NCBI RefSeq assembly: GCF_024171955.1
Contig: NZ_JAMTCS010000011.1
Coordinates: 1 to 64,000 of the forward strand
Length of the DNA stretch: 64,000 bases
Direction: 5' to 3'
Source of the DNA: Promicromonospora thailandica
Lineage (GTDB): Bacteria; Actinomycetota; Actinomycetes; Actinomycetales; Cellulomonadaceae
The position numbers were made by a program, and so were the translations under genes. The notes beneath the pieces were generated by a model, which searched no databases, had not been told where the DNA came from, and saw only the letters and a program-made list of their open reading frames with translations. Positions 1 to 64,000 of the stretch are shown piece by piece; position 1 is the stretch's first letter, and each line of letters opens with the position of its first letter.

Positions 1-1
1 C

Positions 2-430
2 GGCGGGCGGGTGGACCAGGCCTGGCTGGCCACCCTGGTGGAGACGCTGGGCCTGTCGGGCCGGTTGACCCACCGTCCCGGGGAGCTGTCCGGTGGGCAG
101 CAGCAGCGGGTGGCGATCGCGCGGGCGTTGATCGCTCAGCCGGAGGTGGTCTTCGCCGACGAGCCCACCGGGAACCTGGACTCGCGCTCGGGGGCCGAGG
201 TGCTGTCCTTCCTGCGCCGCTCGGTGCGGGAGCTGGGGCGCACGATCATCATGGTGACCCATGACCCCTCGGCTGCCGCGTACGCGGACCGGGTGGTGCT
301 GATCGCCGACGGTCGGATCGCCGGGGACATCAGCGACCCGACCCCGGAGTCGGCCATGGCCGGCCTGGACGCCCTGCGCACCCTGGAACCGGCCGTCACC
401 ACCGGCACCAGCACCCGGACGGGTGCGTGA
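2..430 (+). CDS. ABC transporter ATP-binding protein, MacB/LolD type (5' end cut by window)
   Basis: This is the C-terminal part of an ABC ATPase; the Walker A half lies before the window. The signature LSGGQQQRVAIARAL is visible, followed by Walker B with D-loop (VVFADEPTGNLDS) and the switch histidine in MVTHD. This set is typical of the MacB/LolD/FtsE family that powers FtsX-like permeases. The stop codon overlaps the start of the next permease by one base (TGATG), so the two are translationally coupled and very probably form one complex at the cytoplasmic membrane. It likely drives antimicrobial-peptide or lipid-related transport, but the substrate cannot be read from the sequence. Confidence 0.95.
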   Translation, partial: GGRVDQAWLATLVETLGLSGRLTHRPGELSGGQQQRVAIARALIAQPEVVFADEPTGNLDSRSGAEVLSFLRRSVRELGRTIIMVTHDPSAAAYADRVVLIADGRIAGDISDPTPESAMAGLDALRTLEPAVTTGTSTRTGA

Positions 431-3096
431 TGACCGCCACGACCCTCACACCACCGGCCACCGGCAGCGCACCCGCCACCGCGGGTGGGTCCCGCTTCCC
501 GACCGCGCGGCTGACGCTGGGGCAGATGCGCCGCAGCACCGGACGCCTCGCCGCCGCAGGCGTCGCCATCCTCATCAGCACCGCCTTCGTGGCGGCGACC
601 CTGCTGGTGGGCAACATCGTCACGACCACGACCTACGACCAGGTGGCCGCCCGCTACGCCGACGCCGACCTCGTCGTGTCCGGCGCGGACTGGAACCTGA
701 CGTCCGCCGACGTCGAGGCCGCGCGCGCCGTCGACGGCGTCGCGGCCGCCGACCTGGAGCGGAGCTTCTACACCGAGCTCACCCGCGGCGGCAAGGTCGT
801 CTACCAGTCGATCGTGCCGCAGGCCTCCGACCCGCGCCTGTCGCCGCTCGAGCTCGCCGAGGGTGCGTGGCCCGAGGGCGCCACCGACATCGCGCTGCCG
901 GGTGACGTCGCCGAACGGCTCGGCATCGCCGTGGGCGACACCGTGTCGGCCACACGCTGGATCGTCGACGACGAGCCCACCGTCGACGACGAGGGCGGCA
1001 CCTGGTACGACAACCAGGAGATCACCGAGAAGCTCACCGTCACCGGTCTGGTGGCCGACCCCTACCAGGCCTACGCCCTCAACGGCGGCATGGGCGTGGT
1101 CTCCGCCGCCACCATGGAGCAGTGGCTCGCCGACGACAGCGGACCCGACAGCCCCCCGACGTCCGAGGCGATGGTCGTCGCGCTCGACGAGCCGGGCGAC
1201 CCGGCGGCCGTCGAGGAGGCGCGGGAGGCGCTCGCCGCCGCCGTGCCCGCGGCCGACGACGTCAAGACCACGCAGGAGTACGCCGAGGGCGTCGTGGCGA
1301 GCCTGTCCGGGGGGCAGAACATCGTCTTCCTGGTGTTCGTCCTGGCCTTCGCCGGCGTGGCCCTCGTGGTCGCGGGCCTGGTCATCGCGAACACCTTCCA
1401 GGTGCTCGTGGCCCAGCGGTCGCGCACGCTGGCCCTGCTGCGCTGCATCGGCGCGGACACCGGCCAGCTCTACCGCAGCGTGCTGCTCGAGGCCGCGATC
1501 CTCGGCCTGATCGCCTCCGTGGGCGGTGTCGCGCTGGGCGCCCTGCTCGTGCAGGCCGGCCTCATGGTCGCACCCGCCTTCGACCTGGCGGTGCCGCTGC
1601 CCGGCGTCGTCACGCTCAGCGCGCCGGTCGTCTTCGTGCCCCTTGCCGTCGGCGTCCTCGTCACCCTGGCCGCCGCCGTCGCCCCGGCCCGGGCCGCGTC
1701 CCGCGTGGCCCCGCTCGCCGCACTGCGCCCGTCGGACGCGCCGACCCTGCGCGGCGCGGGCAAGGTGCGTGCCGTCCTGGCGGGTCTGATGACCGTCGGC
1801 GGCATCGCGCTCCTCGTCGGCGGCATGGTGCTCGGGACGGCCGGCCAGGCCGACATCGGCATCATGGCGGCCGTGCTCGGCGGCTCCCTGTCGCTCGTCG
1901 GCGTCATCCTGGGTGCCGTGTTCTGGCTGCCGCGCGTCGCCGGCGCGTTCGGCCGCCTCGTCGGCTCGGCGGGACCCGCCGCCCGCCTGGCCGCCGCCAA
2001 CACGCAGCGCAACCCGCGCCGCACGGCGGCGACCGCCACCGCACTCCTGATCGGTGTCACGCTCGTCTCCATGATGACGACGGGCGCCGCCAGCGCCCGG
2101 GTCACCCTCGACCAGGAGCTCGACGCGCAGTACCCGGTCGACCTCCAGGTCGGCACCACGTCGCAGGACGAGAACGGGAACGCCGCCGTCATGCCCGGCA
2201 GCGTGTCCGACGCCGTGCGCGGCGTCGAGGGCCTCCGGGCCGTGGCCGACGTGACCACCCTCGTCGCCGACGTGGTCGAGGACGAGGCGGTGCTCCCCGT
2301 GGTCGCCGTGACCCCCGAGGCGCTGACGTCCGTGCTCAACACGCCCGAGGGGGCCGAGGGCTTCGGGCCCGGCACCCTCCTCCTGCCGAAGGAGGTCGCG
2401 GAGACCTACGGGCTGGAGGGGCGCGACACCCTCACCCTCACCGGACCGGCCGGCGAGGTGACGCTCGACGTGGTCGGCACGGACCTGCGCACCACCGACG
2501 CGTACCTGACGCCGTCCGACCTGGTCGCGTTCACGGCGCAGACCGGACCGAACGCCCTCTGGGGCGCGGTCGCCGACGGCGCGGACCCCGCAGGCACCGT
2601 CACCGACGTGCAGGACGCCGTCTCCACGACGGAGGAGGCCGTGGAGGTCAGCGGCGCCGTCGTCGAGCGGCAGGGCTACCAGCAGGTCATCGACGTCATC
2701 CTCGGGATCGTCGTCGGGCTGCTCGCCGTCGCCGTCGTCATCGCGCTCATCGGCGTGGCCAACACGCTGTCGCTGTCGGTCATCGAACGCACCCGCGAGA
2801 ACGCCATGCTCCGCGCGATCGGCCTCACCACGGGGCAGCTGCGCGGCACGCTCGCCGTCGAGGGGATGCTCATCGCCGGCGTCGGCGCGGTGCTCGGCAT
2901 CGTGCTGGGCCTCGTGTACGGCTGGGCGGGCGCCACCGCGGCCCTCGGCGGCGTGGGCACCGTGCCCTTCGTGGTCCCGTGGGTCGAGGTCGCGGTGATG
3001 CTCGGCATCGCCCTGGTGGCCGGACTCGTCGCCTCGGTGGTCCCGGCCCGCGCAGCGGTCCGGACCCGCCCCGTGGCGGCGCTCGCGGCGGAGTAG
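430..3096 (+). CDS. FtsX-like ABC transporter permease (copy 1)
   Basis: An 888-residue permease with two FtsX-like halves. The N-terminal half has one membrane segment near residues 40-60, a large extracytoplasmic domain and three membrane segments near 300-420. Two hydrophobic helices follow at about 450-510, then a second extracytoplasmic domain and a C-terminal three-helix FtsX module near 760-885. ATG at 430 is chosen because it overlaps the ATPase stop; a GTG one codon upstream is possible. It has the usual length for two-domain actinobacterial FtsX permeases. The next gene is a close paralogue, so the ATPase may serve a heterodimer. Substrate unknown. Confidence 0.95.
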   Translation: MTATTLTPPATGSAPATAGGSRFPTARLTLGQMRRSTGRLAAAGVAILISTAFVAATLLVGNIVTTTTYDQVAARYADADLVVSGADWNLTSADVEAARAVDGVAAADLERSFYTELTRGGKVVYQSIVPQASDPRLSPLELAEGAWPEGATDIALPGDVAERLGIAVGDTVSATRWIVDDEPTVDDEGGTWYDNQEITEKLTVTGLVADPYQAYALNGGMGVVSAATMEQWLADDSGPDSPPTSEAMVVALDEPGDPAAVEEAREALAAAVPAADDVKTTQEYAEGVVASLSGGQNIVFLVFVLAFAGVALVVAGLVIANTFQVLVAQRSRTLALLRCIGADTGQLYRSVLLEAAILGLIASVGGVALGALLVQAGLMVAPAFDLAVPLPGVVTLSAPVVFVPLAVGVLVTLAAAVAPARAASRVAPLAALRPSDAPTLRGAGKVRAVLAGLMTVGGIALLVGGMVLGTAGQADIGIMAAVLGGSLSLVGVILGAVFWLPRVAGAFGRLVGSAGPAARLAAANTQRNPRRTAATATALLIGVTLVSMMTTGAASARVTLDQELDAQYPVDLQVGTTSQDENGNAAVMPGSVSDAVRGVEGLRAVADVTTLVADVVEDEAVLPVVAVTPEALTSVLNTPEGAEGFGPGTLLLPKEVAETYGLEGRDTLTLTGPAGEVTLDVVGTDLRTTDAYLTPSDLVAFTAQTGPNALWGAVADGADPAGTVTDVQDAVSTTEEAVEVSGAVVERQGYQQVIDVILGIVVGLLAVAVVIALIGVANTLSLSVIERTRENAMLRAIGLTTGQLRGTLAVEGMLIAGVGAVLGIVLGLVYGWAGATAALGGVGTVPFVVPWVEVAVMLGIALVAGLVASVVPARAAVRTRPVAALAAE

Positions 3097-3204
3097 AGCC
3101 CCTCCGCCGCCGAGGCAGGGCTGCGACGGCGACACCGGCCCCTGGTGTCCCGCCGTAGCCCTGTCCCACCCCGGAACAAGCCCGCACCGTCGCGAGGAGA
3201 GCAC

Positions 3205-5811
3205 GTGGCCACCATCGACCCGACCGTCCGGCTCACCCTCGGCCAGATGCGGCGCAGCGCCGGCCGCCTCGCCGCCGCGGCCACCGCCGTCGTCATCGGT
3301 ACCGCCTTCGTCGCCGCGACGCTCCTGGCGGGCGGCATCGTCACCCGCACCACGTACGACCAGGTGGCCGCGCAGTACGCGGACGGCGACCTCGTGGTGT
3401 TCGACCGCACGGGCACGCTGACGTCCCAGGACGTGGCGACGATCCGGGCCGTCGACGGCGTCTCGGCCGCGGACGGCCTGCGGGGCACCTACGCGGAGCT
3501 CAACCGCGACGGCCGCACCGTCTACCAGGCGCTGCTCGGGGCGCCGTCCGACCCGCGGCTCTCGCCGCTCGACCTCGCCTCCGGGACGTGGCCGGACCGG
3601 GCCGGCCAGATCGCGCTGCCCGTGGACGCCGCGCGGCTGCTCGGGGTGGACGTCGGCGACACGATCTCCTCGACGCGGTGGCTGCCGGGGGCCAAGCCCG
3701 TCATGGACGAGAACGGCGTCGACCGCGACGGGGGCCGCGCGGGCACCGAGCGGCTGACCGTGTCCGGCCTCGTGGACGACCCCCTGCACGCGTACGCCGC
3801 CAGCGGGGGCGTCGCCGTCGTCACCCCCGCCGCCCTGGAGCAGCGGCTCGCGGCGGAAGCCGCGGGCCCCCTGCCCGGCCTGCGCACCGTGGTCGTCGCC
3901 CTGGACCGCTCCGACGCCGCGGCCGTGGCCGCCGCACGGGACGCGCTCGCCGCGGCCGTGCCGCGGGCGACCGGGATCACCACCCCCGAGGCGTACGCCG
4001 AGGACGTCGTCGCCGGGCTGGCGGACGGCCAGAACATCATCTTCCTCGTCTTCGTCCTGGCCCTGGCCGGGGTGTCCCTCGTGGTCGCGGGCCTGGTCAT
4101 CGCGAACACCTTCCAGGTGCTCGTGGCCCAGCGGTCGCGCACCCTGGCCCTGCTGCGCTGCATCGGGGCGGGTACCGGCCAGGTCTACCGCACCGTGCTG
4201 CTGGAGGCGGCCGCCGTCGGCGTCGTCGCCTCCGCCGCGGGCGTCCTCGCGGGGGCCGCCCTCGTGCAGGGTGGCCTGCTGCTCGCGCCCCTGTTCGACC
4301 TCGGCGTCGCGCTGCCGCCGACCGTGTCCCTGAGCGTGCCCGTCCTGCTGATCCCGCTCGGCGTGGGCGTGCTCGTCACGCTCCTGGCCGCACTGGCACC
4401 GGCCCGGGCCGCCGCGCGCGTGGCGCCGGTCGCCGCGCTGAGCCCGGCCGTCGCGCCCGACCTGCGGGGCGCGGGCCGCGCCCGCTCGGTGTTCGCCTGG
4501 ATCGCCGGCGCAGGCGGGCTCGCGCTGCTGGCCACCGGGGTCGCCCTCGGCATGTCCGGCCGTATCGACGTGGGACTGTTCGCCGCGGTGTTCGGCGGTT
4601 CCGTGTCCCTGGTCGGCGTCATCGTCGGGTCCGTCTTCTGGCTGCCGCGGGTCGCGGCGACGCTCGGCCACCTCGTGGACGTCGCGGGCCCCGCGGCCCG
4701 GCTGGCCTCAGCCAACGCGCTGCGCAACCCGCGCCGCACCGCCGCGACCTCCACCGCGCTGCTCATCGGCGTCACCCTCGTCTCCATGATGACCACGGGC
4801 GCCGCGAGCGCCCGTCTCACCATGGACCACCAGCTCGACTCCCGGTTCCCCGTCGACCTGCAGGTCTCGAGCGTCGCGCCCACGGCGGGCGGCGCCCTGG
4901 CGGCCGTGCCCGCACCGGTCGCCGGGGCGCTCGCGGACGTCGACGGGCTGGGTCCGGCGGTGGAGGTCACCGCGGTGTCGCTGCGGCAGGCCGGGGGCGG
5001 ACGCCGGGTGCCGGTCGCCGCCGTCGCACCGGAGGCCCTCCGGACCGTGCTGAACACCCCGGCCGACGCCGCCCGCATGCGGCCCGGCGCGCTCGTGGTG
5101 CCCGAGCGGGCCGCGACGTCGTACGGTCTGGCGGGCGCCGACCGGGTCACCCTGACGGGGCCGGGTGGCACGGTCACGCTCGACGTCGTGCACACCGACA
5201 CGCTGTCGTCGCGGACGTACCTGCTGCCGCGGGACCTCGCGGCCCTGGCCCCGGGTCTGGCGCCCAACGAGCTCTGGGCTGCCGTGGACGACGCCCGCGA
5301 CCCCGCCGCGGTCGTGGCGGCGGCGCAGCGTGCGGTGTCGGGCACCAGCGAGGCGGTGTCCGTGGCCGGGATCGTCGTGGAGCGGGCCTCCTACCAGCAG
5401 ATGATCGACGTGATCCTGGCGATCGTGGTCGGCCTGCTCGCGGTGGCCGTCGTGATCGCGCTGATCGGCGTGGCCAACACGCTGTCGCTGTCGGTCGTGG
5501 AACGCACCCGGGAGAACGCGGTGCTGCGCGCCATCGGCCTGTCCAAGGGCCAGCTGCGGGCCACGCTCGCCATCGAGGGCATGGTCATCGCGGGCGTGGG
5601 CGCTGTGCTCGGCATCGTGCTCGGCCTGGTCTACGGCTGGGCGGGCGCGACGACGGCGCTGTCGGCGCTCGGCGAGGTGCCGCTGGTGGTCCCGTGGGCC
5701 GAGGTCGGCGTGGTCGCCGTCGTGGCCCTGCTCGCGGGCCTGGTCGCCTCCGTGGCGCCGGCCCGGGCCGCCACCCGCACCCACCCGGTCACGGCCCTGG
5801 CCGCCCGGTGA
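3205..5811 (+). CDS. FtsX-like ABC transporter permease (copy 2)
   Basis: An 868-residue paralogue of the preceding permease with the same layout and long stretches of identical residues (LTLGQMRRS near the N-terminus, VVAGLVIANTFQVLVAQRSR and the helices after it). GTG at 3205 is preferred over the upstream in-frame start at 3145 because a GAGGAG box lies at 3194-3199 and homology with copy 1 begins right after it. The 108-bp gap to copy 1 still fits one operon. The two genes share a 67-bp identical DNA run (1361-1427 and 4076-4142), pointing to recent duplication or gene conversion. Probably the second subunit of the same transporter. Confidence 0.93.
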   Translation: MATIDPTVRLTLGQMRRSAGRLAAAATAVVIGTAFVAATLLAGGIVTRTTYDQVAAQYADGDLVVFDRTGTLTSQDVATIRAVDGVSAADGLRGTYAELNRDGRTVYQALLGAPSDPRLSPLDLASGTWPDRAGQIALPVDAARLLGVDVGDTISSTRWLPGAKPVMDENGVDRDGGRAGTERLTVSGLVDDPLHAYAASGGVAVVTPAALEQRLAAEAAGPLPGLRTVVVALDRSDAAAVAAARDALAAAVPRATGITTPEAYAEDVVAGLADGQNIIFLVFVLALAGVSLVVAGLVIANTFQVLVAQRSRTLALLRCIGAGTGQVYRTVLLEAAAVGVVASAAGVLAGAALVQGGLLLAPLFDLGVALPPTVSLSVPVLLIPLGVGVLVTLLAALAPARAAARVAPVAALSPAVAPDLRGAGRARSVFAWIAGAGGLALLATGVALGMSGRIDVGLFAAVFGGSVSLVGVIVGSVFWLPRVAATLGHLVDVAGPAARLASANALRNPRRTAATSTALLIGVTLVSMMTTGAASARLTMDHQLDSRFPVDLQVSSVAPTAGGALAAVPAPVAGALADVDGLGPAVEVTAVSLRQAGGGRRVPVAAVAPEALRTVLNTPADAARMRPGALVVPERAATSYGLAGADRVTLTGPGGTVTLDVVHTDTLSSRTYLLPRDLAALAPGLAPNELWAAVDDARDPAAVVAAAQRAVSGTSEAVSVAGIVVERASYQQMIDVILAIVVGLLAVAVVIALIGVANTLSLSVVERTRENAVLRAIGLSKGQLRATLAIEGMVIAGVGAVLGIVLGLVYGWAGATTALSALGEVPLVVPWAEVGVVAVVALLAGLVASVAPARAATRTHPVTALAAR

Positions 5812-5824
5812 GCCGCGGTCCGGC

Positions 5825-6532
5825 TCAGGAGCCGGGGCGCACCAGGCCCGTCTCGTAGGCCGTCACGACCGCCTGCACGCGGTCGCGGGCGTCGAGCTTG
5901 GCCAGGATGCGGCCCACGTGGGTCTTGACCGTCGCCTCCGCCACGTACAGGTCCGCGGCGATCTCCGTGTTCGACCGTCCCCGGGCCATGAGCACCAGCA
6001 CCTCGCGCTCGCGGCTCGTGAGCCCCGCCAGCGCCTCCTTCGGCCCGGCGGCCTCCTCCGGGGGCAGCGCGGTCACCAGCCGTTCCATGAGCCGCCGCGT
6101 GGACGACGGCGCGATCACCGCGTCACCCTGGTGCACCGTGCGGATGGCGGTGAGGAGCTCCTCCGGCTGGGCGTCCTTGAGCAGGAAGCCGCTGGCGCCG
6201 GCGCGGATCGCGTCCAGCACGTACTCGTCGAGGTCGAACGTCGTCAGCACCACGACGCGGGGGTCGCCCGCCGCGGCGCGCCCGCCGTCGGCCAGGAGCG
6301 CCCGCGTCGCGGACAGCCCGTCCATGCCGGGCATGCGCACGTCCATGAGCACGACGTCGGACGCCGTCGCTCCGAGCAGCCGCAGCGCCTCGCGGCCGTC
6401 GTCGGCCTCGACCACCACCTGGAGGTCGGGCTGCGAGTCGATCACCATGCGCAGGCCCGCGCGGACCAGGGGCTGGTCGTCGACGAGCGCGACGCGCACG
6501 GGTCCGTCGGGGAGGCCGGGGGCCTGGGTCAT
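5825..6532 (-). CDS. Response regulator, NarL/LuxR family
   Basis: A 235-residue two-component response regulator. The receiver domain has the acidic pair D18-D19, the phospho-acceptor D64 in LMDVRMPGMDG and the usual conserved Thr and Lys further on. A LuxR/NarL helix-turn-helix begins at LTSREREVLVLMARG near residue 165. Its start codon overlaps the stop of the upstream histidine kinase by 4 bp (ATGA), so the pair is co-translated. It converges with the FtsX-type transporter operon, with stops 13 bp apart. Such NarL pairs often control adjacent ABC exporters in actinobacteria, a contextual inference. Confidence 0.96.
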   Translation of the reverse strand: MTQAPGLPDGPVRVALVDDQPLVRAGLRMVIDSQPDLQVVVEADDGREALRLLGATASDVVLMDVRMPGMDGLSATRALLADGGRAAAGDPRVVVLTTFDLDEYVLDAIRAGASGFLLKDAQPEELLTAIRTVHQGDAVIAPSSTRRLMERLVTALPPEEAAGPKEALAGLTSREREVLVLMARGRSNTEIAADLYVAEATVKTHVGRILAKLDARDRVQAVVTAYETGLVRPGS

Positions 6533-8241
6533 CGTGCTCCTCGGGTGTCGTGCAGGTCGGTCCGGTCGGGGTGTTCTTCGTCGTGCTCTGTGTGCTCTGT
6601 GAGCTCTGTGTGCTCGGTCCGCTCGGCGCTCGCGGGACCCGGCGCGCCGGATCGGTCCGCCGCGGCTGGTGCCGGCCCGTCCTCCTCCGGCCGGGGCGCG
6701 TCGGCCGGAGGCTCGGCCTCCACCGCAGCGGGCTGGGCCGCAGCGGCATCAGCATCGGCATCGGCCGCGGGCTGCCCGGCGTCGACCGCGGCCTGTTCGG
6801 CATCGACCGCGACCGGCTCGGTGACGGCGGGGACCCGGGCGGCCGCCCGCGGGATCGGCACCACGAACCGGACCGAGAACCCGCCGCCGCGGCGGGGTCC
6901 CGCGGTGAGCGTGCCACCGAACATCTCGGCGCGCTCGCGCATCCCGAGCAGACCGTAGCCCGGGGCGGGGGCGGGCTCGTCGGGGCTCGGGGAGCCGTCG
7001 GCCGCCAGGCCGCGGCCGTCGTCCTCGACGCGCAGCTCCACCTCCTCCTCGCCCCAGCGCACCAGGACGGTGACCGCCGGGCGGGGGCCGGCGTGCTTGC
7101 GCACGTTGGTGAGCGCCTCCTGGCACACGCGGTAGAGCGTGAGCCCGACGCCGGGCGGCAGCCGCCGCTCGACCCCGACGCGCGCCCAGGAGACCCGCAT
7201 GCCGCTGTCGCGCGCCTGCTCGACGAGCTGCCCGATGTCGGCGGCGTCGGGCTGGGGACGCAGCGGGGCCGCTCCCGACGCGGGCGTGGTCCCGCCGCCC
7301 GGTGGCGCGCCGTGGTCGGCGGCGTCCGGCGGGGTTCCGGCGGCGACGACGCCGACGTGCGCGGCGCCCGACCCCGCCGCGCCCGACCCCGCGCCGCGCG
7401 GCCGCGTACCGGCCGGGGCGCGCGGGACGTCGTCCGGGGCGACCAGGCCCAGCGGTGTGGTGGGGGCGGGCTGGTCGTCCCGCAGCACCCCGAGCAGGCG
7501 GCGCATGTCGGCCAGGGCGGCGCGGCCGGTCTCGGCGATGGTGCCCAGCGAGCGCTGCGCGGCGGCGGGGTCGGCGGTGGCGGCGTACCGGCCGCCGTCG
7601 GCCTGCGCGATGATCACGGACAGCGAGTGGGCCACGATGTCGTGCATCTCGCGCGCGATGCGCGAGCGCTCGGCGGCCGTGGCGATCTGCGCCTGCTGGT
7701 CGCGCTCGATCTCCAGCCGCAGGGTGCGGTCGCGCATCGCCAGGAGCATGGCGCGGCGCGAGCGGCGCACCAGGCCGAACGCGAAGGACGCCGCGAGCAG
7801 GGCGAGCGTCGGGATCACGACGACCACGCTGTGCACCGACAGGTTGACGGCCAGGCCGAACGCCACGGCGCCGACGACACCGAGAGCCGCGCAGGTCAGG
7901 TAGGCGCGGCGCGTGCCGTAGACCGTGATGCAGTAGATCGAGACCAGCACGAGCAGGTCGGCGGCGACCAGGTCGACGTCGAGCACCCACAGCTGCACCA
8001 TGCTCGCGACGAACACGGCGACGGCGGACGCGAAGGGCCGGGTGCGGCACCAGGGCAGCGGGGCGAGCACGAGGAGCGAGGCGATCACGCCGGCCCTGAG
8101 GTCGTACCCGGGGGAGAAGCTGGTGCTGGACATCGTCAGCATCCCGGGGATCAGCACGAGCGCCGCGAGCACCGTCCAGCCGAGGTCCATGAGGAACCTG
8201 TGCCGTTCCGACCACTGCGCCCACCGCTCGTACCACCCCAT
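6529..8241 (-). CDS. Sensor histidine kinase, NarL-type (HisKA_3/HATPase)
   Basis: A 570-residue membrane sensor kinase. Residues 1-170 hold about five hydrophobic helices with short loops, so the sensor is probably intramembrane. The phospho-acceptor is H200 in REMHDIVAHSLSVI, typical of HisKA_3, followed by the ATP-binding N box (LTNVRKHAG) and G boxes (VEDDGRGL, GYGLLGMRERAEMFGG). It is longer than usual for two reasons: an Ala/Pro/Gly-rich insertion between the two catalytic domains, and an Ala/Asp/Glu-rich tail after about residue 470 ending in repeated HTELTEHTEHDEEH-like text. The ATG at 8241 lies 7 nt after a TACGCT hexamer (8254-8249), suggesting a leaderless mRNA. Confidence 0.95.
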   Translation of the reverse strand: MGWYERWAQWSERHRFLMDLGWTVLAALVLIPGMLTMSSTSFSPGYDLRAGVIASLLVLAPLPWCRTRPFASAVAVFVASMVQLWVLDVDLVAADLLVLVSIYCITVYGTRRAYLTCAALGVVGAVAFGLAVNLSVHSVVVVIPTLALLAASFAFGLVRRSRRAMLLAMRDRTLRLEIERDQQAQIATAAERSRIAREMHDIVAHSLSVIIAQADGGRYAATADPAAAQRSLGTIAETGRAALADMRRLLGVLRDDQPAPTTPLGLVAPDDVPRAPAGTRPRGAGSGAAGSGAAHVGVVAAGTPPDAADHGAPPGGGTTPASGAAPLRPQPDAADIGQLVEQARDSGMRVSWARVGVERRLPPGVGLTLYRVCQEALTNVRKHAGPRPAVTVLVRWGEEEVELRVEDDGRGLAADGSPSPDEPAPAPGYGLLGMRERAEMFGGTLTAGPRRGGGFSVRFVVPIPRAAARVPAVTEPVAVDAEQAAVDAGQPAADADADAAAAQPAAVEAEPPADAPRPEEDGPAPAAADRSGAPGPASAERTEHTELTEHTEHDEEHPDRTDLHDTRGAR

Positions 8242-8248
8242 GCAGGTC

Positions 8249-8254
8249 AGCGTA
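8249..8254 (-). promoter_or_regulatory. -10 element of leaderless histidine kinase mRNA
   Basis: TACGCT reads on the minus strand with exactly 7 nt to the ATG at 8241. The expected transcription start coincides with or touches the start codon, and no Shine-Dalgarno sequence is present. Confidence 0.55.
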
Positions 8255-8392
8255 GGTGGAACCGTTGCGCGGGCGCGTCATACCGTGGTAGCACTTGCGC
8301 CGTGGCCCCCTCAGCCGAAAGGATTCGGTGAGCGGCCCGCGCGGCGGCCATCTTCATCGTGCCCGGGTGGCGCCGGAGCGTCGGTTATGCCC

Positions 8393-8398
8393 TACGAT
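8393..8398 (+). promoter_or_regulatory. -10 element of leaderless OmpR-type regulator mRNA
   Basis: TACGAT lies 6 nt before the ATG at 8405, so the predicted +1 is the A of the start codon. It excludes the upstream in-frame ATG at 8387, which precedes the hexamer. No good -35 box is visible. Confidence 0.6.
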
Positions 8399-8404
8399 GG
8401 CGAA

Positions 8405-9088
<684 letters not shown>

Positions 9089-9092
9089 CCAG

Positions 9093-10448
9093 ATGCGCGC
9101 CCGCGTACTGCAGGCGACGATCGCCGCGGTGGCGGTCGCCGTCCTGCTCCTGGGCATCCCGCTCGCGATCTTCGGCGCCCGGTACATCTACGACCAGGAG
9201 GTCCAGCGGGTCGAGACCCGTGCCCAGGACCTGCTGACCTCCGCCGTCAACTCCTACGAGCGCAACCGCTCGGCCGCCGAGGCCGGCTTCGTCGACCAGT
9301 CCGTGCTGGACCGGGCGGTCCAGCCGCAGGGCAACGACATCGTCGCGTACGTGACGGTCAACCAGCCGAACGGCGAGCAGCTCGTCTCGGGCGAGCCCGT
9401 GGTCGGTGCCACCATCGACCGGGGGCTCGCCTCCGAGGAGCAGCCCGTCATGGGCGTGGTCATCTCCGTCTCGGCCTGGCCGGCGTACATCAAGGCGATC
9501 AACGTCGTGGTGCTCGTCGTGTTCGGCAGCGTCGGGGCGTTCGCCGCCGGGGCCGTCACCGCCGCCTGGCAGGCCAACCGCCTCGCCCAGCCGTTCGTGT
9601 ACCTCGCCGCCTCGGCCGAACAGCTCGGCGCGGGACAGGTGCGCCCGCGGCTCGACCCGTCCGGCGTGGAGGAGATCGACCTCGTCGCGGCCGAGCTGGC
9701 CCGCAGCTCCGACCGCCTCGCGGCCCGGCTCGCCGTGGAGCGGCAGTTCACGTCGGACGCCTCGCACCAGCTCCGCACCCCGCTCACCGCGCTGACGATG
9801 CGCCTGGAGGAGATCACGCTCACCTCCAGCGAGCCCGAGGTGCAGGAGGAGGCCCGGATCTCCCTGGAGCAGGTGGAACGGCTGGTCGGGGTGGTCGACG
9901 ACCTGCTCGCCCGCTCCCGCCGCGCGCAGGGCGGCACCACGGAGTCCGTCGACGTCGCGGTGCTGTTCCTCCAGCAGGAGGAGGAGTGGCGCGAGTCGTT
10001 CGAGCGCGCCGGCCGGCACCTGAACGTCGAGGACTCGGAGGGCGCCCGCGTGCTGGCCACGCCGGGTGCGCTGGCCCAGGTGCTGTCCACGCTGCTCGAG
10101 AACTCGCTCAAGCACGGGGACGGCACCACGACGCTGCGCATCCGCGAGGGGCAGCGCGGCGCCATGGCCATCGAGGTCACGGACGAGGGCGACGGCGTGC
10201 CGGAGGACATGGCGGGCAAGATCTTCGAGCGCGGCGTCACGTCCGGCGCGGGGACGGGCCTCGGGCTCGCCCTGGCCCGCGACCTCGTCGCGGCCGACGG
10301 CGGGAACCTGCAGCTCACGCAGCGCACGCCGCCGGTGTTCTCGGTGTTCCTCTCGGGCGTGCCCAAGACGCTCGACCCGCACCAGGTGCTGCCGGTCGGG
10401 TCCAAGATCTCGACCCTCGGCCAGAAGAAGGGCCGCGGGCGCCGGTAG
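9093..10448 (+). CDS. Sensor histidine kinase, EnvZ/PhoR type
   Basis: A 451-residue kinase paired with the OmpR regulator just upstream. A membrane helix lies at about residues 8-30, an extracytoplasmic sensor region of about 100 residues follows, and a second helix lies near 135-160. A HAMP-like linker leads to the HisKA box with H225 (DASHQLRTPLTALTMRLEE). The HATPase domain shows the N box (LENSLKHG), the G1 box (VTDEGDGVPEDM) and G2 (GAGTGLGLALARDL). A basic tail (GQKKGRGRR) ends the protein. The signal sensed is unknown; the compact sensor has no recognisable ligand fold. Confidence 0.95.
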   Translation: MRARVLQATIAAVAVAVLLLGIPLAIFGARYIYDQEVQRVETRAQDLLTSAVNSYERNRSAAEAGFVDQSVLDRAVQPQGNDIVAYVTVNQPNGEQLVSGEPVVGATIDRGLASEEQPVMGVVISVSAWPAYIKAINVVVLVVFGSVGAFAAGAVTAAWQANRLAQPFVYLAASAEQLGAGQVRPRLDPSGVEEIDLVAAELARSSDRLAARLAVERQFTSDASHQLRTPLTALTMRLEEITLTSSEPEVQEEARISLEQVERLVGVVDDLLARSRRAQGGTTESVDVAVLFLQQEEEWRESFERAGRHLNVEDSEGARVLATPGALAQVLSTLLENSLKHGDGTTTLRIREGQRGAMAIEVTDEGDGVPEDMAGKIFERGVTSGAGTGLGLALARDLVAADGGNLQLTQRTPPVFSVFLSGVPKTLDPHQVLPVGSKISTLGQKKGRGRR

Positions 10449-10459
10449 GCTTCACCGAC

Positions 10460-11709
10460 GTGAGTGCACCACAGATCCGTGAGTCCGGGCCGCCCGTCGT
10501 GGCCGTCGTGGGAGGCGGGCAGCTCGCCCGCATGATGGCCCCGGCCGCCGGGGAGCTCGGCATCCGGCTGCGGGTGCTGGTCGAGGACCCGGCGTCGTCG
10601 GCCGCCCAGGTGGTGACCGACGCGCCCGTGGGGGCCGCCGCCGACGAGGCGGCGATCCGGTCCCTCATCGCGCCCGACTCCGGGCCGGCGGCGTCCGTGC
10701 TGACGTTCGAGCACGAGCACGTGCCGAACGCCCTGCTCACCGACCTCATCGAGCACGGCACGCCGGTACGCCCCGGCCCGCACGCGCTCGTCCAGGCCCA
10801 GGACAAGATCGTCATGCGGCAGCGGCTCACCGAGCTCGGGGTGCCGTGCCCGCGGTGGGCGCCGCTGCCGTCGTCGTCCCCGCAGGCGGGGCGGGAGGCC
10901 CTGGCGGCCTTCCTCGCCGAGGTGGGCGGCAGCACCGTGGTCAAGACCTCGCGCGGCGGCTACGACGGCAAGGGCGTGCGCGTGGTCTCGTCGCCCGACG
11001 ACGTCGCCGACTGGTTCGCGGCCGTCGACGCCGGCGGGCCGCAGCTCCTGGTCGAGGAGAAGGTGCCCTTCACGCGGGAGCTGGCCGCGCTGGTGGCGCG
11101 GCGGCCGTCGGGCGAGGTGCGGGCGTGGCCCGTGGTCGAGTCGATCCAGCGCGACGGCGTCTGCTCCGAGGTGATCGCCCCGGCGCCCGGGCTGTCCGCC
11201 GAGCTCGACGTGCGCGCCCGCGAGATCGCGACGGCCGTGGCCGAGGGCCTCGACGTCACCGGCGTGCTGGCCGTCGAGATGTTCGAGGTGCCGGGCCTGG
11301 ACGGGACGCCCACGGTGCTGGTCAACGAGCTCGCCATGCGCCCGCACAACAGCGGCCACTGGACCATCGACGGCGCCGTGACCAGCCAGTTCGAGCAGCA
11401 CCTGCGCGCCGTCCTCGACCTGCCGCTGGGCTCCACCGAGCCGACGGCGCCCTGGACCGTCATGGCGAACGTGCTCGGCTCCGAGCTCGACGAGCTCACC
11501 GACGCGCTGCCCGGCGTGCTCGCCGCCTACCCCGAGGCGCGCGTCAACCTGTACGGCAAGGGCGTGCGCCCCGGCCGCAAGCTGGGCCACGTGAACGTGA
11601 GCGGCACGGACCTCGACGAGGTGCGCAGCCGGGCCGTCGCCGCCGCGGCGCTGCTGCGGGGCGAGGAGCCCGTGATCGTGGACACCACCATCGAGGAGAG
11701 GGCGAACGT

Positions 11710-11713
<4 letters not shown>
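10460..11713 (+). CDS. purK: N5-carboxyaminoimidazole ribonucleotide synthase PurK
   Basis: A 417-residue ATP-grasp enzyme that carboxylates aminoimidazole ribonucleotide with ATP and bicarbonate, giving N5-CAIR in purine biosynthesis. The N-terminal nucleotide-binding loop [19 protein letters not shown] is clear. The ATP-grasp lysine/glycine region ([16 protein letters not shown]) and the metal-binding segment with [12 protein letters not shown] follow. The length is normal. The GTG start at 10460 lies 9 nt after TAGGCT (10445-10450), so the mRNA may be leaderless or nearly so, with its own promoter inside the end of the kinase gene. Its stop overlaps purE (ATGA), giving a purKE unit. Confidence 0.97.
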
Positions 11714-12219
<506 letters not shown>

Positions 12220-12243
12220 CCCCCGGGGGCTGCGCCAGCCGGA

Positions 12244-12319
12244 CGGTCTCGGACGAGAACGACCTGAGGTACCGATCCGCGTCGGATCCGGTACCTCAGG
12301 TCGTTCTCGTCCGAGACCG
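12244..12319. terminator. Very long perfect hairpin between convergent genes
   Basis: Arms 12244-12273 and 12290-12319 are perfectly complementary over 30 bp. The centre continues with one more pair, a one-base bulge and a 5-bp stem around a CGT loop. It ends 3 bp from the stop of the minus-strand LCP gene and begins 24 bp after purE. With no U-tract it is probably a bidirectional terminator. Confidence 0.75.
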
Positions 12320-12322
12320 GGC

Positions 12323-13885
12323 TCACAGGCCGGGGATGCCGCCGACCTTCTCGCCCGGCTGGTACTCGCCGTCGCGGATCTTGGCCCAGAACTCGCCCAC
12401 CGTGTTCGGGTCGAGCTGGACGGCCGAGGCGCCCGACGGCGTCCGGTAGTTGATCGTGGCGATCGGCGGCGTGCCGGTCACCCCGTCGTCGCCGTTCGCC
12501 GAGCGGAACGCCAGCGCGAGGCGCGCGATGTCGATGATCCCCGAGTCGGTGTCGGTCACCACGGCGGCCAGGCCGGCGTCGGCCAGGCCGACCTGCGAGG
12601 CCGGGTTGAGCAGGATCGCGGGGTCCGCGACCTTCTTGCCGATCTGCCCGATGACCTGCTGCTGGCGCTCGGTGCGGCCGATGTCGCCCTTCTGCTTGTC
12701 GGCGTACCGCATGCGCGAGAACGCGAGCGCGGTCTTGCCGTCCACCTCGTGGCAGCCGGCCTTCCAGTCGAGCTTCGACTTCGGGTCGTGCACGTCGTAG
12801 TCCAGGCACAGCCGCACCCCGCCGACGGCGTCCACGACGCCGGAGACGCCGCCGAAGCCGACCTCGACGTAGTGGTCCACGGTCAGGCCGCTGAGCTGCT
12901 CCACGGTCTGGACCAGCAGCGGCGCTCCGCCGATGGAGTACGCCGCGTTGATCTTGTTGCCGCCCGCGCCGGGGATCTCCGCGTAGGTGTCGCGGGGGAT
13001 CGAGATGAGCGCCACCGGACCCGACCGCGGCTTGTGCAGCAGCATGATCGAGTCGGTGCGGGCACCGGACGTGGAGTCGTTGATGCCGCCGCTGCCGCGC
13101 GCGTCGGAGCCCGCGAGCAGGTAGGTGGTGCCCGGGGTGTTCGAGGCGCCGGACAGCGCCTCGACGTGCTGGATCTTGCCGTTGGCCCAGATCAGCAGGC
13201 CGATGGGCCAGGCGAGCACCGCCACCAGCACGAGCACCGCGATGACGCCGGCCACGCGGCCCTTGCGGATGCGGATGTTGCCGCCACCACCGTGGCCGCC
13301 GCGCGCGGTCGGGGGCAGCGAGCCGCCGCCCCGGCCACCGCCGCCGGCGGGGGGACGCGGCGCGGTGCGCACCGGGGTGGGCCGCACCGGCCCCGCGCTC
13401 GCCCGGACCGGCCGGCCCGGCGGGATCGACTGCGGCGGCTGCCCGCCCCCGGGCGGCATCGACCGCGGGGGGATGGACCGCGGCGGCGCCCCGGCCTCGT
13501 TGCGCGCGGGCATCCCCGACCGCCGTGGCGGGACGGGCGGGGGAGTGTTGCGCTGGCCGGACACCGGTACCTCCCGGGAGGACTGTCTACGGATACGTGG
13601 TTCGCTGCGGCCCCCGTCGGAGGCCTCCGGGCGGCCGATGCGGTGCGCGCCACCGACGCCGGGGACCCCGACACCGGGCGTCTCCGCGTTGGCCGGCCCG
13701 CTCCTGCTCGGCGCCGCGCCCGGGAGGGTCCGCGGACGCTCGCCCGTGTCACCCACCGGGATGGCGTCGTCCGCGCCCGGCCGCCCGCTGACGCCCTGCG
13801 GCGTGAAGCTGGGCGGTATCCGGACGCGCGTCACGTCGTCGTCGGCCTCGCGGGCCGAGCGGTTCGACGTCCTGGGATCTGACAT
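12323..13885 (-). CDS. LytR-CpsA-Psr (LCP) family ligase with long Pro-rich N-terminus
   Basis: A 520-residue membrane protein of the LCP family, which transfers undecaprenyl-linked glycans such as wall teichoic acid, arabinogalactan or capsule to peptidoglycan. About 205 cytoplasmic residues rich in Pro, Arg and Gly (repeated PPR, IPPRSMPPGG) come first. A membrane helix near 210-231 and the extracytoplasmic LCP domain from about 250 follow. The domain shows the phosphate-binding residues GSDARGSGG, RTDSIMLLH, ISIPRDTY and FSRMRYADKQKGDIGRTERQQQV. ATG at 13885 starts the recognisable product, 2 bp after the stop of a second LCP gene. The long N-terminus may be a disordered interaction or regulatory segment. 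Confidence 0.94.
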   Translation of the reverse strand: MSDPRTSNRSAREADDDVTRVRIPPSFTPQGVSGRPGADDAIPVGDTGERPRTLPGAAPSRSGPANAETPGVGVPGVGGAHRIGRPEASDGGRSEPRIRRQSSREVPVSGQRNTPPPVPPRRSGMPARNEAGAPPRSIPPRSMPPGGGQPPQSIPPGRPVRASAGPVRPTPVRTAPRPPAGGGGRGGGSLPPTARGGHGGGGNIRIRKGRVAGVIAVLVLVAVLAWPIGLLIWANGKIQHVEALSGASNTPGTTYLLAGSDARGSGGINDSTSGARTDSIMLLHKPRSGPVALISIPRDTYAEIPGAGGNKINAAYSIGGAPLLVQTVEQLSGLTVDHYVEVGFGGVSGVVDAVGGVRLCLDYDVHDPKSKLDWKAGCHEVDGKTALAFSRMRYADKQKGDIGRTERQQQVIGQIGKKVADPAILLNPASQVGLADAGLAAVVTDTDSGIIDIARLALAFRSANGDDGVTGTPPIATINYRTPSGASAVQLDPNTVGEFWAKIRDGEYQPGEKVGGIPGL

Positions 13886-13887
13886 GG

Positions 13888-15189
13888 TCAGCCACAGACC
13901 TTGGTGGTGTCGGCGCTCGTGAACGCCTCTTCGCCCGCCTGCTTGATCACCGTCGAGGACGGCGACGGGTCGGGCGTGGTCGTCTCGGCGTCCGTCGTGC
14001 CGTCGTTCTTCGTGTCGTCGTTCTTCGTGTCGCCGTCGCCGGCGGAGCCGGAGGGGGACGACGAGGGCGTCGTGCCCTCCGGGGCGTCGACGACCGGCCG
14101 GTCGTTCTTGACGTCGTCCCACAGCGTGGTGGCCTCGTCCGTCCACACGACGTTCGCCCGGTTGTTCGGGTCGTACTCGTTGGGGACGGTCATGAACGTG
14201 ATCGTGTCAGGCCGCACGTTCCGCATCGAGTAGGCCAGCCCGGCGAGTCCGTCGATGCTGGCCAGCTCCTGGTTCATGGTGAGCGAGTCCGTCACCGCGC
14301 CGAGGAACCCGAGGGTCTTGGAGGGGTTGGTCAGCACCTCCTGGCTGAGCACCTTGCGGGCGAGGGAGGCCATGACCTCCTGCTGCCTGCCGATGCGGCC
14401 GAGGTCGGACCCGTCGCCGAGGCCGTCCCCGGTCCGGGCGCGGGCGTAGTCGAGCGCCTTCACACCCTTGAGGGTATGGATCCCGGGCGAGAGCGCCAGG
14501 TGGTTGGCCTTCTCGGAGTAGATCTCCTGCTCGACGCAGACCTCGACGCCACCCACGGCGTCGACCATCGACGAGAACCCGGCGAAGTCGACCACGATGA
14601 AGCCGTTGATGAACACGCCGGTGAGCTGTTCGATCGCCTTGACCGTGCACAGGGCGCCGTCGGACACCTTCCCGCCGGCCTGCACGCCCTGGGAGAAGGC
14701 GGCGTTGAACTTGGTGCCGTACAGCGGGGCGGTCGTGGTGCCGTCCCCCGTGGTGCAGCTGGGCACGTCCACGGTCGAGTCGCGCGGCACCGAGATCATC
14801 TCGACGCGCGACCGGTCGCCCGATATGTGCATGACGAGCGTCGTGTCCGAGCGGGCGCCCATCTCGCCGCCGCCCGCGAGGTCGCCGTTGTCGCCGTCGC
14901 GCGAGTCGCTGCCCATGACCACGATGTTGAGCGGCGTGCCCGCGTTCGGGTCCTTGGGGAGCACCTGCTTCGGGCGGTCCGGCCCGAGCACCGCCATCTG
15001 CGCGGTGTCGATGTTCCCGGTGAGCTGGGTGACGGCCGTCGCGGCGCCCGCGACGCCGAGCGAGAGCACGCCCACCAGCACCATCCCGACCGTGCGGGCC
15101 ACACCGCCCGACGAGCCCAGCGTCCGGGCATGGGACGGCCCCTTGGTGGGATTCGTCGCACCCGGGGCGCTGAAGTCAGGAAATGTCAC
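13888..15189 (-). CDS. LytR-CpsA-Psr (LCP) family ligase
   Basis: A 433-residue LCP protein, paralogous to the next gene downstream. A short cytoplasmic N-terminus leads to a membrane helix at about residues 35-60. The LCP domain has GSDSRDGDNG, RSDTTLVMHI, ISVPRDSTVDVPSC, a FNAAFSQG segment and YARARTGDGLGDGSDLGRIGRQQEV. The tail is rich in Ser, Asp, Thr and Pro and probably spans the wall. GTG at 15189 is chosen because TAGGAT (15203-15198) lies 8 nt upstream; GTG at 15195 is too close to that hexamer. The two LCP genes form one operon and could anchor the surface glycans made further along in the window. Confidence 0.93.
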   Translation of the reverse strand: MTFPDFSAPGATNPTKGPSHARTLGSSGGVARTVGMVLVGVLSLGVAGAATAVTQLTGNIDTAQMAVLGPDRPKQVLPKDPNAGTPLNIVVMGSDSRDGDNGDLAGGGEMGARSDTTLVMHISGDRSRVEMISVPRDSTVDVPSCTTGDGTTTAPLYGTKFNAAFSQGVQAGGKVSDGALCTVKAIEQLTGVFINGFIVVDFAGFSSMVDAVGGVEVCVEQEIYSEKANHLALSPGIHTLKGVKALDYARARTGDGLGDGSDLGRIGRQQEVMASLARKVLSQEVLTNPSKTLGFLGAVTDSLTMNQELASIDGLAGLAYSMRNVRPDTITFMTVPNEYDPNNRANVVWTDEATTLWDDVKNDRPVVDAPEGTTPSSSPSGSAGDGDTKNDDTKNDGTTDAETTTPDPSPSSTVIKQAGEEAFTSADTTKVCG

Positions 15190-15270
15190 GGCCACCGATC
15201 CTAGAGGCTGGGTGTTGCACGCCGGCGCACCGCCGGGGGGCGGACCGTAGAGGGTTCGTGGAGAAGCCTC

Positions 15271-16020
15271 CTAACCGCGGCGCCACTGTGCCTGTTCGCT
15301 GCTCAGAAGGCGGGTTCGGCGTGGTTCGTCCTGTTCCAGCTCGGCCGCGGTGGCCGCGGACGTGAGGACGGCGGAGCCGCCGCCCGCCCAGATGCCGAGC
15401 AGCTCGCGCAGCACGTCGGCCACGGTCTCGCGGCCGTCCACGAGCACGCGCGCCCCGTCCCCCGGCGCGGGCACGAGGTCCCGGTGGCCGACCGCGCCCG
15501 CGGCGCTCACCAGGGCGTCCTGGCCCGGGTCGACCTCGGGCACCCACCCGATCACGTCGCCGTAGGTCATGACGGCGGCGGCGGCGTCGACGGCCCCGGC
15601 GGGCAGGTCGCCGTCGTACCGGCGGGCCAGGGCGGGCAGGGAGACGACGACGAGGTCGGCCCCGCCGTCGGCCCAGCGGCCGGGCTCGGCGGTGACGACG
15701 ACGTCCGGGGCGGCGTCCGCGCCGGGCTCCGGCAGCTCCACCGTCGCCCCCGTGCGCCAGGCGGCCAGCGCCCACACGGCGGTGCGCCAGTGCGCCGGCA
15801 GGTCCACGACGACGCGGGTGCCGGGGGCGGCGTCGAACTCCTCGACGAGGAGGTTGACGGTCTTGCTCGCCCAGTTGGCGAGGACGGCGCCGGACAGCTC
15901 GACGCGTTCGCCGTCGTCGCCGTACCAGGTGAGGCGCGGACGGCCGCCGTCGGCGGCGAGGCGGGCGAGGAGCGAGGCGACGTCGGGCACGGGGCCCCCG
16001 GTACGGGACGCGATCTGCAT
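15271..16020 (-). CDS. TIGR03089 family protein (N-terminal piece of the acyl-adenylate-forming fold)
   Basis: A 249-residue protein resembling the TIGR03089 family found across actinobacteria, which looks like the N-terminal part of AMP-binding acyl-CoA synthetases without the catalytic C-terminal domain. The visible pattern is an N-terminal LTWYGDDGERVELSGAVLANWASKTVNLL stretch (shown here only as the start of the AMP-ligase-like fold), followed by alternating strands such as RVVVDLPAHWRTAVWALAAW. No P-loop or adenylation motif is seen, so catalysis is unlikely. ATG at 16020 lies 6 nt after TAGGGT (16032-16027), suggesting a leaderless mRNA. Function unknown; it often neighbours LCP and rhamnose genes. 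Confidence 0.85.
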   Translation of the reverse strand: MQIASRTGGPVPDVASLLARLAADGGRPRLTWYGDDGERVELSGAVLANWASKTVNLLVEEFDAAPGTRVVVDLPAHWRTAVWALAAWRTGATVELPEPGADAAPDVVVTAEPGRWADGGADLVVVSLPALARRYDGDLPAGAVDAAAAVMTYGDVIGWVPEVDPGQDALVSAAGAVGHRDLVPAPGDGARVLVDGRETVADVLRELLGIWAGGGSAVLTSAATAAELEQDEPRRTRLLSSEQAQWRRG

Positions 16021-16158
16021 GCCGTCACCCTACGAGCCGGCCCGGCGTGCCGGCGCACCGGCGGGTGAAAAACCGGGCCGGTGGTGAGACGTACGCCACG
16101 ACCTGCGGAAGGACTCGTGAATTACCGGTGGAATCCAGGGGCGTTAGCACAATTCCGC

Positions 16159-16187
16159 TTGACGACTCCAGGCGACACGCGTGTAAT
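16159..16187 (+). promoter_or_regulatory. whiB promoter
   Basis: TTGACG at 16159-16164 and TGTAAT at 16182-16187 are separated by exactly 17 bp, the best sigma70-type promoter in the window. Transcription should start near 16194, leaving a leader of about 93 nt before whiB. The AT-rich stretch stands out from its surroundings. Confidence 0.75.
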
Positions 16188-16286
16188 TCCATGTATGCAG
16201 TTTTCGTAGCGCATACGCAACGGGGCCTGGAAGCTGCAGGTCCGGCGAGGCCCCGGAGCACGGAACACGGCATGGAGGGGCACGTC

Positions 16287-16628
16287 ATGTGGAACATTCT
16301 GGAATCGGACGTGGAGTTCCCGACTGACGCCGAGAACGAGCCGGCGCCGGTGGCCCCGGTGCTCCCGCTGTTCGGCGAGCTGTTCGAGCTGACGGAGCCG
16401 GACGAGTCGCTGCTCGGCTGGCAGGAGCGCGCGCTGTGCGCGCAGACCGACCCGGAGGCCTTCTTCCCGGAGAAGGGCGGGTCCACCCGCGAGGCGAAGA
16501 AGGTCTGCTCCGGCTGCGAGGTCCGGGCGGAGTGCCTCGACTACGCGCTGGAGAACGACGAACGCTTCGGTATCTGGGGCGGTCTCTCGGAGCGGGAGCG
16601 TCGCAAGCTGAAGCGCCGCGCCGTCTAG
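16287..16628 (+). CDS. whiB: WhiB-family iron-sulfur transcription factor, WhiB2/WhmD subfamily
   Basis: A 113-residue WhiB protein. The four cluster-binding cysteines are C51, C74, C77 and C83 (ALCAQTDP, CSGCEVRAEC), followed by the GIWGG turn at 95-99 and the basic tail RERRKLKRRAV. The core ERALCAQTDPEAFFPEKGG matches the WhiB2/WhmD/Streptomyces WhiB subfamily, which acts with WhiA and the principal sigma factor to control septation and sporulation genes. ATG at 16287 is preceded by GGAGGGG at 16274-16280; an ATG at 16272 would overlap that ribosome site. It has its own strong promoter. A 16-bp palindrome just after the stop may be a terminator. Confidence 0.97.
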   Translation: MWNILESDVEFPTDAENEPAPVAPVLPLFGELFELTEPDESLLGWQERALCAQTDPEAFFPEKGGSTREAKKVCSGCEVRAECLDYALENDERFGIWGGLSERERRKLKRRAV

Positions 16629-16634
16629 CCCGGA

Positions 16635-16650
16635 GCCGGTCCGGACCGGC
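16635..16650 (+). terminator. Possible whiB terminator
   Basis: The 16-nt perfect palindrome GCCGGTCCGGACCGGC lies 6 bp after the whiB stop. It can form only a short hairpin and has no U-tract, so the call is tentative. Confidence 0.35.
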
Positions 16651-16776
16651 GGGGCGGTCGCCGCGCCCGTCTCGCGGGAGTGGTGACGCACGCTCGGCGT
16701 GCGCCGTGCAGAGGTCGCCCGCGCTCGGCGCGTCTACGGCGTGTCGGCGCCGACGCGCCGCATGATGTGAAGCGAG

Positions 16777-19700
16777 ATGAGCGCTCCACGCACCGACAGC
16801 CTGTCGGCCCCCAGCCCCGACCGCGGTCCCGACGAGGCCCCGGCCGGCCCGGTGTGGGCCAAGGTCCCGACCCGGCTCGCCGCACCCGCGCCGGTGGCCG
16901 TCACGGTCACGGCCGTCGTCGTCACGCGCGGCAGCAGCCCCTACCTCGGCGCCACGCTCGCGGCCCTGCGCGCGCAGTCCCGCACGCCGGACGACGTCGT
17001 GGTGGTCGACGTGGACACCGCCCCCGCCACGTCGGGGCACCAGGACCTGCAGCTCGGCGGCGCGCGCTACGTCGCCGGGGCGGGTGCCCGGACCTTCGGC
17101 GAGGCGGTCGAGACGGCGCTGTCCGCGACCGGCGCACCGGACCACGGCTGGCTCTGGCTGCTGCACGACGACTCCGCGCCGGCGCCGGGCGCGCTGGCCG
17201 CCCTGACCCGTGCCGTGGAGCACTCCAACGCCGTGGCGGTGGCCGGGAGCAAGCAGCGCCGCTGGGAACGGGACCCGGACGGCACGCCGCTCGACCCCGA
17301 CCTGTCCGACCGCGGCGTGCTGCTCGAGGTGGGGCACACCGTGTCGCCGCTCGGCCGCCGCATGACCGGCATCGACGACACGGAGATCGACCAGGGCCAG
17401 CACGACGCGCGCGAGGACGTGCTCGCCGTGGGGCTCGCGGGCGCCCTCGTCCGCTCGGCGGTGTGGCGCCAGGTGGGCGGCACCGACCCGGCCTACGGCC
17501 AGCTCGGCGACTCCACGGACTTCTGCCTGCGCGTGCGGCTCGCGGGACACCGGGTCGTCGTCGTGCCCGACGCCGTGGTGCGCCACGCCCAGGTCTCCCT
17601 GCACGGTCCCGGCGCCTCCGGCGCACGCCGCCGCGCGCAGCTCTACCTGCGGCTGACCTCGGTCGCGCCGTGGATCCTGCCCTTCGCGATGCTGGCGATG
17701 CTGGCGTGGGCGCCCTTCGCCGCGGGCTACCGGCTCGCGCTCAAGCGCCCCGAGCGGGCGCGCGACGAGCTCCTCGCCCCGTTGTGGGCCGTGTTCCGGC
17801 TCGGCCCGCTGCTGCGCGCCCGGCGTCGGGTCGCGCGGACCTCGACCGTGCCCCGGAGCGTGCTGCGCCCGCTGCTGGGCACCTGGCGCGAGGTGGCGGC
17901 CGAGCGCCGCGACCGGCGGCTGGCCCGCGGCGGGGCCCACCGGGTCGAGCACGCGCTCTCCGACCTGGAGCGCGCCGAGCTGGGGACCCTCGCGGTACGG
18001 CGCCGCGCAACGCTCGCCCTGGTCGTCGCCGGTGCCGTGGGCCTGGCCGCCGCCCTGTTCGGGCCTGCGCTCGGTGCGCTCGCCGCGGGCGCGCGGCTCG
18101 TGGGCGGAGCACTGCTCGCGGCGGGCGGGTCGACGGCGACCACCTGGTCGTCCGCGACGTCCGGCTGGGTGCGCGACGGGCTGGGTACCGCCGCCCCGGC
18201 GGACCCGCTGCTGTTCGTGCTCTCGGGCCTGTCCGTCCTGGCGGGCGGCTCCCTGCAGACCGCCGTGAACGGCGTGCTCCTGCTGGCGCTGCCGCTGGCC
18301 GCCGTCGGCGCGTGGGCGGCGGCGGGGACGGTGACCCGCTCGGTGTGGCTGCGCGCCGCCGCGGCGTTCCTATGGACGGTCGCCCCGCCGTTCCTCGGTG
18401 CCCTCGACGGCGGGCTCCTCGGTGCGGTGCTCGCGCACGCCCTCCTGCCGTGGACCGCCGTCGCGCTCGTCCGCGCGGTGGGAGCGCAGGCCGTCGACCG
18501 GCTCACACCCCCGGACGACCCCGCCGACGCGTACGCGCCCGGACCGCGGGCCGCCCGGCCCACCGCCTCGCTCGGCGCCGCCGGTGCGGGCGGGCTCCTG
18601 CTGGCCTGCGTGGTCGCCGGGTCGCCCGCCCTGCTGCCCGCGGCCGTCCTGGTGCTGGTCGCGGCGACGCTCGTGGCCCCGCGCCGGCGCGTGCACCTGG
18701 TGCTCGCGCTCGTGCCCGCCCTCGTGGTCGGCGCCCCGCTGTGGTGGACCGCGGTGCGCGACGGCGACCGCGGTCTGCTCACCGCCGAGCCCCTGGCCGG
18801 AGCGAGCGGCGTGGGGGCCGGCGGCCCTGCGTCCGGCCTCGAGCTCCTGCTCGGCCTGCCGGCGGCCCCCGAACCCTGGTTCGACGCCCCCGACGGCGGC
18901 GGACCCGTGCCGACCGCCGTCCGCGCCCTCGTCGCCGCGGGACCGTGGGCCGTCGGCGTGCTGGTGGTCGCCCTGGCGCTGCTCGGCCTGCTCGCGGCGC
19001 TGCTCGGTATCGGCAGGCGCCGGGCCGGGGCGACGGCTCGTCGCGTGACCGGGACCACCGTGGTGGGCTGGCTGGTCGCGGCGGCGGGTATCGCCGTGGC
19101 GGTGCTCGCGCAGGACGACGGGCGCTGGGCCGGCCCCGGGCTCTCGCTCCTGCTGCTCGGGCTCGGCGCGGCCGCCCTCGCCGGGGCCGCGGCCGTGGTC
19201 GCGCGCGGCGCCCGGCTGCACGGGTTCGCCCGCACGGCGGTCCGCACCGGCTCGGTCGTGCTCGTCGCGGTCGGGCTGCTGCTCCCCGCCGCGCAGGCGG
19301 CGGCCTGGCTCGCCGGCTCCGGCAGCGTCGCGGCCGCCGGGCGCGCGGACCTGCTGCACGTCTCCGCCGCCCCGGTCGTCCCCGCCGTCGGGCAGCAGAT
19401 GCAGGCGCCGCCGCGCCAGGCCCGCGTGCTCGAGATCGGGTTCTCCGCGGACGGGGACGGCACCGTCCGGTACGCGCTCCTGCGCGCCGACGGGTCCCAG
19501 CTCGCCGACGCCGCCGTCGCGGCCCGCGTCACCGGCGGGGACGGGACGGCCGCCGGCGCGCTCGACACCGTCGTCGCCGAGCTGGTCTCGGGCACCACCG
19601 ACGGTGTACCCGAGCGGCTGGCCGCCCTCGGGATCGGCGCGGTGCAGGTTCGCGACGGGGGTACCGCCGGGCAGGACGCCGCCGTCGGCGACCTGGTGGC

Positions 19701-20133
19701 CACCCTCGACATGGTGCCCGGCACCAGCCGCGTGACCGAGGGACAGGCCGTGTCCGTGTGGCGGGTCTCGCCCGCCGACCAGCCCGCACCCGGGTGGGCG
19801 CGCGTCGAGGAGGACGGGACCACCCGCGAGGTGCTGCCGTCGGCCGGGACGCAGGTACGGGCCGACGTCGGCGCGGGCAGTGCGGACCGCGTCGTCGTGC
19901 TCGCGGAGGCCGCCGACCCGGGCTGGCGGGCCACGCTCGACGGTCGGCGCCTCGACGCCGTCGCGCCGGAGCAGACCGCCGGGCTGCAGGCGTTCGTGCT
20001 CGGGCCGGACGACGGGCACCTCGTGGTCCGCTACGAGGCGCAGCACCGCACGGCCTGGCTCGTACTGACCACGTTCACGCTGGTGGTGTTCGCCCTGCTC
20101 GCGCTGCCGGTGGGACGAAGGAGGACGCGATGA
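16777..20133 (+). CDS. Giant membrane glycosyltransferase (GT2 domain plus multi-TM region)
   Basis: A 1,118-residue protein. A GT2 (GT-A fold) domain occupies roughly residues 44-290, with VTAVVVTRG at its start and an acidic LHDDSAPAPGAL near 129-140 as the likely nucleotide-sugar and metal site. The middle, about 300-860, has a dozen or more hydrophobic helices. The last 250 residues form an extracytoplasmic domain closed by a final membrane helix. The protein family pairs with DUF5719 proteins in Micrococcales, as here, where the genes overlap by 4 bp. It probably builds or decorates a lipid-linked envelope glycan. Acceptor and sugar are unknown. The start has only a weak ribosome site (AGCGAG). 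Confidence 0.9.
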   Translation: MSAPRTDSLSAPSPDRGPDEAPAGPVWAKVPTRLAAPAPVAVTVTAVVVTRGSSPYLGATLAALRAQSRTPDDVVVVDVDTAPATSGHQDLQLGGARYVAGAGARTFGEAVETALSATGAPDHGWLWLLHDDSAPAPGALAALTRAVEHSNAVAVAGSKQRRWERDPDGTPLDPDLSDRGVLLEVGHTVSPLGRRMTGIDDTEIDQGQHDAREDVLAVGLAGALVRSAVWRQVGGTDPAYGQLGDSTDFCLRVRLAGHRVVVVPDAVVRHAQVSLHGPGASGARRRAQLYLRLTSVAPWILPFAMLAMLAWAPFAAGYRLALKRPERARDELLAPLWAVFRLGPLLRARRRVARTSTVPRSVLRPLLGTWREVAAERRDRRLARGGAHRVEHALSDLERAELGTLAVRRRATLALVVAGAVGLAAALFGPALGALAAGARLVGGALLAAGGSTATTWSSATSGWVRDGLGTAAPADPLLFVLSGLSVLAGGSLQTAVNGVLLLALPLAAVGAWAAAGTVTRSVWLRAAAAFLWTVAPPFLGALDGGLLGAVLAHALLPWTAVALVRAVGAQAVDRLTPPDDPADAYAPGPRAARPTASLGAAGAGGLLLACVVAGSPALLPAAVLVLVAATLVAPRRRVHLVLALVPALVVGAPLWWTAVRDGDRGLLTAEPLAGASGVGAGGPASGLELLLGLPAAPEPWFDAPDGGGPVPTAVRALVAAGPWAVGVLVVALALLGLLAALLGIGRRRAGATARRVTGTTVVGWLVAAAGIAVAVLAQDDGRWAGPGLSLLLLGLGAAALAGAAAVVARGARLHGFARTAVRTGSVVLVAVGLLLPAAQAAAWLAGSGSVAAAGRADLLHVSAAPVVPAVGQQMQAPPRQARVLEIGFSADGDGTVRYALLRADGSQLADAAVAARVTGGDGTAAGALDTVVAELVSGTTDGVPERLAALGIGAVQVRDGGTAGQDAAVGDLVATLDMVPGTSRVTEGQAVSVWRVSPADQPAPGWARVEEDGTTREVLPSAGTQVRADVGAGSADRVVVLAEAADPGWRATLDGRRLDAVAPEQTAGLQAFVLGPDDGHLVVRYEAQHRTAWLVLTTFTLVVFALLALPVGRRRTR

Positions 20134-21767
20134 CCCGCACGGCCTCGAAGCGCAGGAGGACGACCGTGCCGCCCGCGGCCCGACGCGCCGCCGCCGCGGT
20201 GGGCGCCCTGCTGTGCGCCATGGGCGTCGCGGCGCTCGCCGTCACCGACGGGACCGTCGGCCCCGGGCCGGGCGCGCCCGCCGACGACGTGCGCGCCGTG
20301 CCGGTCGCGGCCGCCGGGACCGGGCTGGTCTGCCCGGCGCCGGCCGAGCTGGAGCAGCCGGACGTGGGCGACGACGAGTTCAGCGCCACACCCGTGGAGA
20401 CCAGCACGTCGCTGGCCGCCGCCGTGCTGGCCGGGGCGGAGGACACCGAACCCGCACTCACGACGCTCGGCGGCGCGGGTGCGGGCGACGTCGCCGGGCC
20501 GCTCGACGTCGGCGGCACCGCCGCGGTGCGCACGGGCGAGGTGCCGGACGCGCGCCTGCTGCGGGTCACGCCGGGTGCCGCGACGTACGCGGCCGGGACG
20601 GTGGCGTCCGTGACGACCGACGGCGACCTGCGCGGCATGGTCGCCGGGCCGTGCGCGCTGCCCGCCGTCGAGCACTGGCTCGTGGGCGGTGGCACCGCCG
20701 TGGGATCCAGCGGGCGTCTGGTGCTGCTCAACCCCGGTCGCACGCCGGCCACGGTGGCCCTGGAGGCCTGGGGGGCGTCCGGACCGGTCGCGCTGGGCGG
20801 GCAGTCGCTCGTCGTCGTGCCGGCGGGGGAGCAGGTCGTGACCACGCTGGAGGCTGTCGCGCCCGACCAGAGCCGCCTCGCCCTGCACGTCACCGCCGAG
20901 GGCGGGCGCGTGGGCGCGTACGTGCAGCACCACCGGATCGACGGGCTCGTGCCCGCGGGCGCCGACCTCGTGGCAGGCGGCGCGGCCCCCGCCACGACGA
21001 CGGCCGTGCCGGGGATCGTCAGCACCGGCGAGGCGGTCGACGACCCGCACGCGCCGCGCCTGGACCTGCTGGCGCCCGGCGACCGGCCCGGCACCGCACG
21101 GGTCGCCGTGCTCGGGACCGACGGGCCGGTGCGGCTCCGCGGCGGCGAGGAGGTGACGCTGGAGGCCGGGCGGGTCACGACGCTGCCGCTGGGCGGGCTG
21201 CCCGAGGGCGCGTACACCGTGGTGGTCGACGCCGACGTGCCCGTGGTGGCCGGCGCCGCCGTCGACCGGCGCGGCGCGGCCGCGCAGGACGCCGTCATCG
21301 ACGAGGACCCGTACGACCGCGCGTGGCTCCCGGGGCAGGCGGTGCCCGGGGCGGCTGCGTCCGGCGCGGCCGACGGTGCGGTCGCCGTGCCGCCCGGGGC
21401 GTCCTACGAGCTGACGTTCGCCGGGGTGCCGGACGAGCGCGACCCGGACCTCGTCGACGACGCGACGGGCAGCACGCAGGTGGAGCTGCGCGGCGTCGGG
21501 CCGGACGGCGAGGAGGTCTGGACCCAGGAGGTCGACGTGCCCGCGGGCCACACCGTCCGGCTGGACGTGGCAGACCTGGCCGAGCTCGGCGAGACCGTCG
21601 CGGTGGTCGCGGTGGTCGCGGAGCAGCCGAGCGGCGGGCCCGGCGTGGTCTGGTCCGTGACCCTGGCGGACGGGGACGACCCGTCGCTCTTCTCGGTGCT
21701 CGCGCCGACGCCGCCGCTCGCCGCCGGCGACGAGGTGCGGGTGCGGCGCGTCGACGCCGCGGGCTGA
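20130..21767 (+). CDS. DUF5719 family secreted/anchored protein
   Basis: A 545-residue protein with a basic N-terminus and one hydrophobic helix near 20-42, then an extracytoplasmic, beta-rich, Gly/Ala/Val-rich body. It matches the arrangement of actinobacterial DUF5719 proteins, which follow large GT2 membrane proteins. The 4-bp ATGA overlap with the GT2 gene and the GAGGA ribosome site at 20121-20125 support co-translation. Recurrent short patterns such as LLNPGRTPATVALEAWG suggest Ig- or jelly-roll-like modules. Its role may be to assist the glycosyltransferase outside the membrane. No catalytic motif is visible. Confidence 0.88.
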   Translation: MTRTASKRRRTTVPPAARRAAAAVGALLCAMGVAALAVTDGTVGPGPGAPADDVRAVPVAAAGTGLVCPAPAELEQPDVGDDEFSATPVETSTSLAAAVLAGAEDTEPALTTLGGAGAGDVAGPLDVGGTAAVRTGEVPDARLLRVTPGAATYAAGTVASVTTDGDLRGMVAGPCALPAVEHWLVGGGTAVGSSGRLVLLNPGRTPATVALEAWGASGPVALGGQSLVVVPAGEQVVTTLEAVAPDQSRLALHVTAEGGRVGAYVQHHRIDGLVPAGADLVAGGAAPATTTAVPGIVSTGEAVDDPHAPRLDLLAPGDRPGTARVAVLGTDGPVRLRGGEEVTLEAGRVTTLPLGGLPEGAYTVVVDADVPVVAGAAVDRRGAAAQDAVIDEDPYDRAWLPGQAVPGAAASGAADGAVAVPPGASYELTFAGVPDERDPDLVDDATGSTQVELRGVGPDGEEVWTQEVDVPAGHTVRLDVADLAELGETVAVVAVVAEQPSGGPGVVWSVTLADGDDPSLFSVLAPTPPLAAGDEVRVRRVDAAG

Positions 21768-21780
21768 GAGACGCGGCGGG

Positions 21781-22386
21781 TCAGCCCCGCTCGCCGAAGT
21801 TGGGGTCGATCTCCTCGGGGGTGCGCGCCAGCATGTGCGCCACCTGCTCCACGACGACGTCCCGCACCAGGTCGGCGAGGTCCTCCGTGTCGAAGGCACG
21901 CACCTCGACGGGCCGGCGGTAGACCACCACGCGTCCGGGGCGCCCGGCCTCGGCGGGGAAGAACCGGCCGAGCAGCACGCCGCCGTCCTCCCACGGCGCG
22001 GGATCCGACGGCGGCACGTCCTCCACCGCGAACTCCGTGCCCCGCAGGTGGGCGGCCCAGGTGCGGTCGAGGTCCTCGACGACGTCGAGCACGAGGTCGT
22101 CGAACCGCTGCGCGCGGGTGCGGTGCGCGGGCGTGCCGGGCGGGAACATCGGGCCGCGCAGCCCGCGCCCGCGCCGGTCGCGGCGCCGCGGGCGGGGTGC
22201 GTCGGCCTGGTCGCCCGCATCGCCCGGGCGGGTGGCCGCGAGCCGGAGCAGGTCCGCCTGCGAGGCCTTGGGGATGCCGGAGGCGGGGTTCGCGGTGCTG
22301 CCGGTGCCGGCGGTGCTGCCGGACGAGCCTGACGAGGAGCCGCGACCCGACCGCCGGTTGCGGCCGCGAGGAGAGAACGGAGGCAC
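21781..22386 (-). CDS. Zincin-like (PF06262 type) protein with degenerate HExxH
   Basis: A 201-residue protein resembling the actinobacterial 'metallopeptidase family protein' (Zincin_1). The first 80 residues are Arg/Ser/Gly-rich. The conserved region begins at TRAQRFDDLVLDVVEDLDR and ends with the segment where the family carries HExxH. Here that segment reads VVVEQVAHMLARTPEEIDP, so the first His and the Glu appear as E and Q; only the second His remains. It is therefore probably not a protease. GTG at 22386 lies 6 nt after TATCGT (22398-22393), predicting a leaderless mRNA and ruling out longer starts. Convergent with the DUF5719 gene. Confidence 0.85.
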   Translation of the reverse strand: MPPFSPRGRNRRSGRGSSSGSSGSTAGTGSTANPASGIPKASQADLLRLAATRPGDAGDQADAPRPRRRDRRGRGLRGPMFPPGTPAHRTRAQRFDDLVLDVVEDLDRTWAAHLRGTEFAVEDVPPSDPAPWEDGGVLLGRFFPAEAGRPGRVVVYRRPVEVRAFDTEDLADLVRDVVVEQVAHMLARTPEEIDPNFGERG

Positions 22387-22474
22387 GTACCGACGATACG
22401 TCGGAACGGGCCGCCGGTGGACCACCGCCCCGCCCGCGGACCGGCTGCCGCGCCGAGATGTGGTGGTGTGGCGC

Positions 22475-22551
22475 CGGGGTGGGGGCTGCGGGGCACCAGA
22501 TCTGGCCCGGGGTGGGTGGCGCGGGGTGCCGGATGTCGCTCGGGGTGGGTG
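22475..22551 (+). repeat. 33-bp degenerate tandem repeat in a divergent promoter region
   Basis: CGGGGTGGG recurs at 22475, 22508 and 22541, exactly 33 bp apart. The first two units match at about 24 of 33 positions; the third matches only at its start. It fills the 270-bp gap between the metallopeptidase-fold gene and the DUF3499 gene. Confidence 0.6.
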
Positions 22552-22644
22552 CGGGAGCGTCAGTTCTCGAAGCGGCCGGCAGAGGCAGGGGGCGAGGGGG
22601 CGGCGGTGTCCGGCGTGTTCGCCGCGTCGTGCCCGGTCAGGGCG

Positions 22645-22650
22645 TAGTCT
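22645..22650 (+). promoter_or_regulatory. -10 element of leaderless DUF3499 mRNA
   Basis: TAGTCT lies 6 nt upstream of the GTG at 22657, placing the predicted +1 on the start codon. No Shine-Dalgarno sequence is present. Confidence 0.6.
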
Positions 22651-22656
22651 CGGCGC

Positions 22657-23019
22657 GTGAGATCGGTGAGACAGTGTTCGCGCTCGGCCTGCACCAACGC
22701 GGCCGTGGCGACGCTCACGTACGTGTACGCGGACTCGACAGCGGTTCTGGGTCCGCTTGCGCACCTGGCCGAGCCCCACAGCTACGACCTGTGCGCGGAG
22801 CACGCCGAGCGGCTGACCGCGCCGCGGGGGTGGGAGGTGGTGCGCCTCATGCCCGAGTTCGAGGACGCCGGGCCGAGCCCCGACGACCTGTCCGCCCTGG
22901 CCGACGCCGTGCGCGAGGCCGGCCGGGTGCGCCGTCCCGCGGAGCCGCCGACGGTCACCGAGACCGCCCGCCGCGGCCACCTGCGCGTCCTGCGCGCGGA
23001 CGACGACAGCTCGGCCTGA
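22657..23019 (+). CDS. DUF3499 family protein
   Basis: A 120-residue protein of the actinobacterial DUF3499 family. The conserved N-terminal RQCSRSAC segment (C7, C12) and the SYDLCAEHAERL segment (C46, H49) look like a small zinc-binding site. The sequence between is TLTYVYADSTAVLGPL. The basic, variable C-terminus follows. Function is unknown; in many Micrococcales it sits beside a phosphomannomutase or manA and the metallopeptidase-fold gene, as here. The leaderless start is supported by TAGTCT 6 nt upstream. It ends at a large bidirectional hairpin. Confidence 0.9.
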   Translation: MRSVRQCSRSACTNAAVATLTYVYADSTAVLGPLAHLAEPHSYDLCAEHAERLTAPRGWEVVRLMPEFEDAGPSPDDLSALADAVREAGRVRRPAEPPTVTETARRGHLRVLRADDDSSA

Positions 23020-23026
23020 CCCCTCA

Positions 23027-23090
23027 CGTTGAGTGCTGGACATTCGCCCTCTCGAACCGGTTCGGGAGGGCGAACATCCAGCACTCAACG
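23027..23090. terminator. Long bidirectional hairpin
   Basis: Two 32-nt arms meet at a palindromic centre (AACCGGTT). They pair throughout except for one 2-bp mismatch and one G-U pair. The hairpin starts 7 bp after the DUF3499 stop and ends 2 bp from the manA stop. No U-tract is present. Confidence 0.72.
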
Positions 23091-23092
23091 GG

Positions 23093-24331
23093 TTACGGGA
23101 CCCAGGCGCAGACCGCGTGGCCGGCGCCCGTGAGGGTGAGGTTGCCGGCGTCGTGCGGCACGAAGACCGAGTCGCCCTGGGCGAGGCGCTGCGGCCCGTC
23201 CTCGGCCCGGTCCGCGTCGAGGGTCAGCTCGCCGTCGAGGCACAGCAGGATGCGCGGGCCCGTGGCCGGCAGGGCGACGGCCTCGGCGGGGTCGACGTCC
23301 GCCGTCGTCAGCGCGAACTCCGTGACCGGCACGCGGTAGGTGTGCACCTGCCCGCGGCTGCCCGCCGTCGACACCTCCGGGGCGAACGGCTGCTGCGGCG
23401 CGAACGTGGTGCAGGCGACGAGGTTCTCCTCGTCCACGAGCTTGGTGGTCAACCCGGCGCGCAGCACGTTGTCGGACGAGGCCATGATCTCGATGCCCAC
23501 CCCGGACAGGTAGGCGTGCACCACGCCCGCGGGCGTGAACGCCGCCTCGCCCGGCTCCAGCGAGAAGCGGTTGAGCATGAGCGAGGCGATGGCGCCCGGG
23601 TCGCCGGGGTGCTGGTCCGCCAGGTCGATGACGGTGCGGTCGGCACGCTCGAACGGCGAGCCCGCGGCCAGGCGGGCCCGCACCGAGTCGAGGGTGGCCT
23701 GGATGTCGGCGGCGCACTCCTCGTCCGCGCGCGCGGACAGCAGGTGGTTGAACGCGTCCCGCATGCCGTCGTGCCCGCGGTCGTTCAGCAGGGCCGTGCG
23801 GACGCCCGCGACGAGGTCGCCGTCCAGGCCGTCGAGCACGTCCAGGATGGTGCGCGGCGTCCGGAAGCCCGCCAGACCCTCGAACTGCGAGAGCGCCACG
23901 ATCATCTCGGGCTTGTGCTGGTCGTCCTTGAACGAGCGCTTCGGCGACGACAGCGACATGCCCGCCTTGTTCTCGCGCGCGAAACCCTCACGGGCCTGGC
24001 GCGGCGACGGGTGCACCTGGAGCGACAGCGCCTTGCCCGCGGCCAGCACCTTCAGCAGGTAGGGCAGGCGCGGACCGAACTGCTCCGCCACGCGGTGCCC
24101 GAGCGTCTGCACCGGCGCCTCGCGGACCAGGCGGTCGAGCGCCACGTCGTCGTCCTCGATCACCGTGACCGACGGCGCACTGGTGTGCGCCCCGAGCCAC
24201 AGCTCCGCCTGCGGCTGCCCGTCCGGCGTGGTGCCGAGCAGCTGCGGGATCGCGTCGACCGACCCCCAGTCGTACCGCTGGACGGTGTTGGTCAGCGGCA
24301 AAGGGGCGTGGAACTGGGCTACGGCAAGCAC
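23093..24331 (-). CDS. manA: Mannose-6-phosphate isomerase, class I
   Basis: A 412-residue zinc enzyme interconverting fructose-6-phosphate and mannose-6-phosphate, the entry to GDP-mannose and mannosylated glycans. Family motifs are visible: N-terminal QRYDWGSVDAIPQLLG, AELWLGAHTSAPS, the metal-binding LQVHPSPRQA, HKPEMIVALSQFEGLAGFR and the GVVHAYLSGVGIEIMASSDN segment with its conserved N. GTG at 24331 lies 6 nt after TATCCT (24343-24338), so the transcript is probably leaderless. It supplies precursor for ManB (45.6-47.1 kb). Length is normal. Confidence 0.97.
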   Translation of the reverse strand: MLAVAQFHAPLPLTNTVQRYDWGSVDAIPQLLGTTPDGQPQAELWLGAHTSAPSVTVIEDDDVALDRLVREAPVQTLGHRVAEQFGPRLPYLLKVLAAGKALSLQVHPSPRQAREGFARENKAGMSLSSPKRSFKDDQHKPEMIVALSQFEGLAGFRTPRTILDVLDGLDGDLVAGVRTALLNDRGHDGMRDAFNHLLSARADEECAADIQATLDSVRARLAAGSPFERADRTVIDLADQHPGDPGAIASLMLNRFSLEPGEAAFTPAGVVHAYLSGVGIEIMASSDNVLRAGLTTKLVDEENLVACTTFAPQQPFAPEVSTAGSRGQVHTYRVPVTEFALTTADVDPAEAVALPATGPRILLCLDGELTLDADRAEDGPQRLAQGDSVFVPHDAGNLTLTGAGHAVCAWVP

Positions 24332-24337
24332 CGCGCA

Positions 24338-24343
24338 AGGATA
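24338..24343 (-). promoter_or_regulatory. -10 element of leaderless manA mRNA
   Basis: TATCCT reads on the minus strand with 6 nt to the GTG at 24331. No ribosome-binding site is present in that spacer. Confidence 0.6.
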
Positions 24344-24397
24344 GCCCGGGCCTGCAGAGCCTTCGTGAAGGACCTGGGCGGACGGCGCGGTGGCGTG

Positions 24398-25654
24398 CTA
24401 CGTCAGCGAATTAGAGCTGACGACAGGGATGCGCGCGAAGTCTGCCGCGGCCGCGAGCGCGAGTGGCTGCCGGCACGACACGGGCACATGGGTGCCGTCG
24501 TCGAGCACGAGCCAGTGCCACCGGGTGCGTCCGCCGACGAGCCCCGGGTGGGCGCCGCTGATCAGGCCGGTGACGACGAGGTCGTGGCGGCTCCCGGACG
24601 GGTCGGACGGCGTCAGCCGCACGAGGCGGGAGTCGTATGACAGCGAGAGCGTCCACCGGCCGGGCGGCAGGACGGTGCTGCCTGTGACGGGCGGCTGCGG
24701 TGGCAGCACGCGAACCTTGACGGCGAGCGGCTCCTCGTCGGGAGCGCGCGCGGCGTCCGCGGCGTCCGCGGCGACGTGGGGCAGCAGCGGCAGCCCCACC
24801 CACCGCTGGCGGTCCCGGGTCTCGGTCTGTGCCATCCGGTGGGCGAAGCGCATGCGACGCACGTAGCGGTACCACGCGCCCCCAACGGGCGGCAGCAGCA
24901 CGAGCGACACCAGCAGCGGCAGCGTCCCACCAGCGCGCTGCAGGCGCACCGAGAGTGCGACCAGCACGAGGAGGCCGAGCAGGAGGAAGCTGTACGTCCA
25001 GCCGCGCAGCGCCTCCTGGCCACGGACACGGTCGGTGTGGCCGTACCGCGCGTACACCGTGTCCACGAACGGGCGCTCGGCGACCTCGAAGATACCGGCG
25101 GCGCGGTACGGGTGCACCGACTCGGGGTCCGTGTCGAGATCGCGTTCCTCGCCCACGTCACCACCCACGGGCAGAGCCAGCACCGCCTCGTCGTGGATCG
25201 CCAGTGACCAGGCCTTCCGAAGGTCCCACGCCCGCGTCCACCGGCGGCGGTACCAGGCCCAGGCGGTCCAGCCCACGGCCAGCACCACAGTCCCGGTGAG
25301 CGCGGTGCCGGAGGACGGTCCCTCTACCGGCAGCCCGATCCGAGAGGCGAGGTATGCCGCGCCCGGCAGGGCGCCCACCAGGTGAACCACAACCAGCGCT
25401 CCACCGGCGGCGAGCCGGGAGAGGCCGAGGTCGAGGCGCTCCGCGTGGCCGAGGTAGGTCGACGCTTGCGCGTACCAGTCCGCGAACGTCGCTGGGAGCG
25501 GTACGTCCCGCGGGTGCGGGGGCTGGTCGCCGTGCCGTCGCGAGAGATCTCTCGGTCGAGGTGCCGCCAGCGCCGGGACCACGCCCCAGAAGGTCCGGCG
25601 CTCCCCGGCGGCGTGCGGCCGTGCCCATGCGGATGTCCTGTGCACGTAGCCCAT
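24398..25654 (-). CDS. Multi-TM membrane protein of unknown function
   Basis: A 418-residue protein I do not recognise. It has paired hydrophobic helices near residues 80-125 (LAAGGALVVVHLVGALPGA, LTGTVVLAVGWTAWAW) and a second pair near 210-255 (FLLLGLLVLVALSV, LPLLVSLVLLPPVGG). A soluble segment lies between the pairs. The C-terminal domain of about 150 residues includes PPGRWTLSLSYDSRLVRL and may be a beta-rich cytoplasmic module. ATG at 25654 is the most reasonable start, but no ribosome site or -10 hexamer supports it. It opens the accessory region and is not obviously coupled to its neighbours. Confidence 0.65.
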   Translation of the reverse strand: MGYVHRTSAWARPHAAGERRTFWGVVPALAAPRPRDLSRRHGDQPPHPRDVPLPATFADWYAQASTYLGHAERLDLGLSRLAAGGALVVVHLVGALPGAAYLASRIGLPVEGPSSGTALTGTVVLAVGWTAWAWYRRRWTRAWDLRKAWSLAIHDEAVLALPVGGDVGEERDLDTDPESVHPYRAAGIFEVAERPFVDTVYARYGHTDRVRGQEALRGWTYSFLLLGLLVLVALSVRLQRAGGTLPLLVSLVLLPPVGGAWYRYVRRMRFAHRMAQTETRDRQRWVGLPLLPHVAADAADAARAPDEEPLAVKVRVLPPQPPVTGSTVLPPGRWTLSLSYDSRLVRLTPSDPSGSRHDLVVTGLISGAHPGLVGGRTRWHWLVLDDGTHVPVSCRQPLALAAAADFARIPVVSSNSLT

Positions 25655-25736
25655 CAGACGACTGCGGCTGGGCCGTTGAGATCCGTGAGCGTGCCTCGTC
25701 CGGTACTGCTTCGCCGCTGCTGCAGACCGTTGACGG

Positions 25737-26078
25737 TCATGGGGCTGGTCGGCTCGCCGCGGCGCCGTGGGCGCTGGCCACGACCGGTTCCGGTACGGAC
25801 CGTGACGGGGTGAGGGAGGCAATCTCCGCGTACGTCTCGAGGAGGGTGTCGACGAGTCCGAGCACCTTGGTACCCAGAGGAGTCACCACGGTCTCCCGCC
25901 CTGTGAAGACGATCAGGTCGTCCGCGAATGCGATCCGCAGCTTGGCGAGGTGCTTGTCGATCGCGGTGCTGGAGATCCCGAGAGCTGCGGCTGCCGCGGT
26001 AATGCCCCCCGTGCGCTCGATGGCGTGCAGGGCACGCAGGTTGGGTGTGGTGAAGCCGGGTGTCGCGGTGGTGTCCAT
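25737..26078 (-). CDS. Short LysR-type helix-turn-helix protein
   Basis: A 113-residue protein consisting of little more than a LysR-type DNA-binding domain. The core TTPNLRALHAIERTGGITAA begins the domain, continuing with ALGISSTAIDKHLAKLRIAF and an E-T-V-V-T-P-L-G-like turn typical of LysR linkers. The roughly 200-residue effector domain of normal LysR proteins (about 300 residues) is missing and no downstream remnant is obvious. A purine-rich AGGGGGG box precedes the ATG. It is divergent from the secreted cluster, so it may bind the palindromes in the 26.1-26.3 kb gap without a ligand. It may also be a decayed LysR gene. Confidence 0.72.
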   Translation of the reverse strand: MDTTATPGFTTPNLRALHAIERTGGITAAAAALGISSTAIDKHLAKLRIAFADDLIVFTGRETVVTPLGTKVLGLVDTLLETYAEIASLTPSRSVPEPVVASAHGAAASRPAP

Positions 26079-26155
26079 GAACCCCCCTGAGGCGTGGATA
26101 CGGCAAACATGACCGTAGTTGGGCAAACCTTTGAAAAGGAGGGCCTGGACGAAAA

Positions 26156-26242
26156 CACCCGGGTGAAACGGACAACCACCCGGGTGAAACCCTGGTCGAC
26201 CAGCCTGAGGTTGGCCCGGCCGGCCTGAGGTTGGTACCAACC
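26156..26242. promoter_or_regulatory. Operator-like repeat array upstream of the secreted cluster
   Basis: CACCCGGGTGAAAC occurs at 26156-26169 and 26177-26190, exactly 21 bp apart. Each contains the palindrome CACCCGGGTG. GCCTGAGGTTGG occurs at 26203-26214 and 26223-26234, 20 bp apart. The second overlaps the perfect palindrome GGTTGGTACCAACC (26229-26242). The spacings match two helical turns, as for cooperating dimers. The array lies about 45-130 bp upstream of the predicted transcription start. Confidence 0.65.
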
Positions 26243-26275
26243 CCGGGATGGTGTCGGCAGCGTGGGATCGGTCCT

Positions 26276-26281
26276 TAACCT
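26276..26281 (+). promoter_or_regulatory. -10 element of the secreted cluster
   Basis: TAACCT lies 7 nt before the GTG at 26289. It supports that leaderless start over the GTG at 26262, and places the palindrome array at about -45 to -130. Confidence 0.55.
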
Positions 26282-26288
26282 CGCGGCT

Positions 26289-28475
26289 GTGATCAGTTCC
26301 TGGCAAGGCCGGACGTCGGCGATCTCTGCAGCCGTGGTGTTCTTGGCGACTCTGACTGTCCTTCCTGGCGCGGCCGTCGTCGGTCCCGCGGACGAGACCT
26401 ACGCTTTCACTGCCCGTATCGATATCGGTGACGGGCAGCGTGTCTGTTCGGGAGCGCTGGTCGCGCCGCAGTGGGTCCTGACCGCGGCAAGCTGTTTTGC
26501 TGACCAACCCGCGACCGAGCTCCCGGCGACCGGGCCGCCGGCATTGCCGACAGAGGTCATCGTGGGACGCGCGGACCTGACGACCGCGGCAGGTCAGGTC
26601 CGGGCCGTGATCGAGGTCGTGCCGCACGACGACCGCGACCTGCTGATGGCTAAGCTCGCGACGCCTGTCAAGAACATCGGCCCCGCTACGATCGCAGCGT
26701 CCTCAGCTCCGGCGTCGGAGTCGGTCGTGGTGCCGGGTTACGGGCGGACGGCGGACGAATGGTCCCCTTTGCTTCGGCACGCCGGCCGCTTCACGACGGG
26801 AACGGTCGGTGACAGCGACCTCATGCTCACCGGCGGTGACGGTTCGGCGATCTGTGCCGGCGACGCGGGCGGACCGGTGTTGGCTGATGGTGCTGCGGGC
26901 AGCGAGCTCGTCGGCGTGGTAAGTCGGTCCTGGCAGGGGGGCTGCTTCGGAGCCGACCCGGCTGAGGACCGCACGGACGCGGTCGCCGCACGCGTCGACG
27001 ACATCCGATCCTGGGTGGTGGGCACCGCGAACCGGGATGGCTGGGTCGACTTCGACTGTGACGGGGTACGTGACGTAGCGATCGGTGATCCGGGCGCGAC
27101 AGTCGGCGGGATGGCAGAGGCCGGACACGTTCGCGTCACCTATGGCGGGACAGGTCAGACGGTCACGATCACCCAGAACTCCGACGGGGTGAGTGACGAC
27201 GCGGAGGCCAACGACCGGTTCGGGTACACGCTCGCGACCTTCGAGCGCAACGCGGACGGGTGCACCGACCTTGCGATCGGGACGCCGTACGAGAACGCCG
27301 GCCGAGGAATCGTCCATGTGGTGTACGGGTCGCCGGAAGGCTTGCTGCGTGGCCCTGCGGGTGCGACGTTCCAGCAGGGCACAGGAACCGGCGCCCTTGC
27401 GCAGGCCACCGACGTGTCGGGCGACCAGGTGGGCTGGGCCCTCGCCGCCGGCCGTATGCAGGACGGCACCGCCTACCTTGCGATCGGCGCGCCGGGTAAG
27501 AACGTGGGCACCACGGAGGCGGGGGTCAACGCCGGAGTTGTCTACTACGTGCGAGGGTTCGAGAGCTCGACCGTCATCACCCAGAGTCAGCCGGAGGTGT
27601 TCGGAGCGAGCGAGGCTTACGACGCCTTCGGGTATGCCGTCGCGGCCGACGCGAGGCATCTCGTGATCGGGGCACCCGGGGAGTCCCTTAATTCCGGAGC
27701 ATCGAACACCGGCTTCGTGCACATCGTGAACCATCCGGCCCAGGTAGGGGGCGGCTTCACGGAGGTCGCCGCCTTCGCGCAGGACTCGACCCGCATATCG
27801 GGCGAAGCGCTCGACGACGATCGGTTCGGCGCGGCCGTCGACGTCGTACGGAGCAGCCCGTCCGGTGCCCTGGCGGATGCCGACTCGATCGTGGCGATCG
27901 GTGTACCCGGTAAGGATGTGGGAACTGCGTCGCAAGCTCTGCCGGCCGCTGAAGGCCGGGTGGTCACACTGCGCGTCGGCGCAGCAGGTGACTGGAACCA
28001 GCTGCACGAATACCACCAGGACGTGCCAGGTGTGGACAGCGACGCGGCTCGCAACGAGCGGTTCGGCACGAGCGTGGCCCTGCAAGCACTGTCGGAGCGC
28101 CCAGGCTCGGCTCCGGAGGTCGTCCTGGCCGTGGGTGTGCCCGGGGACGTGGTACCTACCGGCGCCGGCGGTAGTGACCAGGCATCCGGAAGCATCGCCG
28201 TCTTCTCGGCGCAGGATGAGCCGGCCGCCTTCCAACGGAGCGTCTACTTCCCGAGTGCTCTGCTTCCCGGGTCGACCGCGGCGGGCAACACCGGTCTCGG
28301 CAGCGTCGTAGCCGCGACCGACGAGTATCTCTACATCGGTCTGCCCCGCGGGCAGTTCCCTCAGGGGCGGGCCTGGGCGCTGCCCTGGTCGTCCGTCACC
28401 GGCGGCCCTGCGGCGCCGCTGATCACCTATGAGCCGGGCGCTTCCGGCGCCCTGTTCGGCGCGGCGATCCGCTAG
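26289..28475 (+). CDS. Secreted trypsin-fold pseudoprotease with FG-GAP beta-propeller
   Basis: A 728-residue exported protein. A signal peptide covers about residues 1-30. An S1 trypsin-like domain follows at about 38-245, with SGALVAPQWVLTAASCF, the acid in DDRDLLMAKL (D117) and CAGDAGGPVL. The catalytic His is S68 and the catalytic Ser is A193, so two of three triad residues are lost. Residues 255-728 carry six or seven FG-GAP/integrin-alpha-like blades (CDGVRDVAIGDPGA, DRFGYTLATF, LAIGTPYENAGRG and others), expected to form a propeller. It probably binds protein or glycan outside the cell. GTG 26289 fits both the -10 and the signal peptide; 26262 is the alternative. Confidence 0.88.
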   Translation: MISSWQGRTSAISAAVVFLATLTVLPGAAVVGPADETYAFTARIDIGDGQRVCSGALVAPQWVLTAASCFADQPATELPATGPPALPTEVIVGRADLTTAAGQVRAVIEVVPHDDRDLLMAKLATPVKNIGPATIAASSAPASESVVVPGYGRTADEWSPLLRHAGRFTTGTVGDSDLMLTGGDGSAICAGDAGGPVLADGAAGSELVGVVSRSWQGGCFGADPAEDRTDAVAARVDDIRSWVVGTANRDGWVDFDCDGVRDVAIGDPGATVGGMAEAGHVRVTYGGTGQTVTITQNSDGVSDDAEANDRFGYTLATFERNADGCTDLAIGTPYENAGRGIVHVVYGSPEGLLRGPAGATFQQGTGTGALAQATDVSGDQVGWALAAGRMQDGTAYLAIGAPGKNVGTTEAGVNAGVVYYVRGFESSTVITQSQPEVFGASEAYDAFGYAVAADARHLVIGAPGESLNSGASNTGFVHIVNHPAQVGGGFTEVAAFAQDSTRISGEALDDDRFGAAVDVVRSSPSGALADADSIVAIGVPGKDVGTASQALPAAEGRVVTLRVGAAGDWNQLHEYHQDVPGVDSDAARNERFGTSVALQALSERPGSAPEVVLAVGVPGDVVPTGAGGSDQASGSIAVFSAQDEPAAFQRSVYFPSALLPGSTAAGNTGLGSVVAATDEYLYIGLPRGQFPQGRAWALPWSSVTGGPAAPLITYEPGASGALFGAAIR

Positions 28476-28513
28476 CCAGGTCCCGGCCTTCCATTCGTTG
28501 AGAGGACAGCGCA

Positions 28514-31500
28514 ATGTCATCGGAGTCACCGTTCGTCCTGAACCGGCGTCAAGCGCTCACCCTCTTCGCGGGTGTCGCAGCGCTCGGCGCTCTGCCGACC
28601 TGTACGCCTCTGGGCGCCCGCTCAGCGTTCGGCGCCGAAGCCACCGTGCCGGCTGACTCGGGCCTTCCGGACACGGAGCGTGGGCAGGCGGTCTGGGCTT
28701 ACAAGACCGGGGGCAAGGCGGTGCGTGCCGGTGCGGCCACCGCTCTCGCGGGGAGTGCGACTGACATCAGCACTTTCCTCCACGTCACTCTCCCCGCCGC
28801 TCGTGCTGAAGACAATCTGTTCGCGCTGGCGGCAGCGCTCCCGTACGCGGGCCGGGCGACACGAGACGGGATTGTCGATGCTGTCGCGGGCGGTGAGGGC
28901 GCCGTTGACGCGTTTCTTGGAGGCGGGTACGGCGTCGCGGTGCACGAAGACTTGAACGTCGCGGTGGCGACGCTGCTCGGCAAGGGCGGTCCAGCCGTCC
29001 GTCGTGAGGCAACGGCCGCTCTCGACGACGGAAGCTTCGAGGCGTTGCAAACCTTTCTCGAAGGCGGCCAGTTCGTAGCGCAAGAGGAGGACGACCAGGT
29101 TCAGGTCGCTGCTATTCATGCAACAGCATCGCCGCAGGTTCGCGAGTACGCCGAGCGCGCACTGCTGGACGGCTCACCCGAAGCGATCAGACAGTTCTTG
29201 GTATCCGGCCAGTACATCGCTCGAGCTCGTGACGAGGAATCGGCCACAATCGAGCAACTGGTTGCGATCGTCGAGTCCGAGGGGCGACGGGCGGACGTCC
29301 AGACACAACGTGCCGTGACACTTTCCGCGCAGGCTGTGGAAGCAGCCGCGAACGCGAAGGCTGCCGCACAAGAAGCGAAGGTCGAGGCGGAAGCGGCGCA
29401 GGACGACGTTGAGAGGTCTGCCAGGGCCGCTCAGAGCGCCGCGCGAGCGGCGAAGGACGCTGCCTCAGCGGCGTCGACTGCCGTATCGGCGTCCAGAACA
29501 GCGCAGTCTGCGGCTCAGCGAGCAGCCACCGCTTCCCAGGCGGCTGGCTCTGCGGCCGCGTCGGCCGGCCGCGCTGCCGCGACGGCCTATAACGCTTCGA
29601 TCGCTGCATCGAACGACGCGTCCAAGGCATCGGCCGCGCGGTCGGCAGCCGAAGGAGCCCGCGACGCAGCGGCGCGTGCCAGGACCGCGGCTGCGGCGGC
29701 TGACCATGCGGCGACCGCCGCAGGCGAAGCAGGGAGTGCCAGCGCAGCGGCGGCGAGTGCCGCAAACAACGCTGCTGCGGCCGCGGCTGCGTCGGCTGCG
29801 GCGGCGGACGCGGCCGGAGTTGCGCAGGCCGAGGCTGCCGCTGCAAGAAAGGCCGCCGTAGAGGCGGACGACGCCGCAAGGAGGGCCACCCAGGCCGCAG
29901 GCACGGCCCAAGCGCTCGCCGGAAGAGCGGCTGCCGCTGCCCGCGTGGCGCGGGACGCAGCAAACAGTGCTGCCGGCCATGCCGAAAACGCGGCCGACGC
30001 AGCTGACGAGGCAGCGGACCACGCCGGAGAAGCAATTGATTACGCCAATCGCTCTACGGCCGCTGCTCGTTCTGCTCTTCAGGCGGCTAACGCGGCGGCA
30101 GACGCCGTCGGGGAAGCGCGGGCCGTCGAGGCTGCGGCCCGGGACGCGGAAGCCGCCCGACTCGCCGAGGATACCGAGGCGGCGATCGCAGAAGCACGAC
30201 GGCGTGCCCAGTCAGAAGCCGTGCTGGCCGACAGGATCGCTCGATCGCAGACGCAGGAAGCCCTGATGTCTGACGAGATCAAAGACTTGATTGCTGCGGC
30301 TGAGACACATCTGGGAGCCGGAGCGACGGAACATGCGGTCCGTGAAGGTAGGCAGGCGGCCGCCAAACTGTTGGAAGCCACGGGAGGCTGGACCCGTGAC
30401 GCCGCCGAGTTCGCCCTCGCCGGTGGCGATCAAGACGTTGTCAACTGGCTTGAGGTCGACCGACGGCTTGCTCAGCAGCAGGACGAACGAGAGACAATTC
30501 TCTTGGTTGCGCGAGTTGCGACGGCGAACGTCGCCAGGTCTGCCGCCGAAGCCCTCGAGAGCGATGCCACCGACGCAGCGCGGACATTCATCGAACGGGG
30601 TGTTGTCGAAGCAGCGCACGAGGACAACACCGTCAACATCGCGCGGATCCTAGCCAGCGGACCTGGCCCGGCTGTAGAAGCTGCGGCCGTCGCGGCGCTC
30701 GACCTCGGCACTGCGGAGGCGGCGCATGAGTTCTTCAAGGTTGGACTACCTCAAGCCACGCAAGAGGACGACGAGGTGGAGATCGCGCGTCTCCTCGCAA
30801 GTGGTGGACCGTACACGCGCGCAGCTGCGAGGGTCGTTCTCGAGGGCACGAGCAGTATGCGGCGTTCGTTCGTGAGCGATAGGCAGTATGACGTCGCTCA
30901 GCTCGACCACGATTATGCGACGCATGTCAGCGCGATACGCGCTTCCATCGCGGCAGCGGCGCGAACCGCCGCTGAGGCACTCCGCGACGCAGCGCGCGCG
31001 TCGGCGGCCGCAGCGCGCGCAAGAGACGCTGCCGATGAAGCGGCGATATGGGCAGGTCGTGCGGACGGGTACGCCACAGACGCGGAGCGCGCTGCAGGGG
31101 ACGCTCGTGACAATGCGGACGCGGCCGACCACGCCGCACACCAGGCGGCCCAGAGCGCAGTACGTGCACGCGAGGCCGCGGTTGTGGCGCGGTCTGCCCG
31201 TCGGCATGCGAACTACTCCGCCAAGCGCGCGATGGTGTCGGCGCGAGAAGCGGTCACTTTTGGCAGGCAGGCTCAGGCATCCGCTACCAGTGCGCGTGCT
31301 GCAGCAATCGCGGCTGGCCAGGACGCGGCAGTGGCGGCGGATGCAGCCAGCGATGCTCGCCGCATCGCCGTTCAACGTGCGCAAGCAGAACTTGTTGCCC
31401 AGGCGCGCGCGGCAGCCGACACCACGCAACGTCATCAAGCGGACGGAACAAATCCAGCCGACGACGACCCGGACGTCAACGGAGAAGCTGACCTTTACTG

Positions 31501-31927
31501 CCCGTGGATCGATCCGGGAAGCCCGACAGCTAGGAACTGGGCCAGCACTCTCGACGAGATCAGCGCGTGGACCGGGATCATCGCCACCGTAACTGCTATC
31601 GGCGTGCCCGCAGCCACAGCGCTCGGAGGGGTGCCGGGTGCGCTCCTCTTGGCGGCGAACCGAGTCTTGTCAGGGGTCTCCACCATCACTGGCATCGCGA
31701 GCGTTGTCGCCACCGGTTTCGGTTACGGCTGGAGGAGCAGCGAATTCCATGAATCGTTGGGTTCGCAGTTCATAGGCATAGCGCTTGGTGGTATTGGAAG
31801 TGGGTTTACTAAACTGCACAAGAAGATTCTTCCGTCGGGTGACACGGTCGTCGAGGAGACGCTTGGTCGCGTGGCCGGTGAGGGCATCTACAGCGCGACG
31901 AGTTGGGTGATCGGGTTGTTCGATTGA
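28514..31927 (+). CDS. Tat-exported ALF-repeat / alanine-rich coiled-coil protein with hydrophobic C-terminal domain
   Basis: A 1,137-residue protein. The N-terminus LNRRQALTLFAGVAALGAL is a twin-arginine signal. ALF-type short repeats (patterns A-AL-GS---FL--G) fill about 55-255. Ala-rich coiled coil runs from about 265-585, a second ALF block lies at about 590-805, and a second coiled coil at about 810-975. A short linker with ADLYCPWIDPGSPTARNW precedes a hydrophobic domain of about 120 residues ending at 1137 (IIATVTAIGVPAATALGGVP and GIASVVATGFGYG). A GAGAGGA ribosome site precedes the ATG by 7 nt. It follows the pseudoprotease by 38 bp. Similar ALF proteins occur in Streptomyces, with unknown function. 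The rod-plus-tip design resembles polymorphic toxin carriers, an inference. Confidence 0.85.
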   Translation: MSSESPFVLNRRQALTLFAGVAALGALPTCTPLGARSAFGAEATVPADSGLPDTERGQAVWAYKTGGKAVRAGAATALAGSATDISTFLHVTLPAARAEDNLFALAAALPYAGRATRDGIVDAVAGGEGAVDAFLGGGYGVAVHEDLNVAVATLLGKGGPAVRREATAALDDGSFEALQTFLEGGQFVAQEEDDQVQVAAIHATASPQVREYAERALLDGSPEAIRQFLVSGQYIARARDEESATIEQLVAIVESEGRRADVQTQRAVTLSAQAVEAAANAKAAAQEAKVEAEAAQDDVERSARAAQSAARAAKDAASAASTAVSASRTAQSAAQRAATASQAAGSAAASAGRAAATAYNASIAASNDASKASAARSAAEGARDAAARARTAAAAADHAATAAGEAGSASAAAASAANNAAAAAAASAAAADAAGVAQAEAAAARKAAVEADDAARRATQAAGTAQALAGRAAAAARVARDAANSAAGHAENAADAADEAADHAGEAIDYANRSTAAARSALQAANAAADAVGEARAVEAAARDAEAARLAEDTEAAIAEARRRAQSEAVLADRIARSQTQEALMSDEIKDLIAAAETHLGAGATEHAVREGRQAAAKLLEATGGWTRDAAEFALAGGDQDVVNWLEVDRRLAQQQDERETILLVARVATANVARSAAEALESDATDAARTFIERGVVEAAHEDNTVNIARILASGPGPAVEAAAVAALDLGTAEAAHEFFKVGLPQATQEDDEVEIARLLASGGPYTRAAARVVLEGTSSMRRSFVSDRQYDVAQLDHDYATHVSAIRASIAAAARTAAEALRDAARASAAAARARDAADEAAIWAGRADGYATDAERAAGDARDNADAADHAAHQAAQSAVRAREAAVVARSARRHANYSAKRAMVSAREAVTFGRQAQASATSARAAAIAAGQDAAVAADAASDARRIAVQRAQAELVAQARAAADTTQRHQADGTNPADDDPDVNGEADLYCPWIDPGSPTARNWASTLDEISAWTGIIATVTAIGVPAATALGGVPGALLLAANRVLSGVSTITGIASVVATGFGYGWRSSEFHESLGSQFIGIALGGIGSGFTKLHKKILPSGDTVVEETLGRVAGEGIYSATSWVIGLFD

Positions 31928-31935
31928 TCTCAGGA

Positions 31936-32406
31936 ATGCCCTATCGGGAACGTTCGCAGGTCCCGATCCCCAAACACGAATGGGTCGTCATGGATGCTGA
32001 GTGGAATCCCGCGATATCACGATCTACCGTACCGGGGGCATCTGCGCACTCGCTCGCCCGTACGGAGTCATGGGCGCTAGGTATCTGCCTTGCCAGCCTT
32101 GTCGTCGCTGTGCCCCTGTGGGCGTCACGATTGGACTTGTGGTCCTTTCCGTTCTACATCGTCAGTGTTCTAGCCCTGGCCGTCAAGCGAACGGCTGACT
32201 CGATGGAAAGGGCGGCAGTCGCAAGAGAGGCCAAAGCTGGATATACGACTCTCAAGAGCGGGCCGCCGGACGTTGACTATGTCGACTCCAGGACTGGGCG
32301 GCTGGTGCGGTACGCCAACGAGGTCGTTGCGCCTGAAGAGGTCGACGAGCGGTTGCAGGCCGTGCGGCGCACGCGTACAAGCCCGACCGCGGAGCACGGG
32401 GGCTGA
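31936..32406 (+). CDS. Small two-TM protein (immunity or partner candidate)
   Basis: A 156-residue protein I do not recognise. Two adjacent hydrophobic helices lie near residues 45-85 (LGICLASLVVAVPLWA and FPFYIVSVLALAV), separated by a short loop. A charged cytoplasmic tail of about 70 residues follows, containing DYVDSRTGRLVRYANEVVAPEE. It begins 8 bp after the ALF-repeat gene. The start is uncertain: ATG 31936 has AGGA directly upstream, while GTG 31903 would overlap the ALF gene and ATG 31990 would still keep both helices. Tight linkage to a gene with a hydrophobic C-terminal cargo makes an immunity or anchoring role plausible but unproven. Confidence 0.6.
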   Translation: MPYRERSQVPIPKHEWVVMDAEWNPAISRSTVPGASAHSLARTESWALGICLASLVVAVPLWASRLDLWSFPFYIVSVLALAVKRTADSMERAAVAREAKAGYTTLKSGPPDVDYVDSRTGRLVRYANEVVAPEEVDERLQAVRRTRTSPTAEHGG

Positions 32407-32492
32407 ATCGCGGTGTGGACGATATCTAGTGATTTCCACTGTGCGCTCGGGCATTATCGAATCCAGAGGTTGGGATGAGAAAGGAACGGACG

Positions 32493-33008
32493 ATGAAGAT
32501 CGGGACGAATGTGCTTCGTGCAGGGGTTGGTGCTGCGCTGTTAGCCGCGATGGTGGGCGCCGGGGCCGCAGGGGCCGCGTTCTCCGCGGAGGCTTCGCAA
32601 GGTGACCTAGATGCCGATTTGCCGCCGTATGCAGTAGAGGACTTCAATTACCCCGGTGCAGAGCAGATCCTCGTCGAGCGCGGAATCGAGCTCAAGCGGG
32701 GTGACGGACACATCGTGCTCGCCGACTGCAGCGGTTCTAACTTGATTCGTATCTCCGCTCGCGGTCAGTCAAGTTTGACCGTTTGCTTTCGCGCGACTGG
32801 CAACGAAGGCTGGTTGACGCTCGAACTTCCCGGAGCGTTCCTCGTTCGGACGAACGATTACGAGAGCACGCATCTTGAGCTCGCGGCCTCCAGTGGCGAT
32901 ACTCAGTCGTTCGACGTGGGTCCCAACGACATCCAGTCGGTTGGTGAAGCGGACCCTGGTTCGGGTGGACAGCAGTTCGCGTTGCTCGAGATCAGGGTCA
33001 GCCGGTGA
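32493..33008 (+). CDS. Small secreted protein of unknown function
   Basis: A 171-residue exported protein. The signal peptide is clear: MKIGTNVLRAGVGAALLAAM followed by an Ala/Gly core. The mature part has two cysteines (LADCSGSN, TVCFRATG) likely to form a disulfide, and strand-rich text such as GWLTLELPGAFLVRTNDY. ATG 32493 is preceded by AAGGA at 32481-32485; ATG 32475 would add six residues. The stop overlaps the next gene as GTGA, so the secreted protein and the second trypsin-fold protein are translationally coupled and may form a complex. Third-position GC is visibly lower here than in the flanking housekeeping genes. Confidence 0.75.
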   Translation: MKIGTNVLRAGVGAALLAAMVGAGAAGAAFSAEASQGDLDADLPPYAVEDFNYPGAEQILVERGIELKRGDGHIVLADCSGSNLIRISARGQSSLTVCFRATGNEGWLTLELPGAFLVRTNDYESTHLELAASSGDTQSFDVGPNDIQSVGEADPGSGGQQFALLEIRVSR

Positions 33009-34282
33009 TCCGTGCGCACTGGGTGTCGCGCTGGGCGTGGTCCTCGGGCCTGCTGGCGGCCCTCCTCGTGGCCCCACTCGTCACTCCCACCGCGTCGGCA
33101 GTTGGGGCAGCCCCGGACGACACCACCAACGGATTCGTGACTCGTCTGGACGTCGGTTCCGGTCAGCGCGCTTGCAGCGGGGCACTGGTCGCACCACAGT
33201 GGGTGCTGACGGCGGCGAGCTGCTTTGTCGAGGACCCCGCCGAGGGCCTGAACCTGGTCGCTGGGCCGCCCACCCTGTCGACCACCGCGACGATCGGCCG
33301 AGCGGACCTGACCACGAACACTGGACACGTACGCGACGTCGTCGCCCTGGTGCCCCACGGCGAGCGAGACCTCGTTCTGGCTCAGCTCGACGGCGCAGTG
33401 ACGGGGGTGGTCCCGGTGGCCATCGCGGAGAGTTCGCCGACCGCGAGCGAGCAGGTGCAGGTTTCCGGTTTCGGTCGCACCGCCACGGAATGGGCGCCGC
33501 TGCGACGGCATGCCGGCACGTTCACCGTGGACTCCGTGGAGGGCGGCGCCGTCGCGATCACCGGCCTCGACGGTGCGGCTGTCTGTGCCGGAGACACCGG
33601 CGGGCCGGTCCTGCGCGCGACGGCTGGCAGCCCCGAGCTGGTGGCGGTCAGCAGCAGGTCGTGGCAGGGCGGATGCTTTGGTGGTGACCCCGCCGAGACG
33701 CGGACGGGTGCGGTCGCCAGCCGCGTGGACGACGTCAGGGACTGGGCCCAGCTCCAGATCGGGGACTACCTGACGGCCCGGAACGTGGTGCAGGCGGCCG
33801 TCGCTGATCTGCTCGGCCGGCCGGCCACTCCCGACGAGATCGCCGACTGGGCGCCGGTCGTGCTGTCCGAGGGTGGGCGGCCGCTCGCCACCTGGGTCGA
33901 GACGTCGACGGAGTACCGGGAACGACGGATCGTCGATGCCTTCCGGACGACGCTCGACCGCGACCCGAACGAGACCCAGCTCGACCGTCTCGTCGGCGAG
34001 GTCGCGGCTGGGAGAAGTCTCGATCTGATCCGGCCTGCTTTGATCTGGTCGGACGCCTACTACGCGCACGTGGGGGGAACGAACCGGGCGTTCGTCATCG
34101 CTGCCTACGAGGACATAGCTGGCCGCACGCCGCCGGACGCGACCGTCGACACCTTGGTCGGCCGAGTTCAGGCCGAGGGACGCCAAGCCGTCGTCGAGTA
34201 TCTGTGGACGACCCCCCGCCGTGGTGGGCAACCGGGTGAGGGCGACATACCAGCTCTTCATCGGAAGGCAGCCCACCGATGA
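33005..34282 (+). CDS. Secreted trypsin-fold pseudoprotease with DUF4214-like C-terminus (frameshifted near its end)
   Basis: A 425-residue product as read. A signal peptide (residues 1-35) leads to a trypsin-like domain closely matching the first one in this cluster: SGALVAPQWVLTAASCF, ERDLVLAQL (D122) and CAGDTGGPVL. S72 replaces the catalytic His and T198 the catalytic Ser. From about 260 come DUF4214-like helical repeats (RTTLDRDPNETQLDRLV, AYEDIAGRTPP). The frame is lost after EYLWTTP at a run of six C (34212-34217). Removing one C restores a continuous reading frame to 34403. Overlap with the upstream gene implies coupling. It may be a real mutation or a sequencing error. Confidence 0.8.
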   Translation: MIRAHWVSRWAWSSGLLAALLVAPLVTPTASAVGAAPDDTTNGFVTRLDVGSGQRACSGALVAPQWVLTAASCFVEDPAEGLNLVAGPPTLSTTATIGRADLTTNTGHVRDVVALVPHGERDLVLAQLDGAVTGVVPVAIAESSPTASEQVQVSGFGRTATEWAPLRRHAGTFTVDSVEGGAVAITGLDGAAVCAGDTGGPVLRATAGSPELVAVSSRSWQGGCFGGDPAETRTGAVASRVDDVRDWAQLQIGDYLTARNVVQAAVADLLGRPATPDEIADWAPVVLSEGGRPLATWVETSTEYRERRIVDAFRTTLDRDPNETQLDRLVGEVAAGRSLDLIRPALIWSDAYYAHVGGTNRAFVIAAYEDIAGRTPPDATVDTLVGRVQAEGRQAVVEYLWTTPRRGGQPGEGDIPALHRKAAHR

Positions 34283-34403
34283 GTGGGTTGCGCCATGGAC
34301 CGAGCGCATCATCACCGACCCGGGTCGGGGAGAGGTCGTGCTCCGCAGCTATCTCGTCGCTTCCCCTGGGTATGCGCTGGTGGCAGATCGAAGGTTCTCA
34401 TGA
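34218..34403 (+). pseudogene. Displaced C-terminal end of the DUF4214-like pseudoprotease
   Basis: This frame continues the interrupted upstream protein: AVVGNRVRATYQLFIGRQP, then a DUF4214-like helix pair ending in YALVADRRFS before a TGA at 34401-34403. Joined to the upstream gene with one C removed from the 34212-34217 run, it completes the last DUF4214 repeat and gives a product of about 465 residues. Confidence 0.65.
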
Positions 34404-34566
34404 CGACGAAGACGAGCAGGTCACACTGGTGGCCGGGCCCGTGGCGGTCTTGCTGGTGATACCCGAGGTCGCTCTCCTCGTCGCCGGTGGCGGTGGCGTG
34501 ACGTATGTGCCAGGTACCTCCGGACTGCCGGCTCCTGGTGCGGTGTTCTGGACCGCCATCGGCTGA
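34400..34566 (+). pseudogene. Possible frameshifted single-TM mini-protein
   Basis: ATG at 34400 overlaps the stop of the preceding fragment (ATGA). As read it encodes only 19 residues (MTTKTSRSHWWPGPWRSCW). Adding one base at the GGGCCC run (34435-34440) would join it to a hydrophobic helix, GPVAVLLVIPEVALLVAGGG, and an ordinary C-terminus ending at 34566, about 55 residues. A second indel so close to the first suggests base-calling errors or a decaying operon end. A GTG at 34429 could instead start a 45-residue protein. Confidence 0.35.
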
Positions 34567-34643
34567 CGCCCGTCCGGGCAGCCGACCCCCCGCAGATGCC
34601 GGACGCTGCCCGTTGGGGCACAGTGGCACTCGGGGGTACGAAG

Positions 34644-35963
34644 ATGTCGAACCAGGATGTCACCAGTCACCACAGGTCCGGCCGGGGGGCGTTCCGCCTG
34701 CTGGCGGCCGCCGGCGCCACCGCCGCACTGGCTCTCGGGCTGACCGTCGCGCCGTCCGCCCCGGCCACCGCCGCCGACGTGCCGGACTCCTTCACGATCT
34801 CCGGCTCCGGCTACGGCCACGGTGTCGGGATGGCGCAGTACGGCGCGTACCAGATGGCGCGGGAGGGGCGCTCGCCGGGACAGATCCTCGGGCACTACTA
34901 CCAGGGCGCACGGAACGGCGCGGTGAGGACCCCACGCGACATCGACGTCCAGGTCTACGGGCCGGACCCGTACGGTGTCGACGGGTACGGCGACTCCGGG
35001 CCCACCCGCATCGACGTCAAGGGCGGCACCTGGGCGCTGCAGGCTCAGGGCCGCACGGTCGCGCGCGGCAGCGGGCCCGTCGAGCTCTCGGTGCGGCGGG
35101 GCGGCCTCGTCGTCCGCACGGACGGGCGCACCCACCGGTACGACCGGATGTGGCTGCTCTGGTCCGGCACGCCGCACTACCGGCCCGACGCGGCGCCGTC
35201 GGTCGCGCACGTGCGGGGCGCCCACGGCTCCTACCGGTGGGGCAGGCTGCAGCTCTCGGCGTCGGCGGGCGTGCCCAACGTGGTCAACCGGGTGCCCCTG
35301 AACGGTGCCTACCTGTTCGGCCTCGCCGAGATGCCCGCGTCGTGGGGCGCGCACGGCGGGCGCGCCGCCCTGGAGGCCCAGGCGATCGTGGCGCGGTCGT
35401 TCGCGCTGCTGCGCAGCGGGCAGTGGAAGGCGCGGTGCCGGTGCCACGTGGTGGACGACGTGCGCGACCAGCACTTCTCCGGCTTCAAGAACGAGAGCGG
35501 GGCCTCCGCTGGACACTGGATCGCCGCGGTCAAGGCGACGCGGACCTCGCTCACGCGCGCCCGGGTGCTGACCTGGTCCGGTCGGCCGGTCGAGGCCCAC
35601 TACTTCTCGTCGAGCGGCGGGCGCACCGCGCACTCGGAGGACGTCTGGGCGTCCGAGGTGCCCTACGAGCGGTCGGTGGCCGACCCGTACAGCCTCCGGG
35701 CGCCGGGCAACGGTCATGCGAGCTGGAGCCGTCGGCTCACGCAGAAGGGTGCGCAGCGCCTGTTCGGGCTGTCCGAGGTCGCCTCGATCAAGATCGCCGA
35801 CCGGTACCGCAGCGGTCAGGTAGCCGTGCTGGTCGCGAAGTCGCCGTCCGGGAAGTCAGCCACGGTGCGCGGCTCGGCCGACCACATCCGTTCGGTCGTC
35901 GGGAAGCACACCCGCGGCGGAAACGTCCCGTCCTCCTGGATCGACCGGGTGCGGTCGAACTGA
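34644..35963 (+). CDS. SpoIID/LytB-domain secreted protein
   Basis: A 439-residue exported protein. A signal peptide lies at about 18-45 (AGATAALALGLTVAPSAPAT). The first conserved block is ISGSGYGHGVGMAQYGAYQM, followed by APSV- and PLNGAYLFGLAEMPASWG-type segments and ALEAQAIVARSFALLR, which are SpoIID/LytB signatures. SpoIID is a lytic transglycosylase of sporulation; actinobacterial relatives are wall-associated and of unclear activity. The glutamate in ALEAQAI aligns with the general position of the SpoIID catalytic Glu. ATG 34644, with GGGGG 7 nt upstream, is preferred to ATG 34596. Likely a wall-remodelling factor at the edge of the glycan locus. Confidence 0.88.
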   Translation: MSNQDVTSHHRSGRGAFRLLAAAGATAALALGLTVAPSAPATAADVPDSFTISGSGYGHGVGMAQYGAYQMAREGRSPGQILGHYYQGARNGAVRTPRDIDVQVYGPDPYGVDGYGDSGPTRIDVKGGTWALQAQGRTVARGSGPVELSVRRGGLVVRTDGRTHRYDRMWLLWSGTPHYRPDAAPSVAHVRGAHGSYRWGRLQLSASAGVPNVVNRVPLNGAYLFGLAEMPASWGAHGGRAALEAQAIVARSFALLRSGQWKARCRCHVVDDVRDQHFSGFKNESGASAGHWIAAVKATRTSLTRARVLTWSGRPVEAHYFSSSGGRTAHSEDVWASEVPYERSVADPYSLRAPGNGHASWSRRLTQKGAQRLFGLSEVASIKIADRYRSGQVAVLVAKSPSGKSATVRGSADHIRSVVGKHTRGGNVPSSWIDRVRSN

Positions 35964-36054
35964 GCTCGCTCCGGATCACCCGGGGTTTATCGCGACAGGA
36001 GCGAGCGAGCGGCTTAAATTTGCCGTGAACTCCTCCAGATGAACGGCAGACCAC

Positions 36055-37236
36055 GTGGCCACGCTGAACGAGCGCTACAACTTCCTCCTCTCCCGCCTGT
36101 ACGGCCGACTCGGCCGGCCCGGGCGCGCCGAGCGCGCCCTCGCACGGGCGACGGCGGGACCTGAGGCCGACCCCGCCTGGCTGCACCGCCTGGCCACCGC
36201 CCGTCGCCGGGCCCACGACCACGCCGGAGCGGCCGACGCGCTGGCGCGGGCGATCGACGGTCGTGGCGAGGACGCGCCGGGCCGCTGGTACTACGAGCTC
36301 GGCCGCGCCTCGGAGCTCGCGGGCCGGCTCGAGGACGCCGACGCCGCCTACCGGCGCTGGACCGCCCGCGAGCCGCTGCCCCGCGGCCTGGACGCCGTGC
36401 TGCTCGACCGCGGCGTGCAGCAGTTCGTGCCGCGGCGGGACGCCGTCCGCTTCGTGCTCGAGCGTCTGCCGGAGCTTCGCGCCGCCGCCGCGGCGCGAGA
36501 GGTCGTCCAGGACCGGTCGGAGACCGTGTGGGTGTACTGGGCGCAGGGCTTCGAGCAGGCGCCGGACGTGGTGCGGATGTGCCGCGCGAGCATGTCCCGG
36601 CACCTCACCCGCCCGGTCGTGGAGCTCACCGACGAGAACGTGGGCACGTATGTGACCCTGCCGGACGACATCGACACGATGGTCACCGACCGGACCGCAC
36701 GGTCCGACCTGCTGCGCCTGGAGCTGCTCGCGCGGTACGGGGGTACGTGGTTCGACGCCACCTGCTACCTGCGGGGCGACGCGGGGGCGGAGATGGCCGA
36801 CCACGCCCGGCCGTCCGGCTTCTTCGCCCCGGCCAAGGAGCGGACGACGATCGGCACGTGGAACATCACCGCCCGGCCGCGCCACCACCTCGTCACGATG
36901 ACGCTGGAGGCGCTCTACGCCTACTGGCGGCGGGACGGCGCGCTGCCCCACTACTTCACGTTCCACCACCTCTTCGAGGCGCTGGCGCTCACGGACCCGC
37001 GGTCGGGCGAGCTGTGGACCGCGACGCCCCGGCTGTCGACCGCGCCGTCGCTGCGGCTCCGCCACTGGATGAGCCGGGACGTGACCGACGAGGAGTTCGA
37101 CCGCGCGCTGTCCCGCGCGACGATCCACAAGCTCTCGTACAAGGCCGGCGCCGACAACACCGGTCCGCGCAGCGTGCTCGGCCGGTTGTACGCGGCGCAG
37201 GCGGCCGCGGGCGGCAACCCGCTCGCGACCGCCTGA
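36055..37236 (+). CDS. Capsular polysaccharide synthesis glycosyltransferase (GT32-like) with helical N-terminus
   Basis: A 393-residue protein. Residues 1-145 are TPR-like helical pairs with repeated A-A-L-R. The catalytic part begins at VWVYWAQGFEQAPDVVRMC and contains RTARSDLLRLELLARYGGTWFD, the core of the capsular polysaccharide synthesis family (PF05704) related to GT32, with its D-x-x-D-like acidic motif ending in WFDATC. It probably adds a hexose to a surface polysaccharide in the cytoplasm. The start is GTG 36055 and its ribosome site is weak. The AT-rich TTAAATT at 36014-36020 may be part of its promoter. It is convergent with the next gene, stops 6 bp apart. Confidence 0.85.
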   Translation: MATLNERYNFLLSRLYGRLGRPGRAERALARATAGPEADPAWLHRLATARRRAHDHAGAADALARAIDGRGEDAPGRWYYELGRASELAGRLEDADAAYRRWTAREPLPRGLDAVLLDRGVQQFVPRRDAVRFVLERLPELRAAAAAREVVQDRSETVWVYWAQGFEQAPDVVRMCRASMSRHLTRPVVELTDENVGTYVTLPDDIDTMVTDRTARSDLLRLELLARYGGTWFDATCYLRGDAGAEMADHARPSGFFAPAKERTTIGTWNITARPRHHLVTMTLEALYAYWRRDGALPHYFTFHHLFEALALTDPRSGELWTATPRLSTAPSLRLRHWMSRDVTDEEFDRALSRATIHKLSYKAGADNTGPRSVLGRLYAAQAAAGGNPLATA

Positions 37237-37242
37237 GCGCCG

Positions 37243-39591
37243 TCAGACCGCGCGCAGAAGCACCGCGAGGGACTCGTCGTACTGTTCACGCAGCGACTCC
37301 CGGGCGCCGGCCACGGCCTTCCGGTACTGCCCTGGGTCGTCGAGCACGGCGCGGGTCAGCTCGAGCAGCCGGTCGCCCAGGTGCTCCTCGAAGATCGGCA
37401 GACCCCACTCGGGGTGCCCGACGTCCTCGAGGAAGTAGCGGAGCTTGGGGTGCGAGACCAGCGACACGATCGGGGTGCCCACTCCGAACGGGATCATGCC
37501 CGCGTGCCCGCGCATGCCGATCACCAGGTCGGAGTCCGCATAGAGCTGGAGGGCGCCGTCCACACCGAGCCGGAAGAGGCAGTCGACGGGCACCCGCGTG
37601 CCGTGCGTCGCGTACAGGTCCTGGGCGACCCGCTCGTCCCCGACGGTGTGCGCCGCGATCCGGATGTCGGCCAGCTCGCCTGCGGCACGGACGAACCGGT
37701 CCAGCTCGGCCAGGAAGCCGTCGTAACGACCCTTGAAGCGCAGGGCGGTCCGGTCGAACGCGATGTTGAGGTGGACCACGGGTCGGCGGCCGGGCTCGAC
37801 GGCTCGCTCGACCCGGGCGCCCGGACCGTGCGGCAGGAGACCGAGGAAGGTGGTCGGGCACGGCATGTAGCGCACCCGATCCTGCAGCTCGGCGGGCAGC
37901 AGGTCCCGCACGCGGTCGATCGACCCGTGGTTGCGCAGGCCCACGAGCGTGGCACGCTCGACCGTCAGCCGCAGGGACTCCCCGAAGCGTGACCCGTGGA
38001 TCTCCTGGCCCTCGAACAGGTTGTACCCCACGGCGACCAGACCCAGCGGCACCCGGAGCGACCGGAGGCTGTCGTCGGGCACGTTCCACTGCCAGCCGCT
38101 GTTCCCGTTCGGCATCGTGTCGGGCAGGAACAGTCCGCCACCACCGACCAGCACCGCATCGGTGGCGTTCGCGCGTTCGACGGCGGCCGCGTCGAACACC
38201 TGGTGCACGTGGACGCCGTTCCACGACTCGACCGGACGCACGGCGGCGACGCTCTCCCGGACCGCGACCGGCAGCAGCTCGTCGCCGTAGTTGCCGAGCT
38301 CGTCCATGTAGAACGCCGCGTGCGTGAGCCGCAGGCCGCCGGGCGTGGTCGTGGCCTGCACGCCCGCGTCGACCGAGCCCGCCCGGAGGCGCCCGTCCAG
38401 GGCGCGAGCCTTGGCATGCACAGGGTTCAGGTGCAGGGCGGCGTCGAGGTGCTCCCGTGCGGCCGCCAGGTCACCCGTGACCCAGGCGGTCTCGGACAGG
38501 AACTGCTCGGCCAGCCACGGTTCGGGTTCCTTGACCGCGAGCAGGCCGATCGCCGCGGCCTCGTCGTACCGGGACAGGGCACGCAGGTCCCCGGCAAGGC
38601 GAAGGGGATCGCTGATCCGGCCGGTCTGCCCGGCCACGGCCTGGCGGACGGCGACCGCCGCCGCGTAGCGCCCCTGCTGGGAGAGCGCGGTCGCCTCGGC
38701 GACCAGCCGCCCGACCTTGTCCACGTCGCGCGCCACGAGACGGTCGAGAAGCTCCGCGGGCACATCCCGGACCACATCGCGGTAGTGGCTCTCGAGCACG
38801 GGGTCGGTCGGTGCGCCACCGTCAGACAGGGCGAGATACCGGGCGAAGAACGCCAGGTGCGTCAGGTCGTAGGAGCGCCAGGTCGCCTCCAGCTCGGCGT
38901 AGCCGTGCTCACCGCCTGTCCAGGGCTTGTACCGGCCGGTGAAGTGCAGCACCCGCACGTCGCCCGGTTGCGATCGACCGGGCTGCGAAGCCTCCTTGGT
39001 CCAGTTGTAGGTGCGGTCGAGCCGGTGATACCCCGAACCCAGCACGGCGTTGAGGAGGCCCTGGCCGTGCTCGTCCGGCGCGTACGCGCCGTCGCTGCCC
39101 ACGCGTTCCAGCCGTGCGACGAACTCGTCGCTCATGTGTTCCCGGCCGAAGACGAGCAGGCCCCCGTCGAACGCCGGGTCGTCGTCGCGGGACGACCGTG
39201 GCACGGCGGCGAAGGGCTCGGGGAGGTCGAAGAGACCCTCGATCTCTCCCAGCACCGTCATGTCGGTGCCCAGCGTGATCACGCGGTCGTAGTCGCGGAG
39301 GCGGAACGCGTCGAGGATCGCGTACATGGTGCCGGGGGCACCGCTCGACCCGCCGGGCCTGCGGAAGCGCTCGTAGAGCGCGGGGTCCACGCGGACGAAC
39401 CGGACTCCGGGACGGAGCGTCCGGATCAGCGCGGCGTCGTCGCCCGGGAGCCCGTCGTGCAGGACCACGAGGTCAGCCGTCGAGCCGGGGTTGTTCAGGA
39501 TCAGACTCTTCAGCAGGACGAGAAACCCTGCGAGGCTGTCGTGGTCCACGAAGCTCACATAGGCGCGCCTGGAGCCGTCGGTGATGGCCAT
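37243..39591 (-). CDS. GT8-like glycosyltransferase fused to polysaccharide pyruvyltransferase
   Basis: A 782-residue two-domain enzyme. Residues about 8-270 are GT8-like: YVSFVDHDSLAGFLVLLKSL, then the metal region ITLGTDMTVLGEI near 103-113, where the usual DxD reads GTD. A helical, TPR-like spacer runs from about 275-415. From about 418 to the end is a polysaccharide pyruvyl transferase domain (PF04230): MDELGNYGDELLPVAV, AVLVGGGGLFLPDT, and SDLVIGMRGHAGMIPFGVG with its conserved H. It would add both a sugar and a ketal pyruvate to one glycan. A GAGGAG site precedes the ATG. It is the last gene of the manB operon. Confidence 0.88.
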   Translation of the reverse strand: MAITDGSRRAYVSFVDHDSLAGFLVLLKSLILNNPGSTADLVVLHDGLPGDDAALIRTLRPGVRFVRVDPALYERFRRPGGSSGAPGTMYAILDAFRLRDYDRVITLGTDMTVLGEIEGLFDLPEPFAAVPRSSRDDDPAFDGGLLVFGREHMSDEFVARLERVGSDGAYAPDEHGQGLLNAVLGSGYHRLDRTYNWTKEASQPGRSQPGDVRVLHFTGRYKPWTGGEHGYAELEATWRSYDLTHLAFFARYLALSDGGAPTDPVLESHYRDVVRDVPAELLDRLVARDVDKVGRLVAEATALSQQGRYAAAVAVRQAVAGQTGRISDPLRLAGDLRALSRYDEAAAIGLLAVKEPEPWLAEQFLSETAWVTGDLAAAREHLDAALHLNPVHAKARALDGRLRAGSVDAGVQATTTPGGLRLTHAAFYMDELGNYGDELLPVAVRESVAAVRPVESWNGVHVHQVFDAAAVERANATDAVLVGGGGLFLPDTMPNGNSGWQWNVPDDSLRSLRVPLGLVAVGYNLFEGQEIHGSRFGESLRLTVERATLVGLRNHGSIDRVRDLLPAELQDRVRYMPCPTTFLGLLPHGPGARVERAVEPGRRPVVHLNIAFDRTALRFKGRYDGFLAELDRFVRAAGELADIRIAAHTVGDERVAQDLYATHGTRVPVDCLFRLGVDGALQLYADSDLVIGMRGHAGMIPFGVGTPIVSLVSHPKLRYFLEDVGHPEWGLPIFEEHLGDRLLELTRAVLDDPGQYRKAVAGARESLREQYDESLAVLLRAV

Positions 39592-39605
39592 TCCGTCAGT
39601 TCTCC

Positions 39606-40928
39606 TCAGCGCAGTGAGATCTTGCCCGGCCCGGTCGACACGGCACGGGAGAGTATCCAGTCGCGCTCGGCGGTGGGGGAGGGGGCCTCGGCGTCCGGGC
39701 GAAGGTCGAGCCCGAACAGGTCGATCGTGGTGCTCACGTCCAGGTAGTCCAGGAGCACGGTCATGGTGAGATGGGTGGTGGGCTCGGGCAGGGCGGCGCG
39801 GAGGGCGTGCGGCATCACCGTGCTGCGGGGCCAGCGGACCGACTCGTCGCCCACCCACCGCTGCGCCTCCGGCCTCAGCCGCTTGACCAGCGAGCCGACC
39901 CACTCCGCAGCGGGCGCGCCGCTGAAGGCGAGCCGGACGTCCACGGGGACGTCCCAGCCGCCGTCGTCCTGGAGGCTGGTGGCGTGGACGTCGGTCCGCG
40001 TGCCCGTCCGGGCCGCATCCAGGGCGAACGACCCACAGCGGATCACCACGTCGTAACCGTCGATCTCGGCCCCGTGCTCGCCCAGGGACCCGGTGGCGTT
40101 CCCGACGAGACAGATCCGCTTGCCTGCGAAGTACTCGCGCAGCCCGGACAGGTTGGCGGTACTGACGGCGGGGGGTTCGCCCGCCCAGCGGGTGCCCCTC
40201 TCCCACACACCCGCGCCCATCTCGGCGACGGTGGCGTCAAGGACCCCGCGGAGCACCGCCACGGGAGAACCTACGGCGACAGAGTGTGCGACCGTGCCGC
40301 GCAGCACGGCCAGATAGGGCTTCGACGCCGCCGCGTCGCCGTGGTAGGCGGCAGCGAGCTCCGCAGCGGCGTTCGTGGAGAGCTCGTCGGCCGACCCGGC
40401 GGCGAGGTCTCGCAGTGCGCTCGCGATGCGGGTGTCTTGCGACCGCTTGCGCGCAGTGACCCGCCACGGTTCCTCCCCGGCGGTCGGCCGGGTCGAGCCT
40501 GCGACGTCGCGCTGGACGGCGCGCGCCCGCTCGTCGCCCGGGCGGGCCTCGAGCACACAGCTCGCCGCCCGGAGCGCGAGCTGGTCGTCCAGCCCGACGA
40601 GCTGCCGGGCGACGTCGGTGAGCGACTCCACGACCGGGGCGTCGGTATGCCAGGCCCGGCGGTCGAGGCTCATGTCGAGCGCCGCTCCGGCCCGCGCCTC
40701 CGCGACCGTGACCCGGGCCTGGAACGCGACGACGGTCTGGACGACCAGCTCGTGGCGGGTCGTCGCGCTCGCCGACAGGTCCGCCGCGAAGACGGCCAGG
40801 TCCCGCACCAGTGCGGTGAACTCACGGTTGGTCCGCTGGGTGCGCGGCCCACCCTTGAGCGACTCGATGAGGCGCTGGCGCACCCGCCGCTTCGCTCCTT
40901 GCGAGAGCCGCCGCAGAGGCTGTTTCAT
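39606..40928 (-). CDS. GT29 sialyltransferase-like protein
   Basis: A 440-residue protein. The first 250 residues are helical and Arg-rich without a known domain. From about 260 the sequence LREYFAGKRICLVGNATGSL and then EIDGYDVVIRCGSF matches the sialylmotif L of GT29 sialyltransferases (VGN, then D---V-R). Later text TVMPHALRAAL and a C-terminal strand FGLDLRPDAEAPSP fit the S/VS region loosely. GT29 enzymes use CMP-sialic acid, which NeuA in this window could provide. Sits 14 bp upstream of the GT8/pyruvyltransferase gene in the same operon. The family call rests on the L motif only. Confidence 0.75.
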   Translation of the reverse strand: MKQPLRRLSQGAKRRVRQRLIESLKGGPRTQRTNREFTALVRDLAVFAADLSASATTRHELVVQTVVAFQARVTVAEARAGAALDMSLDRRAWHTDAPVVESLTDVARQLVGLDDQLALRAASCVLEARPGDERARAVQRDVAGSTRPTAGEEPWRVTARKRSQDTRIASALRDLAAGSADELSTNAAAELAAAYHGDAAASKPYLAVLRGTVAHSVAVGSPVAVLRGVLDATVAEMGAGVWERGTRWAGEPPAVSTANLSGLREYFAGKRICLVGNATGSLGEHGAEIDGYDVVIRCGSFALDAARTGTRTDVHATSLQDDGGWDVPVDVRLAFSGAPAAEWVGSLVKRLRPEAQRWVGDESVRWPRSTVMPHALRAALPEPTTHLTMTVLLDYLDVSTTIDLFGLDLRPDAEAPSPTAERDWILSRAVSTGPGKISLR

Positions 40929-41010
40929 CCTTGGTCCTTCGTGAGGTCCCTGTGCCCGGGCAGGTGCGCGGCACAGCCACTGGTACCGGACCAGCGGGAA
41001 TCGGTGCGGT

Positions 41011-42219
41011 TCAGGACAGTATCTCCGCGAACGTGCGGGTCACGGCACGGCCGTTCGCGGCTGCGGACTTCCGTACACGCGCCCGGGTCCTCCGGTCTCC
41101 GATGACCGGCCGGATCGCTGCCGCGAGCCGTTCGCCACCCTCCTCGCCACCGGTGAAGAAGGGGTGCTCGTCGGACGCGGTGCCCGACGCTACCACGTCG
41201 TAGAGCGACCTCGTCTTGTGCGAGTTGGAGTGCATCAGCACGAACGGCGTACCACCAAGGGTCGCCAGGATGCTGGGGTGGTAGCGGCCGGAGACCATCG
41301 CCGAGGCGTTCCACAGCAGGCGCGCGGCCGCGGTCAGCGGGACCTTCGGCTGGACCACCAGGGTGCCGGAGCCCTTGAGCGCCTTGATGTACTTCTCGTC
41401 GGGGCCGTCCGAGGCCGCGAAGACCGTCTCGACGCCGTCCTTCTTCAGTCGGGACCGCAGGGCGAGAGCGGTGGCCCGGAACTCGTCGGGGTCGACGTCG
41501 TAGATGGACGTCCCCGAGAGGACGACGTACGGCTGGTCGCTGTGCAGCAGACGCTGGACCGTGATCGAGAGCCCCTCCGTCTCCGGGGAGAAGGCCGCAC
41601 GGTCGATGAGCGAGGTCCTCGTGGCGCCGGCCCAGGCGAACAGCGCGTCAGGGGTCCAGTCGGCCTGGAGCTGCGGGTACAGCTCCCGGTGGAGCTCGAG
41701 GCTCGACGGGTCCCGGTACCGGATCGAGTCGCACATCGAGAGCGTCTCCCCGACCTCGTCGATGACGAGCTTCTCGTGCTCGGGCCGGACCGGAGCGTAG
41801 GAAAGGATGCTGTTCAGGAGATGGACGGGCTTGCCCAGCAGCTTCGCCGCGCGCATCATCGCCATCGTCCGGACGAGCGTCAGCCGCTCCGTCAGGATGA
41901 AGTCGCCCTCGCCGTTGACGACGAGCTCGTCGGCGGCCGTGAGGGCCGCCCGTACCTCGCGGAGCCCGCGGGTCGCAGGCTCCGCCTCCGCGATGGCCTT
42001 GGCCAGCTCGTCGACGACGTGGAACCCGGACCGACCCTCGACCGCCTCGTCGATCTGCGACATCGGCTTGAGGATCCACTCGCTGATCGTCGAGGCGATG
42101 TGCCGGCCGGCGCTGTTCTCGACGATGCCTCCCATCGCGAGGCTCGTCGCCCGACCTCCCCAGTTCGAGCGCGTCAGGGGGTCGTGCAGCCGTAGGACAC
42201 ACGTCTTCGTCCGTGCCAC
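41011..42219 (-). CDS. Polysaccharide pyruvyl transferase family protein
   Basis: A 402-residue protein of the polysaccharide pyruvyl transferase family (CsaB/WcaK-like), which typically transfers pyruvate from phosphoenolpyruvate to a sugar of a surface polymer. The N-terminal strand is unusual (VLRLHDPLTRSNWGGRATSL), then ADELVVNGEGDFILTERLTL gives the family's N-G-E-G loop. The conserved C-terminal half has LLWNASAMVSGRYHPSILAT followed by GTPFVLMHSNSHKT, with the R and H of the presumed donor pocket. The GTG start has AGGAG 8 nt upstream. It is the second pyruvyltransferase-type protein in the operon. Confidence 0.86.
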   Translation of the reverse strand: MARTKTCVLRLHDPLTRSNWGGRATSLAMGGIVENSAGRHIASTISEWILKPMSQIDEAVEGRSGFHVVDELAKAIAEAEPATRGLREVRAALTAADELVVNGEGDFILTERLTLVRTMAMMRAAKLLGKPVHLLNSILSYAPVRPEHEKLVIDEVGETLSMCDSIRYRDPSSLELHRELYPQLQADWTPDALFAWAGATRTSLIDRAAFSPETEGLSITVQRLLHSDQPYVVLSGTSIYDVDPDEFRATALALRSRLKKDGVETVFAASDGPDEKYIKALKGSGTLVVQPKVPLTAAARLLWNASAMVSGRYHPSILATLGGTPFVLMHSNSHKTRSLYDVVASGTASDEHPFFTGGEEGGERLAAAIRPVIGDRRTRARVRKSAAANGRAVTRTFAEILS

Positions 42220-42356
42220 GAGGGCGCTCCTCTCACAGCGGGCTCAGCGCCCACGAAGCCGGGGGCCGCGTGCCCCTGGCCAGATCACCCGCGAGCGTAC
42301 CGAAGTTCGGCCCACGCTCTGACACCGTGGTGGTCCGCAGGGTGGTCCGCAGGGGG

Positions 42357-43607
42357 TCAGCGACGTGGCACACGGCCGAGGACTGCGCGCCGGACTCGGC
42401 GGTAGCGCTTCGCCAGGCGGTACACCCGGCCGGAGCGGAGCGCGTCGAGCTCGGCCCGCAGCGCGTCCCGCTCCCGGGTCAGCTTCTCGACCTGCGTGGT
42501 CGCCGTCCGGTGCTCGGCGACGGCCTTGTCCTTGGTGACGGTCGTCGAGCGCAGGAGCTGGTCCAGCAGCGACGAGGTGGCCGCCACGTCCCGCCCGACG
42601 GTGCCCGACGGCGGGCCGGTACGCGCGATCCGGGCCTGGAGGTCCTGCAGGGCCTCCGACAAGCGGTACCTCTGGGTCGCGCTGTCCCGGTAGGCACGCG
42701 CGAACGTGCCGCCGCTCTCCCAGCCGGAGACGAGCTCTTTCGCGAGCTGTTCCGGTGCCCGCTTGTCGAAGCCCCGTCCGGAGAAGTTCTTCGACGCCGC
42801 GTGGTCGACGTTGTTCGCGTCGAGCCAGCCCGGCCCCCCGAACCTGTCGTAGCAGAAGACGGCTCGGCCTGCGACGAGGGCGTACTGGACGGTCTTCCCG
42901 ATGCTGACCACCGCGTCGTGAGCGCCCACGAGGGCCGGGTCGACCCGCTGTGGCGCCGCGCCCAGCTCGGTCTGCTGTCCGACGAGGGTCACGTCGAAGG
43001 TAGGCGTGACCAGCCGCAGAGCCCGGTGCAGGTCGGTGGGGATGTGGTTGGAGACGACGAGGAGCTTCGGTCGGGTGCCCACCGTGCGCTCGGGAAGGTC
43101 CGCGAACGGGTCGGGCGCAGGGTTCGGGAAGACGTGGAGCCGCTCCTTCTCGACGGTGTCGAAGAGCCCTCTGGCCACCTGCGCGTCGTGCGTCTCCGGC
43201 GAGTTGAAGACCACGGCGGAGGCCAGGGCGGCCTCGAGTCCCGGGACCAGGGGTGACTCCGCCGGAGCGTAGGCCGAGAGGTGCGCGAAGACGACAGGAG
43301 CGTCGACCGCTCCGCGCAGGACGGCGTCCGGCACGAGGTTGTGGTGTACCCACACGAGGGAGAAGGGGGCCGACGTCAGCCGGTCGTCCAGCCCCGACCA
43401 CGAGGTCTCGCGCACCTCGACGCCGGGGACCGCGGTGAAGAGCGCCGCGATCTTCTCGTCGATCGACCGGGCCACCACCACGACCCGCGAGCCTGCGGCG
43501 GCGAAGTGCTCGGCCATCTCCAGCGAGATCATCTCCGACCCGCCCATGCCCCGCAGCCGACCCTGGGTGATCAGGACGTCGCCGCCCGCGAAAGGTGTTC
43601 CCGACAT
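42357..43607 (-). CDS. GT-B glycosyltransferase (GT4-like) with C-terminal coiled coil
   Basis: A 416-residue protein. The N-terminal Rossmann part begins with VLITQGRLRGMGGSEMISLEMAEHF, whose G-G-S-E turn is typical of GT4 sugar-transferase folds. The second half has KLLVVSNHIPTDLHRAL and then DAVVSIGKTVQYALVAGRAVFCYD, equivalent to the donor-binding loop. Instead of the usual E-x7-E, the C-terminus becomes an extended coiled coil with EHRTATTQVEKLTRERDAL and ends with Arg-rich text. It could be an oligomeric or inactive transferase, but the context in a glycan operon supports activity. The ATG follows the GT61 stop by 16 bp. Confidence 0.82.
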   Translation of the reverse strand: MSGTPFAGGDVLITQGRLRGMGGSEMISLEMAEHFAAAGSRVVVVARSIDEKIAALFTAVPGVEVRETSWSGLDDRLTSAPFSLVWVHHNLVPDAVLRGAVDAPVVFAHLSAYAPAESPLVPGLEAALASAVVFNSPETHDAQVARGLFDTVEKERLHVFPNPAPDPFADLPERTVGTRPKLLVVSNHIPTDLHRALRLVTPTFDVTLVGQQTELGAAPQRVDPALVGAHDAVVSIGKTVQYALVAGRAVFCYDRFGGPGWLDANNVDHAASKNFSGRGFDKRAPEQLAKELVSGWESGGTFARAYRDSATQRYRLSEALQDLQARIARTGPPSGTVGRDVAATSSLLDQLLRSTTVTKDKAVAEHRTATTQVEKLTRERDALRAELDALRSGRVYRLAKRYRRVRRAVLGRVPRR

Positions 43608-43623
43608 GGGGGCGAGACTACCT

Positions 43624-45381
43624 TCAGGCCACCTGGGCGCGGCTCAGGAACTCGTCGAGCCGGGCGCCGTCGCGCTCCAGGTCCACCGCGAAGTCGGAGT
43701 GGAAGGCCTTCTTCGTCATCCCGCTCGGAGGTACCGGCACGTCGGGTTCGCACCACAGGTAGTGGATCTCCGAGCCGAAGTGCCGGGCCAGGTGGTACTC
43801 GTTGATGGCAGGGTAGGACCGTGAGGAGATCACCATCCGCGTGGCAGGCTCCCGCGACCACACCGCGTTGATCATCCCGGAGCCCGCGTAGCCCGCCACC
43901 ACGTCCGCCTGCGCGAAGATCTTCGCCTGCACGGCGAGCGGCAGCAGCTCGGGCCGGACGATCTCGAACCCGGCGTCGGCGAAGCGCCGTTCGACCTCGG
44001 CGGCGTTCCGGCACAGCCGCCGGCCCTGGTCCGACCGGGCCACGAACACGCGGGCGGGGACGGGGAGGTCGCCGGTGGAGCGGACGAGGACGTCCCGGAT
44101 CCGGGACCAGACGGACGCCGCCTCCGGCGCCAGGAACATCGGCTGCTGGAAGGCCTGGGTGGCGGTCACGAGCCGCTCGACGCGCGTCGGTCCGGTGAGC
44201 ACCGTCACGCGGTCCGCGCCGATACCGTAGGCGGCGAGCAGCTCGAGCACGAAGCCCGGCACGGTGTCTCCACCGTCTGTCCCGCCCACGAGCAGGCGGA
44301 GGTCCGGGAACATCGCCGCCGCCGCGTCCCACGCCCAGAGCCGTGCCAGGTCGTGGGTGAGGAAGTGCCCGTAGTGGCCCGCGACCTCGTTGTCGAGGTG
44401 GAAGTAGGTCCCTTCGAGAAGGCGCGGTTCGCTCGGCAGACCGGGAGCCGTGCCGTACTCGCTCGCCGTGACGTTCCCGACCAGCTGTCCGAGCGGCCGC
44501 CGCCAGGGCTGCACGTACGAGTCGGGCAGCATCAGCCCGGCCACGGTGGCCACCTGTCGGGGCGCGCACACGACGTCGTCGTAGGCGCGGCACACGAGCT
44601 CGGGGACGTCCTCCGTCGCCGGGAAGCGGGCCGCCGAGTGCTCCGGGGCGTTCGAGACCAGCCGGACCGGGGTGGTGATCGTCCGTGCCGGACGGCGGTC
44701 GATGTCCGTCGTCCGTACTCCCCGGCGGGCGAGCGCGGACCGGGTGGCCCCGGGGTCCAGCATCAGCATGTGCTCGCCCGACTTCGTGACGAGGCGGAAG
44801 TCGTCGCCTCGCAGGACGTCGGCGATGGACGACATCATCTGTACCTCGAAGCGCGTGAGGCGTTCGGTGCGCCGGCGCGGGGCGTCCCACCCCCGCGCGT
44901 CCCACAGCCGGTCCAGCCACTCGTCCAGACCTGCGGCGGCCGGCGTGGTCTCGACGGGCCGTCGGTAGGGGTCTATGACGGGCCGGGGCGGGGTGGGATC
45001 CGTCGTCGGGTCTTCGCGGGACACACCGAGCACGAGATAGTGCCCGCCGTCGCGGATCCCCAGGAACAGTCGCCGGAACGCCCAGTACTTCTGTGCCTCC
45101 GGGTCGGTGCGGGCGTCGATCACCAGGTCGGCCTGAGGCTGTCCCGCGGCCGAGGCGAACAGATCGTCGTGGTCGCCGGCTTCGAGCACGAGGACCCGGG
45201 CGTCCGGGAACAGCCCTTCCACCTCGGTGCGATCACGTGCGGGTGCTGGGTCGGTGATCAGGAGCACGGTGCGCGGAGCCCGCCCGGTCAGCCGCCGTGC
45301 GGCGACGTGGAGCCGTGCGATCCGCTGCGCCTCGGACCGGGCCGTGCTCCGTCGGCGCGTCAGGCCCAGGAACGATCTCAC
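43624..45381 (-). CDS. GT61 family glycosyltransferase (DUF563)
   Basis: A 585-residue protein. The N-terminal 190 residues form a mixed Rossmann-like part with VLLITDPAPARDRTEVEGLF. From about 330 the GT61 domain appears: YFHLDNEVAGHYGHFLTHDL with its H-x-x-H-F-L pattern, VFVARSDQGRRLCRNAAEVE, then ADVVAGYAGSGMINAVWS as the closing loop. GT61 enzymes add xylose, GlcNAc or other sugars to glycans. The GTG start is directly adjacent to the stop of the Trm112 gene with no gap, so translation is coupled. It is longer than typical bacterial GT61 because of the N-terminal part. Confidence 0.85.
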   Translation of the reverse strand: MRSFLGLTRRRSTARSEAQRIARLHVAARRLTGRAPRTVLLITDPAPARDRTEVEGLFPDARVLVLEAGDHDDLFASAAGQPQADLVIDARTDPEAQKYWAFRRLFLGIRDGGHYLVLGVSREDPTTDPTPPRPVIDPYRRPVETTPAAAGLDEWLDRLWDARGWDAPRRRTERLTRFEVQMMSSIADVLRGDDFRLVTKSGEHMLMLDPGATRSALARRGVRTTDIDRRPARTITTPVRLVSNAPEHSAARFPATEDVPELVCRAYDDVVCAPRQVATVAGLMLPDSYVQPWRRPLGQLVGNVTASEYGTAPGLPSEPRLLEGTYFHLDNEVAGHYGHFLTHDLARLWAWDAAAAMFPDLRLLVGGTDGGDTVPGFVLELLAAYGIGADRVTVLTGPTRVERLVTATQAFQQPMFLAPEAASVWSRIRDVLVRSTGDLPVPARVFVARSDQGRRLCRNAAEVERRFADAGFEIVRPELLPLAVQAKIFAQADVVAGYAGSGMINAVWSREPATRMVISSRSYPAINEYHLARHFGSEIHYLWCEPDVPVPPSGMTKKAFHSDFAVDLERDGARLDEFLSRAQVA

Positions 45382-45570
45382 TCAGAGCGCCCGCGCGTCC
45401 GACTCCAGCAGCACCGGGATACCGTCCCGGACAGGGTAGGCCAGCGGCTGCTCGGGGTCGGTGGAGTGCAGCTCCGGCTCGCCCGACGGTCCGGTCCCGT
45501 CCACGAGGGTCGCCCCCGTCACGGGGCAGCGCAGGATCTCGCGCACCCAGGGCTCCAGCTCGATGCTCAT
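45382..45570 (-). CDS. Trm112 family protein
   Basis: A 62-residue protein of the Trm112/YcaR family. Visible features are WVREILRCPVTGATLV at the N-terminus and PLAYPVRDGIPVLLESDARAL at the C-terminus. Family members act as small zinc-binding activators of methyltransferases in eukaryotes; bacterial ones are of unclear role. The second family Cys is absent: only C15 of the CPxC-like motif is seen, so metal binding is doubtful. The ATG overlaps the manB stop by 4 bp, a pairing that is common in actinobacteria. It is too short for many gene finders. Confidence 0.88.
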   Translation of the reverse strand: MSIELEPWVREILRCPVTGATLVDGTGPSGEPELHSTDPEQPLAYPVRDGIPVLLESDARAL

Positions 45571-47057
45571 GCGGTCTCTCCCGTCTCGTCCGGGCCCTCG
45601 CCCGGGGCCGGCTCGTCGGTCTCGGCGCGCACCAGCGACAGCACGTCGTCGCGGACCTTCTCCATGATGTCGTGGTCGGCGGCCTCGACGTTGAGCCGCA
45701 GCAGGGGCTCGGTGTTGGACGCACGCAGGTTGAACCACCACTGCGGGTGCCCGTCCCAGTTCGAGACCGTCACACCGTCGAGCGTGTCGACGTCGATGCC
45801 CGGGTAGGCGGCGCGGTACGCGTCCAGCACGCGGCGGGTCGCCTCGGCGGCGTCCGCGACGCGCGAGTTGATCTCGCCCGACGACACGTACGGTTCGTAC
45901 ATCTCGCCGAGCTCCGACAGTGGGTGCTGCTGCGCGCCCAGGGCCGCCAGCACGTGCAGCGCGGCCAGCATGCCGGTGTCCGCGAAGAAGAAGTCCCGGA
46001 AGTAGTAGTGCGCGCTGTGCTCGCCGCCGAACACGGCCTCGTTCCCGGCCATCTCCGCCTTGATGAACGAGTGCCCCACGCGGGTGCGGACCACCCGCGC
46101 CCCTGCGGCCGACAGCAGGTCGGGCACGGCGCGCGAGGTGATCAGGTTGTGGATGACGGCGGGCGTGCGCCCGGCGGCCTTCTCCTTCTCGACCTCGCGG
46201 AGGCCCACCAGGGCCGTGACGGCCGACGGCGAGACCGGCACGCCCTTCTCGTCGACGACGAAGCAGCGGTCGGCGTCGCCGTCGAACGCCAGCCCGATGT
46301 CGGCGCGGTTCGCCACGACCGCCGTCTGCAGGTCGAGCAGGTTGGCGGGCTCCAGCGGGTTGGCCTCGTGGTTCGGGAAGGTGCCGTCCAGCTCGAAGTA
46401 CAGGGGCACGATCTCCAGCGGCAGCTCGGGCAGGCCCGCCGCGGTGCCGAGCACTGCCGGCGCGGTCAGGCCCGCCATGCCGTTCCCGGCGTCGACCACG
46501 ACCTTGAGGGGCCGGATGCCCGACAGGTCCACCAGGCCGCGCAGGAAGGTGGCGTACTCGCCCAGCATCTCGCGGTCGGTCACCTGCCCGGGGCCGTCCG
46601 GCGCCACGGTGTCGCCGTCGCCTGCGTCCAGCAGGGTCTGGGCGACGTCCCGGAGCTCGGCGAGGCCCGTGGCCTCGCCCACCGGCCGCGCGCCCGCGCG
46701 GCAGAGCTTGATCCCGTTGTACGCGGCGGGGTTGTGGCTCGCGGTGAACATGGCACCGGGCAGCCCCAGCACGCCGGAGGCGTGGTAGAGCCCGTCGGTC
46801 GAGCACAGCCCGATCCGGACCACGTCGACGCCCTCGGCGGTCAGGCCGGCGGCAAAGGCGTCCACGAGCTCGGGGCCGGAGTCCCGCATGTCCCGCCCGA
46901 CGACGACGGCCGGGCGGGTCTCGCCCGACGCCTCGGGGAGCACGACGGTCCGGGCGAACGCTGCCCCGATGGCGCGGGCCACCGTGGGGGAGAGCTCCTC
47001 GGGAACCAGCCCGCGGACGTCGTACGCCTTGATGATCCTGTTGAGGTCGAGAGCCAC
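45567..47057 (-). CDS. manB: Phosphomannomutase/phosphoglucomutase
   Basis: A 496-residue phosphohexomutase converting mannose-6-phosphate to mannose-1-phosphate, and possibly glucose phosphates, for GDP-mannose synthesis. Family motifs are AYDVRGLVPEELSP at the N-terminus, FTASHNPAAYNGIK with the phosphoserine near residue 108, AFDGDADRCFVVDEKG for the metal, GGEHSAHYYFRD for the sugar and RASNTEPLLRLNVEA for the phosphate. The GTG at 47057 lies 6 nt after TACGCT (47069-47064), so the mRNA is probably leaderless. It heads an operon of manB, trm112 and five glycan genes. Together with ManA it supplies the mannose branch. Confidence 0.96.
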   Translation of the reverse strand: MALDLNRIIKAYDVRGLVPEELSPTVARAIGAAFARTVVLPEASGETRPAVVVGRDMRDSGPELVDAFAAGLTAEGVDVVRIGLCSTDGLYHASGVLGLPGAMFTASHNPAAYNGIKLCRAGARPVGEATGLAELRDVAQTLLDAGDGDTVAPDGPGQVTDREMLGEYATFLRGLVDLSGIRPLKVVVDAGNGMAGLTAPAVLGTAAGLPELPLEIVPLYFELDGTFPNHEANPLEPANLLDLQTAVVANRADIGLAFDGDADRCFVVDEKGVPVSPSAVTALVGLREVEKEKAAGRTPAVIHNLITSRAVPDLLSAAGARVVRTRVGHSFIKAEMAGNEAVFGGEHSAHYYFRDFFFADTGMLAALHVLAALGAQQHPLSELGEMYEPYVSSGEINSRVADAAEATRRVLDAYRAAYPGIDVDTLDGVTVSNWDGHPQWWFNLRASNTEPLLRLNVEAADHDIMEKVRDDVLSLVRAETDEPAPGEGPDETGETA

Positions 47058-47063
47058 GTCGAC

Positions 47064-47069
47064 AGCGTA
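47064..47069 (-). promoter_or_regulatory. -10 element of the leaderless manB operon
   Basis: TACGCT reads on the minus strand with 6 nt to the GTG at 47057. The divergent amidase -10 (TACGTT, 47171-47176) is about 100 bp away. Confidence 0.6.
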
Positions 47070-47170
47070 CGCGAGCCCGACGACCCGCCGGCGCGGGGGT
47101 GACGCGGCGGGACTTTCACGATGAGAAGTTCGCGATGAGAAGCCAGGGCGCGACCGGGACCGGCCGGGGC

Positions 47171-47176
47171 TACGTT
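47171..47176 (+). promoter_or_regulatory. -10 element of the leaderless amidase mRNA
   Basis: TACGTT lies 7 nt before the ATG at 47184. No Shine-Dalgarno motif is seen between them. Confidence 0.55.
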
Positions 47177-47183
47177 CGAGTGC

Positions 47184-49151
47184 ATGAGCGGCGACGGACG
47201 GACGTTCGGACGGCATGTGACCTCGACGACGCTGACCCTGGGGCTCACCCTCGGGGGCCTGGTGGTGCCGGTGGTGCCGCTCCCGGTCCTGGCGGCGAGC
47301 CCGGTCTCGCCGGAGCTCGGGAGCGTGCGGATGACCACGGTCGACCGGGCGGCGACGGACGATCCGAGCGCGGACGACCCGCCCCTGGGCCACGCACACC
47401 CGGAGGACGGCGAGAGCCCCGAGACCCGTCTCGGCACGGGCGCCGACGCCCGGCCCGAATCGAAGGCAGAGCACCGGGCCGAGGGACAGGAGGCGGGGCA
47501 CGGACGCCTCGCCGCCCTCACGCCCCGCACGGACACGCGCGACTTCCTCGTCGCGGGCGTCACCTGGGACGGCACGTCCCGCGAGACGGTCACCGCCGTG
47601 GCCCTCCGGGTCCGGGAGTCCGGCCGCTGGGGTGCCTGGCAGGAGGTCGGCATCGAGGAGTCGGAGGTGCCCGACGCCCGCGCCGGCACCGAGCCGTTCG
47701 TGACGTCCGGCGCCGACGCTGTCCAGGCCCGCGCGGAGACGGCCAGCGGACGGCCGCCGTCGGGCATGCGGGTGGACGTGATCGACCCCGGCACCTCGCC
47801 CGCGGACCGGAACGTCGATGCGGCCGCCGGGCCGGCGGCGTCGGCCGACGCGGCGACCGGTTGGGAGCCCAAACCGCCCGTGGTGTCCCGCGCCCGGTGG
47901 GGCGCGGACGAGTCGCTCGGCTCGCCGTGGCCCGAGACGTCGGGCACGCTCAAGGCGATCTACGTGCACCACACGGCCGGCACGAACTCGTACACGTCGG
48001 GCCAGTCTGCGGCGATCGTGCGCGGCATCCTCGCGTACCACACACGCTCGCGGGGCTGGCCGGACATCGGCTATCAGTTCCTCGTGGACCGGTACGGGCG
48101 GATCTTCGAGGGACGCCGCGAGGCACAGCTGCACAACCCGATCGGTGCGCAGGCAGGCGGCTACAACACGGGCACCATCGGCGTGTCCGCAATGGGCAGC
48201 TTTCAGACGGCGACGCCGCCCGCGGCGCTGATCCGCAGCCTGGAGCGGGTGCTGGCCTGGAAGTCCTTCGAGTACGGCGTGCACCCCACCCACACCACGC
48301 GGCTCCGCACGGGGAACGTGAGCAGCACGGCGAAGGCCCCGCCCGGCACGGTGGTGACCGTGCCGACGATCCTCGGCCACCGGGACACCAACAACACGGC
48401 CTGCCCCGGGGCGCGGCTCCACGCCCGGCTGCCCGCACTGCGCACGAACGTCCGGGAGCGTGTCCTGGCGGAGTACCGGCGGCACGGGGCGGTCCGGCTC
48501 CCGGCGCGGCCGAAGGCCCACGCGGTGAGCAGCCTGCGCTCGCCCGTCCAGTGGCGCCCCGAGACGGCGTTCGCCTGGGACCCCGTGCGCGGTGCGGTGC
48601 GCTACGAGGTGCTCCGCCGCAGCGGGCACTTCACGTCGGTGCGGCCCTACGACCCTTACTGGTACGAGTTCGCCTCCACCCGCGGCACCGTGACCACGGT
48701 GTACACGCCGCCGGGACAGAACACCGTCTACGGCGTGCGCGCCGTGCTGGCCAACGGGCGGCGCAGCCCCGTGCGCGTCATCACCACGACGACCCGGGAC
48801 GTGCTGCACGGCGACTGGGACGTCTTCGGGTGGCAGCGGGTCACCCGCTCCGGCTACTACAACGGGCACGCCTACCGGACCACGACCAGCGGCCAGGACA
48901 TCAAGGTCTACGGCGCCCGGGGCATCACGCAGGTGCGGGTCATGGCGCCGACGGGGCGCGGGTGGGGCCGCGTGGCCGTCTCCGTGGGCGGCACCCGGTA
49001 CGGCGTGATCGACCTGGCCTCGTCCTCGCCCACCACGCAGCGGGTGTTCACGGTGGGTCTCGGCGGCGCGAGGTCGGGGCGCGTCGTGCTCCGGGCGCTC
49101 GACAGCGGCAAGGAGGTGCGCGTCAGCGGGATCGGCGTCGTCCGCCCCTGA
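47184..49151 (+). CDS. Secreted N-acetylmuramoyl-L-alanine amidase, PGRP type
   Basis: A 655-residue exported wall hydrolase. A signal peptide lies at about 10-38. A low-complexity Asp/Glu/Ala region and a beta-rich block with DFLVAGVTWDG follow. The PGRP/Amidase_2 domain spans about 232-430, beginning with SRARWGADESLG. Its zinc ligands are in YVHHTAG (H262/H263 pair) and LGHRDTNNTACPGARL (H399, C407). The C-terminal 220 residues are strand-rich and include a repeated R-Y-G-V pattern, perhaps wall binding. It cleaves the amide bond between MurNAc and the stem peptide. It is divergent from manB, and a strong hairpin follows its stop. Confidence 0.93.
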   Translation: MSGDGRTFGRHVTSTTLTLGLTLGGLVVPVVPLPVLAASPVSPELGSVRMTTVDRAATDDPSADDPPLGHAHPEDGESPETRLGTGADARPESKAEHRAEGQEAGHGRLAALTPRTDTRDFLVAGVTWDGTSRETVTAVALRVRESGRWGAWQEVGIEESEVPDARAGTEPFVTSGADAVQARAETASGRPPSGMRVDVIDPGTSPADRNVDAAAGPAASADAATGWEPKPPVVSRARWGADESLGSPWPETSGTLKAIYVHHTAGTNSYTSGQSAAIVRGILAYHTRSRGWPDIGYQFLVDRYGRIFEGRREAQLHNPIGAQAGGYNTGTIGVSAMGSFQTATPPAALIRSLERVLAWKSFEYGVHPTHTTRLRTGNVSSTAKAPPGTVVTVPTILGHRDTNNTACPGARLHARLPALRTNVRERVLAEYRRHGAVRLPARPKAHAVSSLRSPVQWRPETAFAWDPVRGAVRYEVLRRSGHFTSVRPYDPYWYEFASTRGTVTTVYTPPGQNTVYGVRAVLANGRRSPVRVITTTTRDVLHGDWDVFGWQRVTRSGYYNGHAYRTTTSGQDIKVYGARGITQVRVMAPTGRGWGRVAVSVGGTRYGVIDLASSSPTTQRVFTVGLGGARSGRVVLRALDSGKEVRVSGIGVVRP

Positions 49152-49167
49152 TGCCCCGACCGTGCGA

Positions 49168-49197
49168 CGTGGGCCCGGCCCGCAGGCCGGGCCCACG
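49168..49197. terminator. Bidirectional hairpin
   Basis: Arms of 13 bp (49168-49180 and 49185-49197) around a CGCA loop, almost pure GC, lie between the amidase stop and the converging polysialyltransferase-family stop, 2 bp before the latter. Confidence 0.75.
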
Positions 49198-49199
49198 CA

Positions 49200-50558
49200 T
49201 CAGCCGCGGATCCTGCTGACGACCTTCTTGCGCAGGTTGGACCGGCGCGTCCGTTCGTCCACCCAGCTCATGGCCGGGTGGGCGAGCGCGGTACGTGCCG
49301 TGTCGAGGGTCGCCTTGACCACGGGGTTCTGCCTGGGCGCGCCCGGCAGGTCGAGCATCGAGAGCCGCTGCCCGGCGACGTAGCGCGTCCGGTCCTTCGT
49401 CGAGGCCTGGGCGAGCCAGCCCACCGCGGTACCGCGCCGGTCCGAGAGGGACTTGGGCTGCATGCAGTACGACACCGTGTCCACCAGCTGCTGGAGCTGC
49501 TCGGCCGTGTCGAACGTCGAGTCCGTGCGGTGCAAAGCATCGACGATCGTCACGGGGATGCGGTTGCTGTTCTCGAACGGCTTGAGCCGCTTGAGCAGGT
49601 TCGACGTCTCGACCGCGATCGAGCGCACGCCGAAGATCGACCTGGCCGTGACGAGCGCCGTCGAGAAGCAGCCCACGATCGCCGTGACGTCGGACGAGGC
49701 CAGCATGACCTCGACCGGCAACGGGTCGGTGACGACCTCGAGCGTGACGCCGGCGTCCTGGGCGGCCTTCTCCACCGGGGCGAGGAACCCGGGCGGAGCG
49801 GACGGGTGCGGCTTGAAACGGACCACTCGCGCCCCGGCCTCGGCCGCCGCGCGGATCATGCCGGCGTGCATGGCCGCCTCTTCCTGCATGGTCACCAGGC
49901 CGAGCGCCGCGAGGTACTGCCCGACGACGATCGCCGCCGGCGGCTGGGCCTCGTCCGACGCCGCTGCCGGCTTCGCCGCGATCTCCTCGATCACCCCGCG
50001 GAACGACTCGCTCGGGATGACCGTCGGTGTCACACCGTACTCGCTCAGCAGGACGGGCCGCAGACCCGGCACGAGGTCCAGGTGCAGCAGGCCCTCGAGC
50101 CGCTGGATGATGTCGAGCGGCAGGTCGTTGCGCGTGGGGCCGTAGCTCATGAGGCCGTCGGCGTAGACCGTGATGCTGCCGTCGTGGAAGATCCGGGCCA
50201 GGGTCTGCGTCGGGTTGACCCAGACCGACTCCGCGACGATGTCGACGGGGCCGTCACCGAGGCCCCAGTAGGAGCGCAGCAGCCGCTCCAGCAGCGGGCG
50301 CTCGCGCGGGCCGGGCTTCCAGTCGGCCGGGTGGATCGGCGCGATGAGATCGGTCAGGTGCACCACGCGGTCGAACCGGGCGAGCACCGGGGCGGACCCC
50401 TCGATCTCGTCCGCGGCGGGCGTGAGCTCGGGCGCGAACGCGTTGTTCACCACGAGCAGCACGCGCTCGCCGTCGGGCTCACCGAGGAGTCCCGCGTCGG
50501 CGGCCGCGGCCGCGGTGGCGGCGCCGAACAGCGTCGAGGCGACGACGAGCTGGGTCAT
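49200..50558 (-). CDS. Polysialyltransferase-family protein (PF07388-like)
   Basis: A 452-residue protein resembling the bacterial alpha-2,8-polysialyltransferase family. Features are the N-terminal VVASTLFGAATAAAAADAG strand-helix, later ITVYADGLMSYGPTRNDLP, then VGQYLAALGLVTMQEEA, RVVRFKPHPSAPPGFLAPVE (the K-P-H-P motif of this superfamily) and VTAIVGCFSTALVTARSIFG. The H-P and S-T-A motifs are those used for CMP and catalysis in GT52/PST-type enzymes. The ATGA overlap with an upstream GT2 gene supports one unit. With NeuA and NeuB in the window, a CMP-nonulosonate donor is likely, but the linkage and polymerising ability are unknown. Confidence 0.82.
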   Translation of the reverse strand: MTQLVVASTLFGAATAAAAADAGLLGEPDGERVLLVVNNAFAPELTPAADEIEGSAPVLARFDRVVHLTDLIAPIHPADWKPGPRERPLLERLLRSYWGLGDGPVDIVAESVWVNPTQTLARIFHDGSITVYADGLMSYGPTRNDLPLDIIQRLEGLLHLDLVPGLRPVLLSEYGVTPTVIPSESFRGVIEEIAAKPAAASDEAQPPAAIVVGQYLAALGLVTMQEEAAMHAGMIRAAAEAGARVVRFKPHPSAPPGFLAPVEKAAQDAGVTLEVVTDPLPVEVMLASSDVTAIVGCFSTALVTARSIFGVRSIAVETSNLLKRLKPFENSNRIPVTIVDALHRTDSTFDTAEQLQQLVDTVSYCMQPKSLSDRRGTAVGWLAQASTKDRTRYVAGQRLSMLDLPGAPRQNPVVKATLDTARTALAHPAMSWVDERTRRSNLRKKVVSRIRG

Positions 50559-51577
50559 GCCTGCACCTCCTGCTGTGCCTTGAGGGTCTTGTCCCGGGGA
50601 AGGTCGGCGGGCAGCAGCCCGTGCAGCAGCCGCTCCCGCTTGCGTGACATCTGGCTGGCCTCCTGGGCGAGCACGTCCTGGCGGAGGCTCGCGAACAGGT
50701 CGCGCGACCCGCGCTTGAGGTCCCGGCGCACGTCGTGCGTCATGTTGCCCCGCCGGCTCATGTGGTGCGCGATCAGCGCGAGGGCGGTGCGGGTCAGCTT
50801 GGGGAGGAACAGCTCCGCGTCGCGGTCCGCCTCGACGATGTCGAACGTCTGCCGCAGGGCGGGCAGGATGTCGAGCTGGCGCCGGTCGAACGTCGCGGTG
50901 AGCGACGTGGTCACGGTGCGGCGGTAGCAGAGCGTCGGCGCGTCGATGGTCGCGTAGGCACGCCCGCGGAGGAACAGGTCCCAGATCCAGGGCCGGTCCT
51001 CGGCCGTGTGCAGGCCCTCGGGGAACGTGAGCAGGCCGTCCTCGCTGATGGACCGGTCGAAGATGCCGGCCCAGCTGTACGGGTAGTCGACCATGGTCGA
51101 GTAGTTGACCGGCAGGATCGAGTCGCGGGGGTCCAGGACGACGCCGCGCCGCGCCTGGGGCGCCCAGGTGACGTCCCGGCGGCGCGCGCGGACCGCGGTG
51201 TGGTCGGTCCGGATGAAGTCGACCTTGAGCGCGTCCATCGCGTCGACCAGGTGCGTCAGGCGGCGCGGGGCCATCCAGTCGTCGGCGTCGGCGAACACGA
51301 CGTACGGGGCCGACGTCGCGGCGATGCCCTGGTTGCGGGCGCTGGCCGCGCCCACCGGGGTCTTGTTCTCGACGACCTCGAGGTTCGGCAGGCGGTCCGA
51401 GAAGGTCCGCGCGATCGCCGCCGTGTCGTCGGTGGACCCGTCGCTGATGACGACGATCTCCATCTCGCGCGGGTCGTCGACCTGCTTCGTCAGGCTGGTC
51501 ATCAGGTCGCCGATGTACTCGCCTGCGTCCTTGCCGGGCACGATGACGGACACGCGTGGCCGCGTGGTGATGCTCAT
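50555..51577 (-). CDS. GT2 family glycosyltransferase
   Basis: A 340-residue GT-A enzyme. The nucleotide-binding start is VSVIVPGKDAGEYIGDLM, followed by EIVVISDGSTDDTAAIA and the metal motif FADADDWMAP (D-x-D). A later acceptor-side segment is PEGLHTAEDRPWIWDLFLRG. The C-terminal 110 residues are helical and basic. GAGGGAA precedes the ATG by 8 nt. It is co-translated with the polysialyltransferase-family gene by an ATGA overlap, and follows the acyltransferase after a 154-bp gap. It probably adds a sugar to the same surface glycan, but the donor is unknown. Confidence 0.93.
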   Translation of the reverse strand: MSITTRPRVSVIVPGKDAGEYIGDLMTSLTKQVDDPREMEIVVISDGSTDDTAAIARTFSDRLPNLEVVENKTPVGAASARNQGIAATSAPYVVFADADDWMAPRRLTHLVDAMDALKVDFIRTDHTAVRARRRDVTWAPQARRGVVLDPRDSILPVNYSTMVDYPYSWAGIFDRSISEDGLLTFPEGLHTAEDRPWIWDLFLRGRAYATIDAPTLCYRRTVTTSLTATFDRRQLDILPALRQTFDIVEADRDAELFLPKLTRTALALIAHHMSRRGNMTHDVRRDLKRGSRDLFASLRQDVLAQEASQMSRKRERLLHGLLPADLPRDKTLKAQQEVQA

Positions 51578-51731
51578 ATACCGGTTCCCTCGGTCTGGGT
51601 GAATCGGGCTGAGACGCGCGCGGAGTACGATCCGGCAAGCGCCGTCCGGCAGTCATTCAAGCACACGGATCGGCCCCGATCCTGGCCAAACGGCATCCGT
51701 GCGGTCACCGCCACATGCCGTCGCAGGATCT

Positions 51732-53873
51732 TCACCCGGCCGCGGTCCCGGTTCCCCCGGAACCGGCCACGGGCGCGAGCGCCCGGACGAAGTCTGGCGC
51801 GAGGGTGGGCCCGTAGACGTCGGAGATGTGGTTGAGGTCGGCGTACACGCCGACGCCGCCGATGACGGCCGGGCAGGTCGTCTCGTCGCAGAACCGGTCC
51901 GTGAGGTCCACGACCGTCACGTCGGCCTGGGCGGCCGCCGCGGCAGCCTCGGTCAGCCCGCGGCCCGCGAACGCCTCGGACCGGGGGACCGCGCAGACGC
52001 CGGGGTCGGAGTAGTGCTCGCCCACGCAGGCGAAGACGTCCTCGCGCGGCAGCGGCGCGTCCTTCATCGCGAAGACCCGGGCGCCGGTGCCGGCCAGGGC
52101 GTCGTACCCCGCGGCCAGGCCGGCGGTCCCGGGCCGGCCGTCGCCGTCGGCCTGGAACTCGGAACCCTCGTAGTACGCGGAGACGACGGCGTCCGGACCC
52201 AGCGCCTGGATCTTCTCCAGCGTGCGCTCGTTGGCGGCGACGCACTCGCCTGCGCCGGGGATGGTGCGCGGCGTGAACGAGAACGGGCACGAGTTGCGCA
52301 GGAACGTGACCACGCGCCAGCCCTCCGTCTCGGCCGCCTCGATGATCGGCTGGGCGTACATGCGCGCGTGCGAGTCGCCGACGACGGCGATCACGGTGGT
52401 GCCGTCGCGGTGGCCGTACTCGCACATCGCGGTCTCGCCCTCGGGCCGGTCCTGGTCGCACCGCTTGCCGTCGACGAGCCACAGGGGCTTGCCCGGGGCG
52501 CCCGGGTTGGGCAGGATCGCCGGCTCGTCGGTGACGAACGGCGCGTAGCTGCCGTCGCGGGTCGCGCCCGCGCCGAACCGCTCGTCCCCGGCGGCGCGGG
52601 CCTGCTCGACCGCGGCGGCGCCCTGCTCCCAGGTGCGCTCCTGCGTGGCCGGCTTGATCCAGAAGACCGAGGCGGTCCCCGCCACCAGCAGCATGGCGAC
52701 AAGCGCCGCCACCAGTGCGCGCGCGTCGCTCTTCCGGGCCCAGGCGGCCTTGCGGAACGGCTGCTCGACCCCGTTGTAGGAGGCCCAGGACAGGGCGAAC
52801 ATCACGGCGAGAAGCGCGATCACCTCGAACTTGTTCGCGTTCCGCCCGGCCCACGCGACGAAGTACACGGCGACGGGGAAGTGCCAGAGGTAGAGGGAGT
52901 AGGACACGTTGCCCACCCACTGGACAGGGCGGAGGTCCACGAGCCAGGTGAGCGAGCCGACGCCGCTCGTGCGGCCGGCCGCGATCACGGCGGCCGTGCC
53001 GAGCACGGGCAGGAGGGCGTTGGCCCCGGGGAACGGCGACGCCGCCGTGAGCGTGAAGGCGCTCCACCCGACGGCGGCCAGGCCGGCCAGCGCCAGCAGC
53101 GAGCGGGCCAGGCGCAGCGAGTCGGTGTACCGCAGCAGCACGGCCAGCACGCCGCCCACGCCCAGCTCCCACAGCCGCGTGGTGGTGACGAAGTATGCGG
53201 ACGGGTCGCCCTGCCCGACCAGGACCACGCTCCACACGAAGGACGGCACGATCACCAGCGCGAACGCCACGGTGAGGCACGCGGCCAGGGGCGCGGCGCC
53301 GCGCCGTCGGGCCACGCGGGCCGCGACGAGGGCGGCGAGCGTGACCACGAGGGGCCACAGCAGGTAGAACTGCTCCTCCACGGCCAGGGACCAGAAGTGC
53401 TGGAACGGCGTCGCGGCGTTGTCGGAGGCCGAGTAGTCGACGGAGTCGGCCGCGAGGATCCAGTTCTGCACGTAGAAGATGGAGCCCAGGGCCTGGCGGC
53501 CCAGCGCGCGCAGCTCGGTCAGCGGCAGCACGAACGGGGCGGTGACCACGACCGCCAGGATGGCCAGCAGGCTCGCGGGCAGGATGCGGCGGGCCCGGTT
53601 GGCCCAGAAGTGCCCGAGCCGCAGGCGCCCGGTGGCCCGCACCTCCTTGACCATGTGCCCGGTGATGAGGAAGCCCGAGATCACGAAGAAGACGTCGACG
53701 CCGACGTAGCCGCCCGGCACGAGGTCGGGCCGCAGGTGGTTCGCGACGACCAGCAGCACGGCGAGGGCGCGGAGCGCCTGCACCTCGGGGAGGAACGTGC
53801 GGGCCCGGCCCGTGGGCGCGGGTGCGGGCGCGTGCCCGGGGCGGGTCTCGGTCGCGGTGGTGTTCACAGACAT
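51732..53873 (-). CDS. AT3-SGNH surface glycan O-acyltransferase (OafA/YrhL type)
   Basis: A 713-residue membrane enzyme. The N-terminal acyltransferase-3 domain, about residues 30-380, has VQALRALAVLLVVANHLRPD with the conserved R and H, GGYVGVDVFFVISGFLIT and FWSLAVEEQFYLLWPL, and about ten membrane helices. A further helix near 390-415 leads to a periplasm-facing SGNH-like domain with VIAVVGDSHARMYAQPI (block I Ser in GDSH) and DLNHISDVYG near the C-terminus (block V D-x-x-H). Enzymes of this class acetylate surface polysaccharides or sialic acids. It is divergent from neuA, suggesting O-acetylation of the exported nonulosonate glycan. Confidence 0.93.
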   Translation of the reverse strand: MSVNTTATETRPGHAPAPAPTGRARTFLPEVQALRALAVLLVVANHLRPDLVPGGYVGVDVFFVISGFLITGHMVKEVRATGRLRLGHFWANRARRILPASLLAILAVVVTAPFVLPLTELRALGRQALGSIFYVQNWILAADSVDYSASDNAATPFQHFWSLAVEEQFYLLWPLVVTLAALVAARVARRRGAAPLAACLTVAFALVIVPSFVWSVVLVGQGDPSAYFVTTTRLWELGVGGVLAVLLRYTDSLRLARSLLALAGLAAVGWSAFTLTAASPFPGANALLPVLGTAAVIAAGRTSGVGSLTWLVDLRPVQWVGNVSYSLYLWHFPVAVYFVAWAGRNANKFEVIALLAVMFALSWASYNGVEQPFRKAAWARKSDARALVAALVAMLLVAGTASVFWIKPATQERTWEQGAAAVEQARAAGDERFGAGATRDGSYAPFVTDEPAILPNPGAPGKPLWLVDGKRCDQDRPEGETAMCEYGHRDGTTVIAVVGDSHARMYAQPIIEAAETEGWRVVTFLRNSCPFSFTPRTIPGAGECVAANERTLEKIQALGPDAVVSAYYEGSEFQADGDGRPGTAGLAAGYDALAGTGARVFAMKDAPLPREDVFACVGEHYSDPGVCAVPRSEAFAGRGLTEAAAAAAQADVTVVDLTDRFCDETTCPAVIGGVGVYADLNHISDVYGPTLAPDFVRALAPVAGSGGTGTAAG

Positions 53874-53960
53874 CCTGATCGTGCGGGGGTGAGTGGCCGG
53901 CGGTCTGCCACGGCGGCAGGGAACGCCGCGCGCGTGGGCCGGGGGTGAAGGCTAGTGCAC

Positions 53961-53966
53961 TACCCT
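53961..53966 (+). promoter_or_regulatory. -10 element of the neuA promoter
   Basis: TACCCT lies in GCACTACCCTG, the same 11-mer that occurs upstream of neuB. Transcription would begin near 53973 with a leader of about 67 nt, and a GAGGAA ribosome site follows before the ATG at 54040. Confidence 0.45.
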
Positions 53967-54039
53967 GAGGGCAGCAGGGCCCGCGACCACGGCGGTCCCG
54001 GAAACCCGCTCTCCCGAGACTACGAGGAATCCGCAGCAC

Positions 54040-55281
54040 ATGTCAGTCAATGCCGGCCCGTCGGCGATCGTCATCATCCCAGCCCGCGGTGGTTCGCAGG
54101 GGGTGCCGCTGAAGAACCTCGCCCGGGTCGACGGCATCACGCTGGTCGGGCGCGCGGTCCAGGCGGCGCTCGCCGCGCCCTCGGTGGCGCAGGTCATCGT
54201 CTCGACCGACCACGACGAGATCGCGGCGGAGGCCCGGTCGCACGGGGCGCGCGTCGTCGCACGTCCGGCGGAGATCGCGGGCGGCACGGCGTCGTCCGAG
54301 TCCGCGCTCCTGCACGTGCTCGACCGTGTCGAGGCGGGCGACGGCGGTCTGCCCCCGCAGGAGATCCCGGCGGTCACCGTGCTCGTGCAGTGCACGTCTC
54401 CGTTCATCGACCCCGAGGACCTCGACACCGCGATCCGCCGGGTCGCCGGCGGCGAGAAGGACGTGGTGGTGGCCGTCTCGGAGACCCACGACTTCCAGTG
54501 GCGCATCGACGACGGCGTCGCGAGCCCTGTGGGACACACCACGGACTACCGGCCGCGCCGCCAGGAGCGGGCGCCGCACTACCGGGAGACCGGTGCCTTC
54601 TACGTGATGCGGACGGACGGGTTCCGTGCCGGGAGCACGCGCTTCTTCGGCGACGTCGGCATCCAGCCCGTGGCCCCGGAGTGGGCCATCGAGATCGACG
54701 AGCCGCGCGACCTGTGGCTGGCCCGCCAGCTCGTCGACCAGGTCACGGACGCGGTACCCGCCCCGCTGGACGTGGACGCGCTCGTGACCGACTTCGACGG
54801 CGTGCACACCGACGACCACGCCTACGTGGACCAGGACGGCACCGAGCAGGTGCGGGTGAGCCGCGGCGACGGCATGGGCGTGTCCCGGCTGCGCCGCACG
54901 GGCCTGCCCATCCTCATCCTGTCGACCGAGACCAACAAGGTGGTCGCGTCGCGTGCTGACAAGCTGAAGGTGCAGGTCATGCACGGTATCGACGACAAGG
55001 CGACCGCGCTGCGGGCCTGGATCACCGAGCAGGGCCTCGACCCGGCGCGCGTCGCCTACGTCGGCAACGACGTGAACGACCTGGCCGCCATGGCCGTGGT
55101 CGGCTGGCCCGTCGCGGTCGCCGACGCGCGCCCGGAGGTCAGGGCCCAGGCCCGCCTCGTGCTGTCCCGCGAGGGCGGGAACGGCGCGGTTCGGGAGATC
55201 TGTGACCGTATACTCGCTGCGCGTCCGGGTGAAGTCACCTCCGACAGCACGGCCGCCCAGACCCCCGTCGTCACCGGTTAG
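54040..55281 (+). CDS. neuA: CMP-nonulosonate synthetase fused to a KdsC-like HAD phosphatase
   Basis: A 413-residue bifunctional protein. The cytidylyltransferase domain occupies about 8-230: IIPARGGSQGVPLKNL binds CTP (R16; Q20 replaces the usual Lys of GGSKG), then QCTSPFIDPEDLDTAI and RPRRQERAPHYRETGAFYVM. The HAD domain at about 245-400 has VTDFDGVHTDDHAYVD with nucleophile D251 and D253, STETNKVVASRADKL, and VGNDVNDLAAM. Such NeuA-HAD fusions activate nonulosonic acids, with the phosphatase acting on the 9-phosphate or a related sugar. It is followed by neuB after 57 bp. The sugar may be sialic acid, KDN or a legionaminate-like relative. Confidence 0.92.
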   Translation: MSVNAGPSAIVIIPARGGSQGVPLKNLARVDGITLVGRAVQAALAAPSVAQVIVSTDHDEIAAEARSHGARVVARPAEIAGGTASSESALLHVLDRVEAGDGGLPPQEIPAVTVLVQCTSPFIDPEDLDTAIRRVAGGEKDVVVAVSETHDFQWRIDDGVASPVGHTTDYRPRRQERAPHYRETGAFYVMRTDGFRAGSTRFFGDVGIQPVAPEWAIEIDEPRDLWLARQLVDQVTDAVPAPLDVDALVTDFDGVHTDDHAYVDQDGTEQVRVSRGDGMGVSRLRRTGLPILILSTETNKVVASRADKLKVQVMHGIDDKATALRAWITEQGLDPARVAYVGNDVNDLAAMAVVGWPVAVADARPEVRAQARLVLSREGGNGAVREICDRILAARPGEVTSDSTAAQTPVVTG

Positions 55282-55303
55282 GTCCGGCGACACGTAACAG
55301 CAC

Positions 55304-55309
55304 TACCCT
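55304..55309 (+). promoter_or_regulatory. -10 element upstream of neuB
   Basis: TACCCT in GCACTACCCTG matches the neuA -10 context base for base over 11 nt. A GGAAGGA ribosome site follows at 55325-55331, 7 nt before the ATG at 55339. Confidence 0.45.
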
Positions 55310-55338
55310 GTGCTCGACCCCTTCGGAAGGACCCTGTT

Positions 55339-56232
<894 letters not shown>

Positions 56233-56247
56233 CCGGTAGCACGAGCA

Positions 56248-56282
56248 GAAGGCGGGCACCCGTACGCCGGGTGCCCGCCTTC
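56248..56282 (+). terminator. Hairpin after neuB
   Basis: Arms of 15 bp (56248-56262 and 56268-56282) flank a TACGC loop, 15 bp after neuB and 20 bp before the next GT2 gene. It may terminate or reduce readthrough into that gene. Confidence 0.7.
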
Positions 56283-56302
56283 GCCGTACGGAGAGGAATG
56301 CT

Positions 56303-57346
56303 GTGAGCGAGCAGCACGAGCCGTCCCACCTGCCGCGGGCGACCGTGGTCGCCGTCGTGCGCGACGAGGAGCCGTACCTCGAGGCCATGGTGCGTTCGGT
56401 CCTGGGCCAGGACTACCCGCACCCGCTGCACCTGGTGCTGTCCGTGGGGCCGTCGAAGGACCGCACCCGCGAGATCGCCGACAAGCTCGCGGTCGAGACC
56501 GGCCGCGTCACGGTCGTGGACAACCCGACCGGGTCGAAGCCGATCGGCCTGAACTCCGGCCTGGCCCTCATGCCCGAGGGCCACTCGATCTTCGTCCGCG
56601 TGGACGGCCACACCGTGGTGGAGCCCACGTACGTACGCCGCGCGGTGGAGGCCCTGCTGGCCTCCGGGGCGGACGGCGTGGGCGGGCAGATGCTGCCTGT
56701 CGGTGACACCCCCACGCAGCGGGCCGTGGCCCGCGCGATGAGCCACCCCGCCGGCCTGGGCGCGGCGTCGTTCCACACCGGCGGCGAGGCGGGCCCCGCT
56801 GAGACCGTCTACCTCGGTACGTTCCGGCGCGAGGCGCTGGAGCGGGTGGGCGGCTACTCGCCCGTCTACGTGCGCGCCCAGGACTGGGAGCTGTGCCTCC
56901 GCCTGCGCACGAGCGGCAGCCTGCTGTGGTTCGACCCGTCGCTGGTGGTGGACTACAAGCCGCGGCGCACCCTGCGCGAGGTGGCCAAGCAGTTCTGGCG
57001 CACCGGCATGTGGCGCCGCGAGGTGATCCGCAACAACCCCGACACCGCCAGCGTGCGCTACCTCGCGCCGCCGACCGTCGTGGTGGTGCTCGGCGTCTCG
57101 GTGGCCGCCGCCGTCGCCGGGGGGATCGCGGGCCTGCCGTGGCTGCTCGGCCTCGGCCTGGTGGCGCCCGTGGGCTACGTGCTCGGGGTGTGCGCCGCGT
57201 CGGTGCACGCCGCCACGCGCCGCCCGCGGCTCGACCTGGCGTCGGCGGTCCGCCTCCCGGCCACGATCGCCGTCATGCACATGGCGTGGGGCGCGGGGTT
57301 CCTGCGCGGCCTCACGGAGCGCGTCCGCGTCGACGACGGCTCCTGA
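56303..57346 (+). CDS. GT2 family glycosyltransferase with C-terminal TM helices (ExoA-like)
   Basis: A 347-residue membrane-bound GT2 enzyme. The fold starts with ATVVAVVRDEEPYLEAMVRS, then LHLVLSVGPSKDRTREIAD, NSGLALMPEG and the D-x-D at IFVRVDGHTVVEP. The Q/D-containing acceptor motif is RAQDWELCLRLRTSG. From about 255 two or three hydrophobic helices follow (TVVVVLGVSVAAAVAGG, WLLGLGLVAPVGYVLG), as in ExoA-type succinoglycan transferases. The start GTG follows GAGAGGA. It shares the operon direction with neuAB and probably builds the lipid-linked repeat unit. Confidence 0.9.
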   Translation: MSEQHEPSHLPRATVVAVVRDEEPYLEAMVRSVLGQDYPHPLHLVLSVGPSKDRTREIADKLAVETGRVTVVDNPTGSKPIGLNSGLALMPEGHSIFVRVDGHTVVEPTYVRRAVEALLASGADGVGGQMLPVGDTPTQRAVARAMSHPAGLGAASFHTGGEAGPAETVYLGTFRREALERVGGYSPVYVRAQDWELCLRLRTSGSLLWFDPSLVVDYKPRRTLREVAKQFWRTGMWRREVIRNNPDTASVRYLAPPTVVVVLGVSVAAAVAGGIAGLPWLLGLGLVAPVGYVLGVCAASVHAATRRPRLDLASAVRLPATIAVMHMAWGAGFLRGLTERVRVDDGS

Positions 57347-57352
57347 CAGCGG

Positions 57353-57396
57353 GTGCCGGGACGTACAGGTCGCGCGCGACCTGTACGTCCCGGCAC
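57353..57396. terminator. Perfect 44-nt palindrome between convergent genes
   Basis: A 22-bp perfect inverted repeat without a central mismatch lies 6 bp after the GT2 stop and 1 bp before the stop of the converging minus-strand gene. It is GC-rich with no U-tract. Confidence 0.78.
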
Positions 57397-57397
57397 G

Positions 57398-58627
57398 TCA
57401 GGTGGGGGTGCCCGTGACCTTGTCCAGGGCGCGCTTCACCGGGCGGCCGGTCGCCAGGATGGCGCCGTAGACCGAGGCGGGCAGGATCGACTGCGCCACG
57501 ACCTTCGCGTGCCGGCGGGCCGACCACGGCTCGACGTCGGGCAGCGGCGTCAGGTCGCCCGAGGCGCGCAGCGCGGCGAGCTCGGCCACGATGCCGGGCA
57601 GCTCGGACTCGGTGGCGTGCAGGTAGTTCTCGTCGAGCCACTCCGGGTCCGGGACCGGTCCGTTCTCGCGGAACGCCCGGCCCGTGTCCGCCAGGGAGAC
57701 CATGCAGCCGCTGCCCGCGAAGGGCTCGTTGAGCAGCGTGGCGTCCACGCCGAAGTCGTCGACGAGGGCCGTCGGCAGGTGCAGGGCCAGCGACTCCAGG
57801 GCTGCCGTCGAGCTGACGGTCACCAGGGCCGTGCCGGGCTGCAGCCACTCGGCCATCGGGCCGTCCACGAACCGCACCGCGTCGCTGCGGTGGCCCAGGC
57901 GCTCGTGCTCCGCGTCCCACAGCTCGTCGTAGGGGTGCAGCTCGTTGTGCGTCTGCCGCTCGCCCTTGCGGGCCCGCAGCTTCACGATCACCTCGAAGCC
58001 CTCGGTCGACAGGCGCGCGAGGCCGTCCAGCAGCCGCACGCGATCGTCGCGGCCCTCCGGCACCTTCGCCTGCGCGGCGAAGACGACGCGCTCGGTGGGC
58101 CGGGACGGGATGGCGGTGAGCCGCTCCAGGAACGGCAAATGCCCCAGCACGATGCGCGGCTGTGCCTCCTGGGCCGCGAACGCGTCCCGGTAGGCCGCGA
58201 TCTCGCGGCGGCTGTGCACGATGAACGCGTCGCACCAGCGGCGCCAGGCCGTGCCCCGGGGCGTGGCGGGCAGGGCCATGCCCGGCAGGCCCGTCACCAG
58301 GGCGGGCCGGTTCGCGGGGTCGGCCCGCACGACGATGCGCGCCACCATCTCGGCCACGGGCCCCGTGGCGGCCACGAGGACGACGTCGGGCCGCGTCTCG
58401 CGGACGTGCTCCTTGAGCTCGCGCAGGCTCAGCACCGGCGGCCGCACCACGGACGACCCGGCCACGGCGGCCGCGATCTGGTTCGTCGTGGGGATGATCG
58501 GGGTGCGGACCAGGACCGCCGAGCGCGCCAGCCCCTCGTCCTCGGGTGCGCCGATGCGGTCGAGCGTGGCGCAGGCCCACTTGAGGTACGAGTCGCTGTC
58601 CGCGACGGCGAGCACGCGGATGGTCAT
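57398..58627 (-). CDS. Putative glycosyltransferase (DUF6716-like)
   Basis: A 409-residue protein resembling DUF6716 putative glycosyltransferases of actinobacteria. It starts with RVLAVADSDSYLKWACATLD, with VLVRTPIIPTTNQIA further on. Rossmann-like strands with RPDVVLVAATGPVAEM occur in the first half, and RVVFAAQAKVPEGRDDR followed by ALVTVSSTAALESLALHLPT in the second. The last segment matches the S-S-T-A-loop that binds CMP in polysialyltransferase-type folds. The ATG overlaps the previous gene by 4 bp. The exact activity is unknown; the context suggests transfer of a nonulosonate or hexose. Confidence 0.8.
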   Translation of the reverse strand: MTIRVLAVADSDSYLKWACATLDRIGAPEDEGLARSAVLVRTPIIPTTNQIAAAVAGSSVVRPPVLSLRELKEHVRETRPDVVLVAATGPVAEMVARIVVRADPANRPALVTGLPGMALPATPRGTAWRRWCDAFIVHSRREIAAYRDAFAAQEAQPRIVLGHLPFLERLTAIPSRPTERVVFAAQAKVPEGRDDRVRLLDGLARLSTEGFEVIVKLRARKGERQTHNELHPYDELWDAEHERLGHRSDAVRFVDGPMAEWLQPGTALVTVSSTAALESLALHLPTALVDDFGVDATLLNEPFAGSGCMVSLADTGRAFRENGPVPDPEWLDENYLHATESELPGIVAELAALRASGDLTPLPDVEPWSARRHAKVVAQSILPASVYGAILATGRPVKRALDKVTGTPT

Positions 58628-59724
58628 CCGTGGTCCTCCGGGTTGTTCTGGTCGGTGACGGGGCGGGTGGCGCCGTGCGGCGTGGGCTCGGACCGGTGCA
58701 GCGCGGCCGCGTCCGCGGCGAGGCGGAGCACGCCCGAGAGGTGCGCGCGCAGGCCGGGCGTGGCGCGGGACGTCCACCAGTCGTCCGCGACGGCCTGCGG
58801 GATCACCGCCACACCGCGTGGGCTGAGGATCGAGGTGAGCAGCACGGCCGCCGTCGACGGCAGGCTGACGACCCGTTGCGGGGCCGTCATGCCGCGCAAG
58901 CGTAGCTCCACCGGCGCCTGCGCCGAGTCGACCGTGACGCCGGGCAGGGCACCGAGGCGGGCCAGCAGCCGGGGCGTCTGGCGGCGGTGCGGCAGGTAGC
59001 GCAGCGGGCCCTGGGCGGCCAGGCCACCCACCCACGTCACGTAGGCGTCGGCGTCCACGAGCCCGTCCGCGGGGAGCGCGGAGCCGATCACCACGGTGGG
59101 CTCGGTCGGGGCGTCGCCCACGGGGGCGCCCGCGAGCCACGCGAAGTCGTTGCGCACGACGGCGAAGCCCTGGGCCGAGAGCTGCGCGCGGATCGCGGGC
59201 TCCAGGGGGAGCGCGGTGAAGAGCGTGACGCGGCCGTCGGCGGCCAGGCGGCGCAGCCGGCGGGCGGCCGCGGCGCCGAGCTGCCGGCGCGGGCCGCCGG
59301 TCTCGGCGCGCATCCGGACCAGCGGCTCGCTGGCGGCCAGCCGGCGGGCCAGGTCCAGGGTGGCGAGCCCGTCGTCGACCAGCACCACGCGCTCCACGCC
59401 GCACCGCAGCAGGGCGGTGGCCTGGAAGAGCCCGGAGAAGGCGTCGCCCACGAGCCAGACGGGGTCGCGCGCGGACAGTGCGGCGCGGCGTCCGGCGAGG
59501 TCGGTCTCCAGGTCGTCCGGCAGCCCGAAGCCGCGTACGGCCTCCAGGGCGGTGTCCAGCGCGGGCACGTCGTCGCGCACGTGGATCCGGGTCGGGGCGC
59601 CACCGAGCCCCGCGGCGTGGGCCTCGACGGTGCACAGGAGCTGGAGCGGGGACTCCACCAGTGCGCCGGCGGGCCGCGCCGGCCGGACAGGCAGGTCGGC
59701 CGGGTCGGGGCGGGCGGTCAGCAC
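58624..59724 (-). CDS. Putative sialyl/polysialyltransferase-like protein
   Basis: A 366-residue protein. The N-terminal LVESPLQLLCTVEAHAAG is a motif seen at the N-terminus of GT52-like sialyltransferase proteins. It continues with VWLVGDAFSGLFQATALLR, VVLVDDGLATLDLARRLA, PTVVIGSALPADGLVDADAY and VVSLPSTAAVLLTSILSPRG near the C-terminus, again the S-T-A loop of the PST/GT52 folds. The R-Y-L-P-H-R-R region matches the H-P type motif loosely. GTG 59724 is chosen as the first start that keeps this region; an ATG at about 59857 would add an Arg/Ala-rich extension. It is coupled to the next gene by ATGA. Confidence 0.72.
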   Translation of the reverse strand: MLTARPDPADLPVRPARPAGALVESPLQLLCTVEAHAAGLGGAPTRIHVRDDVPALDTALEAVRGFGLPDDLETDLAGRRAALSARDPVWLVGDAFSGLFQATALLRCGVERVVLVDDGLATLDLARRLAASEPLVRMRAETGGPRRQLGAAAARRLRRLAADGRVTLFTALPLEPAIRAQLSAQGFAVVRNDFAWLAGAPVGDAPTEPTVVIGSALPADGLVDADAYVTWVGGLAAQGPLRYLPHRRQTPRLLARLGALPGVTVDSAQAPVELRLRGMTAPQRVVSLPSTAAVLLTSILSPRGVAVIPQAVADDWWTSRATPGLRAHLSGVLRLAADAAALHRSEPTPHGATRPVTDQNNPEDHG

Positions 59725-60048
59725 GCCGTGCAGTCTCTCACGCGCCCGCGCGCGCGGCGCACCCCCGCTGCGGAGGAGGCCCGCCGCGTGCCCGGCGCAG
59801 GTGCCGGGGGCCGTGTGCGGCGCGTGAGACAGCCGTGCGACACGCGTGCGGAACATGTGCGCGCCTTCGGCCCGCCCGGTCCGGCATGCCGTCGGAACGA
59901 GCCCCTCACCTGCGGGAAGGCGGCTGGAGGGTTTTCCGACACATGCAGTAGGGTTTCGCCGCGGACCGATACGATCCCTGGTCCGACTAGGATTTGAGGT
60001 GGCCGTGCGCTCCCGGCCACACCACAGAGACAGGAATCCCTGCGCATC
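59725..60048. promoter_or_regulatory. 324-bp divergent intergenic region
   Basis: This gap separates the sialyltransferase-like gene (minus) from the polysaccharide exporter (plus). Two TANNNT hexamers face the exporter: TACGAT at 59970-59975 and TAGGAT at 59988-59993. They would give leaders of 50-70 nt before the GTG at 60049. No convincing -35 boxes are visible, and no small gene is supported in the remainder. Confidence 0.5.
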
Positions 60049-61047
60049 GTGAGCAATCCGACTACCGACGTGGCTGCGCCCAAGTCGCCGCCCGCGAAGG
60101 GTGGCAAGAAGCAGCCCCCGCCGCCGATCGTGCCGAGCACGACGTCGGCGGAGCGGCTCGCGCTCGCCCAGAAGTACGGCCTCAAGCCCCTGAACGTCCG
60201 CCCGGCGCTGGGCGAGTACATCCGGGACGTCGCACGGCGCTGGCCGTTCATCCGGGTGATGGCGTCGTCCACCGCCTACGCGAAGAACCAGAACAACTAC
60301 CTGGGACAGCTCTGGGCGGTCCTCAACCCCATCCTGAACGCCGCCGTGTACGTGCTGATCTTCGGCATCATCCTGGGCGTGAGCCGCGGCGTCGAGAACA
60401 CCGTCGCGTTCATCGTGATCGGCGTGTTCATGTTCCGCTTCGTCGAGGCGTCCGTCACGGGCGGCGCCAAGTCGATCAGCGGCAAGTCGCAGCTGCTGCG
60501 CTCCCTGCACTTCCCGCGCGCCGTGCTGCCCATCTCGTCGGTGCTCTCGCAGCTCGCCACGCTGATCCCCGCGATCCTGGTGATGTGCGTGATCGTGCTG
60601 CTCAGCGGGTTCATGGCGGACTACTCACCCGAGCGGGTCACGTGGTGGTGGCTCCTGCTGCCCGCCGCGGTCGCCCTGCTGTGCCTGTTCAACATGGGCG
60701 TCGCGTTCATCATGGCCCGGCTCGTGGCCACCACGCCGGACCTCGACAACGTGATCAGCTTCGTGATGCGCCTGGTGATGTACGCGTCCGGCGTCATCTT
60801 CCCGGTCACGAACTACGTCCACCAGGACCTCGACCTGGGCGGCTGGCGGCAGACCGCCGTCGAGCTGCTCTTCGACTACCAGCCGGTCTCCGTGTACCTG
60901 TACCTGGTGCGCTCCACGCTGATGAGCGAGGAGACCATCCAGCCCGACGGCACGATGTGGATCATGGGCGGCGTCTGGGCGGTGCTGTTCTTCGTGATCG
61001 GCTTCATCGTCTTCTGGCGCGCCGAGGAGAGGTACGGACGTGACTGA
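60049..61047 (+). CDS. ABC-2 type polysaccharide exporter permease (Wzm type)
   Basis: A 332-residue inner-membrane permease. The first 95 residues are cytoplasmic and Pro/Lys-rich. The ABC-2 membrane domain follows with YAKNQNNYLGQLWAVLNPIL, the amphipathic interface helix of Wzm/TagG-type exporters. Six hydrophobic helices include NAAVYVLIFGIILGVSRGVE, TVAFIVIGVFMFRFVE, AVLPISSVLSQLATLIPAIL and LWIMGGVWAVLFFVIGF-like text. It exports a lipid-linked polysaccharide to the cell surface. It overlaps its ATPase gene by 8 bp. Start GTG 60049 has only a weak ribosome site. Confidence 0.94.
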   Translation: MSNPTTDVAAPKSPPAKGGKKQPPPPIVPSTTSAERLALAQKYGLKPLNVRPALGEYIRDVARRWPFIRVMASSTAYAKNQNNYLGQLWAVLNPILNAAVYVLIFGIILGVSRGVENTVAFIVIGVFMFRFVEASVTGGAKSISGKSQLLRSLHFPRAVLPISSVLSQLATLIPAILVMCVIVLLSGFMADYSPERVTWWWLLLPAAVALLCLFNMGVAFIMARLVATTPDLDNVISFVMRLVMYASGVIFPVTNYVHQDLDLGGWRQTAVELLFDYQPVSVYLYLVRSTLMSEETIQPDGTMWIMGGVWAVLFFVIGFIVFWRAEERYGRD

Positions 61048-61951
61048 GGCCGAGGCACACATGGACTTCGACCTCGAGCTGGAGCCCGAGGACCTGGACG
61101 AGGAGGCGCCCGAGGCCAAGCTCGGCGACCCGTGCCTCGTCGTCGACGACCTGCACATCGTCTACCGCGTGATCGGCGCCCGGGGCAAGAAGGCCGCCGG
61201 CGGCGCCCACATCACCGAGGTGAACGAGAAGCAGTCGTTCGTCCGTCGCCTGATCAGCTCGGGCCGGCAGCACGTCGGCGCCGTCAGCGAGGTGCACGCC
61301 GTGCGTGGCATCTCCTTCACGGTGCGGCACGGCGAGTCGGTCGGCATCGTCGGCGTCAACGGCTCCGGCAAGAGCACGCTGCTGCGGGCCATCGCGGGCC
61401 TCATGCCCGCGAAGTCGGGCAGCGTGCACGTGTCGGGCGAGCCGTCGCTGCTGGGCGTGAACGCCGCGCTGATGCCGCAGCTCTCGGGCGAGCGCAACAT
61501 CATGATCGGCGGCCTCGCGCTGGGCCTCACGCCCAAGCAGGTCGAGGAGCGGTTCGACGACGTCGTGGAGTTCGCCGGCATCGGCGACTTCGTCTACATG
61601 CCGATGCGCACGTACTCGTCGGGCATGGGCGCGCGTCTGCGCTTCGCCATCTCGTCGTCGGCGCAGCCGGACATCCTGATGATCGACGAGGCGCTGGCCA
61701 CCGGCGACGCGGCCTTCAAGGCCAAGTCGAAGGCGCGCATCGAGCAGGTGCGCGAGAACGCGGGCACCGTGTTCCTCGTGAGCCACTCGATCTCCACGAT
61801 CGAGGCCATGTGCAACCGCGTGCTGTGGATCCACCAGGGGCAGCTCGTCATGGACGGCCCCACGCACGTGGTCACCGAGGAGTACAAGGAGTTCGTCCGC
61901 GCGCAGCGCCCCGCGGGCAAGGGTCCCGGGAAGGGCCCCGGCAAGGGCTGA
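61040..61951 (+). CDS. Polysaccharide exporter ATP-binding protein (Wzt type, no carbohydrate-binding domain)
   Basis: A 303-residue ABC ATPase. Walker A is GVNGSGKST at 105-113, the Q-loop region follows at AALMPQLSGERNIM, the signature is YSSGMGARLRFAI near residue 192, Walker B is DILMIDEALATGD and the switch His is in VSHSIS. An N-terminal insertion with KQSFVRRLISSGR is the TagH/KpsT-like regulatory hairpin. The C-terminus ends in a short repeat GKGPGKGPGKG. Wzt proteins that recognise a terminal sugar have a C-terminal beta domain, absent here, so substrate choice probably rests with the permease. GAGGAGAGG at 61024-61032 precedes the start. Confidence 0.95.
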   Translation: MTEAEAHMDFDLELEPEDLDEEAPEAKLGDPCLVVDDLHIVYRVIGARGKKAAGGAHITEVNEKQSFVRRLISSGRQHVGAVSEVHAVRGISFTVRHGESVGIVGVNGSGKSTLLRAIAGLMPAKSGSVHVSGEPSLLGVNAALMPQLSGERNIMIGGLALGLTPKQVEERFDDVVEFAGIGDFVYMPMRTYSSGMGARLRFAISSSAQPDILMIDEALATGDAAFKAKSKARIEQVRENAGTVFLVSHSISTIEAMCNRVLWIHQGQLVMDGPTHVVTEEYKEFVRAQRPAGKGPGKGPGKG

Positions 61952-61962
61952 GCGGGACCGCC

Positions 61963-62010
61963 ACGCGCGAGGGCCCGGTGACCGACGTCGGTCACCGGGC
62001 CCTCGCGCGT
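61963..62010. terminator. Perfect 48-nt palindrome
   Basis: A 24-bp perfect inverted repeat lies 11 bp after the Wzt-type stop and 27 bp before the stop of the converging sulfotransferase. It is GC-rich without a U-tract. Confidence 0.78.
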
Positions 62011-62037
62011 TCGCCGGTCGGGCCGGGCGTCGGCCGG

Positions 62038-63423
62038 TCAGGCCGGCTCGACCGCCTGGACGCCCTCGACGGCCTGGATCAGCGAGCCGTGCTCGGCCTC
62101 GAAGCGGGCCGTGTACTCCTCGTACAGGCGCTGGTCGACGGCGTTCGCGGTGCGCAGCCGGACGATCGACGCCGGCTCCTCGACCCGCTCGGTGGGCTGG
62201 CCCGACTTGCCCTGGTGCCCGACGCGCTCCGCGACGGGCACGCCCACGCCCGCCACGGCCGCGAGGTGGCTGGCCGCGAGGTGCTTCATCGTGCCGACCA
62301 GGTGGAACTGCTCGTCGAGGGTCTCCCGGCACAGGCGCTCGAGGTCGCGCTCGCTCAGGTCTGCCGTCGCCTCGAGCCAGTACATGTCCTCCTCGGTGGC
62401 GATCGGCCGGTAGGCGCCGGGCCCGCGGTACCTCGTGGCGTACCGCGCCCGGATCTCCGGGTGCGTCGTCACGAGCTGCCGCGACAGCATGTTGGTCAGC
62501 CCGTTCTCCACCGTGTAGGCGATGTGCTCGTCGAACGTCGGCGAGTCGTCGCGCGTGCCGATGATGTGCTCCGACGCCTGTCGCTTGAAGTACCCGGAGC
62601 GGATCTGCGACACCGGGTCGCGCAGCACCGTGAAGTAGGACAGGCGCCGGCCCGGCAGCGTGAAGCCGAACGGGTGGTGCTGGTGCACCATCTGGAACGG
62701 GGCGAGGTCCGCGGCGGAGTACTGCAGGGCACGCTCGACCTGGAGCTCCCCGAACCGCCGGTTGATCTCGATCATCCGCGCCCAGGGGATGGTCCGCTTG
62801 AGCGAGACGATCATGCTGGTGCCGCCGGAGAACGGCAGGTGGAAGAAGACGGGCAGCACCTCCGGGTCCACCGGGCGGCGCAGGGCCCGGAACTCGTCGG
62901 CCCGCGCGTCGGTGCCCCAGGCGCTGATGAACCGCTCCTCCAGGTCGGGGAACGCCTCGACGAGCGACGTCATCCGCTCCCGGGCCTCGTCCTCGCGGCC
63001 CAGGGCCCAGAGCGCCGTGGTGACGACGGCCTCGGCGAACGCCGGCGGGCCGCCGCGCACCCGCCGGCGAGGGATCGCCGCGGCGTCCTCGAACCGGCCC
63101 GCCTCCGCGAGCATCACGGGCAGCCACGCGCCGGAGGCCTCGTCGCCGAACTCCTTCCAGAGGGTCGCGACGGCGCCGAGCGACACGCCCGCCCAGTCGT
63201 GCGTGCGGTTGCGCACCGCCAGGCCCCGCACCTCCTCGACGGCCTCCACCGAGGGACGGGAGCCGCGGGCGTTCGACACGAGCAGGTCGGTGAGCTTGGT
63301 CTGCAGCTCGTCGATGCCGGTCCGGTAGGCGGTGACGGGCCCGAACTGGCCGCGGAACCGGGCGCCGATGCCCTTGCCCTCGCCGTACCCGCGCCGCCGC
63401 TCGGCCGTGCTCTGGTCATTCAT
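62038..63423 (-). CDS. Sulfotransferase family protein
   Basis: A 461-residue protein. The N-terminal 180 residues are helical and tetratricopeptide-like. The sulfotransferase fold begins near 190 with VFFHLPFSGGTSMIVSL, where the PAPS 5'-phosphate loop normally reads PKxGGTS; the Lys is replaced by Phe. The 3'-phosphate motif YFTVLRDPVSQIRSGYF is intact (R, S). ARYRGPGAYRPIATEEDM and a C-terminal VVGT-like strand follow. GAGGAAG precedes the ATG. APS kinase is encoded 41 bp upstream on the same strand and would make the donor PAPS. Target may be the exported polysaccharide. Confidence 0.85.
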   Translation of the reverse strand: MNDQSTAERRRGYGEGKGIGARFRGQFGPVTAYRTGIDELQTKLTDLLVSNARGSRPSVEAVEEVRGLAVRNRTHDWAGVSLGAVATLWKEFGDEASGAWLPVMLAEAGRFEDAAAIPRRRVRGGPPAFAEAVVTTALWALGREDEARERMTSLVEAFPDLEERFISAWGTDARADEFRALRRPVDPEVLPVFFHLPFSGGTSMIVSLKRTIPWARMIEINRRFGELQVERALQYSAADLAPFQMVHQHHPFGFTLPGRRLSYFTVLRDPVSQIRSGYFKRQASEHIIGTRDDSPTFDEHIAYTVENGLTNMLSRQLVTTHPEIRARYATRYRGPGAYRPIATEEDMYWLEATADLSERDLERLCRETLDEQFHLVGTMKHLAASHLAAVAGVGVPVAERVGHQGKSGQPTERVEEPASIVRLRTANAVDQRLYEEYTARFEAEHGSLIQAVEGVQAVEPA

Positions 63424-63464
63424 CTGCTGCTTCCTCACATGCGTCGGTGCTGCTTCGGTGCTGG

Positions 63465-64000
63465 TCACGGGTGTCCTGGTCGTCCCAGGTCCTCCTCGCC
63501 GAGCCGCGCCGCCAGGGCGGTGCGGACGGTGCGGACGGCCTCCTCGACCGGCACGTGCGACGTGTCGACGACGACGTCGGCGTCGGCCGGCTCCTCGTAC
63601 GGTGACGAGATCCCGGTGAAGTCGGGGATCTCGCCCGCCCGCGCGCGGGCGTACAGGCCCTTGCGGTCGCGCGCCTCGCACACCTCCAGGGGCGTGCTCA
63701 CGTGCACGAGCAGGTAGTGCGCCCCCGCGGCCTCGGCCAGCTCCCGCACGCGCGCCCGGCCCGAGGCGAACGGCGCGATGGGGGCGGCGACGGCGATACC
63801 GCCGTGCTCGGCCACGAGCGCCGCGACGTAGCCGATGCGCTCGACGTTCAGCTCGCGGGACGCCCGGTCGAAGCCGAGACCCTTGGACAGGTGGTGGCGC
63901 ACGGCGTCGCCGTCGAGCAGCGTGGTCCGCAGGCCGTCGTCGTCCAGCTCGGCGGCCAGTGCCCGGGCCACCGTCGACTTGCCCGAGCCCGACAGGCCCG
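63465..64000 (-). CDS. cysC: Adenylylsulfate (APS) kinase, 5' end beyond window
   Basis: About 178 residues are visible; the N-terminus lies past the window edge. The P-loop [13 protein letters not shown] opens the visible part. It continues with [20 protein letters not shown] and then [20 protein letters not shown], the CysC fold that phosphorylates APS at the 3' position to form [24 protein letters not shown] is the family's C-terminal signature. It could be a stand-alone kinase or the C-terminal part of a CysN-CysC fusion. Position directly upstream of a sulfotransferase gene links it to sulfation rather than cysteine synthesis. Confidence 0.93.

Follow-up and report, generated by a model that had tools for sequence, protein, structure and literature searches.

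Five closely spaced genes in Promicromonospora thailandica raise the question of which secreted system they encode, and whether that system is new. The window analysed here is the whole stretch of 64,000 nucleotides at the start of contig NZ_JAMTCS010000011.1. The original prediction saw an undescribed surface or antagonism system in these genes, and held that ALF repeats and inactive trypsin folds of this sort have no assigned role. Both statements proved wrong. The system is already known as the umbrella (Umb) toxin particle (Zhao 2024, 2025), characterised in Streptomyces, and the texts of 2024 (PMC11062931) and 2025 (PMC13274773) give ALF proteins and inactive-trypsin proteins their role in that particle. 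We consider it highly probable that the five genes form a complete umbrella toxin locus encoding one umbrella toxin particle, with the following features.

25737..26078, minus strand: LysR-type helix-turn-helix protein of 113 aa without an effector domain (HTH_1, E 6.7e-11)
26153..26247, no strand: upstream region with direct repeats and an imperfect inverted repeat, a probable operator or promoter
26262..28475, plus strand: UmbA1, a secreted inactive trypsin fold with FG-GAP repeats (Trypsin, FG-GAP; 8w20_C, E 1.7e-54; 9oee_A, E 7.3e-50)
28514..31927, plus strand: UmbC (ALF, E 1.1e-46; 8w20_A, E 6.8e-97 over residues 40-980)
31505..31924, plus strand: UmbC tip, residues 998-1137 (hydropathy; tip family on one UmbC lineage)
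31936..32406, plus strand, ATG start: gene 3, a two-TM protein and candidate UmbD (position after umbC; two hydrophobic segments)
32493..33008, plus strand, ATG start, with a longer frame from 32475: UmbB, a small secreted adaptor (8w20_B, E 1.4e-20)
33005..34282, plus strand: UmbA2, a secreted inactive trypsin fold with DUF4214-like repeats (8w20_C, E 7.5e-63; homologues)
34221..34403, plus strand: out-of-frame rest of the DUF4214-like region, 60 aa, a separate piece not joined to UmbA2

The five frames, umbA1, umbC, gene 3, umbB and umbA2, are all open on the plus strand and are separated by 38, 8, 86 and -4 bases, exactly as first described. The trypsin folds, FG-GAP repeats, ALF repeats and two hydrophobic segments of gene 3 that had been read from the sequence were all found. 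The products are predicted to be exported or membrane proteins, as had also been proposed: UmbA1, UmbB and UmbA2 have hydrophobic N-terminal segments, read by eye as predicted Sec signals, and a Tat-like RRQAL motif is present in UmbC. The extent given for the cluster held for its five genes and failed for its end at 34566, as the last frame stops at 34282 and the out-of-frame DUF4214-like sequence runs to 34403.

The locus is assigned to the umbrella toxins because its proteins between them match all chain types of the solved Umb1 structure 8w20 (UmbC chain A, UmbB chain B, UmbA chain C), and because of the eight ALF repeats, the Tat-like motif, the AVED motif of UmbB, the lost His and Ser of both UmbA, and recurrent linkage. 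The chain matches are sequence homology; the cluster is known here from its genes, motifs, repeats and linkage. An undescribed system was rejected on the matches of UmbC, UmbB and both UmbA to 8w20. By the published criterion UmbB lies within ten genes of umbC, and here the two genes are well inside that distance. Umb1 of Streptomyces coelicolor (8w20/8w22; PMC11062931) has UmbA, UmbB and UmbC homologous to those of the window over the common domains, and it shares the eight ALF repeats, AVED, the inactive trypsin and Tat export of UmbC. The Umb1 UmbC ends in a HINT plus deaminase tip, whereas the tip in the window is hydrophobic, and a two-TM protein takes the place of the Imm1-family immunity protein. 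The text of PMC11062931 names one umbA near each umbC, whereas this locus has two; they are the only UmbA of the genome, in which umbC gave one DNA match.

Both UmbA trypsin folds carry TAASCF plus GDAGGP or GDTGGP, and in both the catalytic His is changed to Ser, with the catalytic Ser changed to Ala in UmbA1 and to Thr in UmbA2. Their matches to Pfam Trypsin and to NCBIfam FusH (the latter with E 9.3e-49 and 3e-54) could point to secreted degradative or antibiotic-modifying enzymes, trypsin-like or FusH-like esterases with unrelated neighbours. We give this reading hardly any credence, as the replaced catalytic residues speak against it and the FusH scores (166.4 and 184.5 bits) fall far under the curated equivalog cut-off of 999, on which a FusH-type esterase was rejected. 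The UmbA chain of 8w20, which itself bears the PDB name "secreted esterase", scores higher at 189 and 217 bits (calculated with a different program). As umbrella components, the two UmbA proteins differ in their C-terminal regions. The FG-GAP region of UmbA1 is, judging by its sequence, probably a beta-propeller lectin; UmbA2 gave no lectin match and its C-terminal region is DUF4214-like.

The description of the last gene as trypsin-fold/DUF4214 was sound for the fold, while Pfam DUF4214 itself did not match this protein at E<=1 and gave no match in the same genome, and the assignment rests on homologues. The UmbA of Promicromonospora sp. AC04 (locus L018, 9749-11026) likewise joins an inactive trypsin fold to a DUF4214-like C-terminus within an umb locus. 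It stays in frame to its end and is followed by umbA (propeller)-umbB-umbC, the umbC tip being less hydrophobic than that of the window, whereas near 34.2 kb the UmbA2 frame departs from the DUF4214 register and is broken or misread. Judged by eye, the 60-aa piece is similar to the C-terminus that the L018 UmbA keeps in frame; alone it gave no Pfam match above cut-off. Amidase_2 proteins with a DUF4214 tail from the same genus and family (e.g. L102) share the DUF4214-like repeats (E 6.6e-27), but have a peptidoglycan amidase domain where UmbA2 has the inactive trypsin fold. The families of C-terminal domain given for Streptomycetaceae do not include DUF4214, and neither umbrella paper (PMC11062931, PMC13274773) uses the name in its main text. 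A literature search for DUF4214 together with lectin found nothing.

The lost register of UmbA2 could mean that the locus is decaying, inherited as a remnant in which UmbA2 is broken and no function is under selection. The base composition can be read the same way, since GC3 is relaxed in the five genes, as had been noticed (0.68-0.82, against 0.98 in manA, 0.95 in SpoIID and 0.96 in a capsule-type gene of the flanks). Immediately upstream, two genes have values in between (0.86 and 0.82), and 30 of 37 frames picked outside the cluster in the window reach at least 0.91, by a picking rule that itself favours high GC3. Horizontal acquisition also fits the relaxed GC3, however, and apart from umbA2 each frame is open from end to end, with UmbA1, UmbC and UmbB retaining their motifs. 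A published S. griseus strain, moreover, secretes its particle with a single UmbA. Decay is thus an improbable account, and we retain that of a complete umbrella locus.

The repeat-rich region said to precede the cluster was recovered as two pairs of direct repeats, spaced 20-21 bases. AA[AC]CACCCGGGTGAAAC occurs in two copies, at 26153-26169 and 26174-26190, with a palindromic core CACCCGGGTG, and two 18-base copies, each ending in CCTGAGGTTGG, lie at 26197-26214 and 26217-26234. An imperfect inverted repeat follows at 26224-26247, and ACCCGGGTGAAAC was observed twice against 0.02 expected. These repeats upstream of umbA1 probably mark an operator or promoter region. The 113-aa helix-turn-helix protein, which is divergent from the cluster, is a candidate regulator of it; among 100 loci scanned its sole match was the window's own.

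UmbC consists of the Tat signal, ALF1-4 (64-232), a coiled coil, ALF5-8 (619-788), a second coiled coil and a hydrophobic C-terminal tip of toxin type. The second repeat of each set of four is weak (E 0.87 and 1.4), and the backbone of ring and coiled-coil stalk is homologous to UmbC1. The tip is probably of the published "4TM tox" class. The text of PMC11062931 counts "4TM tox" among the two commonest UmbC toxin classes; in its examples, S. coelicolor UmbC2 and S. anulatus, the stalk likewise ends in a hydrophobic C-terminal domain. The class is named for four transmembrane helices, whereas the window tip has only two strong hydrophobic segments at a mean hydropathy of at least 1.3. A search of plasmids with a related tip, that of locus L053, returned two records, neither from S. 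anulatus.

The tip might instead be a translocation or anchoring segment, with killing activity located elsewhere or absent, and weak matches to the tip model (E 8.9e-8 and 8.6e-6) do occur in two frames of 454 and 470 aa that lack ALF repeats, one of them continuing for about 140 residues after the match. Such matches may be compositional, however, and the tip comes last among the domains of UmbC, which is where toxins sit. The S. anulatus 4TM-tox domain was also used in a toxicity assay in which, by the text of PMC11062931, UmbC C-terminal domains lowered viability. We therefore regard a translocation or anchoring role as unlikely and continue to treat the tip as a putative toxin domain.

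Gene 3 is a candidate immunity protein (UmbD). This call rests on position and topology, because homologues were absent from all loci scanned; nor did it match Pfam or NCBIfam at E<=1. Its two hydrophobic segments appear at a lower threshold, and only one at a stricter threshold. In UmbB the AVED motif occupies residues 53-56 of the frame read from 32475. Among 72 UmbB-like frames, xVED[FY] was found in 45 and AVEDF in 25, the remainder including wrong frames.

Distribution was followed with UmbB and UmbA as markers. UmbB and UmbC were both present in 47 of 78 loci selected by UmbA, and the other 31 had no UmbB-UmbC pair detected within the fetched flanks, likely owing to cut contigs and orphan umbA genes. 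In all three plasmid loci opened around UmbB matches, UmbB has for neighbours a protein annotated "ALF repeat-containing protein" and either a trypsin-like or an FG-GAP protein. Linkage was also seen in all seven genome stretches around UmbB matches, four of which (L004, L015, L018 and L027) are among the 78. The linkage check proposed with the original prediction thus found ALF, UmbB and inactive-trypsin genes together in other genera and orders, contrary to the outcome named there as refuting. The conserved order it also expected fared less well: gene order and strand vary, and no gene-for-gene conservation was found among the loci scanned. Most Streptomyces three-gene loci have umbC divergent from umbB-umbA, whereas in the window all five genes share a strand, in the order A-C-two-TM-B-A. 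The cluster is absent from this wall-glycopolymer locus in all three congeners examined (of 12), in stretches taken around SpoIID; flanking-gene pairs sat on different contigs in most congeners. The hydrophobic-tip lineage has members in Promicromonospora, Amycolatopsis, Streptomyces and Embleya.

Polymorphic toxins usually exchange their tips. What appears from the sequences to go beyond the known system is a tip family tied to one ring lineage, together with an UmbA2 that has DUF4214-like repeats instead of a lectin. The hydrophobic tip family was found in 19 of 48 UmbCs compared, all of one UmbC-ring lineage, with no window-type match among the other 29 tips; conversely, 11 of 11 UmbCs selected by tip carry this ring lineage. 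UmbB sequences divide along the same split. By crude gene calling, small proteins (<300 aa, at least two predicted TM) follow umbC in 6 of the 19 loci of the tip lineage and in 1 of the 29 others; this count used the stricter threshold, at which gene 3 of the window itself has a single segment. We tentatively suggest, at somewhat short of an even chance, that there are at least two core umbrella lineages, one of which keeps its UmbC ring and UmbB with a single short hydrophobic tip, UmbA being combined more freely. In such a lineage the ring, with its stalk and adaptor, may be suited to pushing a membrane-acting tip into the envelope, and this genus may have taken an amidase wall module as a receptor-binding arm. 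If true, the tip lineage would be distinct from umbrellas that have to pass an enzyme into the cytoplasm.

The mechanism first proposed, a secreted antagonistic complex of binding dead proteases and a rod with a membrane-active tip, agrees well with the published particle. By analogy, UmbA and UmbB would be exported by Sec and UmbC by Tat, with the eight ALF repeats of UmbC closing into a ring and its coiled coils forming a stalk that ends in the toxin domain. UmbB copies would bind the ring, each fitting its AVED strand into the inactive catalytic cleft of an UmbA, which would leave the UmbA C-terminal domains pointing outward. The UmbA1 propeller may bind surface glycans, and the UmbA2 repeats the wall, of a related actinobacterium; insertion of the hydrophobic tip into the target membrane would cause damage, and the two-TM protein after umbC would protect the producer. 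Particle assembly, targets, membrane toxicity and immunity are all put forward here as expectations.

Umbrella toxins are a recently discovered weapon between soil bacteria, and the window looks like a locus for one with a membrane-type tip and one unusual targeting arm. Stated questions in the field are what part the stalk plays, how the toxin crosses membranes, and whether Actinobacteria all put their particles to the same use. With a full locus in Promicromonospora, its lineage-tied tip and an UmbA that carries a module of wall-hydrolase type, the contributions of ring, stalk and spokes can be put to concrete test.

The original prediction took five co-directional genes in the window for a candidate undescribed system, and this is not borne out, since every chain of the solved Umb1 umbrella particle of Streptomyces coelicolor (8w20) is matched by window proteins. 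The accessible parts of PMC11062931 and PMC13274773 describe umbrella toxin particles from Streptomyces, and with high confidence the cluster is a further example of this known toxin system. The five genes lie exactly at the predicted gaps of 38, 8, 86 and -4 bases:

26262-28475, + strand: gene 1 (umbA1), open frame
28514-31927, + strand: gene 2 (umbC), open frame
31936-32406, + strand: gene 3 (two hydrophobic segments), open frame
32493-33008, + strand: gene 4 (umbB), open frame
33005-34282, + strand: gene 5 (umbA2), open frame

The predicted ALF protein, gene 2, matches the UmbC chain (8w20_A, E 6.8e-97), and its eight ALF repeats, of which two are weak (E 0.87 and 1.4), fall at residues 64-232 and 619-788. 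With the same model (E below 0.1), eight repeats were found in 42 of 48 collected UmbC proteins, seven in five and six in one. Gene 4 contains the AVED motif and matches the UmbB chain (8w20_B, E 1.4e-20), while the UmbA chain (8w20_C) is matched by both gene 1 (E 1.7e-54) and gene 5 (E 7.5e-63). The dead trypsin folds expected in these two genes were confirmed, as catalytic histidine is replaced by serine and catalytic serine by alanine or threonine.

Linkage of these genes elsewhere also held, although a constant gene order did not. In an UmbA-based scan of genome contigs, the best 80 of 182 related stretches were taken, in 78 loci; although flanks reached no further than 10 kb and numerous contigs are cut, UmbB and an ALF/UmbC frame were both present in 47 of the 78 (UmbB in 48, UmbC in 47). 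Annotated ALF proteins adjoin UmbB and a trypsin-like or FG-GAP protein in all three plasmid loci opened. Where Streptomyces loci have all three genes, umbC is mostly divergent from umbB-umbA; Promicromonospora sp. AC04 has umbA(DUF4214)-umbA(propeller)-umbB-umbC on one strand. In one locus (L100, genome G027, 2799-15103), umbC, two umbB-like genes and four umbA-like ones follow each other on a single strand. Two Myceligenerans loci (L002, 2396-5986; L003, 2665-5934) have frames matching both UmbA and UmbB between umbB and umbC; fusions of UmbA with UmbB have been published.

Several observations point to horizontal acquisition of the cluster: UmbB is patchy near home, third-position GC (GC3) is relaxed, and three congeners have the same site without the cluster. 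Within the genus, UmbB occurs in 4 of 13 genomes, the own one among them; the counts are 2 of 48 for the family's other genera and 0 of 38 for the order's other families. GC3 of genes 1-5 is 0.80, 0.68, 0.69 (from 31990), 0.68 (from 32475) and 0.82, against 0.98, 0.95 and 0.96 in the flanking manA, SpoIID and capsule-type genes, as had been predicted. The relaxed stretch may start ahead of the cluster, because a membrane-protein gene and a helix-turn-helix gene directly upstream have GC3 of 0.86 and 0.82. The manA-SpoIID distance is 10.3 kb in the window, with the cluster between, and 1.8, 1.9 and 7.0 kb in G004, G007 and G009, three UmbB-negative congeners examined of 12, in which none of the five genes has a match at E<=1e-8 in that interval.

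The repeat-rich region predicted ahead of the cluster consists of two pairs of direct repeats, the first far above chance expectation. The cores of both pairs have no match in 173 of 175 fetched loci, the other two being stretches of the window itself. Facing the cluster across this region, 25737-26078 encodes a 113-residue LysR-type helix-turn-helix protein without effector domain, possibly a minimal regulator.

The cluster is flanked by genes for LytR-CpsA-Psr (LCP), glycosyltransferase, pyruvyl transferase, capsule-type, acyltransferase, SpoIID and Amidase_2 proteins. A wall-glycopolymer locus fills much of the window (12323-14146, 16777-20133, 36055-45381, 47184-49151 and 51732-55281), with LCP, glycosyltransferases, two pyruvyl transferases, a capsule-type protein, Amidase_2, SGNH/acyltransferase and cytidylyltransferase. 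This location is suggestive because one published receptor of umbrella particles is a wall glycopolymer, but in locus L095 the sequence downstream resembles tyrosyl-tRNA synthetase (judged by eye).

The DUF4214 proposed for gene 5 stands as a likeness through homologues, but not as a Pfam match: the C-terminal 153 residues of UmbA2 have none above cut-off (MLTR_LBD, E 0.0036, falls below its own), and PF13946 has no match in the own genome. Matches to these residues occur in 47 of the 221 family genomes, counting the own one. An Amidase_2-type domain shares the frame in 21 of 29 non-window loci fetched from this search, including all eight of the genus. When eight proteins of this kind were scanned, Pfam found DUF4214 in all and Amidase_2 in four. 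The module therefore looks shared with wall amidases and was perhaps taken from them; it would, we infer, bind the wall. The AC04 UmbA has a DUF4214 match below cut-off (E 4.8e-4), and the own genome's nearest amidase (47538-48458) matches only outside the DUF4214-like tail. DUF4214 is absent from the C-terminal domain families of Streptomycetaceae UmbA listed in the accessible published text. The umbA2 frame departs from the DUF4214 register near 34.2 kb, the remainder being readable in another frame to 34403; the break may be genuine or may stem from the assembly.

Within its C-terminal 140 residues the window UmbC has hydrophobic stretches at 1022-1040 and 1051-1069, and its sequence after the second half-ring has no Pfam match at E<=1. 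In a tree of ALF1-4 plus ALF5-8 from the 48 UmbC proteins (distinct frames of at least 900 residues from UmbA-scan loci, plasmids and further genomes), a branch of length 0.54 with support 100/100 separates 19, including the window's, from the rest; these 19 belong to Promicromonospora, Amycolatopsis, Streptomyces, Embleya and a further genus of the window's family. Tips were labelled hydrophobic in 18 of the 19 against 4 of the 29 outside, and lineage proteins continue for 281-339 residues beyond the second half-ring, compared with 265-582 in 28 of the others (L048 could not be measured). A tip model from the 19 recovered 18 at E<=2e-18 when each was left out (AC04 was missed) and matched none of the other 29 at E<=10, so by this model the four outside hydrophobic tips are unrelated to the lineage tip.

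A search of 394 genomes of the class with 16 tips located matches at 16 places, spread over 15 genomes. The twelve strong matches (E<=2.7e-10, window included) lie in frames that carry 3-4 ALF repeats within the fetched stretch; of the four weak ones, three could be assessed and showed no ALF repeats (one of them being a piece at a contig end), while L174 yielded no result. Among the weak matches, L171 1072-2433 (454 residues) and L172 1198-2607 (470 residues), both without ALF repeats, have helical N-terminal regions that give an impression of type VII secretion effectors. The 11 strong matches besides the window, some perhaps close kin of the training set, score 261-335 bits with the lineage ring model against 150-197 with the other, and leave-one-out assignment by ring was correct for 19/19 lineage and 28/28 other proteins (L048, with its best hit in the wrong half-ring, was dropped). 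In quick trees with few well-supported branches, UmbB follows the ring split (2 changes against a shuffled mean of 15, 47 rows) and UmbA less so (7 against 15.7, 49 rows). The tie between tip and ring lineage is not stated in the consulted passages of either umbrella paper. The lineage tip is probably the '4TM tox' class, among the two commonest UmbC toxin classes according to PMC11062931.

Gene 3, directly 3' of umbC, has no Pfam or NCBIfam match and no homologue in scanned loci; from position and topology it likely encodes the immunity protein. By crude gene calling, small proteins with at least two predicted transmembrane segments follow umbC in 6 of 19 lineage loci against 1 of 29 others (three of which gave no frame), gene 3 itself having one segment at that threshold. 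The mechanism would follow that of the published umbrella particle; membrane action, immunity and targets are predictions.
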